From a virus: a stretch of 31,101 nt of DNA. The notes beneath the pieces are model-generated. The model was not told the origin of the DNA. It saw only the letters and a program-made list of their open reading frames with translations, and did not search any database. A program made the position numbers and the translations under genes. Of this stretch, positions 1 to 31,101 are shown one piece after another. Numbering within the stretch: the first letter of the stretch is position 1; each line of letters opens with the position of its first letter. The stretch is taken from IMG/VR virus record IMGVR_UViG_3300008218_000028, positions 1 to 31,101 of that record; one strand, given 5' to 3'.

Positions 1-1295
1 CCGATCCCCGTCAACATTGCTGCTGGGGCAGCAAATACGGCCAAAGCGGCTAGTGCCTTCGCAGTTGCTCCAGCAAACAATAAAAGAGGCCCAGTCAAGG
101 CTGTCAAGGCTGTCAAGGCTGTTGCAAATGATAAGACTGCGGGGTCTAGCTTAGCTAATTCCCGAGTAAAGTTTGCGAGGCTTGTCGCACCATTTGTGGC
201 GAACTCCAAGAGCCCAGCGTCAGCGATAGCTAGTTGCAGTTCCGAAAAAGCAGAGGAGAGCGCATCTAATTTAGCATTTAATCCTTGCATTTGGATCTCT
301 GCCACGCGCGCCGCTGTGCCGCTTTGTTTTACCCTTTCTATTTGGTCCTCTAATGCATCTACTCCCTGGCTCAAGAGAGCCGCAACACCAGGCCCCGCAC
401 GCTCACCAAAAACAGCCATAAGACGTGCTGTGTCACTAGCCAAGGGGCCGAGTTGTCGGAGAATATCGGTTAAAGGGAGGAGCTTTCCATGAGCATCTAC
501 AGCACTAATACCAAATTCATCAAGGATTTCTTTTGCTTCGTTTGACGGACTCAATAAGCGAGTGAACATTCCACGTAGGGCGGTCCCACCAAGCGTCGCC
601 TGTAAACCGGCATTGCCCAATAATCCTATAGCAGCAGCAGTTTCTTCGATTGTTACCCCTGCCGAGGCAGCAATAGGCCCAACAAATTTAAAAGCCTCCC
701 CAAGTTGAACAAGATTTGTATTTGTGGTCGTAAAGGTATTGACCAAGACATCATTGACCCGAGTCAAGTCCTCCGTATTTAAAGCGAAGCCAGTCAAAAT
801 ATTTGAAACGATATCTGCTGATTGACCGAGACCGAGTTGTGCGGCAGCTGCTAGTTGCAAAGTGCCTTCTAAGGAAGACAGAGACTTCTCTGCACCGAAA
901 CCTGCCATGGCCAAAAAGCCCAAAGCATCAGCAGCTTGTTCTGCTGAAAAGCGCGTCTCTGCGCCTAGTCTACGTGCTTCTGTTGAGAGCGCCGCCATTT
1001 GTACTCGCGTTGCTCCTGACACAGCTTGAACTCGGTTCATGCCCTCCTCAAAATTACCGGCAGTACGGAGAACAAGAACACTAAGAGCGGTAAGGGGAGT
1101 CGTCAGGTACAACGACATATTCCGCCCAGCTGACTGCATTGTTTTTGCAGCGCGATTAAGTGAACCCTGCATCCTCTGAGTTTTTTTATCTAGATCAGTG
1201 GCAGCATCACCCACACCATCAATAGCTTTTTCGGCAAGACGGCCCCCCGTCACCGCCCCTGAAGCATCTATCTTAATAGTAAGAGTACGTGCCAT
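1..1295 (-). CDS. Phage tape measure protein, N-terminal part (cut by the window edge)
   Basis: The frame is open from ATG at 1295 to the left edge, giving about 431 residues without a stop. It reads MARTLTIKIDASGAV at the N-terminus and continues with an Ala/Thr/Leu-rich helical region. Segments such as FEEGMNRVQAVSGAT, FSAEQAADALGFLAMAG and GLLGNAGLQATLGGTALRG are typical of the TP901 core domain of phage tail tape measure proteins. The family sets tail length and is ejected ahead of the DNA. It lies directly after the tail chaperone frames, as expected for siphoviruses. The C-terminal part is outside the window, so total length and any lytic domain are unknown. The family assignment is firm. 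Confidence 0.93.
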   Translation of the reverse strand, partial: MARTLTIKIDASGAVTGGRLAEKAIDGVGDAATDLDKKTQRMQGSLNRAAKTMQSAGRNMSLYLTTPLTALSVLVLRTAGNFEEGMNRVQAVSGATRVQMAALSTEARRLGAETRFSAEQAADALGFLAMAGFGAEKSLSSLEGTLQLAAAAQLGLGQSADIVSNILTGFALNTEDLTRVNDVLVNTFTTTNTNLVQLGEAFKFVGPIAASAGVTIEETAAAIGLLGNAGLQATLGGTALRGMFTRLLSPSNEAKEILDEFGISAVDAHGKLLPLTDILRQLGPLASDTARLMAVFGERAGPGVAALLSQGVDALEDQIERVKQSGTAARVAEIQMQGLNAKLDALSSAFSELQLAIADAGLLEFATNGATSLANFTRELAKLDPAVLSFATALTALTALTGPLLLFAGATAKALAALAVFAAPAAMLTGI

Positions 1296-1296
1296 G

Positions 1297-1650
1297 CTAC
1301 TTTGTATTTCGCCGTTGTTCGGCCTTATCTGATTGCCACTTTAAATACACGCCATCCATTGCTAGTACTTGCCTGAAAAGAATGTCTTGAAGAGTGTGTT
1401 CTCGGATGCCGAGCCATTGAAGATGTACTAAGATCTCACTGGGGAGAATCCCTGATACACCTCCCATACCACTCACCACTCGACTCGAAGTGAGTACCCA
1501 GAACGTGTCCCAAGGAATCCTCAGATGGACATCTAACTCAGGTCGGTCCTGTAGCATCCGAGGAATCGCTTTTCCTTCTTCTTCGAGTTCTTCTAGCCAG
1601 TCAACGTCCTTACCATGTTCGAGTTGCCAGGTAAGGACCTCGGTAAATTT
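1297..1650 (-). CDS. Tail assembly chaperone, frameshift extension (T-like part of a G/GT pair)
   Basis: This frame has no good start of its own. It is reached by -1 slippage on the heptamer AAATTTA at 1644-1650, near the 3' end of the upstream chaperone gene. After slippage the product continues FTEVLTWQLEHGKDVDWLEE and ends at 1297, two bases before the tape measure ATG. The calculated fusion is about 257 residues (142 + 115). In lambda-type phages the G protein and the G-T fusion coat the tape measure during tail assembly, and the gene order here is the same. An internal ATG at 1557 exists but would give only an 86-residue fragment, so frameshifting is the better explanation. Confidence 0.82.
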   Translation of the reverse strand, partial: KFTEVLTWQLEHGKDVDWLEELEEEGKAIPRMLQDRPELDVHLRIPWDTFWVLTSSRVVSGMGGVSGILPSEILVHLQWLGIREHTLQDILFRQVLAMDGVYLKWQSDKAEQRRNTK

Positions 1651-2069
1651 TCAATGTCTTCTTCTAGTTCTTCTGCGCGGTAGGAAGACTCATCTAAAGC
1701 GGCATTCACAATCTCATCAAAGATCCAACGATATTCTTCCTTCCCTAACAAGTCCTTTGCATTCCCTTTGGAGTAAGGGAATGCTGCCCCTGGAGACTCT
1801 TCAATATCCCTCCAGTCAAGCAGGATGGTGTCTAAGACAAGCCGGTAGTTCATCTCCTCAGCAATCTCTGGAGGAACAGTCCGGCCTTTAATATGCTTCC
1901 GCCCCGGAGCGGGGCGGCGATACTCCTGTTGCAATTTCGTCTGTAACGAGCGGAATGCCGGGTTATCCCAGCGTGCCACCAGTACCTCCCCACCCTCTGA
2001 AAGCATTACCCAACGCCCCTCAGAGCTGACTGCCGCATTGATCTTTGCGGCTTGCAAATTCAGAGCCAT
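1593..2069 (-). CDS. Tail assembly chaperone (G-like)
   Basis: A 158-residue protein starting at ATG 2069 behind an AAAGGAT ribosome binding site. The C-terminus is acidic (AEELEEDIENLPRSL) and carries the slippery site. It sits between the tail tube gene and the tape measure gene, the conserved place for lambda G / HK97 gp13-type chaperones. Primary sequence in this family is poorly conserved, so the call rests on position, size and the frameshift. The unshifted product ends at a TAG 16 codons after the slip codon. Confidence 0.82.
   Translation of the reverse strand: MALNLQAAKINAAVSSEGRWVMLSEGGEVLVARWDNPAFRSLQTKLQQEYRRPAPGRKHIKGRTVPPEIAEEMNYRLVLDTILLDWRDIEESPGAAFPYSKGNAKDLLGKEEYRWIFDEIVNAALDESSYRAEELEEDIENLPRSLPGNSNMVRTLTG
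1644..1650 (-). promoter_or_regulatory. Programmed -1 ribosomal frameshift site
   Basis: On the minus strand the heptamer is A-AAT-TTA, a perfect X-XXY-YYZ slippery sequence in the zero frame of the upstream chaperone gene (GAA AAT TTA). A slip moves ribosomes to AAA TTT and into the open T-like frame. It lies 16 codons before the zero-frame stop. No downstream pseudoknot was worked out. Confidence 0.8.
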
Positions 2070-2092
2070 ACAGAATCCTTTATTGAGTTATC

Positions 2093-3259
2093 CTAGGCCG
2101 CAAACTTATCGACCTGGATAGTTGTCCCCGAAGCGGGGTCGCGGTACCCTTCAAAAGCGAGTGAGACCATCACGTCCTGGTTCTGACCGCCGGCATTAGG
2201 ATCGCCTGTCAGTTTCACAGCGGGGAGGGTAAATACGTAGCGGTTGCCATCATCATCTGAGACTTCCCAGGACAGGGCCACCGTCGTATGAGCCAGAGCA
2301 TCTGCATACAGAGTGGCATCCTCGAAATACGCCTCTAGGGTGCCGTCTACAACAAATGTCCCGTCATTGATTTCAGCAACGGTCGTACTGCCGATTTTGT
2401 CCGGTGCACGAAGACTGCCGTTTACCGTGAAGGCAATAGATCGGATAGCCGTAGATAGAGTGACGTAGTCTTTCATGATCGCACCCACATCTGTCGAGGC
2501 GTTCATGACATTGTTTGTAGACGCAACCGTGCTGGCTCCGTCTCCAATCGTGGTCGCCTGCTGAGTCAGGTCCTTTGCCATCCAGTTAAACGTACCGGTG
2601 ATGATGGCGCGTGAGGTGAAGTTCATGGACAGCTGCGACATGCGCGCACCCGTTTCGTACTTGAACCGAGTAATGTCATTGAACTCTTGTTCTAAGAGAT
2701 AGCTGATTTCTGACGTGCCTAGCTCTAAGTGCCCATCGCCTTTGATGGTCGCTGTCGAATCAGCTTCTGTAGAGAGCGGACCATTGACGACAATGGTGTT
2801 GGTATTAACACCTGAAATACGCCAGCGTCCGTTGTTTGCAGCAACAGAGGCCCCGGAGATTTCAATCCACTGACCGACAACAAAGTTCTCCAGGCTAGGA
2901 CCACGGATCGTATTATAGGGATCAGCCTCAAAAGAGAAATTATCGGTGCTACCTGCCCCTGTATAGGTAAGAGCAGCACTAAAGGTGTTCCCGAAAAGGC
3001 TTTCCATTGCCCATTCGAGTTCGCCGTAAATCAGCTCAAATCCAAAATCACCCGTAGCGCTGAACCCCGTTTGGATGATGTCTGTGACTTGTCTGTCTGA
3101 ACGAATAATAGCAGATTTAGCGGTTGTTTTTCCCGAATTAAAATTCGCCGAGGTTGCATTGAATTCGGTCATTGCCGGAGTGGATGGTGTCTCCCCCCAC
3201 GATGCCTCGGCTGTGGTTTTGCGCCGCACTTTCATACGATCTGACGCAGCAATTGCCAT
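2093..3259 (-). CDS. Major tail (tail tube) protein with an inserted domain
   Basis: 388 residues. The N-terminus (KTTAEASWGETPSTPAM) has the look of the Phage_tube_2 group of tail tube proteins, and the body is rich in beta-prone Thr/Ser/Val segments. Residues about 101-173 (from GAGSTDNFSFEADPYN to the TIKG region) form a discrete domain that recurs in the neck protein at 4163-4780. Elsewhere the fold is as expected for a subunit polymerising into the tail tube. The gene lies between the tail terminator and the chaperones, the canonical place. The ATG at 3259 follows a G-rich leader (GGGGGAAG) at a long distance. Family call strong, inserted-domain function unknown. Confidence 0.88.
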   Translation of the reverse strand: MAIAASDRMKVRRKTTAEASWGETPSTPAMTEFNATSANFNSGKTTAKSAIIRSDRQVTDIIQTGFSATGDFGFELIYGELEWAMESLFGNTFSAALTYTGAGSTDNFSFEADPYNTIRGPSLENFVVGQWIEISGASVAANNGRWRISGVNTNTIVVNGPLSTEADSTATIKGDGHLELGTSEISYLLEQEFNDITRFKYETGARMSQLSMNFTSRAIITGTFNWMAKDLTQQATTIGDGASTVASTNNVMNASTDVGAIMKDYVTLSTAIRSIAFTVNGSLRAPDKIGSTTVAEINDGTFVVDGTLEAYFEDATLYADALAHTTVALSWEVSDDDGNRYVFTLPAVKLTGDPNAGGQNQDVMVSLAFEGYRDPASGTTIQVDKFAA

Positions 3260-3289
3260 AACTCATCTGTACTTCCCCCACACCAAATC

Positions 3290-3721
3290 TTAGGTAAAAC
3301 GGTCATCCCGCTGAAAGTTTGTGACAAGATTCAGCTGATACCAGCCGGTCCCGTCGGGCCCAATTTCTTCTACATTCGGCTCCCAACAGCGGATCGTTCC
3401 GGTTGCGCCCGCTGCAAAACTCACATCACGCCATATGCTGCCTACACTGTCAGCATATTGGTATGCGAGTTCGGTCCCTGATTCTTCAGGAACAAAGATC
3501 TGATTGATGAGCGTGTAGTTGTAGCGCCGGAGCGGCACTGTCGTACCGACTGAGGCACGGCCGCCTTCGCGGTTACCTCGAATCGAAAGGGTAATCCATG
3601 CGGGAACAGCTGCATTGCGGCTCGGTTGCACGAACGGGACATTTTCCCATCGGATGGGAGTCGTTGTCCAGTTAGCCTCAAGGCGCTGTTCTATCGCATC
3701 TCTAACAGCATCAAAACCCAC
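3290..3721 (-). CDS. Tail terminator-like protein (DUF4128-like)
   Basis: 143 residues beginning at GTG 3721. The layout fits small tail terminator/completion proteins of the DUF4128 type: an N-terminal helix (DAVRDAIEQRLEANW), then a beta sheet with ITLSIRGNREG and a C-terminal strand (GWYQLNLVTNFQRDD). These proteins form a hexameric ring that caps the tail tube and joins it to the head. Gene order (gp10-like, this, tail tube) supports the role. The ribosome binding site is weak, so the exact start is less certain than the family. Confidence 0.72.
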   Translation of the reverse strand: MGFDAVRDAIEQRLEANWTTTPIRWENVPFVQPSRNAAVPAWITLSIRGNREGGRASVGTTVPLRRYNYTLINQIFVPEESGTELAYQYADSVGSIWRDVSFAAGATGTIRCWEPNVEEIGPDGTGWYQLNLVTNFQRDDRFT

Positions 3722-3737
3722 CGCTCGTCCATCATCC

Positions 3738-4163
3738 CTACCCTACACCTTTGAGTAACAATGCTTCGAGTTCCACGTCCACACTGGCCAGCACTTCCGC
3801 GACGGCCATTTCTACAAATCCAGCTGGAGCCTTTTGACTCCAGCCGTCATTAAGTCTCTGAATATACGGTAAGCCATTCACAATGTACAGAACAGCTGCC
3901 CCTTCAACGTTTCGCTGTGAAGTAAGCCCTTCTGGCTCAGTAGGGCGAGCATATGTCCCGGGGGGCTTGACGCCTACCGCCCTCTCGCCCGGATTTGTCC
4001 GCCGAATACGCCAACTGGCTCGTGCCCGTCCAGACAGGACAGGCGTCTCTTCTGTAAGGCGTCCCCAGACGTCAATAGTCACTTTCCTAATGACTGTAGA
4101 AACCTCGCTATCAAGAGCCTCCGCCAGTTTATTCAGGCCCGCAGCGAACTCCTTACCTGTCAT
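3738..4163 (-). CDS. HK97 gp10-like head-tail joining protein
   Basis: About 141 residues from the ATG at 4163, which overlaps the upstream stop as TAATG; a longer in-frame start at 4232 would sit inside the upstream gene and is less likely. MTGKEFAAGLNKLAEALDSE, then TPVLSGRARASWRIRRTNPG, is the typical pattern of gp10-like proteins (early amphipathic helix, then a conserved P-x-x-S/T-G-x-x-R-x-S-W segment). The family acts at the connector between head and tail. Neighbours on both sides are neck components. Confidence 0.82.
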   Translation of the reverse strand: MTGKEFAAGLNKLAEALDSEVSTVIRKVTIDVWGRLTEETPVLSGRARASWRIRRTNPGERAVGVKPPGTYARPTEPEGLTSQRNVEGAAVLYIVNGLPYIQRLNDGWSQKAPAGFVEMAVAEVLASVDVELEALLLKGVG

Positions 4164-4780
4164 TATTGTCTCACTAGGCAGGTATACGTGGCCCCTGCTG
4201 GATCGGCTACTACAGGCCCTATAATCCGCCAAATCTCTACATCCCTAATCCGCGCTACCGAGGAATCTTCTGCTGTAAGAGATTTATCGACAACGATGAG
4301 ATCTGTGTTGATACCCGTAACCTTCGCGATTCCGGTGTTACCGCTTTCTGCGGCAAAGGCTGTATGTATCCACTGCCCTACAGCAATACTCCCTAGGCTC
4401 GCGCCTCGAATAGCGTTGTATGGATCGGCTTCAAACGAAAAGTCATCTGCTGTCCCTGCCCCGGTATGATCAAACAAATCCCCAGAAACACGGTGGATTT
4501 CTCCATCTTCAGTGGGAATAGTCGTTCCTAAGTCCTTTCCAAAGAGTACCACCTGTCGCTGTCGAATATTCACACCCTGCCCATCCACACGCTGACTACG
4601 GATATCAGACCATACGGCATCAATATCGGCAATGATTGTTGCTGTTTCTGTAGGAGTGGCTGAGGTAGCCGGAGCATACGCCGTTGCGGTGATTTTTCGA
4701 TAGGTCACCACCTCTACCACGTCCCCCAGGGCGTTAGCTGCCGCTTTCGCCACATTCTTAAAGGTGTCCTGGAGTCCCAT
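4163..4780 (-). CDS. Neck / head-closure protein with an inserted SFEADPYN domain
   Basis: 205 residues. Residues about 1-105 and 179-205 form the host protein: a helix at the start, then ATAYAPATSATPTE and a C-terminal VEIWRIIGPVVADPAG, like phage neck proteins with this ending. Between them, residues about 106-178 (TGAGTADDFSFEADPYN onward, with VGQWI and INTDLIVVD) are clearly related to the domain inside the tail tube protein. It probably closes the head or connects to the tail, given its place between the adaptor and gp10-like genes. Function of the insert is unknown; exposure on the virion surface is plausible but inferred. Confidence 0.7.
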   Translation of the reverse strand: MGLQDTFKNVAKAAANALGDVVEVVTYRKITATAYAPATSATPTETATIIADIDAVWSDIRSQRVDGQGVNIRQRQVVLFGKDLGTTIPTEDGEIHRVSGDLFDHTGAGTADDFSFEADPYNAIRGASLGSIAVGQWIHTAFAAESGNTGIAKVTGINTDLIVVDKSLTAEDSSVARIRDVEIWRIIGPVVADPAGATYTCLVRQ

Positions 4781-4792
4781 GGCTTATCTTCT

Positions 4793-5302
4793 TTAGGCGC
4801 GCACCAGACGCGCCATGCTTGGACGCATTGAGCGAACCTCCCCATAAAAGCTAAGCATGGAACTGACGCTATCTGGGACGACGTGCGGGCGATCAAACTT
4901 ATCAATGTTCGCACTCACCGCTCCGGCACTGAGGGAGGAGAAACCCCTAGTGTCGGAGTCGGCTGTGCGATCGGACCCGAGCAGCCAGAATGCAAACTCT
5001 GCTTCTGCGTCCTTGAGGAACGCAGGAATTATTAAAGCGGAAAATTCTAATCCCTGACGATCCAACACGTCTATCCGAGGCCATAAAAGGGATTGAGTGC
5101 TTGTATTAGAGGACCCCTTCCAGCGCGTCCATTCATCCAGTAGTCGCGTAGCTGTCACAAGAGCGCGGTTCTTGTTATCGTCCGTGGCCGCTGTCCAATT
5201 CGTGTTATCTAGGCGACTGTCGTGATAGGTGTCTGCCTCGGCAAGCGTGCAGTATGTGTTGCTATCTGTCCCACCAACCGTCGCATCAAGTGTAAGCGCC
5301 AT
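4793..5302 (-). CDS. Head-tail adaptor (DnaT-like / gp6-like connector protein)
   Basis: 169 residues with a good site (GAGGAAGGAACAGAGGT) before ATG 5302. The sequence SNTYCTLAEADTYHDSRLDN, followed by NRALVTATRLLDE and LLWPRIDV, is the hallmark of phage 'DnaT-like' adaptor proteins that add to the portal as the first connector ring. It is the first structural gene after the 10-kb glycan cassette; in most related phages it follows the major capsid gene closely, so the cassette appears inserted here. Confidence 0.82.
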   Translation of the reverse strand: MALTLDATVGGTDSNTYCTLAEADTYHDSRLDNTNWTAATDDNKNRALVTATRLLDEWTRWKGSSNTSTQSLLWPRIDVLDRQGLEFSALIIPAFLKDAEAEFAFWLLGSDRTADSDTRGFSSLSAGAVSANIDKFDRPHVVPDSVSSMLSFYGEVRSMRPSMARLVRA

Positions 5303-5386
5303 ACCTCTGTTCCTTCCTCTAGCCTATTAGGCCGAGGATTGGGCCGGCTTGTCAAGCCACAGCCAACCGTCTTTCTGTCCATGATT

Positions 5387-6217
5387 TCATTTTCGTGCTC
5401 CTACTCGACTCGGGAGATTTCGCCAGTAAGGATGAGTCAGGTTCAACTTAATTCCCCGTCCAGTCATGCCTGACACATCTTCTTGCCAACTCTTAAAAGT
5501 CTTCCAACGATCCCCTTTCCAGTGGTCCATGTACGAGGCTAGAGGACTTGCTAGCCAAGCATGCCCCTTAGGAACATGCGGTGTCAAATCGTGACTCGTA
5601 ATCAATCCCGCACTTTCTTGACGCTTACGGAGCCAGTCAAAAACAAAACTGTCGTGCTGTTCAGGTAAATCTAGAACTGACCCAGAACGATAGAGTGCTT
5701 CCAAAGCAAGAGGAAAAAAAGGTCGTGTAGCAAGACGCGTATCCATCCCCCAACAGCCACACTCGGAGTGAGTATAGGCATGGCGACTCAAGTAAAAAAG
5801 AAAATGTCCGTTAAAAAGTGAAGGGAAAAAGTCTGCGGGTATGTCTTCAAAAATGAACACGTCTGCATCCAGCCATATCAGATACTCGGACCGGCAGTGA
5901 AGGGACGCATGTCCTAGCGCAAAGACTTTGTGAGCAAACCGTCGAACATCCCGCCGATAATCCTGAATATTCTGCGTAGTATGGTCATTCATAAACTCTC
6001 GGTAGGCAGCATATTCAAACGGGTCTTGCCACTCCCAGTGAGCAGGCCACTTTCCCTGTTGCCCATTGCTCTGCCCAACTCCACTTTCATCATAGACCCA
6101 AACATCGATGGATTCAGGAAGATGGCTTGCCCACGAACGTAAACACAGCCGAGCATACCGCTCCCAGAGCGTATGATTGAATGTCGTAACAAGAGTTACA
6201 GTGTTGGTATCGTCCAC
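5387..6217 (-). CDS. GT-A type glycosyltransferase (DXD)
   Basis: 276 residues from GTG 6217 (AAGGTG site), overlapping the end of the FkbM gene. The N-terminal VTLVTTFNHTLWERYARLCLRSWASH and EYLIWLDADVFIF (DXD at about residues 117-119) mark a nucleotide-sugar and metal binding GT-A fold. C-terminal region is rich in aromatic and His residues (GCWGMDTRLATRPFF, LTHPYWRN). Donor and acceptor cannot be told. It is the last gene of the glycan cassette and is followed by the head-tail adaptor after 84 bp. Confidence 0.8.
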   Translation of the reverse strand: MDDTNTVTLVTTFNHTLWERYARLCLRSWASHLPESIDVWVYDESGVGQSNGQQGKWPAHWEWQDPFEYAAYREFMNDHTTQNIQDYRRDVRRFAHKVFALGHASLHCRSEYLIWLDADVFIFEDIPADFFPSLFNGHFLFYLSRHAYTHSECGCWGMDTRLATRPFFPLALEALYRSGSVLDLPEQHDSFVFDWLRKRQESAGLITSHDLTPHVPKGHAWLASPLASYMDHWKGDRWKTFKSWQEDVSGMTGRGIKLNLTHPYWRNLPSRVGARK

Positions 6218-6915
6218 ATGAACACCTTATCTGCCCGCATCTCCAGTTCCAATTTCATGCCCATCTTTTCCAGGTATCTCATAGGCTCTTCAGCTGTATG
6301 CCCAAAACGCTCAGGAGGGGTCTTTCCTACTTCAAGCATAATAACAGGCCGACACCGCAGAATCGTAGCATAAGCCCCTATGAGAACATCCAGCTCGGCT
6401 CCCTCAACATCAATCTTGATGAAGTCACAGTGGGATAAATTCAATTCATCTAAGGTAGCGACAAGGACTGGCCCGTTTAGGCCAGATTGCATGAAACGTG
6501 CGCCAGTATTCCCTTGCCGCTTGGGCAGCGGGTCCGCCAACATCCGTCCTCTTCCATGGGACCTGCCTACTGCCACATTGTGAAGATGCACCGTTCCTGG
6601 CACGGCTGCTACGTTCTTAACCAAACATGCATAGTTAGTCGGATCAGGTTCAAAAGCGTACACCTCAGTAAACTGTTCTATCATGACTCGTGTCCACAAC
6701 CCAACATGCGCACCAATGTCTATCGCCACATGCTTCGTCGGGCAGTAGCTCATCCCCGCCCATAGGCGTTCAATAAGATAATTCCCGGTCTTTTCAACCG
6801 TCTCCCTGAAATGCGTGTCGGATGCAGGAAGCCAGATATTGTTGACCTGAACCAGATCCCCTGTTTTTGCGTCTATTTCCAGGCCCATGGAAAAATCAGG
6901 TTTTGATTCTGGCAT
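6196..6915 (-). CDS. FkbM-family SAM-dependent methyltransferase
   Basis: About 239 residues from the ATG at 6915, which has GGAG ten bases upstream; an ATG five codons earlier is possible. Motifs: SAM-binding AIDIGAHVGLWT, acidic loop YAFEPDPTNYACL, and the family signature DFIKIDVEGAELDVLIG. FkbM enzymes O-methylate sugars and polyketides. It overlaps the preceding class I methyltransferase and the following glycosyltransferase, so all three are likely co-translated. A second FkbM gene with the same preceding neighbour type lies at 9916-10512. Confidence 0.88.
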   Translation of the reverse strand: MPESKPDFSMGLEIDAKTGDLVQVNNIWLPASDTHFRETVEKTGNYLIERLWAGMSYCPTKHVAIDIGAHVGLWTRVMIEQFTEVYAFEPDPTNYACLVKNVAAVPGTVHLHNVAVGRSHGRGRMLADPLPKRQGNTGARFMQSGLNGPVLVATLDELNLSHCDFIKIDVEGAELDVLIGAYATILRCRPVIMLEVGKTPPERFGHTAEEPMRYLEKMGMKLELEMRADKVFMWTIPTL

Positions 6916-7435
6916 AACAAGGCACTCCAAATCTGTTCTCGTAGCTCTTCAATATCTCCGCCCATTTGTTAGGCTTCCACACAAGCGTATTACTGTTCCC
7001 GCTACCGTCGGGGAAAGGTTTTCCTCTCGCATATGTACCCACAATAACCCAAACCTTCCGCTGCGCTAAGGAAAACATTTCTTCTAATACCCAGTCTATA
7101 TCCTCTGGCGTCAAATGTTCAAGAACGTCTTTTGTCACAACATAGTCAAACGTCCCTTGAGGAGGCGTAGCCCAGACAGAAACCGCAGGATCGTATCCTG
7201 TGACTAAAGCAACACCAGGAACATCCCACGTCTGGTCTCGAATATACTCCCCCTTCCCACAGCCATAGTCTAAAACCGTATACGCTGCATCAGGAGGCAC
7301 TTCCTCGCGCATCTGACGCGCACAAGGTAACCCGCGCCCTTTCCATTGCTTGATTTGGCCATGCCGATGCCACTCCGTATACTTGGCAATAAGCGCCTGA
7401 CATTGAGGGCTTGGATGTTCTCTAGAGTATTTCAT
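6896..7435 (-). CDS. Class I SAM-dependent methyltransferase
   Basis: 179 residues. Motif I is VLDYGCGKGEYI, followed by VTGYDPAVSVWA, DYVVTKDVLEHL and KVWVIVGTYARGKPFPDG. These place it with small methyltransferases like the one at 10496-11077, with which it shares the GCGKG, GYDPA, LEHL and PDG blocks. Probably modifies a glycan together with the adjacent FkbM enzyme, though the substrate is unknown. No clear Shine-Dalgarno sequence precedes ATG 7435; the leader instead holds a strong hairpin (7456-7494). Confidence 0.82.
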   Translation of the reverse strand: MKYSREHPSPQCQALIAKYTEWHRHGQIKQWKGRGLPCARQMREEVPPDAAYTVLDYGCGKGEYIRDQTWDVPGVALVTGYDPAVSVWATPPQGTFDYVVTKDVLEHLTPEDIDWVLEEMFSLAQRKVWVIVGTYARGKPFPDGSGNSNTLVWKPNKWAEILKSYENRFGVPCYARIKT

Positions 7436-7455
7436 GTTGCTTATATGTTAGCTAA

Positions 7456-7494
7456 GAGGTCAGACGCTCCGCCACAGACGCAGCATCTGACCTC
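7456..7494 (-). promoter_or_regulatory. Hairpin with CGTCTGTGGCG loop in the leader of a methyltransferase gene
   Basis: Nine-base perfect arms (GAGGTCAGA at 7456-7464, TCTGACCTC at 7486-7494) enclose a 21-base loop containing CGCCACAGACG on the plus strand (CGTCTGTGGCG on the transcript). No T-run follows, so it is not a simple terminator. The same 11-mer occurs twice at 17281-17326, once again in a hairpin loop. Role unknown. Confidence 0.55.
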
Positions 7495-7536
7495 AGCTTC
7501 TGCTGTGGTGTAGGAAAATCAGCAGAAGGCGGTGAT

Positions 7537-8205
7537 TCACGCTCGGACTTCGTCCTCCCACTCCGAGGTGAAATTAAATGATCCTCGATGGATGCCAGGA
7601 ATGCCCATTGTATAATGAATAGCCTTGGGCAATTGGTCAGTCACACCCTGGGGTTCAAGATGGTTCCAAGCAGCCGGTAAAGAGCCAATATGTTGATCCA
7701 ACACCCATTGAAATCGATGGAGATATGCCCCGGACTGGGAGTTTATCGTGTGAAGGGCTAACGTTCGGCTTGCTTCATGCCCACAGTTCCACAGGATGAG
7801 GCTACTCCAATTCTTCCGAGGATACTGTGCCTGAGGAATGCCCCCCATCTTTGTTGTCTCCTCTGGCTGGTAATTATGTTTGACAACCTGCACGGCATAC
7901 CTTGAATCGCGCAGTGCCCAGAGTTCAGAAATGTCAGCCTGGAAGAGGAAGTCAGCATCAACAAAGAGTGCCCAGCCCTGGTAGCCACACAAGGCGGGGA
8001 CCAGAAAACGAGTGTACGTAAACTCCGTCGAGGCACGAGGATCTCGGTCCCGGATATACAAACCGAGGGAACGAAGTATGCGTTGATCTAGGAGAAAGAT
8101 TTGCAAGGGGTGGTCTGTTCGACGCCAAATAGACTTCTGACAAATAAGGCTAGCGAGCCCCTCGCCGCCGTCATACCCAATAAAAATGCGAATCGACTCC
8201 GTCAT
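7537..8205 (-). CDS. GT-A type glycosyltransferase (GT8-like)
   Basis: 222 residues. IRIFIGYDGGEGLASLICQKS at the start and WALFVDADFLFQ (DXD, about residues 83-85) in the middle follow the pattern of GT8-like retaining transferases, including a late IHYTMGIPG segment. Starts with an ATGA overlap of the preceding small gene, so translation is coupled. Likely builds or extends the phage-encoded glycan; donor unknown. A 101-bp intergenic region with a hairpin follows it. Confidence 0.8.
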   Translation of the reverse strand: MTESIRIFIGYDGGEGLASLICQKSIWRRTDHPLQIFLLDQRILRSLGLYIRDRDPRASTEFTYTRFLVPALCGYQGWALFVDADFLFQADISELWALRDSRYAVQVVKHNYQPEETTKMGGIPQAQYPRKNWSSLILWNCGHEASRTLALHTINSQSGAYLHRFQWVLDQHIGSLPAAWNHLEPQGVTDQLPKAIHYTMGIPGIHRGSFNFTSEWEDEVRA

Positions 8206-8450
8206 GCCGCCTGCTTTTTCTTTTCTAGCCGAACTCTCCCAGAGACGCGAATAATACGCGGCGTAGTCGCATTCTCCATAATCAGATTGCCTTTCAAGTC
8301 CTGGTCATAAACCTCAACCCAGCCCTCATCACTGTCTGCCTCACAGTAGTTATCAAGCAAAATTCCATTGAAGTAGACGGCAATAATGTCACTTTCTTTG
8401 CTATAATAGGGCGATTCCTTGTCAACTGAGATATGTGTTATCTTTTCCAT
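8202..8450 (-). CDS. Hypothetical small protein
   Basis: 82 residues, acidic, with short strands (IIAVYFNGILLDNYCEADSD, GWVEVYDQDLKGN) and a Lys-rich end. It overlaps the sulfotransferase gene at its start and the GT8-like gene at its stop (ATGA), which argues that it is real and part of the operon. No known domain recognised. Similar short proteins in phages often begin with hydrophilic beta segments, but nothing here assigns a role. Confidence 0.6.
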   Translation of the reverse strand: MEKITHISVDKESPYYSKESDIIAVYFNGILLDNYCEADSDEGWVEVYDQDLKGNLIMENATTPRIIRVSGRVRLEKKKQAA

Positions 8451-9097
8451 TCGACACCGCCTTCTTCTCCCTCCTGGGTGTATCCATACGCTTTAACAAG
8501 ATCCTCCCCGCCTCTTTCTTTCCATCGCTTATCAAGGTCAGGTGTCCAGATGTCTTGCCAACGGCTATGTTGAGGCTGATACGTTCGTGTCCCCCCAATC
8601 ATCTGCGCCGCGATTGTTTCTGCGTCTATCTCAACCTCTAAAATGTCGGCTAGAACCTGAACATGTATTTCTCTGCTTGGCCCAACCATATCTTCAAAAC
8701 GAAAGACGAGACGATGTCTTGGCCAATCCACAAACTGAGAGGCTCGCATAAAAAAGCGTGGCGTCATCATGTGCTCTAAAGATGTCCGTGCTTCTGTTGC
8801 AGTTAAAGGATTGTGACGGTATTGCCAGCGATATGCCGAAATCAATACATTTCGGGGATCGCGAATGATGCCGATAAACTGATGCTTGCCGATATCGGCA
8901 GGATAGGGGATATGCGTATAGGCAACTTCGTGCTCGCCAAGGGTACAGAATCCAGGGCCATACGGCTCGTGCCTCCATTCCCTTTTCGTCACCGTTCGGC
9001 TGAACTTATCAGGGGCAGGCGTCCAGCCCATCAACTCCACAGCGCGCTGTAGGAGACGAACACCGCTCTTTTGCAAGCCATTGCAGATTACACCCAT
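8438..9097 (-). CDS. Sulfotransferase-like protein
   Basis: 219 residues. The N-terminal ICNGLQKSGVRLLQR resembles the 5'-phosphosulfate loop of PAPS-dependent sulfotransferases (usually xPKSGTxxL), and FIGIIRDPRNVLISAYRW (about residues 74-91) matches the 3'-phosphate binding motif RDPRDVLVSxY. Family members move sulfate from PAPS to a sugar or peptide hydroxyl. Positioned between a 2OG oxygenase and a small gene within the glycan cassette, so a sugar target is likely. The first-motif Thr is replaced by Val, so activity is not certain. Confidence 0.78.
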   Translation of the reverse strand: MGVICNGLQKSGVRLLQRAVELMGWTPAPDKFSRTVTKREWRHEPYGPGFCTLGEHEVAYTHIPYPADIGKHQFIGIIRDPRNVLISAYRWQYRHNPLTATEARTSLEHMMTPRFFMRASQFVDWPRHRLVFRFEDMVGPSREIHVQVLADILEVEIDAETIAAQMIGGTRTYQPQHSRWQDIWTPDLDKRWKERGGEDLVKAYGYTQEGEEGGVEWKR

Positions 9098-9098
9098 A

Positions 9099-9698
9099 TC
9101 ATTTCCCCGTCGTGGCAGAACGATAAATCACTTGTAGAGTGTTACGTGTCCCGCTAATAGGGCGACACCCATGCCAGCTCGTAGCAGATCGGACAAAGCC
9201 AAGCATCGTATTTGGGCGGTAGGATACAAGCTGTGTGTTGGGCAGAGTATCCTCCGCTGCGGTATAAAGACGAGTTCCCCAAGCAGCGTGTTGGCGATTC
9301 TGCGCGAGGTAAAAGATAAGCGTTACGATCTTGCTCTTAGCATCCGTATGCGGAGCTAGGTAGTAGCCAGGCAAATCTTGAAAGAGACGAATGTCAATCA
9401 TGCCGTAGTCAGGCAAGTCTAGCCGCTCAAACCTTTTCCGTACCCAGTGCCACAAGTCGTCGCTCCTCAATTCAGCATCCAATGCCCGCCAAATGTCGGA
9501 GTCTAAGGACCCGAGAGGACAATCTAGACGATGTGCCTTGCCCCGCTCATTCTTGATTTTGGCATCGTAGACCTCGGATGGGGGGATTGTCTGAAGAAGA
9601 AGCTGATAGTCTTCTTCCTGAAAGACATTCTCCGCTAAGACGTGAGGAAAAGGCTGAAAAATGGTATCTGTTACCCGTAATACGTCCCAATTCAGCAT
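9099..9698 (-). CDS. 2-oxoglutarate/Fe(II)-dependent oxygenase
   Basis: 199 residues. The metal triad is visible: H117 and D119 in YLAPHTDAKSK and H176 in SWHGC; R185 in GTRNTLQVIYR should bind 2-oxoglutarate. The beta strands TLIFYLA and QVIYR support the double-stranded beta helix fold (2OG-FeII_Oxy_3 type). Substrate unknown; hydroxylation of a glycan or virion protein is plausible from context. It ends two bases before the sulfotransferase start. Confidence 0.87.
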   Translation of the reverse strand: MLNWDVLRVTDTIFQPFPHVLAENVFQEEDYQLLLQTIPPSEVYDAKIKNERGKAHRLDCPLGSLDSDIWRALDAELRSDDLWHWVRKRFERLDLPDYGMIDIRLFQDLPGYYLAPHTDAKSKIVTLIFYLAQNRQHAAWGTRLYTAAEDTLPNTQLVSYRPNTMLGFVRSATSWHGCRPISGTRNTLQVIYRSATTGK

Positions 9699-9700
9699 AG

Positions 9701-9916
9701 CTATTCTTTCTTATCTGTCCGCTTAACCGGCACAACATGACCAGAATAAGCGCAATCTTCTCGTTTTTGTCTCGGGTGAACGTGCTTAGCAATTTCTCCG
9801 ACAAGCCGCCCTTTAGAATCTACCCAAACGCGATGGGGAGCGTACTCCTTTCCTATCCGGCTATTGGGACAAATGACTTTTTCTTGTTCATCCGGTTTTC
9901 GTCCACTAGCAGGCAT
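9701..9916 (-). CDS. Hypothetical small basic protein
   Basis: 71 residues from the ATG at 9916, which overlaps the FkbM stop as TGATG. Contains VICPNSRIGKEYAPHRVWVD, a second Cys in REDCAYSGHVV and many Lys/Arg/His. Two well-spaced Cys do not make a full zinc site. The start chosen is supported by coupling; the earlier in-frame ATG at 9949 lies within the FkbM gene. No function can be assigned. Confidence 0.6.
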   Translation of the reverse strand: MPASGRKPDEQEKVICPNSRIGKEYAPHRVWVDSKGRLVGEIAKHVHPRQKREDCAYSGHVVPVKRTDKKE

Positions 9917-10512
9917 CACGCCCCCTTTTTCTTCGTGGCATACAGCCACATTCCTTTTGAACGAGTCGTGCGGAGATACCCAAAGGGGGCTAAGAAAGCC
10001 GCAATAGAGCCTGCGGACACCCCAAACCGCTCACCATGCCCTTTCTCTTCTACAAGGATCAGTGGCCGACATCGAGCAATAGTCTGACGGCTCCCATGAA
10101 GAGCCGCCAATTCCATTCCTTCAATATTCAGCTTTATGAGATCCACATCCCTAAAAGCAAACTCATCGAGTGGCACTAAGGAAACAGGCCCTGTGTCTTC
10201 TCGAAGATAGAAGAAATCTCGATTGCTCGCATCAGGATTGCCTAGTCTGGCATAGCCTGCTTTATTGCTCAGTCCTTCGGGGTGTAACGTCATGCAGTCA
10301 TATACATACGTGTTTGCAGTGAGCGCTGGATGAACAAAACCGTTTGGCTCAAACATCTCGACATGCTGGAAAAAGGGAGGGAGTAAGCGGGCGAAGAATC
10401 CCTTATAGGCCCCGCCATCAATAGCCCGCCGCCCCCGTCCTTGTAGCAAAGCAGCGACCACGATATCAACTGAGTTTTGCAGAGCCCGCTCTACTTTATC
10501 CCACGACGACAT
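9916..10512 (-). CDS. FkbM-family SAM-dependent methyltransferase (second copy)
   Basis: 198 residues. AIDGGAYKGFFARLLPPF is the SAM motif, FQHVEMFEPNG the acidic loop and VDLIKLNIEGMELAALHG the FkbM signature, with Asn where Asp is usual in KxDVEG. It overlaps the end of the class I methyltransferase before it. Together they repeat the order seen at 6196-7435, so a two-gene block appears duplicated. The Asn could affect catalysis or substrate choice. Confidence 0.82.
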   Translation of the reverse strand: MSSWDKVERALQNSVDIVVAALLQGRGRRAIDGGAYKGFFARLLPPFFQHVEMFEPNGFVHPALTANTYVYDCMTLHPEGLSNKAGYARLGNPDASNRDFFYLREDTGPVSLVPLDEFAFRDVDLIKLNIEGMELAALHGSRQTIARCRPLILVEEKGHGERFGVSAGSIAAFLAPFGYLRTTRSKGMWLYATKKKGA

Positions 10513-11077
10513 CTTTTTCCCGTTCTTCGCTAATCATCCATATAATACCTGGATATTCCGTTGCAATAGATCTGGTCATATCTTCCCACCAACTGATCGG
10601 CTGCACGGTAATATGGGCGTTTCGTCCATCAGGGAGATTCTTTTGGGCTGGAGTTGTCCCCACAGCAATGAAAACAAACTTCTGGGCATACTGGAAAATG
10701 TCACGCAACACAAACGGTGCATCGTGTTCATATAAATGCTCCAGAACGCTGCAGCAGTAAACGCCATCAAAAGAACCTTCGGGTCGTTTTGCCCATTCAC
10801 CGCAGGCAGGGTCATATCCCGTTAATACCCCCACTCCGAGCCCTTCCTGCCACGAGTCGATATAAACACCAAGCTTGCCGTGCAATACCTTAGACTCAGT
10901 GTTGAACTGCCGCCCTTTCCCACACCCGTAGTCCAGCAGAGAAAGGGCGTGTGTCTCTTTCACCAAATCCCGTATCTCCCAGTAATAGTTAAAACAGCCG
11001 ATCCCTTGAAAATGCCTCTCTCGATGCATCTTCTGATACTGCTTCTGAAGCCGGATGCCCTCGTCACTCAGCGGCAT
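10496..11077 (-). CDS. Class I SAM-dependent methyltransferase (second copy)
   Basis: 193 residues, paralogous to the 6896-7435 protein: LLDYGCGKGRQFN, LTGYDPACGEW, VYCCSVLEHL, AQKFVFIAVGT and LPDGRNAHI occupy the same order. The N-terminal EGIRLQKQYQKMHRERHFQG is an added amphipathic helix. It overlaps both neighbours by a few bases. Probably modifies the phage-encoded glycan; substrate unknown. Confidence 0.82.
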   Translation of the reverse strand: MPLSDEGIRLQKQYQKMHRERHFQGIGCFNYYWEIRDLVKETHALSLLDYGCGKGRQFNTESKVLHGKLGVYIDSWQEGLGVGVLTGYDPACGEWAKRPEGSFDGVYCCSVLEHLYEHDAPFVLRDIFQYAQKFVFIAVGTTPAQKNLPDGRNAHITVQPISWWEDMTRSIATEYPGIIWMISEEREKDVVVG

Positions 11078-11934
11078 GCAATTTGTTCCCTCAGGATCTT
11101 CCAGGCCAGTCCTGATTCCATTTCTTGGACATTAAACTGACAATACGCCATATCTGCCAGCCACTGTCGGCGCACTGCGTCAGAGGGGATAAAAAGGTCG
11201 TCTATATTCTCCTCTTGTGTACGAGCCAGTGGTCTCGCTATCCCATCCCCAGTGACGATAACAGGAACCCCAGCAGTAAGCGCCTCAACGGCAGCATTGC
11301 TGCCAAAGGTCACCAGTGCCCAAGCATCGGGGAGAAGGTGAGCAAGCAGTTCAGGCGGCCGCGAAAACCGTGCTCCAGAAAGGGACACCGCCTCTTTCCA
11401 TGACGGCTTCGGTCTATAAATAAGGGGACGATTTGTGTACTTACCAACCCGCTTCAGGGACTTCCGTGCCCATTCGGTCATCGGGTCCACACTTTGCCCG
11501 GTATGCAGCCCATGCCATTTGGCATACTTAAGTGACCCTCCTGCAATAATAATGTGGCTCCCTTGCGTTCGCATCGGGAGCATGTTCACAGACAGTGCAC
11601 GTAGCCGATCATCAGGCCGTGGAGTTTTCTGGAAGTAGGCAAGCGGCTGGAAGCTGTTTACGCTCATCCTAAAATAGGCACTCCGCCCGCCAAGATACCC
11701 TTTATCGATATAGACCGTGTGTTTTCCTGCTTCAAGATGATTGTCAAGGAGGCGACGGGAATACCCTTTAACGCCAATCATGACCGCCACATCAGTACGT
11801 GGATTCGGGGCAGGGTAGGAAGCCGGACGAACGACCTCACAGGTGTCTGTACGGCTACGCTTTACCCCCTCACAGAATGAGGCGGCCAGCTTGTCTTCTC
11901 GGTCTTTCTCCACGGCAAAGAAGGTGACGTGCAT
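11068..11934 (-). CDS. GT-B / capsule-synthesis-like glycosyltransferase, paralogue 4 of 4
   Basis: About 288 residues starting MHVTFFAVEKDRED at ATG 11934, with AGGAGA six bases upstream; the longer in-frame start at 12024 is unsupported. Shared family blocks: HTVYIDKGYLGGRSAYFRMS, a Rossmann-like middle (HIIIAGGSLKY, then NRPLIYRPKPS), ALVTFGSNAAVEALTAGVPVI, and the end QWLADMAYCQFNVQEME..LAWK. The S-N-x-x-x-E-A-L-x-x-G-x-P block is typical of KpsC/KpsS-like transferases and GT-B sugar-binding domains. Three further tandem genes encode the same architecture. Confidence 0.72.
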   Translation of the reverse strand: MHVTFFAVEKDREDKLAASFCEGVKRSRTDTCEVVRPASYPAPNPRTDVAVMIGVKGYSRRLLDNHLEAGKHTVYIDKGYLGGRSAYFRMSVNSFQPLAYFQKTPRPDDRLRALSVNMLPMRTQGSHIIIAGGSLKYAKWHGLHTGQSVDPMTEWARKSLKRVGKYTNRPLIYRPKPSWKEAVSLSGARFSRPPELLAHLLPDAWALVTFGSNAAVEALTAGVPVIVTGDGIARPLARTQEENIDDLFIPSDAVRRQWLADMAYCQFNVQEMESGLAWKILREQIACR

Positions 11935-11935
11935 G

Positions 11936-12163
11936 CTAGTCTCCTGATCCCCTTGAATAATGAACTCGCCGTGCCGCTCGCTGGAGAAATCCCGCACGAA
12001 TACCCCCCTTCGCCTCTCTTCCACAAAGTGGAGTTGATTTCTGTTCTATCCCCTCTATAGCGAAATAGTCTTCCGTTTTCATGTTCCCATATAAATTACA
12101 ATAAAGCTCATTACTCGTAAAAATAACTGAGTATCTACAGTCCATACAAACGTTGCCCATCAT
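11936..12163 (-). CDS. Small cysteine protein (putative metal-binding)
   Basis: 75 residues starting MMGNVCMDCRYSVI, then LYCNLYGN and a fourth Cys in TPLCGRE. The C-x2-C...C...C layout resembles small phage zinc or Fe-S proteins. ATG 12163 overlaps the previous stop (ATGA) and has GGGAGAG five bases before it; its stop lies one base ahead of the next gene's ATG. It sits between two paralogous glycosyltransferases. The basic, Arg-rich C-terminus is less convincing and could be partly spurious. Confidence 0.62.
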   Translation of the reverse strand: MMGNVCMDCRYSVIFTSNELYCNLYGNMKTEDYFAIEGIEQKSTPLCGREAKGGIRAGFLQRAARRVHYSRGSGD

Positions 12164-13029
12164 GGAAGCTCTCCCAATTGATTGCTGATAAACTTCCACG
12201 CTCGTCCGTTCCGAAGTTCTTGCATGGACGTTTGGCAGTATGCTAGATCGGCACAGAACTGGAGACGAACGTCTTGAGAAATCGGGTCCTTGCAACTCAA
12301 AACATACGCAGGGTGGTCGCTCCCTACCACTTCACAGGGGACTCCTTCAATCAACCCGTCTATGGCTGTGTTACTCCGGTATGTATAAACCAAAAGGGAT
12401 CTCTGCAATTCCTCCGATAATAACCCATCAGCGTAGCGCGTGCCTGGGATAGGGCGTCTGCTTACCCTGCAAGCAGGCTTAGGTCGCCAGGCAATAGGGG
12501 GAGGATCTTTGCCCACCCAGTCGCCCCATTGCCTTTTAAACTTTTCGATCAGCTCGACATGAAACTCCCAGCTCGGCCCCAATCCCCAGGCTTGCGTTTG
12601 CTTGTCACTCATGCCAGCAACCAAGACCGCGCCAGCTTGACTTGTTTCTCGCCACGGTTTTATAGGCCGATTAAACGCCAGAAACCGTTCTGGTTCACGT
12701 CCTTGCTGAAAATACTTAGTAGGCTGATGGGCATTTAAAGCAAAGCGATGATGCTGAGGGTGGGGTTCGTGCTTCCTGCCCCAATACGGGAGGTCAAAAA
12801 AAACGTTAGGGGTCTTGCTTTCCCAGAGAAGATGGGCCAAGTCCATCAACTTTCCCGAGAGACCATACCAACACACGATGTCGCCGTGTATGCCTTTTTT
12901 GTATTCCTGTTCAGTATAGATGGCGACTTTATCACCCAGGTCTGCCTGCGCAATACCCGCCATAAGGGTATTGATAACAGACCGCCCACGAGAACTGGAA
13001 GCATCATAGTACAGGGCAATGTGACGCAT
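12160..13029 (-). CDS. GT-B / capsule-synthesis-like glycosyltransferase, paralogue 3 of 4
   Basis: 289 residues, MRHIALYYDASSSRGRSVI at the start. It aligns with its three neighbours through VFFDLPYWGRKHEP, a middle strand (GAVLVAGMSDKQT, then PPIAWRPKPA), LLVYTYRSNTAIDGLIEGVP and the closing FCADLAYCQTSMQELRN-x-AWKF. It begins with TGATG overlap with the upstream paralogue. The catalytic-domain block has D-G in place of E-A-L. Probably transfers a sugar to the same or next position in a chain; donor unknown. Confidence 0.72.
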   Translation of the reverse strand: MRHIALYYDASSSRGRSVINTLMAGIAQADLGDKVAIYTEQEYKKGIHGDIVCWYGLSGKLMDLAHLLWESKTPNVFFDLPYWGRKHEPHPQHHRFALNAHQPTKYFQQGREPERFLAFNRPIKPWRETSQAGAVLVAGMSDKQTQAWGLGPSWEFHVELIEKFKRQWGDWVGKDPPPIAWRPKPACRVSRRPIPGTRYADGLLSEELQRSLLVYTYRSNTAIDGLIEGVPCEVVGSDHPAYVLSCKDPISQDVRLQFCADLAYCQTSMQELRNGRAWKFISNQLGELP

Positions 13030-13862
13030 CAGGTAATCCTCCCAATAATCCGCAACGGGCTATCTTTTCTCCACGGATGGCTTTGTCGAATCTCTTCTAA
13101 AGTCCATTGGTGATAGGCCAGGCGGATGAAGAACTCCTCGCGGTTGTCTGGATAACAGGGCGTGAGAACTTCCTCCAAGGATTCATTTCCCATAGACTGC
13201 GCAGCGCAAGGATGTAACGCTAAGATAGGACGCCCTTCAAGGAGCGCTTCGATTAGCCCTTTAGTATGGTAACCCGCCACACTGTGCCACGATCCTTTGC
13301 GTAACACATCCCGCAGGGGTTCATCTTTCTGGTCATACCGTTTCTCGCGCATGGCCACAGGCATATTTGTCGCAGTATGCAACGCCCTCTGCAATTCGCG
13401 ATTCACGCTGGGATACTCGAATCCTAAGTTTCCACATTGCTTACGAGACAGCCCAAGGGCGAGGATCTTACTGCCACTTTTCCGCCACCGGTGTATCGAC
13501 TCCCCTAGCGCCCGCCAACGATCTCCCGAAGGGCAAGGCAATTCCCAGAGGACGCGATGCGCCTGTTTGGCATTGTAGGTGACACTATAATACCCTTTGA
13601 AGTGACCCCGCTGAATATATCCGTTGTCGATATGCAAGAGCCGCTTAAAAGCATGACGGTCTGCAAATATTCGCTCGGTCCCGTGGAAATCCCCCCAGAT
13701 AGCTATAAGGTCGGCTTCTGTCTCATCTCCTTGGGGATACTCCCAGCTATCCCGTATTTCAATAGCATAGTGACGACGCTCTAATCCTGCCGCAACAGCA
13801 GACATGATACGCCGAGTCTTGGGAAGATTACGGGAGGTCTCGTACACGAGGGCTTGAGGCAT
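13029..13862 (-). CDS. GT-B / capsule-synthesis-like glycosyltransferase, paralogue 2 of 4
   Basis: 277 residues from the ATG at 13862, coupled as TGATG to the membrane protein gene; the longer frame to 13913 would run back into that gene. Key blocks: RLLHIDNGYIQRGHFKGYYS, KILALGLSRKQCG, WHSVAGYHTKGLIEALLEGRP, and FFIRLAYHQWTLEEIRQSHPW. These are the family marks shared with the other three. Resembles capsule polysaccharide export/synthesis transferases; precise reaction not deducible. Confidence 0.74.
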   Translation of the reverse strand: MPQALVYETSRNLPKTRRIMSAVAAGLERRHYAIEIRDSWEYPQGDETEADLIAIWGDFHGTERIFADRHAFKRLLHIDNGYIQRGHFKGYYSVTYNAKQAHRVLWELPCPSGDRWRALGESIHRWRKSGSKILALGLSRKQCGNLGFEYPSVNRELQRALHTATNMPVAMREKRYDQKDEPLRDVLRKGSWHSVAGYHTKGLIEALLEGRPILALHPCAAQSMGNESLEEVLTPCYPDNREEFFIRLAYHQWTLEEIRQSHPWRKDSPLRIIGRIT

Positions 13863-14101
13863 CAGCCTACCCCCCAGCCATACCAAAAGGCACAGTAAGC
13901 AATCCAGAGACATGTTCCCGTAAAGAAAACAAAGACAAGGCCCGTCACATCAAAAGGGAAATCTTGAGAATAGGGGGAGTAAGCACGAAGATACATCACA
14001 AACACGCACACGAACCAACTCACACGATATGTAGAGATGTTCCAGTCTAGCCAGTACATAATATGCGGCCACCAGCGGCCGTCCATATAATCACCGAGCA
14101 T
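13862..14101 (-). CDS. Small membrane protein, two transmembrane segments
   Basis: 79 residues. Two hydrophobic stretches, about residues 28-40 (VSWFVCVFVMYLR) and 52-75 (TGLVFVFFTGTCLWIAYCAF), separated by a short polar turn, with an aromatic N-terminus (GRWWPHIMYWLDW). GGAGAAG lies ten bases before the ATG. The size would suit a holin-like or membrane anchor protein, but position within the glycan cassette suggests a role in anchoring or exporting the sugar intermediates. No motif decides between these. Confidence 0.6.
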   Translation of the reverse strand: MLGDYMDGRWWPHIMYWLDWNISTYRVSWFVCVFVMYLRAYSPYSQDFPFDVTGLVFVFFTGTCLWIAYCAFWYGWGVG

Positions 14102-14102
14102 G

Positions 14103-15248
14103 CTACTTTTTCTCTTCTCCCGGATGGATTAACGACGCTAGATTTTCAGGGTCAAGGAAATCCCCCTCCTGCTGAAGGGTGGCAGCAGGAGGGGATAGGT
14201 TCTCCTGCTGCAGGAATGGTGGCGCAGCAGGAGAAAGACCCTGCTGTGATGGAGCGGAAACAGCAGGGAACGGTTGCTTCGACGTGCGTCGAGCTGCCCC
14301 CCGGCGCGGAGATGGGGAGGAGGACATCAAACCCCCACCTGTCCTCGAAGCATCCGAAGATTTGAGTATACCACTAGAATCAAAGAAATGAGACCATGCC
14401 AAACCGGCTTCTAATTCCGGGATATTCCACTGACGGTATGCAAGGTCGTAAAAAAACTGATTTCGTTCCGGCCTGAGAGGATTCTTTATTGTCTCTACTG
14501 TCAGAGCAGCATGGCCCATCGTCGGGCAAACTGACCCTGGACCAAGAGGATAAATTGGCACGCCAGCAAGTAAAGCTTCGACAAGAGAATTAGAATTATA
14601 TGCAATCAAACCCGCACATCCCTTTAAATCTTCGGCAAGTAGGTTGCCCTTGCTCTGCCTCACTCCTGTCTCAGCGGCCATGTGTAATCTTCGACTCGAA
14701 TGGTCATCTGGATGGGGCCGCCAAACAATTTGTTTGTTTGTCAGACTTCGTAGCCGAGATACGGTCTCGACAAGCCACTGACCAGGCTGTACGCCACCAA
14801 GTGCAGCGTCATGTGGTTTCTGGCCACACACGAGGAAATGCCCCTCTGTCGGATCTTGCCATCTCGCCATAGAAAGACCCAATGATTTCCAACGGTCAGA
14901 AGGCATAGGCGAGGGAGGCGGGTCTCCCCAGCCGTTTAGCCCATTAAGATTCACAGACCAATACACTTCTTCAGGGTTTTGTCGTGCTTCTGCTACTGTT
15001 CCGCGTTTCAGATATCCTAAATCTATAATAAGAACGTGTGTATCATGTGCACGTTGATCGGGGAGCATCCGATTAAGAGGCTCTTTCATGCCGAACATGA
15101 TGCCTACGGTGCATGATTCGTAGTCATTTGCTCCATACGTAGATGCGCCGCGAAGGACAAGAGGAAGGGTACTAACTGTGCGAATGCCGCGTTGAAAGGC
15201 GACCATCGGCAGAAAGCCGTGGCCTGCATACATCAGAACTCGTGCCAT
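14103..15248 (-). CDS. GT-B / capsule-synthesis-like glycosyltransferase, paralogue 1 of 4, with disordered tail
   Basis: 381 residues with a good site (AGGGGAG) before ATG 15248. The first 290 residues match the other three: LIIDLGYLKRGTVAEARQN, then VYWSVNLNGLNG, HFLVCGQKPHD, IVWRPHPDDH, GLIAYNSNSLVEALLAGVPI and FYDLAYRQWNIPELEAGLAW. The last 80 or so residues (from SDASRTGGGLMSSSPS) are Pro/Ser/Gln-rich and low in complexity, with a matching CTGCTG/CAGCAG-rich stretch at about 14160-14275. WRPHPDD is the clearest KpsC/KpsS-like motif of the four. First gene of the cassette, 165 bp after the major capsid gene. Confidence 0.76.
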   Translation of the reverse strand: MARVLMYAGHGFLPMVAFQRGIRTVSTLPLVLRGASTYGANDYESCTVGIMFGMKEPLNRMLPDQRAHDTHVLIIDLGYLKRGTVAEARQNPEEVYWSVNLNGLNGWGDPPPSPMPSDRWKSLGLSMARWQDPTEGHFLVCGQKPHDAALGGVQPGQWLVETVSRLRSLTNKQIVWRPHPDDHSSRRLHMAAETGVRQSKGNLLAEDLKGCAGLIAYNSNSLVEALLAGVPIYPLGPGSVCPTMGHAALTVETIKNPLRPERNQFFYDLAYRQWNIPELEAGLAWSHFFDSSGILKSSDASRTGGGLMSSSPSPRRGAARRTSKQPFPAVSAPSQQGLSPAAPPFLQQENLSPPAATLQQEGDFLDPENLASLIHPGEEKK

Positions 15249-15280
15249 AAAACTCCCCTACACGTCGTTTTTTGGCTAAG

Positions 15281-15375
15281 AACAAAAAGACTTTTGGCGT
15301 CTTCACATCCCACCCAAACTTACGGTGAGCCTAACGTGAGACTCATAGGGGGGGGGCGTGATGACGCCGAAAGTC
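15281..15375 (-). terminator. Structured terminator after the major capsid gene
   Basis: On the transcript GACTTTCGGCGTC (15375-15363) pairs with GACGCCAAAAGTC (15301-15289) and is followed by a TTTTTGTT run. The 61-base interior has a second small TGAG/CTCA hairpin and a run of nine G/C pairs. An extra GTCAC-CAA-GTGAC hairpin lies at 15373-15385. It should limit read-through from capsid gene to glycan cassette. Confidence 0.75.
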
Positions 15376-15413
15376 ACCAAGTGACAGACTTGAAAGCCTG
15401 CCCCGGACATGGG

Positions 15414-16400
15414 TTAATCAGTTATAAGCAAGGCCCCTGGACCTGATCGAGTATCTGAGGCAGACAGGTCCCAGTTCGTTGAGGTTGCAACAGCTGCGTC
15501 AGTCGGATTCGATCCCCCATTAGTGGTATCCCACTTAAAACCCCGCACACGAAGATTGAACGCAAACTCCCCCTGGATTCTAAATGCCAAGTTCTCTAGC
15601 CCAGTGACAGGTTCACTCAACACATCGCGTTCTTCCGACTCTTGGACACGAACCGCATCCTCTACAAGCAATAAGGTCCGATAGACTGATTCCGAAGAAC
15701 CAGAAGTCTCCACCAGGTTCGTACTGTCGGTCACGATCACTGGTTTGCCAAAAGACGCAATATCACCGGTGTTAATTGATACACCGGCAACATCAACTAT
15801 GTTATCGGTAATCGCTTGTTTCATGAGGTCATAGTATGGTTTCGAGTGCATGACTAGAGCTACAACTCGGCCACCTGCATCACCTAACTTAGCCAGGGCA
15901 CTCAGAAGTAATGTGTGGGACATGGTATCAGTCCCTGCCCCAGTCGAGGCATCATGGGTCAAGGCTGTTTGCCCGAGTAAGGACGCCACACCGGCTGAAA
16001 CAGCCATGTTGACATAATCAACCATAACGGCTTTCGCAATCTGCTGCCCCAAGAGAAACGACATGGTCTGTTGGTTCTCTGATATCTTCCGCCACGCGTC
16101 AAGCGTCTGGGAGACAGGGCCAATTTTTCGATTGATCTTCACGCCGATAAACTCATCTTGGGTCATCGCCAAGTCCGTAGCAGTAGCTACGCTGGTCGTA
16201 TCGCGTCGTGTGATTAGACTCGATACTTCCTGCATGAAACTCTCTTTCTCGTAGTCGCCTTTACGACGCAACGGCTGAAGGCGCAGCCCATTTCGGCTTG
16301 CGCTATTAAACGCATCCGACATCTGTTGCTGGATTTCGGTAAAACCGCCAAAGAACTCCTCATCATAGATGGTAAAATCACTTGCTTTGCCAATTGCCAC
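15414..16400 (-). CDS. Major capsid protein (gp13-like, HK97 fold)
   Basis: 328 residues beginning GTG 16400. It follows the scaffold gene, has many strand segments, and shows LRRKGDYEKESFMQEV, LAMTQDEFIGVKINRKIGPV, and a late VTGLENLAFRIQGEFAFNLRVRGFK, matching phage gp13-like capsid proteins. The start codon has only a weak GAGAT site; with the gene's presumed high expression this is surprising and the start may lie elsewhere. A strong terminator follows. Family call from context and motif is firm. Confidence 0.87.
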   Translation of the reverse strand: MAIGKASDFTIYDEEFFGGFTEIQQQMSDAFNSASRNGLRLQPLRRKGDYEKESFMQEVSSLITRRDTTSVATATDLAMTQDEFIGVKINRKIGPVSQTLDAWRKISENQQTMSFLLGQQIAKAVMVDYVNMAVSAGVASLLGQTALTHDASTGAGTDTMSHTLLLSALAKLGDAGGRVVALVMHSKPYYDLMKQAITDNIVDVAGVSINTGDIASFGKPVIVTDSTNLVETSGSSESVYRTLLLVEDAVRVQESEERDVLSEPVTGLENLAFRIQGEFAFNLRVRGFKWDTTNGGSNPTDAAVATSTNWDLSASDTRSGPGALLITD

Positions 16401-16436
16401 AGATCATCTCGATATCCCCACACCAAAGGTTTCGTA

Positions 16437-17261
16437 TTACTCACCGGACGGGAGATCTAGATACGCATCTTGCCCATACTCACCAATGAAAGCAGCTTTT
16501 CTCTCAGGCGTGCCCAATTCTTTTTTTGAGTGTGCCCGATTGCCTTTGCTGTCTCCATTTCCACTGCCACCTGCGCCGCCACCAGCACTTGATTTGAATA
16601 GGTACTTGGCCTCTGCGCCAATCCCATCTATCCATTCTTCCATACTGATCTTTTTTACGCCATCGGGACCTCGGATCAGATCGCCGAGATCATCATAGGC
16701 GGCAGGCTCACCGTCCTCATCCATTTTCCATACCCCGTTTGCACGGAGAAGAAAATCTTGAGGGTCTTGAGCACCTTTCTTTTGCGCTACTGCAAGAAGC
16801 CGCTGATTGATTTTGAAGTTCCGAAGATCACTATTCAGCCGTTCTTTTTCCGTATCGAGTTCTCCAATACGGCCGTCTCGGGCTTCCAGTTCCTTCTTGT
16901 GATCTGCCCGCATCTTTCGTGTGACACGGTCCAGCCGTTCTTCAAAATTATCGTCGCCTTTCCCGTCGTCCGATCCGTCCGTCTGTTTTTCTTGCCACGT
17001 ATGAAACGCCGAAAGTTCCTCATCAGACATAGCTGATAAGGCCGCCCACCTAGTCAGGTCGACGTCCTTGAACTTTCCTATCGCTTCATTGGCTTTTTTG
17101 CGCTTTTCTCGTTCCTGATCGAGTGCCGTCTTTAGAGTCACAACACTAGGATGTTTATCCATTTCTGCATCGAGCAAGAATCCGCCTTCCGTCTCTACAT
17201 ACAGCGGCTTAAACGCCTCCTCTACACCGTCAAGGGTCTCTACAAATGGGGCTATTGCCAT
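16437..17261 (-). CDS. Capsid scaffold protein
   Basis: 274 residues with AAGGAT seven bases before the ATG. Strongly charged and helical: a coiled-coil region at about residues 48-64 and 105-165 (QEREKRKKANE, then EERLDRVTRKMRADHKKELEARD, in short DKE/R-rich runs), a Gly-rich linker (SSAGGGAGGSGNG) and a basic C-terminal part (SKKELGTPERK). That plan, together with the place just before the capsid gene, identifies a scaffold. No protease domain was seen. Confidence 0.85.
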   Translation of the reverse strand: MAIAPFVETLDGVEEAFKPLYVETEGGFLLDAEMDKHPSVVTLKTALDQEREKRKKANEAIGKFKDVDLTRWAALSAMSDEELSAFHTWQEKQTDGSDDGKGDDNFEERLDRVTRKMRADHKKELEARDGRIGELDTEKERLNSDLRNFKINQRLLAVAQKKGAQDPQDFLLRANGVWKMDEDGEPAAYDDLGDLIRGPDGVKKISMEEWIDGIGAEAKYLFKSSAGGGAGGSGNGDSKGNRAHSKKELGTPERKAAFIGEYGQDAYLDLPSGE

Positions 17262-17280
17262 TCTTTATCCTTTCCCGGTA

Positions 17281-17332
17281 CGCCACAGACGCCCGAGCTT
17301 ATCTGCGTCTCAACACGCCACAGACGGTTGAG
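17281..17332 (-). promoter_or_regulatory. Paired CGCCACAGACG motifs ahead of the scaffold gene
   Basis: CGCCACAGACG occurs at 17281-17291 and 17316-17326. The second copy is the loop of a perfect 6-bp hairpin CTCAAC/GTTGAG (17309-17314, 17327-17332). The first copy is 12 bases longer in its match to 7470-7481. A leader control element or protein-binding site is possible. Confidence 0.45.
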
Positions 17333-17434
17333 CAGTGTTTGGTGTGCAACCAGCAAACACAGACCCCGACCGAAAACGGGGTTTGTTTATCTGCATTTTA
17401 AAAAGAAAAGAGGGGGAATGTCAATCGATAACGC

Positions 17435-17471
17435 AAAAAAGGGCAGCAGGGTTTTATCCTGCTGCCCTTTT
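17435..17471 (-). terminator. Bidirectional rho-independent terminator
   Basis: A perfect 10-bp stem, GGGCAGCAGG (17441-17450) with CCTGCTGCCC (17458-17467), a 7-base loop, six A on one side and four T on the other. On the minus strand the hairpin ends in TTTTTT. It lies between the Mu gpF-like gene and the scaffold gene, and also directly upstream of the only plus-strand gene. Confidence 0.88.
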
Positions 17472-17513
17472 CCAGACCATGCCGTGCCTGACCAAACCCT
17501 ATCCTGTCACGCC

Positions 17514-17723
17514 ATGAAAAATCTCAGTTACTCGACTATTTCAGCAAGGATTAAAATCCAAGTCTGCATACGATGCACACATGAATGGGCGCCACGGCCA
17601 CAAGCGACCCCGCTCACCTGTCCGCGATGCCGAAGCCCGTACTGGAACACCCCGAGAAAGAGAAAAAAAGAAGAGACTACGCCGTCTGAGCGGCCAATTT
17701 CTGTTGCAAAGCAGCCACAGTAA
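17514..17723 (+). CDS. Small zinc-ribbon protein, plus-strand
   Basis: 70 residues, the only plus-strand gene supported here. It shows a full C-x2-C...C-x2-C ribbon: VCIRCTHEWAPRP and LTCPRCRSPYWNTP. The same pattern (C-x2-C-x-H-x-W-x-P-R, then C-P-R-C-x-S-x-x-W) occurs in the minus-strand gene at 20791-20943, so the protein sequence is conserved and this is not a chance frame. The basic tail is RKRKKEETTPSERP. No Shine-Dalgarno sequence is seen before the ATG, and it overlaps the 3' end of the gpF-like gene by 47 bases. Whether it is expressed is open. Confidence 0.58.
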   Translation: MKNLSYSTISARIKIQVCIRCTHEWAPRPQATPLTCPRCRSPYWNTPRKRKKEETTPSERPISVAKQPQ

Positions 17724-18864
17724 GAGGCTGACCTTTGAAATCCACAAGGTCGGTGAAACTGAGCTGCCCACTCCTCCATAAGTTCCAGCGTGTAGGCCCA
17801 AGAACCTGCGCGCCAAAACCAGGAGAGGCAGCATCTTTTTGCCGCAACCAGGTAGGAAAAGTGGTTGTACGAGGGACCAGCCCATCCATGGAAGATCGAG
17901 CCTGGAAAATCCGCTCTTTTATTTCGGCATCAGTGAAACCTGCTTGTCCCATACGCCGCTCATAGGATTTGCGGATAGACGAACGGCGGCCATTAACCGT
18001 CACTGCCTGACTGTTCGACAATTCCGCCCAAGACTTTGTTTGTGGCACCCAGGCCGAACGGCAAGAAAAATGTGCAGCGCCTGCGCCGCCCAATGCAGGG
18101 TACGAGTGCCCTACCGGCTCATCATCAAGTGTGTACACTCTCCCATCACGAACTTGACAGATAAGGCTTGTTCTTGCATCTAAAGTGCTATGCCATAGCT
18201 TCCCCTTTATAATGTCCTTATGCTCGTTCATGACCTCACTACGAATCTTATTTGCTGCTGTCTGGACAGAGGAGCGTATCAGCCGTTCCGCACTAGTACG
18301 TGAAACCCGCATAATGCCGTCCTTAAAGCCCCCTGCTCGTGTTCCGCGTACGCGTTGCAGCAGCTGAGCCAGCGGTTCGCCCTGGAGCATGCCTTGTCGC
18401 ATTTCGTCCATAAAAAGATCCTGTAAAGTAGAGGCTCGTCGCTTCCACCACTCCTTGCTCGGAGCACCTTGAATAAGCGTATCGGTTGTCAAAGTTTTAA
18501 GAGAAGCCGCATCAAGTGTCGGGGTTACGAGGTCTATCCCCAGAGCTTCGTTCAGAGATTGGATGACAAACGTTTGTTCTACCTGCGCCATACTCGTGAC
18601 AGATGCCTGGGTTATTCGACGTATGTCTTGGTAACTCTCGCGAATCGTCATCTGAGTCTCAGTCAAGAGGGACTGGAGCCGCCGACGCTGAAAGGCAGTC
18701 CGAGTAGGGCCCGTCGGATCGGAGGAGGCAAGGTTTTTGACGAGATTGCGCTCCAAGTTACGGAGCAAAATAAAAACATCAGACTGGATACTTGCCTCGA
18801 CTCGTGCCAGATCAACCGCATGTGTCGTAAACGAGTCGACAAGAGTTTCATTCACAGAAGGCAT
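17677..18864 (-). CDS. Minor head protein, Mu gpF / SPP1 gp7-like
   Basis: 395 residues. N-terminal helices are followed at about residues 225-276 by the signature KLWHSTLDARTSLICQVRDG ... HFSCRSAWVP (D, C and C spaced as in phage head morphogenesis domain PF04233). These proteins attach to the portal and aid DNA ejection or head assembly. The start at ATG 18864 has no Shine-Dalgarno sequence, and a terminator-like hairpin ends 17 bases upstream. The gene lies four small genes after the portal instead of directly beside it. Confidence 0.88.
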   Translation of the reverse strand: MPSVNETLVDSFTTHAVDLARVEASIQSDVFILLRNLERNLVKNLASSDPTGPTRTAFQRRRLQSLLTETQMTIRESYQDIRRITQASVTSMAQVEQTFVIQSLNEALGIDLVTPTLDAASLKTLTTDTLIQGAPSKEWWKRRASTLQDLFMDEMRQGMLQGEPLAQLLQRVRGTRAGGFKDGIMRVSRTSAERLIRSSVQTAANKIRSEVMNEHKDIIKGKLWHSTLDARTSLICQVRDGRVYTLDDEPVGHSYPALGGAGAAHFSCRSAWVPQTKSWAELSNSQAVTVNGRRSSIRKSYERRMGQAGFTDAEIKERIFQARSSMDGLVPRTTTFPTWLRQKDAASPGFGAQVLGPTRWNLWRSGQLSFTDLVDFKGQPLTVAALQQKLAAQTA

Positions 18865-18880
18865 AGGGGGAGTATGTCAC

Positions 18881-18912
18881 AAAAAAGCCGCGCCCGGTAT
18901 AACCAGGCTTTT
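18881..18912 (-). terminator. Terminator-like hairpin just ahead of the gpF-like gene
   Basis: On the transcript GCCTGGT-TAT-ACCGGGC (one G-U pair) or the longer AAAAGCC/GGCTTTT pairing is followed by TTTTTT. It stands between the last pentamer array and the gpF-like ATG. No promoter is evident between it and the gene, so regulated read-through or antitermination may be needed. Confidence 0.6.
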
Positions 18913-18918
18913 GAGCAT

Positions 18919-19031
18919 GTCGAGTTTTGTCCTGTCTTGTCGTGTCCAGTCCAGTCTTGTCCTGTCGTGTCCCGTCGTGTCGGGTCATGTCGCGTCCGGT
19001 CCTGTCGCGTCGCGTCGCGTCAGGTCCTGTC
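18919..19031 (-). repeat. Pentamer array A (NNGTC)n, 20 perfect units
   Basis: From 18929 GTC recurs at every fifth base to 19031. The dinucleotides between copies are ct, tt, gt, ca, ca, tt, ct, gt, cc, gt, gg, at, gc, cg, ct, gc, gc, gc, ag, ct. Two more units with one mismatch precede it. On the transcript strand each unit is GACNN. Not coding in any convincing way. Confidence 0.95.
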
Positions 19032-19066
19032 AGGAAAAACAGCCTCCTTGTCTGAGTGATAAACAC
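19032..19066 (-). repeat. 35-bp spacer, copy 1
   Basis: Begins AGGAAAAACAGCCTCC and ends GATAAACAC on the plus strand. Identical in all three copies. The minus strand contains AAGGAGG, a perfect ribosome binding site, but no good start codon at normal distance. Related in part to the leader of the zinc-ribbon gene at 20791-20943 (shared CTCCTT and GATAAACA). Confidence 0.95.
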
Positions 19067-19184
19067 GTCCTGTCTGGTCGGGTCGAGTCGTGTCCAGTCT
19101 CGTCATGTCGTGTCGGGTCATGTCGTGTCGCGTCTGGTCGTGTCCAGTCGCGTCGTGTCGTGTCGTGTCGCGTCCGGTCCCGTC
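19067..19184 (-). repeat. Pentamer array B (NNGTC)n, 23 units
   Basis: Starts with GTC at 19067; 23 perfect units follow to 19184 with the dinucleotides ct, tg, gg, ga, gt, ca, tc, at, gt, gg, at, gt, gc, tg, gt, ca, gc, gt, gt, gt, gc, cg, cc. No unit departs from GTC. Shares the runs gt-ca-tc-at with array C and gt-gg-at-gt with array E. Confidence 0.95.
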
Positions 19185-19219
19185 AGGAAAAACAGCCTCC
19201 TTGTCTGAGTGATAAACAC
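19185..19219 (-). repeat. 35-bp spacer, copy 2
   Basis: Base-for-base identical to copies 1 and 3; starts 153 bp after copy 1. The distance to copy 3 is 138 bp; the difference is exactly three pentamer units. Confidence 0.95.
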
Positions 19220-19322
19220 GTCCAGTCTTGTCGTGTCCAGTCTCGTCATGTCGAGTCAGGTCATGTCCTGTCATGTCCTGTCACGTCTCGTCGTGTCATG
19301 TCGCGTCATGTCCGGTCCCGTC
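19220..19322 (-). repeat. Pentamer array C (NNGTC)n, 20 units
   Basis: 20 perfect units after GTC at 19220: ca, tt, gt, ca, tc, at, ga, ag, at, ct, at, ct, ac, tc, gt, at, gc, at, cg, cc. Ends cg-cc like array B, but most dinucleotides differ although the bordering 35-bp spacers are identical. Confidence 0.95.
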
Positions 19323-19357
19323 AGGAAAAACAGCCTCCTTGTCTGAGTGATAAACAC
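19323..19357 (-). repeat. 35-bp spacer, copy 3
   Basis: Third identical copy of the 35-bp spacer, including the minus-strand AAGGAGG sequence. Confidence 0.95.
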
Positions 19358-19485
19358 GTCCAGTCTGGTCGTGTCGCGTCACGTCAGGTCCTGTCTGGTC
19401 ACGTCGTGTCGAGTCCAGTCACGTCGCGTCCAGTCGCGTCGTGTCAGGTCGTGTCGAGCCTTGTCCCATCGTGTCGTGTCTCGTT
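19358..19485 (-). repeat. Pentamer array D (NNGTC)n, 25 units, decaying at one end
   Basis: 25 units after GTC at 19358: ca, tg, gt, gc, ac, ag, ct, tg, ac, gt, ga, ca, ac, gc, ca, gc, gt, ag, gt, ga, tt, cc, gt, gt, tc. Three units at the right end have GCC, ATC and GTT instead of GTC, but the 5-bp phase holds. The array begins 8 bases after the stop codon of the gene at 19494-20120. Confidence 0.93.
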
Positions 19486-19493
19486 ATAAATCC

Positions 19494-20120
19494 TCAAACC
19501 CGTTTTGCCAGATTCTTCAAGAATTGATCCTCTTGGACATCCTCTCTCCATTCAAACTTGGTCGGCATAAAACGCCCATTCAACCCGCCTACTTCAGGAC
19601 GCCAGACACCAATTCCAACACTTGCCCCAGCCTTTTTCAGGTAAAGCTCAAAAACTTCTTTCGTGATTATGTCCTCTGAAATTGCAAAATCCACAGCTGC
19701 ATTCCAAGACTGTGCTTGTGGGAAACATTTCCACACCTTCGATCCCCCGCCCGAGCCCGGTTGTCCAGGGACATATACCCAAGCTCCTTCAACCTCAGAC
19801 CTACGGGTGTTTGATAAGACCACATCAGCCATGACCATCACGTCACTGACAAAAAACTTCGTGTATGTCGCATTACGTTGCCCGGGAATTTTGATGGGAG
19901 TTCGCTTGGCAGCCGTAGCCACAGACTTCTTAAAAGACATCGCGGGAATGAACATCTTTGCGTCAGGCTTGTTTGAAGTCCAGTGTGCAACTTCTGGCCA
20001 GATACGACGCTCATATTCATCAGCTGTTTCGCCACTTAACTTAGGATATTCTGCCAAGCTTATCGGGCGACGTTGCTGCATAAGGGTTACAGATGATAAG
20101 TGTACTTTTACAGTTCGCAT
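19494..20120 (-). CDS. Conserved phage-type protein with a glycine-rich C-terminal motif
   Basis: 208 residues with GGAG eight bases before ATG 20120. Recognisable segments: VKVHLSSVTLMQQRRPISLAE, ERRIWPEVAHW, MFIPAMSFKKSVATAAK, IPGQRNATYTKFF, and toward the end GASVGIGVWRPEVGGLNGRF. The last, G-x-G-x-x-R-x-x-x-x-G-x-x-G-R-F, is reminiscent of glycine-rich loops in RAMP-like proteins, but I do not assert that fold. Similar proteins occur in phage early regions in my recollection. Its place between two pentamer arrays within the head gene cluster is unusual. Function unknown. Confidence 0.75.
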   Translation of the reverse strand: MRTVKVHLSSVTLMQQRRPISLAEYPKLSGETADEYERRIWPEVAHWTSNKPDAKMFIPAMSFKKSVATAAKRTPIKIPGQRNATYTKFFVSDVMVMADVVLSNTRRSEVEGAWVYVPGQPGSGGGSKVWKCFPQAQSWNAAVDFAISEDIITKEVFELYLKKAGASVGIGVWRPEVGGLNGRFMPTKFEWREDVQEDQFLKNLAKRV

Positions 20121-20185
20121 GGGTCCTCTCCTTGCGGGCAGTTAGAAGCCGGGAGAATTAGCCGTTCTCTCGGTTTCACGTTTGT

Positions 20186-20263
20186 GTCAAGTCGAATCTT
20201 ATCGCGTCTTATCAGATATCGTCAGCTCCAGTCCTGTCCGATCTCGTCGCGTCCTGTCCTGTC
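20186..20263 (-). repeat. Degenerate pentamer array F
   Basis: About 15 units at strict 5-bp steps from 20186 to 20263, but GTC is often ATC (and ATA or CTC once each). It occupies the space between the stop of the gene at 20277-20807 and the start of the gene at 19494-20120. It looks like an older, decayed form of arrays A to E. Confidence 0.85.
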
Positions 20264-20276
20264 AAGATAAAGAAAA

Positions 20277-20807
20277 TCATGTATCCGTAACCTCTATAGG
20301 TTGCTTCTGACTTCGCATCAAAAACTCAAGTGTTGCTTCTCTGGTCATCGCCTCTTGTGTCTCAGCCATCCGAACGGCAAGCCGTTGGACAACTAGTCTT
20401 TTTGTGATGTCATGTGTCACTGCCAGCAAACTTGCATGCACCCGATAAGAGTTCTGCTCCTCTGGACTCAACTGCATGATATTCGTACATTGGTGGCGTT
20501 TCAGACCACGTATAGCGGCACGGTTTATTTTCTTTCGAGCTTGTTCAGTGCTCGACACAATCTCAGGATCGGTTATGTACTTCAATCCTTGACCACGCAA
20601 ACAAAGAAAAACTTTATTTTCTTCTCCTTGGAGCATTTTTCGGGCTTGTCTAAGAGCATAAGAACTGCCGTCGAGGGAACTCAGAGCAGCCACTGTTCTC
20701 AGCTCATCATATGTTATTGTCTCACCCATCTGTAATTTGTTTAGGCGAGTAACGAGCAAATTAATTGCCGCTTGTACAGCCTCCAATACCTCAAATTTCA
20801 TCGCCAT
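20277..20807 (-). CDS. Hypothetical phage protein with a possible winged-helix segment
   Basis: 176 residues with AAGGGG before ATG 20807, which lies within the 3' end of the zinc-ribbon gene (17-base overlap). GETITYDELRTVAALSSLDG followed by YALRQARKMLQGEENKVF and RGQGLKYITDPEIV suggests a helix-turn-helix/wing layout. The second half (KKINRAAIRGLKRHQ, then LSPEEQNSYRVHASLLA) is helical and basic. Similar proteins exist in phage early regions as far as I recall. May bind DNA; a link to the surrounding arrays is only a guess. Confidence 0.7.
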   Translation of the reverse strand: MAMKFEVLEAVQAAINLLVTRLNKLQMGETITYDELRTVAALSSLDGSSYALRQARKMLQGEENKVFLCLRGQGLKYITDPEIVSSTEQARKKINRAAIRGLKRHQCTNIMQLSPEEQNSYRVHASLLAVTHDITKRLVVQRLAVRMAETQEAMTREATLEFLMRSQKQPIEVTDT

Positions 20808-20943
20808 TTTTTCCCCTTTCTCTCTTTGGGATATCCCAGAGAGCGGATTTGCAACGTGGACAGCTACGGACTTGTTTTTGCCGAGGCCGCCACATATGCC
20901 CGCAACGCACGCATTTTAATTCAGGTGAAATTGATACTTCCAC
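20791..20943 (-). CDS. Small zinc-ribbon protein
   Basis: 50 residues from GTG 20943, nine bases after AAGGAGG. KCVRCGHMWRPRQ and SCPRCKSALW form a C-x2-C / C-x2-C ribbon with the H-x-W-x-P-R signature also found in the plus-strand gene at 17514-17723. Array E ends 33 bases before the start, so the array is in its 5' leader. Overlaps the next gene. Family function is unknown; nucleic-acid binding is common for such ribbons. Confidence 0.75.
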   Translation of the reverse strand: MEVSISPELKCVRCGHMWRPRQKQVRSCPRCKSALWDIPKRERGKNGDEI

Positions 20944-20976
20944 ATCTGGGGTCCTCCTTTCTAAGAAGATAAACAA

Positions 20977-21094
20977 GTCGAGTCTGGTCCTGTCGTGTCA
21001 TATCGTGTCGGGTCATGTCGTGTCGGGTCATGTCGCGTCTTGTCTTGTCATGTCGTGTCGAGTCCTGTCTTGTCGGGTCCCGTCTTGTCTTGTC
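20977..21094 (-). repeat. Pentamer array E (NNGTC)n, 23 units
   Basis: GTC from 20977 then 23 units: ga, tg, ct, gt, at, gt, gg, at, gt, gg, at, gc, tt, tt, at, gt, ga, ct, tt, gg, cc, tt, tt. One unit has ATC. The left flank contains CTCCTT and GATAAACA, a diverged form of the 35-bp spacer, which here carries the working ribosome binding site of the zinc-ribbon gene. Confidence 0.95.
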
Positions 21095-21122
21095 CTGCAT
21101 GAGACAAAAGTGAAACCCATGA

Positions 21123-21146
21123 CCATACGTATACTCATCCGTATGG
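21123..21146. promoter_or_regulatory. Palindrome CCATACG-N10-CGTATGG between kdsA and array E
   Basis: Perfect 7-bp arms (21123-21129 and 21140-21146) with a 10-base centre, no T-run after it. Possible operator or small hairpin. Nearby, GGACAAAAAA occurs twice in tandem (21163-21182). A weak TTGATT/TATACG pair is too poorly spaced to call as promoter. Confidence 0.4.
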
Positions 21147-21183
21147 TAAATCAATAGGAAAGGACAAAAAAGGACAAAAAAGA

Positions 21184-21963
21184 TCAAGAAAAGAGGCGGT
21201 CGAGCATGGGCCGGAAATCAGCAAGGGGGATTTGTGTCTCTTTATCAGAAAGAGCTTTGGCGGGATTCTCGTGGACCTCAAAGAAGAGACCATGCACGCC
21301 TACCGCGAGGGCAGCAGCGGCGAGGGGTTCAACAAATTGCCGCTGCCCTCTTGTAGAAGCTTCGGCAACGGGGAGCTGAACACTATGAGTTGCGTCAAAA
21401 ATGACAGGGTAGCTAAGTGCTTTCATATCCACGATATCTCGGAAGTCTACAACTAAATTTCCCTGCCCAAAACTTGAGCCTCGCTCAGTCAAGGTGATTT
21501 GCTTGTTCCCTGTTGTGGCGACCTTCTCCGCTGCATAGGCCATCTGCTGACCAGAGAGAAACTGCCCTTTCTTGAGGTTTACTGGCTTCTGCGTCTGCCC
21601 CGCTGCCACAAGTAGATCAGTTTGACGACACAGAAAGGCAGGGACTTGAATCATATCCACAACCTCAGCCGCGAGGGTTGCTTCAGCTGGGGAATGCACG
21701 TCTGTCAAAACAGGAATACCAAACTGTTCTTTTATTTCGGCCAAGATGCCGAGCCCGCGCTCAATACCGACGCCTCGAAAAGAATGGATAGAGGTCCTAT
21801 TTGCTTTATCGTAAGACGATTTCCAGATCCAGCTAAGTCCTGTCATTGCCTCAGATAATAACTCAGCGTGACGCAAAGCCATATCGCGGTCTTCAATTAC
21901 ACACGGACCCGCGATGATGGCAGGTGTCACATTGTGCCTGAAATACGCAGAGAAGAAATCCAT
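21184..21963 (-). CDS. kdsA: 3-deoxy-D-manno-octulosonate 8-phosphate (KDO-8-P) synthase
   Basis: 259 residues, slightly shorter than the usual 275-285. Condenses arabinose-5-phosphate with phosphoenolpyruvate, the first KDO-specific carbon-building step. Motifs: AGPCVIED, KSSYDKANRTS, LTDVHSPAEA, VPAFLCRQTDL, NLKKGQFLS and ERGSSFGQGNLVVDFRD. C21, H193, E229 and D240 occupy the four metal-ligand positions, so it should be the metal-dependent class (Cys in place of the Asn of the E. coli enzyme). Starts right after the portal stop (TAAATG) behind GAGGCGG. Every key residue is kept, so it is likely active. Presence in a phage head operon is unusual. Confidence 0.9.
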   Translation of the reverse strand: MDFFSAYFRHNVTPAIIAGPCVIEDRDMALRHAELLSEAMTGLSWIWKSSYDKANRTSIHSFRGVGIERGLGILAEIKEQFGIPVLTDVHSPAEATLAAEVVDMIQVPAFLCRQTDLLVAAGQTQKPVNLKKGQFLSGQQMAYAAEKVATTGNKQITLTERGSSFGQGNLVVDFRDIVDMKALSYPVIFDATHSVQLPVAEASTRGQRQFVEPLAAAALAVGVHGLFFEVHENPAKALSDKETQIPLADFRPMLDRLFS

Positions 21964-23436
21964 TTAAGCCGCCTCATCTTCCTCATCCTCTTCCATAGCA
22001 GGAACAGGGAGTTCAGGAAGTCTAGTCATGGCAATGAGTTCCTGCTCCTCTTCCCATGTCCGGCCTTGAATAATCTCGCCTGAAACTAACGCTTCAAGAA
22101 ATGTCCGCTCAGAGATAGTATCCGCCTGGCGTGCCGCCATCAACGCAGTCAACATGCCTGGCGACATCTGACTTGCCACAATATCTGTATTGAGAGCAAT
22201 GGTTGCAGTTGGATTGTCCTGTCCTGCCCACCAAGCTACCACCCAGAGGGCTTTTGAGAGGGAAGAACTCAGAGCCCGCGCCGCTGTCTTGACGATGCTT
22301 TCTTCCCCGGCTTGGCGGAGCTGGACCGTCTCGGCTGCCTCTACGGCTCGCTTGGATTCTTCGAGAAGCCGCGCACCGAGCACGGCCATCATTTTCTCAT
22401 CCGACTCTTTGGCAGTAGCGATGGTCCCGAGCCCTGCTCCACTGAATTCTAGAAAACCTGCTCGGGCTGCGGGATTGTCTGAAATCCAGGCGGCCTGTGA
22501 TCCTATCCGTAGATCAGCATCCGTTGCAAATCCTGCTACCCAGGCAGTCGGGAGGGCAGTGAAGTGTAGGCCGTGTTTATAGTCTGCATCAAGTCGGAAA
22601 TGGTCATAATTCACGTCCACTAAGTCTAGGAGACGTGATGGCTCTAACCGAAATTCAGGGCCGTTGGCACTGATCGGAAAAAAGGGAATAGAAGCCAGCG
22701 ACTCTCCCTTACGATCAGGGATTATGGGCGGACCAAAAGGAACCCACTCTGGATTATCGTTTACGTCTTCTTCAATACGCCAGAGCTGCTGAGTATACAC
22801 ATCCGTGACAAGGGAAACACCGCCAGAAACTGTAGAGGGAACAATCCGCCGGGATAATTCAAGGACCCTATATTGTTCAATCTCTTCTGTTCCAAACCCG
22901 TCTGCCGCAGGCTCCTCGATTCTCTCGCGTAGCACAACTTGTGTGAGTGTTGGCCGGCCGTCGCGCAGATCAATCCGCCAGTTAGTGATATCTTCGGCGC
23001 GGTACAGACTCAAATAAGGGCGACGTTCATCAAAAGAAGACCCCTCAACCGGCATATCGACAAGAATGCCTGCCCAGTTTATAGCCATCGCCTCCTTGAA
23101 TGCGCCACGAGCAAAGTCGGTAAGGGTTTGGCCTGTCAGAGTAACGTCATTCAGCCAAGGAACAAAAGGCTCAGGAAAATCAACCAACGGCTCTTTCCGA
23201 AAAACCGCGCCCACTAGGCCCGTCAGTGTCCGTGCTGAGTAGCCTGTCCACAACGCACGTCCCATATACTTGTCGTAGTCTCCTTCCCATTCCCCATCTT
23301 GTCCTTCCAGGCGAGGAACATAGGTTTCTCTATGCAGCAGGCTTTTCACCGCGTCCTTACCGGCAAAAGCATCTCGTAGACGTTGCCACTGAGGAGCAAG
23401 AGAATTGTACGTCGTGTGTGTTGTATCAACTGGCAT
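21964..23436 (-). CDS. Portal protein (DUF4055-type)
   Basis: 490 residues. The start TYNSLAPQWQRLRDAFAGKDAV, then DYDKYMGRALWTGYSARTLTG and GAVFRKEP, followed by SLYRAEDITNWR, are typical of DUF4055 portal proteins, which form the dodecameric packaging ring. The C-terminus is acidic (EEDEEDEAA). It lies after the terminase with the KdsD-like gene between, and is followed without gap by kdsA. The ATG at 23436 follows the region GGGTGAAATTTGAGGAG, which provides a good site. Confidence 0.9.
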   Translation of the reverse strand: MPVDTTHTTYNSLAPQWQRLRDAFAGKDAVKSLLHRETYVPRLEGQDGEWEGDYDKYMGRALWTGYSARTLTGLVGAVFRKEPLVDFPEPFVPWLNDVTLTGQTLTDFARGAFKEAMAINWAGILVDMPVEGSSFDERRPYLSLYRAEDITNWRIDLRDGRPTLTQVVLRERIEEPAADGFGTEEIEQYRVLELSRRIVPSTVSGGVSLVTDVYTQQLWRIEEDVNDNPEWVPFGPPIIPDRKGESLASIPFFPISANGPEFRLEPSRLLDLVDVNYDHFRLDADYKHGLHFTALPTAWVAGFATDADLRIGSQAAWISDNPAARAGFLEFSGAGLGTIATAKESDEKMMAVLGARLLEESKRAVEAAETVQLRQAGEESIVKTAARALSSSLSKALWVVAWWAGQDNPTATIALNTDIVASQMSPGMLTALMAARQADTISERTFLEALVSGEIIQGRTWEEEQELIAMTRLPELPVPAMEEDEEDEAA

Positions 23437-23487
23437 AGTCTACTCCTCAAATTTCACCCGTAATGAGGGCAAGGAAAAACCGTCTCC

Positions 23488-24204
23488 TTATTTTCTTGCT
23501 TGCTCACCTAAATATCCTCCGTGGTGTCGAACAGCATAGTCCTGCTTAGTCATGCCTCCTTGTTCCATAAGAGCAAGCGCAATACCGTCAAGCAATGCAC
23601 TGACCACGGCAAGGCTGCTCGTTGGCGTCAGTCCGAGAGGACATGCTTCAGTCACCACCCCGTAAACCACAGCAAAATCCACATGCTCACACAAATCACT
23701 TTCTTCTGGTCCCACTACTCCAATAATAGGCACATCTGCGGCTGAGTACATAATGCGCGCCTGTTGTACTGTTTCGATGACCTCGCGTGTCTTACCAGAG
23801 TTGGAACACGCCACCAACACGTCGCCAGAACTCAGAATCCCCAGGTCTCCATGCTGCGCTTCTCCTGGATGCAGGAAAAAGGCAGGTGTTCCTGTGGAGG
23901 CCAGAGTCATCGCAAAGCGAGCGCCTACATAGCCGATCTTGCCCATGCCTGTCACGACAACTTTCCCTTGGCACGAACGCAACGCATCCACGAAGCGAAG
24001 AATGTGTGGTTCTGAGAGGGTGTCAATAGACGAGGTGATGGCGATAGCCTCGCGTCTCATCGTCAGAAAAAACCGTTGCAAGCTGCTCATATCGTCAAGA
24101 GTGGCCGGGTTGCCACAGTGGCGACAGGGCCAACCGGAAAAGGTTGAGACTTGAGCGTTATGTGAGGATTCAAACTGCTTCGCAATGTCCAGGTATCGAC
24201 CCAT
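23488..24204 (-). CDS. kdsD: Arabinose-5-phosphate isomerase-like SIS protein (KdsD/KpsF family) without CBS domains
   Basis: 238 residues from ATG 24204 (GGGAG eight bases ahead); a start ten codons upstream would overlap the terminase gene further. KdsD converts ribulose-5-phosphate to arabinose-5-phosphate, the KdsA substrate. The SIS core is clear: VVVTGMGKIGYVGARFAM, LASTGTPAFFLHPGEAQHGD, EACPLGLTPTSSLA and DYAVRHHGG; K89, E186 and H227 match the catalytic Lys, Glu and His. Oddities: Ile replaces Ser after GMGK, NSGKTRE replaces NSGES, the usual two CBS domains are absent, and an extra N-terminal segment (residues 1-40) holds C27-R-H-C30. Function likely but not certain. Confidence 0.8.
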   Translation of the reverse strand: MGRYLDIAKQFESSHNAQVSTFSGWPCRHCGNPATLDDMSSLQRFFLTMRREAIAITSSIDTLSEPHILRFVDALRSCQGKVVVTGMGKIGYVGARFAMTLASTGTPAFFLHPGEAQHGDLGILSSGDVLVACSNSGKTREVIETVQQARIMYSAADVPIIGVVGPEESDLCEHVDFAVVYGVVTEACPLGLTPTSSLAVVSALLDGIALALMEQGGMTKQDYAVRHHGGYLGEQARK

Positions 24205-24220
24205 AGCTTTTCTCCCTTCC

Positions 24221-25864
24221 TCACCCCAAAACAAGTCGGCGCTGCACGCCTTTTGGTGTTGTATCCGGCTCTTCCCAGAAAGCCATCACAACGGCATCCC
24301 CGTCATCCGGCGAGTGGCCAAGCCGCTGCACCAATGTTTGTTCTCCTTCATCAAAAGCTGTCCGCTTAGACTCCACTTGAATCTTGCCGCCTGAAATGTA
24401 CCGATACCGGAAATTGGTCAGGTCCCCTGTAAGCAGCTCATCAGGGGGAAGGGCGACGTTTTCTTTGAATTGTGGATCAAGCAGCTCGCGGAGATTCCAC
24501 AAGGCTGCACATCGCTTATTAGGAAATCCAAACTCCCCTGTTCGATCCAGGAAGTCTGTTTTGCCGCTCGGAACAAACGCTATCGTCTGCTTGGGGTAAT
24601 CCTCCCGTACTCTGTCATACACACCCGACCCGACGCCAGGTAGATCTATCATCGCAGTCGCGCGAGAGTTGGCCCGGAGTTTGGCAGTCACTCGACCAGC
24701 CGTGTCCATCGTATCGGCAATTTGTGTACGGATCAATTCAGTGACGGTGCGGTGTGTCCGCATGGCAAGCACGGTTTTATCCCCGCCACGCCCTACATCC
24801 ACGCCGATCTGCACAATTGGGGCAGCACCCGACAACTCGTGGTAGGCAGACCATCGCTGTTGAGCCGCTTCAATCCAAGCCAGGGGAATCAGGGAATCAC
24901 TAGATGTTTCGGCAAATTCTCCCAGGACATGGTTTTGATACAACTCATTTTGTTCGCCCCATTGAGCGAGGCGGCTGCGTGCCCAGTCTTCAGACATCTG
25001 CCCAGCGGCAATGACTTCGGCCTGTGTCACCTGTTGTGTATTCCATTCCTCATAGCCTGGAGCTTGACGGCAGATATCGTAAAACCGGCCTTCAGCATCG
25101 CCAGGGATCGAGGTTGCGAGCCAGTAGGCTTCCCGTCCATCAGGTCCCCAGGCATTGGCAAAGGCTCCTTCAACGCTATCCCAACTAGGAGAGGGGATAA
25201 TCTTCGACTCGTCAAAGACATACAAAACTTGATCGGCGTGCGCGCCTTCCATTGACTCCGGGTCATCCGAAGCGACAGGAAACGCCTCGCCATGTGGCAA
25301 GCGGATACTCAAACCCAACATCTCACTAGTAGGGCGCAAAGGTTCACGCGGGACTTTGCCATTCCACTTGACGCGCCCTACCCATTTGTGGACTTCAGGC
25401 CAGAGGAACTTCTGTAGCTGTCGCCAATAGTTGGCCGTCGATACGCATTTCCAGTCATGCCCGGCAATGGAACGAGTAAGAGAAAACCAGATAATAATGA
25501 TTGCAGCTATGGCCGTCTTACCCAGGCCCCGAGGACCACGCAACGCATGACGGTGATGCACGACAAGAGCACGCATACCGTCAAGTTGATATGGAGTCGC
25601 ACTCTTGCCCTCGGGCCACGTAATACACTCCTCGGCAAACAAATCAGGACGGGTGTAGTAGCGATCAACAAAGGCTTTCCGCTGCACTTGTATATTTTGA
25701 GACTGACCTTGTTTTTGTTCTTGGAGGATATCCGCTGCCTTGCGACCAGTCCGGCGCTCTAGCTCTTTGGTCAACTTTTCCAGAAATTGACGTTTGTTTA
25801 CATCAGGCCAGTTCTGCCAATCAGGGGGAATGCGGAGCGTATTCGCTTGTATGATAGGCGTCAT
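24221..25864 (-). CDS. terL: Terminase large subunit
   Basis: 547 residues from ATG 25864, coupled to the small subunit stop (TGATG). Packaging motor ATPase with Walker A RGPRGLGKT (about residues 110-117), Walker B QVLYVFDES (about 212-220), then a nuclease domain with GVDVGRGGD, MIDLPGVG and PDDGDAVVMAF supplying the metal-binding Asp residues. These are the standard parts of the phage TerL motor, which drives DNA into the head and cuts it. The C-terminus ends in RRLVLG. Confidence 0.95.
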   Translation of the reverse strand: MTPIIQANTLRIPPDWQNWPDVNKRQFLEKLTKELERRTGRKAADILQEQKQGQSQNIQVQRKAFVDRYYTRPDLFAEECITWPEGKSATPYQLDGMRALVVHHRHALRGPRGLGKTAIAAIIIIWFSLTRSIAGHDWKCVSTANYWRQLQKFLWPEVHKWVGRVKWNGKVPREPLRPTSEMLGLSIRLPHGEAFPVASDDPESMEGAHADQVLYVFDESKIIPSPSWDSVEGAFANAWGPDGREAYWLATSIPGDAEGRFYDICRQAPGYEEWNTQQVTQAEVIAAGQMSEDWARSRLAQWGEQNELYQNHVLGEFAETSSDSLIPLAWIEAAQQRWSAYHELSGAAPIVQIGVDVGRGGDKTVLAMRTHRTVTELIRTQIADTMDTAGRVTAKLRANSRATAMIDLPGVGSGVYDRVREDYPKQTIAFVPSGKTDFLDRTGEFGFPNKRCAALWNLRELLDPQFKENVALPPDELLTGDLTNFRYRYISGGKIQVESKRTAFDEGEQTLVQRLGHSPDDGDAVVMAFWEEPDTTPKGVQRRLVLG

Positions 25865-26334
25865 CAATGCACCGTGTGTGAGTCTTCCTCTTCAATAACA
25901 GGGGGAAGTTCGTTCTGCAAAGCTAGCAAGACCTTATCAATTTCACTGTCAAGGTTCACATTCAGTGTGTCACCATAGTCCTGCCGACGCCGACGAGACA
26001 GCCACCACTTAGCAGCCTGCCAGTCATATTCGCGTTTCGTTTCTACTGTTGTAATGATATCACCATTTGGCCGTGTGACGGTTTTCTCCACCGTCACATC
26101 ATGACCGAAAGCTGCTTTCACAATGACGGAAGTGTAACGTGATTCTGCTATGTTCTCGGCTTCCATCACTTGTGTGGCAAAATTGGCCTTCTTATTGATC
26201 CAGTCATAAATGACATCTTGAGACACACCTGCATACGCAGCCGCCGCGCGTCGAGTCATCCCGGACTTGAGACCTTCCATAATCTTTCCTATCCGATCAG
26301 GTGTATATTTCCCTTTCCGTCCTCGTTCCGCCAT
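25864..26334 (-). CDS. terS: Terminase small subunit
   Basis: 156 residues, AAGGAT seven bases before ATG. KYTPDRIGKIMEGLKSGMTR then RAAAAYAGVSQDVIYDWINK forms a helix-turn-helix that should bind the packaging site; a central region with VTRPNGDIITTVETKRE and an acidic tail (PPVIEEEDSH) follow. Position immediately before terL with start/stop overlap is standard. A 10-bp inverted repeat lies 18 bases upstream. Confidence 0.88.
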   Translation of the reverse strand: MAERGRKGKYTPDRIGKIMEGLKSGMTRRAAAAYAGVSQDVIYDWINKKANFATQVMEAENIAESRYTSVIVKAAFGHDVTVEKTVTRPNGDIITTVETKREYDWQAAKWWLSRRRRQDYGDTLNVNLDSEIDKVLLALQNELPPVIEEEDSHTVH

Positions 26335-26351
26335 GTATTATCCTTATATCG

Positions 26352-26380
26352 GACAGGGTACTCTAAAATCGTACCCTGTC
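26352..26380. promoter_or_regulatory. Perfect inverted repeat ahead of terS
   Basis: GACAGGGTAC (26352-26361) and GTACCCTGTC (26371-26380) around a 9-base AT-rich centre. On the transcript there is no T-run afterwards, so it is more like an operator, an RNA hairpin, or a packaging-type recognition site than a terminator. Confidence 0.6.
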
Positions 26381-26386
26381 ACTGAC

Positions 26387-26464
26387 TTACAACACGCCGC
26401 TAGTAAAAGATGATCCGCCCCCGCGGCCTCCACGTTTGATCTGCATCTGTTTGTGTTTCTTCAT
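26387..26464 (-). CDS. 25-residue Gly/Arg-rich peptide
   Basis: MKKHKQMQIKRGGRGGG continues to SSFTSGVL and a TAA stop. GGGAGGTGA, an excellent ribosome binding site, precedes the ATG by six to eight bases and overlaps the end of the DUF4417 frame. Highly basic, with an RGGRGGG core as in RNA-binding RGG peptides. Too short for homology; the strong site is the main support. Confidence 0.5.
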   Translation of the reverse strand: MKKHKQMQIKRGGRGGGSSFTSGVL

Positions 26465-26483
26465 ATGCACTCACCTCCCTTCT

Positions 26484-26934
26484 TCATTTTACAGATTTAT
26501 CCGCTCTCAATCTTACACGTCTGCGCACCGTTGTCCAAGACTCCAACCACACCACTTCGGTCTCCGTCAAATGAGGCTCTAACCACGTTCGATGATCGGC
26601 CCCGCCGTATATCACTAATTTTTCGGGTTGTGTCTGCCGGATGCCTTCACATATTCCCTCTAAATATAACCCTTGATTTTCTTTACTCTTAATAGAGCGG
26701 CACTCCACAGCGACTACAGGCGCATGTTGCGGAATACCTGTGAATACCCATTCATATGTCCGGGCATCCGACCATCTCAGGATCGGAATAATATCCAGCC
26801 CTGCCTCTTGCCAAAATCGCGCACACCACCGTGACCGATAGTGATTATACATTTGAATCACCAACGGCCAATTGCGCCACAATGAGAAATCTGCGCGGCA
26901 AGACCGCACCCCATCCAAATCGCGCAAGCTTATT
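26484..26934 (-). pseudogene. DUF4417 C-terminal part, in a different frame from its N-terminal part
   Basis: From SCRADFSLWRNWPLVIQMY through RSRWCARFWQEAGLDIIP, RWSDARTYEWVFTGIP and EKLVIYGGADHR the sequence follows the pattern of DUF4417 proteins. The N-terminal part of the same domain (FPGTNPWDIPDIRADRL, GFFVDDGRFTTAWTEA) is read from the ParB-containing frame upstream. A +1 shift is needed at about 26893-26915. The frame runs back to an ATG at 27029, but that stretch is a shadow. Could be a mutation, a read error or programmed frameshifting. Confidence 0.65.
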
Positions 26935-27720
26935 AAGGATATCTGCTGCTTCGGTCCAGGCCGTGGTAAATCGTCCATCGTCCACAAAGAATCCCAACAC
27001 ACCGCCCTTTGCTTCCGGGGGAAACGCATTTGTGCCCCACAAAAACAACGTGTCAGCGCTATCCAGTATCGGCTGCTTGGCCCAAATAAGATGGGGTGTT
27101 AAAGAACTGAGACGATCTGCACGTATATCAGGAATATCCCAGGGATTGGTACCTGGAAACATTACATCACTTCGGAAAGCATGAATGCTACTAATTGCTT
27201 CGGGGTCATCCTCGGGCGCGTGGACAACGGCCTCTTTTTCTTCGGCTGCCTTTCGGTCTGCCACCTCAGAAACGATCCGTTCCCCCTCCAAATTTTGGAC
27301 AAGACGATCCACTTCCTGCATATCCCACCCCAACCCATCCAAACTGTCATCCATAGCAAGTCCCTGTAGGGTCTCGCTCAGAACAGCGTCGTTCCACCCG
27401 CCTTTTTCAACGGCGCGGTTCAACACAAGCGCCGCTTCTTCTTCTTCTGCTTCCGGAATCTGAACATAATCAACAGGCACCAACCATTCTTTTTTGGAGA
27501 CGGTGATCCCTTCTGGCGGGGACAATCCTTGTTCAAATCGGGTCCGTAAGGAATCCGCACGGCCGTGACCAGATAATACATGGCCCGTAATTTCGTTGAC
27601 CACAATCCGCTCAATGAATCCAAAACGCTCCACCGAAGACTGTATCAAATCTATATCGTGCAACTTGGCATTGTTAGTCAGTACTTGGATTTTTGACAGC
27701 GCAATATTGTCCGGACGCAT
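26845..27720 (-). CDS. ParB/Srx-like N-terminal domain fused to the start of DUF4417
   Basis: 291 residues in this frame, AGGATT before ATG 27720. Residues 1-90 (LSKIQVLTNNAKLHDIDLIQ, then FGFIERIVVNEITGHVLSGHGR) are a ParB-like nuclease/CTPase-type domain with the G-H-G-R motif. After an acidic linker, DUF4417 begins (MFPGTNPWDIPDI) but breaks off after WGAVLPRRFLIVAQL, where homology jumps to the other frame. ParB-like domains in phages often accompany DNA methyltransferases or modification functions. Probably one 430-residue protein originally. Confidence 0.75.
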   Translation of the reverse strand: MRPDNIALSKIQVLTNNAKLHDIDLIQSSVERFGFIERIVVNEITGHVLSGHGRADSLRTRFEQGLSPPEGITVSKKEWLVPVDYVQIPEAEEEEAALVLNRAVEKGGWNDAVLSETLQGLAMDDSLDGLGWDMQEVDRLVQNLEGERIVSEVADRKAAEEKEAVVHAPEDDPEAISSIHAFRSDVMFPGTNPWDIPDIRADRLSSLTPHLIWAKQPILDSADTLFLWGTNAFPPEAKGGVLGFFVDDGRFTTAWTEAADILNKLARFGWGAVLPRRFLIVAQLAVGDSNV

Positions 27721-27765
27721 TATTTAATCCTAACAAAAGAAATTATTTCACACATGTCGTCTTCA

Positions 27766-27875
27766 TTTGAAGGCTGGTATGATGCACGCTATTAGCGTTC
27801 CGTTCTGAGGAAGAGAAAGAGAATACCCGAAACGTGCTCACCACATAAATAGCGTGCATCATGTCAGCCTTCAAA
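27766..27875 (+). repeat. Long inverted repeat, 28-bp arms
   Basis: Arms at 27766-27793 and 27848-27875 match at 26 of 28 bases (TTTGAAGGCTG..ATGATGCACGC, ends AATAG side inward) with a 54-base centre. Both mismatches become G-U pairs in plus-strand RNA but A-C mismatches in minus-strand RNA. No T-run follows on either side, and no target-site duplication of more than two bases was seen. ncRNA, MITE-like element or operator are possible. Confidence 0.85.
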
Positions 27876-27950
27876 CAAGGGGATGGGGACACCAAACGGA
27901 ACGCTGCCCCCAGTATATGTGTATCGAGTGTTGTCTTTTGTAATATTCAC
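27864..27950 (-). CDS. 28-codon reading frame ending in the inverted repeat
   Basis: GTG at 27950 overlaps the upstream stop (GTGA) and has AAAAGGAG six bases before. Reads MNITKDNTRYTYTGGSVP and continues FGVPIPLFEG to a TGA in the right arm of the inverted repeat. The segment reminds me of N-termini of tail fibre or appendage proteins (Y-x-G-x-G...F-P), but this is weak. May be a truncated gene or a short leader peptide. Confidence 0.4.
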   Translation of the reverse strand: MNITKDNTRYTYTGGSVPFGVPIPLFEG

Positions 27951-28159
27951 GCTGAACTCCTTTTCATCAGACCCTCAATGTCGCGCAATAACTCACAAAA
28001 TTCAATACGCCAGTGTTTTTTTACACGCTTATCTTGAGATTTTCGTCTCCGGCGACAGATCCGACATTCTCGTGTGAATCGAACACGAGATAACCTCCAG
28101 AATATGTTTTCTTCTACCTTCGGATGCCCACACACAAAGAAAGGAGACGGTCGCTGCAT
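27947..28159 (-). CDS. Small basic Cys-containing protein
   Basis: 70 residues from ATG 28159, preceded by GGAGGTGAT, the best ribosome binding site in the region. VCGHPKVEENIFWRLSRVRF followed by ECRICRRRRKSQ gives a C-G-H...C-x2-C half ribbon as in many small phage zinc proteins, then a basic helix. Starts after the MazG stop; longer in-frame starts lie inside the mazG-like gene and are not needed. Confidence 0.7.
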   Translation of the reverse strand: MQRPSPFFVCGHPKVEENIFWRLSRVRFTRECRICRRRRKSQDKRVKKHWRIEFCELLRDIEGLMKRSSA

Positions 28160-28160
28160 A

Positions 28161-28469
28161 TCACCTCCATCTTCTTTGTGACACGTCCTGCCACGTCGTT
28201 TCAAGAATATTTTCCAGGTCCCATCCATATGCATTACACAACCCCATCAGAAAAACGATGGTGTCGCCGATCGCGTCCCGCGCCTCATCTGGGAACACCT
28301 CATCATCTAAATTTTTTCCCCGTATCCCTTGATGCCCTTTCAGAAATGCGTGGCATAGCTCTCCGAGTTCTTCCTGAGCACCAACCAAACACTCCCACGG
28401 CTCCCACCCTGGAAAGTTTTGATCTTGCCATTTTTTATGGTCCGCTTGTATTTGACGTAGATCAATCAT
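28161..28469 (-). CDS. MazG-like nucleotide pyrophosphohydrolase
   Basis: 102 residues. GAQEELGELCHAFLKG contains the E-x2-E helix and EARDAIGDTIVFLMG the E-x2-D partner; together these bind Mg in all-alpha NTP pyrophosphohydrolases. The phage enzymes probably clean noncanonical dNTPs or lower (p)ppGpp signalling. Begins with ATGA overlap of the methyltransferase stop. Confidence 0.86.
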   Translation of the reverse strand: MIDLRQIQADHKKWQDQNFPGWEPWECLVGAQEELGELCHAFLKGHQGIRGKNLDDEVFPDEARDAIGDTIVFLMGLCNAYGWDLENILETTWQDVSQRRWR

Positions 28470-29461
28470 GCCACATCTTCCTCTGTATTCAGATCAGAAA
28501 ACAGTAGCTGTCCACTGGGTAGAACTTCCGTCTGTTGGGAGTGCAATAACGCCAAGTTCTGACAGGATTGTCGATAATACGTCGGTTTTAATTCAACTCC
28601 CACCGATCGACGTTGCTGTGATACAGCAGAATAGACCTCTGACCCTACCCCCATAAAAGGAGTCAACACAATCTCGCCAGGATTCGACCACAGCGTCAGA
28701 CAACGATCGATTACATCCAGTTGCAGAGGATGGACATGCTTTTCATCTTCCTCCTCCTTGGATGCCTTATACGGAAGTACTCGATGCAGCCGTACATCAT
28801 CCCAGAACGCGGACGCATACTGTCTCCAAATCCAATGTGAGAACTTGTTTTCAATTTGATTTCCTGTCCATCCACGATACTCCAGAACAGACGACGGAGG
28901 TTGTCGTTCTCCCGCATATTCAGTCAGCCCCTCGGGATGACTAATCGGAATAGGATTCTTTCCCTTCCGTCGAAACACACACAGATAATCTGCGGACGCC
29001 ACGCTACACCGCGAGGAATCATCCACAATGGTCTTATGGGCCAGGTTCTTCGCCATGGTTCGATTGCGCACGGCCAACGGCTCTTTCCAGATGGCATACC
29101 GACCTGTGTACTGAAACCCGATTTTCTCATGCAATCGAATCACATCTCCGGGGAAGTCCACCAAATGGTCGCATCCCGAGTTCCCAGAAGGCACGTCCAT
29201 ACAATGGACCGCCGTAATACGTCCGGGCATTGTCAACCGATATAATTCTTGCACCACAAAAGCATAGTGCTCAAAAAATTCCTCGTAACTCCGGGCATTG
29301 GACAGGTCTCGATCAGACGAAGAGTAGTGATATAGTCCTGCAAAAGGCGGACTATAGACAGATAGATGGATGCTTTCTGCTGGTAACGTCGGCATGACCT
29401 CGCAGCAGTCCCCATTATAAATGGCATACCGATCCGTGATTTTTTGTTCTATGACAGCCAT
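28466..29461 (-). CDS. DNA methyltransferase (N4/N6-type, beta-class order)
   Basis: 331 residues. Catalytic-type motif YSPPFAGL at residues 36-43 and SAM motif TPFMGVGSEV at about 267-276, the order of beta-class DNA amino-methyltransferases, with Ser in place of Asp/Asn in the (D/N/S)PP motif. SPPF usually means N4-cytosine or related adenine methylation. Overlaps the helicase by 13 bases. May protect phage DNA from restriction; no target recognition domain was singled out. Confidence 0.88.
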   Translation of the reverse strand: MAVIEQKITDRYAIYNGDCCEVMPTLPAESIHLSVYSPPFAGLYHYSSSDRDLSNARSYEEFFEHYAFVVQELYRLTMPGRITAVHCMDVPSGNSGCDHLVDFPGDVIRLHEKIGFQYTGRYAIWKEPLAVRNRTMAKNLAHKTIVDDSSRCSVASADYLCVFRRKGKNPIPISHPEGLTEYAGERQPPSSVLEYRGWTGNQIENKFSHWIWRQYASAFWDDVRLHRVLPYKASKEEEDEKHVHPLQLDVIDRCLTLWSNPGEIVLTPFMGVGSEVYSAVSQQRRSVGVELKPTYYRQSCQNLALLHSQQTEVLPSGQLLFSDLNTEEDVA

Positions 29462-30849
29462 GATGGATTCTCCTCTGGGACGGTAAAAGATGAGACAGGT
29501 TCAATAATCAGTTCGTGACTCATATTGTCCACTAAAGACGCAAACATGCGATCAGCTGCTCCCTGCTTCCGCTGCAAATTCTGGAGAACATCACGTTCTC
29601 CTTCTGTCGTCACGATATCCACCGTCACAGATTGTGTCTGCCCATACCGCCAACAGCGGCGAATGGACTGATAATATTGTTCAAAGGAATGACTGGGAAA
29701 TGTCACGACATGAGCGCAGTGCTGCCAGTTGAGTCCCCAAGCACCAATTTTTGGCTTGATGACAAGAACCCGCGCCTGTTCCGTCCGAAACGCATCAAAT
29801 TTCTCCTCTTTCATTTCGTCCTTATCTTTCCCGCTGATCTGAATGGCATCAGTAATGAGTTTTTCTAATAAGTCTCCTTCAGCATTCAAATGACACCAGA
29901 CCACAGCCGTCTTTCCATCATTGACCAAATCAGCGGCTTTTTCACATCGTTCCGATATAGTCAGGCGGCGTTCTTCGCGTTGCTCCCGAAGCCCAACAGA
30001 AGGCAGTGTAAACAACATGCCATCCCGCTGTTTCCGGTTTATGACCATGTGTTGTTGTTCTTTTAAAGGAGGCAAAAGAAACTCTGAATCTTCACATCCC
30101 ATGTCAGATGGGGACCGAACGGCACGCGCCCACGAACACACCCATCGCCAAAAAGGTTCTTCTGCGTGTCCCTTAAAGCGCCACTGTTGCCCCTCAAACA
30201 TACGCGGCGCAGCATGTCCGCGATAATGACCTTTTGTATCAATCGTATTTTGTTTGTTTTTAAAGAATCGAGTGAGCATGTCCATATGGCCTAGATGCCC
30301 AAGTGCCTCACTGCTTGTTCCCAGCTCGACATAATCGTTAGGGGAGGGGGTAGCGGTACAGAGGAGTCGATACGGCAACCGTCGCATAAACTCGGTAATC
30401 GCTGCACGTCTTATGCCGTCAAAGCTTTTTAATATCGCCGACTCATCACACACCAAACCAGAAAAATCGTCCGCCTGGAAATGATGAAGCTTCTCATAAT
30501 TTGTTAGATTGATTCCCGGCTTGATCGTGCCATCTCTACTATGATGGCACTCTATACCAAATTTTTCCCCTTCTTGTACGGTCTGCGGGCATACGGCCAA
30601 AGGAGCGAGTATGAGTACCGGCCGATTGGTATAGGCAACCACATTTTCTGCCCATACCAGTTGCATCACTGTTTTGCCTAATCCGGTGTTTGCAAAAATT
30701 GCCCCTCTCCCTTGTCTGATTGCCCACTCTGTCAGGAGTCGCTGAAAATCCTTTAGGTCAGAAGAGAGTGAAATAGGAACAAAACCATCGCCTGTATTCT
30801 GGTGTCTCTTGGCCTCTAAAAAAGACTGATAGGAATAGGAATACGTCAT
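29449..30849 (-). CDS. SNF2-like (SF2) helicase
   Basis: 466 residues from ATG 30849 (TGATG coupling); a longer frame to 30972 lies in the upstream gene. Walker A FANTGLGKT (about 52-60), DESA box VCDESAIL (about 133-140), motif III LLCTATPSPNDY and C-terminal motif VI QYYQSIRRCWRYGQ. That is the SNF2/SF2 ATPase core found in many phages next to a methyltransferase. Likely translocates on DNA in replication or remodelling. Confidence 0.88.
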   Translation of the reverse strand: MTYSYSYQSFLEAKRHQNTGDGFVPISLSSDLKDFQRLLTEWAIRQGRGAIFANTGLGKTVMQLVWAENVVAYTNRPVLILAPLAVCPQTVQEGEKFGIECHHSRDGTIKPGINLTNYEKLHHFQADDFSGLVCDESAILKSFDGIRRAAITEFMRRLPYRLLCTATPSPNDYVELGTSSEALGHLGHMDMLTRFFKNKQNTIDTKGHYRGHAAPRMFEGQQWRFKGHAEEPFWRWVCSWARAVRSPSDMGCEDSEFLLPPLKEQQHMVINRKQRDGMLFTLPSVGLREQREERRLTISERCEKAADLVNDGKTAVVWCHLNAEGDLLEKLITDAIQISGKDKDEMKEEKFDAFRTEQARVLVIKPKIGAWGLNWQHCAHVVTFPSHSFEQYYQSIRRCWRYGQTQSVTVDIVTTEGERDVLQNLQRKQGAADRMFASLVDNMSHELIIEPVSSFTVPEENPSWLS

Positions 30850-31061
30850 CACGTCAAATCCGTATGCTGAGGATATAATTCTTGAGCGTACGAGCGCGCC
30901 TCTTTGTAGGTAGAAAAGGTCCCTGCCTGGTGGGGCTTGTCCTCCCCCTGGGTGCAGGCAGCGAGGAACCACGGGGCGTTAGGGAGAGGAGGTTGTATAA
31001 TGCGATACCAATTTTCGATGCCTTGCTTTTTTTGCCGTGGGGAAAAAGACGGGACTTTCAT
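30849..31061 (-). CDS. Hypothetical small protein
   Basis: 70 residues, AAGGAGA eight bases before ATG. IENWYRIIQPPLPNAPWFL then QAGTFSTYKEARSYAQELYP: one beta region, then a helix, as in small SH3- or AP2-like phage proteins, but I cannot name a family. Coupled to the helicase through TGATG. Confidence 0.65.
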   Translation of the reverse strand: MKVPSFSPRQKKQGIENWYRIIQPPLPNAPWFLAACTQGEDKPHQAGTFSTYKEARSYAQELYPQHTDLT

Positions 31062-31101
31062 GGTGTTTCTCCTTTTTTTAGTTAGAGGTTAACTCAGGCC
31101 A

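Follow-up and report, generated by a model that had tools for sequence, protein, structure and literature searches.

The 31,101-bp virus record that we analyzed as one stretch (the window) very probably carries a guide-RNA locus of the VIPR type, belonging to a tailed phage. It has arrays of a fixed triplet with two variable bases, a Vipr homologue with a RAMP fold, and a conserved second gene; across related loci, the RNA strand of the arrays is fixed and their code turns over. VIPR was first posted in April 2026, and the preprint describes it as a RAMP protein, Vipr, with a vap gene and with vrRNAs made of 9 to 16 YNNGG repeats and an invariable structured 3′ tail (PMC13142463; bioRxiv 2026.04.26.720920 v2). 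In that description, the NN pairs, with one base skipped between them, specify a gapped DNA target, the natural targets found lie mostly in satellite phages or prophages, and the authors place the system before CRISPR (PMC13142463). The GAC scaffold and the long arrays of the window most likely represent a variant within VIPR.

Arrays and spacers

The window contains six GTCNN arrays, one of them degenerate. Four form a cluster in which an initial annotation had noticed GTC at every fifth base of the plus strand. That recurrence is real, with GTC in 22 of 23 units of array A (18919 to 19031), 24 of 24 of array B (19067 to 19184), 21 of 21 of array C (19220 to 19322), and 23 of 25 of array D (19358 to 19480); the 5-bp form stands, and the unit counts then given (20, 23, 20, and 25) were slightly off. 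All four are putative vrRNA arrays of the minus strand, on which the triplet reads GAC and array A closes the cluster in the direction of the RNA. Two further minus-strand arrays had gone unnoticed: array E (20977 to 21094), which lies upstream of vap and has GAC in 23 of its 24 units, and the degenerate array (20221 to 20263; GACNN in 7 of 9 units), between vap and vipr. A coding reading of the plus-strand open reading frame (ORF) at 18737 to 19489, which is mostly antisense of the arrays, was set aside.

The longest exact run reaches 24 units. When the window was shuffled 20 times under a first-order Markov model, the maximum for any of the 64 triplets at this spacing was 3 to 4. Over the 108 units of the five good arrays, 14 of the 16 NN pairs are used, as claimed earlier, with AA and TA (plus strand) absent, and the NN entropy is 3.59 bits out of a possible 4. 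A unit is followed by the same unit in 7 of 107 cases, with 10.3 expected by chance, and because identical neighbors are not above chance, we see no sign of homogenization by slippage; the earlier view that only GTC and its spacing are conserved, and that slippage does not explain the arrays, agrees with this. Could the arrays nevertheless be an assembly artifact or a pentanucleotide microsatellite? In the pattern scan described below, 42 of 108 stretches were homogeneous or of low diversity, as such an origin would have it. For the window, we find the idea scarcely credible, given the high NN entropy without an excess of identical neighbors, the five good arrays found unchanged in other IMG/VR records (L013, L046, and L088), and the lack of vipr or vap in all 42 low-diversity loci.

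Arrays A to D are separated by three identical 35-bp sequences (19032 to 19066, 19185 to 19219, and 19323 to 19357, minus strand; AAGGAGG is included, as noted for the second copy). In RNA order, these follow arrays B, C, and D, respectively, and are candidate vrRNA 3′ tails. Thus, the identical spacer follows three of the five good arrays, and a sequence similar to it follows array E (20953 to 20976, minus strand; TTGTTTATCTTCTTAGAAAGGAGG). Array A has no spacer-type tail; directly past it lies a terminator-like hairpin and then a T run (18892 to 18908, minus strand), a feature that is weak alone, as the scanned region has 4 terminator-like sites versus 2.5 in shuffles. The 35-bp spacer folds no better than shuffles. 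Three of the arrays were folded, giving −23.7 kcal/mol and a z score of −4.2 for array C and z scores of −2.7 and −1.6 for arrays B and D. C-NN-G stems are possible and the arrays can fold; the initial statement that GACNN could not pair with itself was mistaken, and the suggested role as an unstructured RNA spacer is not supported. Rfam at gathering thresholds gave 0 matches in 10 sources, with no hammerhead above threshold there.

The vipr and vap genes

The vipr gene (19494 to 20120, minus strand) encodes a 208-amino-acid (aa) RAMP/Cas7-like protein, as judged from profile, PDB, and Foldseek searches and an AlphaFold2 model. It matches phrog_4652 (function not assigned; E, 1.8e-7) and finds gp41 of Gordonia phage Trine (E, 3e-6). 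Alone, it matches PDB entry 36pp_D, "SUSP1 Vipr protein," with an E value of 0.0018, and a profile built from 26 relatives reaches the same entry at 6.4e-10; that profile returned two PDB sequences at an E value of ≤1, the second named NDUFA12 (E, 0.2). The model, with a pLDDT of 94, aligns with RAMPs of the Csm3/Cas7 type, with VIA Z scores reaching 12.5 over 166 residues. Among the best 50 of 978 Foldseek matches (E ≤ 10), the titles are nearly all of CRISPR effector complexes or subunits, and the remaining matches among those listed bear subunit names that we take to be those of CRISPR effector subunits. The fold library extended to 8 April 2026, and no chain titled Vipr was among the matches listed. 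The C terminus of Vipr has a conserved glycine-rich motif.

The second gene, probably vap (20277 to 20807, minus strand), encodes a 176-aa accessory protein whose model (pLDDT, 92.8) consists of helices and a small sheet. Many of its top Foldseek matches are winged-helix regulators, and the protein may bind DNA, which we can only infer because these matches are weak (best E, 0.17). The window vap was not matched to any one of vap1 to vap6 of the preprint, and no match was found for it in plasmids or for the L107 family member in phages.

A class of loci with arrays and vipr

The pattern (GTCNN)×9 occurs in 108 IMG/VR stretches, of which 66 qualify as heterogeneous, while the other 42 carry pentamer runs that are homogeneous or low in diversity; a heterogeneous locus has an array of at least 7 units, at least 4 NN types, and an entropy above 1.8 bits. 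Including the window, the 67 heterogeneous loci hold 237 arrays (median, 14 units; maximum, 48) with 199 unique codes. Clustering of array-side ORFs gave two families that adjoin arrays in more loci than any other, one of about 190 aa (vipr) and one of about 170 aa (vap). vipr is present in 50 of the 67 heterogeneous loci compared to 0 of the 42 low-diversity loci; vap is present in 33 of 67 by BLAST clustering and 36 of 67 by profile and is likewise missing from all 42. Of 206 arrays, 204 lie within 2.5 kb of vipr. Seventeen heterogeneous loci have no vipr in the available stretch; four of these have vap (L048, L072, L100, and L106) and 13 have neither gene. L081 and L091 derive from the phage of the window itself, as pieces cut before vipr, and L037 and some others have neither vipr nor vap within several kilobases. 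In SUSP1, the same array script places three GGYNN arrays next to vipr (four vrRNAs in the preprint), and GGYNN arrays also adjoin a vipr homologue in Pseudomonas phage LESphi2 and in Gordonia phage Trine. The largest number of triplet recurrences (207, in 20 consecutive listed arrays) was seen at positions 4744 to 6485 of L143, a Gemmatales MAG contig, where the scaffold reads GTC on the sense strand of a vipr match that is itself fragmentary; the runner-up, L117, has 130.

In all 65 loci with both genes, later-fetched loci included, vipr and vap are on the same strand. For arrays within 2.5 kb of vipr (which leaves out 2 of 206), the strand relative to vipr is unmixed within each of 50 loci, with GAC in the sense orientation in 41 and GUC in 9. 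This fixed strand indicates RNA, since a DNA site would need no strand. The initial annotation had listed, among other roles, a cooperative protein filament with GTC on alternating faces of the helix, and a packaging element. A DNA site for replication, partition, or packaging, bound cooperatively in that way, would fit the 5-bp phasing and the several copies per phage. It is, however, extremely unlikely in view of the unmixed strand, of the arrays accompanying vipr in 50 of 67 loci with vipr and vap as the commonest adjacent families, and of NN bases that differ between near-identical phages. Of these roles, we retain a protein filament along the repeat; a helical-face DNA site and a packaging element found no support, given an array strand that is unmixed relative to vipr in those 50 loci.

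Turnover of the NN code

The NN code turns over while the scaffold stays. L023 and L030 have vipr 99.1% identical, and yet the longest runs of consecutive units that the two L023 arrays have in common with any L030 array are 3 (of 13 code units) and 4 (of 33). Similarly, for L049 and L079 (vipr 97.5% identical), the longest shared NN runs are 3 and 3, in arrays of 13 and 12. In the pair L094 and L096 (vipr 96.8%), one array has 9 of 12 units in common and the others at most 2. The initial suggestion that the NN bases are diversified is borne out by such differences between phages with near-identical vipr. A different change is seen in L021, which is 99.8% identical to the window over 11.2 kb; array C is gone (the region of 19220 to 19357) and the other arrays are unchanged. 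Recombination between the identical spacers would give this loss, although it may instead reflect a collapse during assembly.

The same turnover bears on a regulatory reading, in which Vipr would bind the arrays as 5′ leader elements, monitor its own abundance in this way, and control vipr and vap accordingly, with guiding secondary or absent. In several loci, an array does end just upstream of an AGGAG-like site and the start codon of vipr or vap, and a triplet-plus-2 spacing is also that of TRAP targets. Plain autoregulation, though, does not ask for codes that differ between near-identical phages, four of the window arrays lie downstream of vipr, and in the studied relative the arrays are reported to be guides (PMC13142463). 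We therefore consider the leader reading very unlikely. A TRAP-like attenuator had been our first idea and was dropped upon the Vipr match.

That the NN bases act as a guide is supported by the turnover of the code, and we infer the rest from the published system. The repeats would be transcribed from the minus strand, together with the genes, into GAC/NN vrRNAs, as their strand and position suggest. Vipr, judging from its RAMP fold and the studied relative, is expected to polymerize along the vrRNA so that each subunit covers five bases, with GAC held by the protein and the NN pair exposed for base pairing. Taken in order with one base skipped between them, the NN pairs of one array would define a gapped sequence in DNA belonging to a rival phage or prophage, and the targeted rival gene would be silenced, if the locus works as the preprint describes (PMC13142463).

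Variation of the scaffold triplet

Scaffolds of GAC, GGY, GUC, or GUU are found with related Viprs. With the scaffold called as the triplet that recurs every 5 bp in the sense orientation of vipr, 78 loci gave GAC in 46, GTC in 13, GGC in 9, and GGT, GTT, and AGT in 1 each, with no call in 7; the dominance of GAC is a selection effect, because most loci were collected with the GTC/GAC pattern. In a sample of 21 loci retrieved with a single Vipr protein, GGC was called in 7, GAC in 3, GTC in 2, GTT in 1, and AGT in 1, with no call in 7. These 21 are interdependent: L186 to L190 are near-copies, and L179 and L192 share vipr with L103 and L118. Two close Vipr relatives have other triplets, GTT in L198 (27 recurrences) and, weakly, AGT in L183 (3 recurrences).

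A tree of 60 of the 78 Viprs (fragments of <150 aa and duplicates removed; the SUSP1 Vipr included and the P. fulva protein excluded) places the window within a clade of 49 of the 60 rows, separate from the SUSP1 group, with support of 100/99 in a bootstrap that is unsettled. Scaffold labels require 11 changes on this tree compared to 18.7 in shuffles, and 0 of 200 shuffles were as low; therefore, scaffolds partly follow descent, yet they have switched repeatedly. One can envision the scaffold as a swappable specificity, with switches among GAC, GGC, GUC, and GUU in one clade and each Vipr loading its own guides only, a tentative idea to which we give slightly less than an even chance. If it were true, rival VIPRs could be orthogonal in one cell, natural examples of mutually insulated RNA-guided DNA binders. 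Position 150 of Vipr (window numbering) has the strongest association with scaffold type (z, 6.6; 41 rows). It was rejected as a reader of the middle scaffold base, as only 8 of the 41 rows are non-GAC, these share descent, and the window does not follow the pattern.

Searches for targets

It is likely, from the published system, that the one-skip rule holds unchanged in the GAC variant. Frequencies of 1,791 NN pairs, from arrays of at least 10 units with ends trimmed (the arrays are not independent), best fit codon positions 1 and 2 averaged over both strands, with a KL divergence of 0.035 bits; the fits to positions 2-3, positions 3-1, and a uniform distribution gave 0.055, 0.219, and 0.065 bits. 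The codon-phase reference comprised 146 ORFs, all frames of at least 250 aa near arrays, antisense frames kept. Statistically, the NN composition agrees with a code that skips the wobble base; positions 2-3 fit modestly worse, and this is the sole positive sign from the target analyses.

IMG/VR was scanned with six 9-unit queries for exact matches under the one-skip rule, which gave six matches and no target. One match each came from the middle of array A, the middle of array D, a 26-unit array of L030, and a 34-unit array of L023, two came from the start of array D, and none came from array B antisense; identities outside the seed (8/26, 8/30, 6/32, 13/48, 8/30, and 8/30) are about those of chance. 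Decoded by hand with a 1-nucleotide skip, array D reads TTGKSTLTAWAV..., a Walker-A-like peptide, and one of the two matches from the start of array D, in L204, falls in the reading frame of a 543-aa protein with the sequence GTGKSTLTAW, which reads like a terminase large subunit. Both are leads only, the L204 match because it stops at the seed end and because its reading is post hoc.

When 157 of the 199 unique codes (arrays of at least 10 units) were compared all against all, a skip of 1 gave no excess over other skips or shuffles. Decoded-peptide HMMs (232 queries; arrays of at least 12 units, both senses) matched at an E value of <0.1 in 18 real versus 10 shuffled cases and at <0.01 in 4 versus 1, which is insufficient for a target claim; the best match (4.5e-5) was a frame adjoining the same array in L020. 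Neither PHROGs with ten hand-decoded peptides nor tblastn of one of them against phages gave a match. One L136 guide was found in 0 of 4 genomes (L136's own and three other loci) and two L136 vrRNAs each in 0 of 76 family genomes. Given the sparse sampling, the failure of these searches says little.

Relation to known systems

The initial annotation knew of no described repeat class of this form; VIPR vrRNAs have it, with GGY in place of GAC (PMC13142463). Like the type II systems of SUSP1 and P. fulva, as the preprint presents them, the window has a Vipr RAMP homologue, a co-stranded small accessory gene, a phage location, and arrays of a fixed triplet with two variable bases beside vipr (PMC13142463). 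It differs from them in its scaffold, GAC rather than GGY, and in array length, 21 to 25 units in the five good arrays versus 9 to 16, the latter being a figure for the studied vrRNAs that we do not take as defining all types (PMC13142463). All seven VIPR types are said to have GGY/NN "or a related consensus (fig. S17)," and the window fits only this last clause; GGY scaffolds are those presented in its main text, where no word begins with GAC or GUC (PMC13142463). In addition to its separate Vipr clade, the window has spacer and tail sequences unlike those of SUSP1. Among the papers listed by a literature search, one besides the preprint contains the word Vipr, a phage genome announcement in which it occurs once; a further listing gave, next to the preprint, a paper titled on trinucleotide-repeat disease.

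The Cas7/Csm3 backbone of class 1 CRISPR resembles the window Vipr in its predicted fold and in an expected periodic grip on the guide RNA. The window differs in its 5-bp repeat unit, with guide information broken after every two bases, and the scanned part of its proteins has no cas family. The TRAP-binding trp leader, with about 11 GAG/UAG-NN repeats read by a multimeric RNA-binding protein, shares the triplet with two free bases; TRAP has a different fold from Vipr, and the NN in its leader is not known to carry a message. TIGR-Tas is described as having arrayed guide RNAs in phages, as in the window; it uses Tas proteins and a different array form.

The window phage and dozens of relatives show that the scaffold triplet is open to change without loss of the underlying scheme, two variable bases in every five, in arrays that are partly longer. 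This provides a direct handle on the recognition of a guide scaffold by a RAMP, and guide systems free of cross talk might be drawn from such loci.

Genomic setting of the locus

The structural genes of the window are on the minus strand and include terminase large subunit-like, DUF4055, Mu-F-like head, and Gp13-like capsid proteins; the DUF4055 protein is presumably the portal. The arrays, the two small genes, and the three spacers lie between a DAHP_synth_1-family gene (21187 to 21963) and a head protein gene. By reading, the DAHP_synth_1-family gene would be a KDO-8-phosphate synthase and an SIS-domain gene (23491 to 24234) a sugar-phosphate isomerase, both amid packaging and head genes.

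Two small zinc ribbon-like frames with similar CxxC motifs are seen at 20791 to 20943 (minus strand) and at about 17560 to 17720 (plus strand). The former overlaps the start of vap, lies behind a AAAGGAGG site, and has a weak HypA match, below the cutoff. A long series of ORFs (5387 to 15248), flanked by the capsid genes and the tail-side genes, appears nonstructural by eye, with apparent methyltransferases, glycosyltransferases, and others, among them a 2OG-Fe(II) oxygenase-like product, the one member of the series covered by a family scan.
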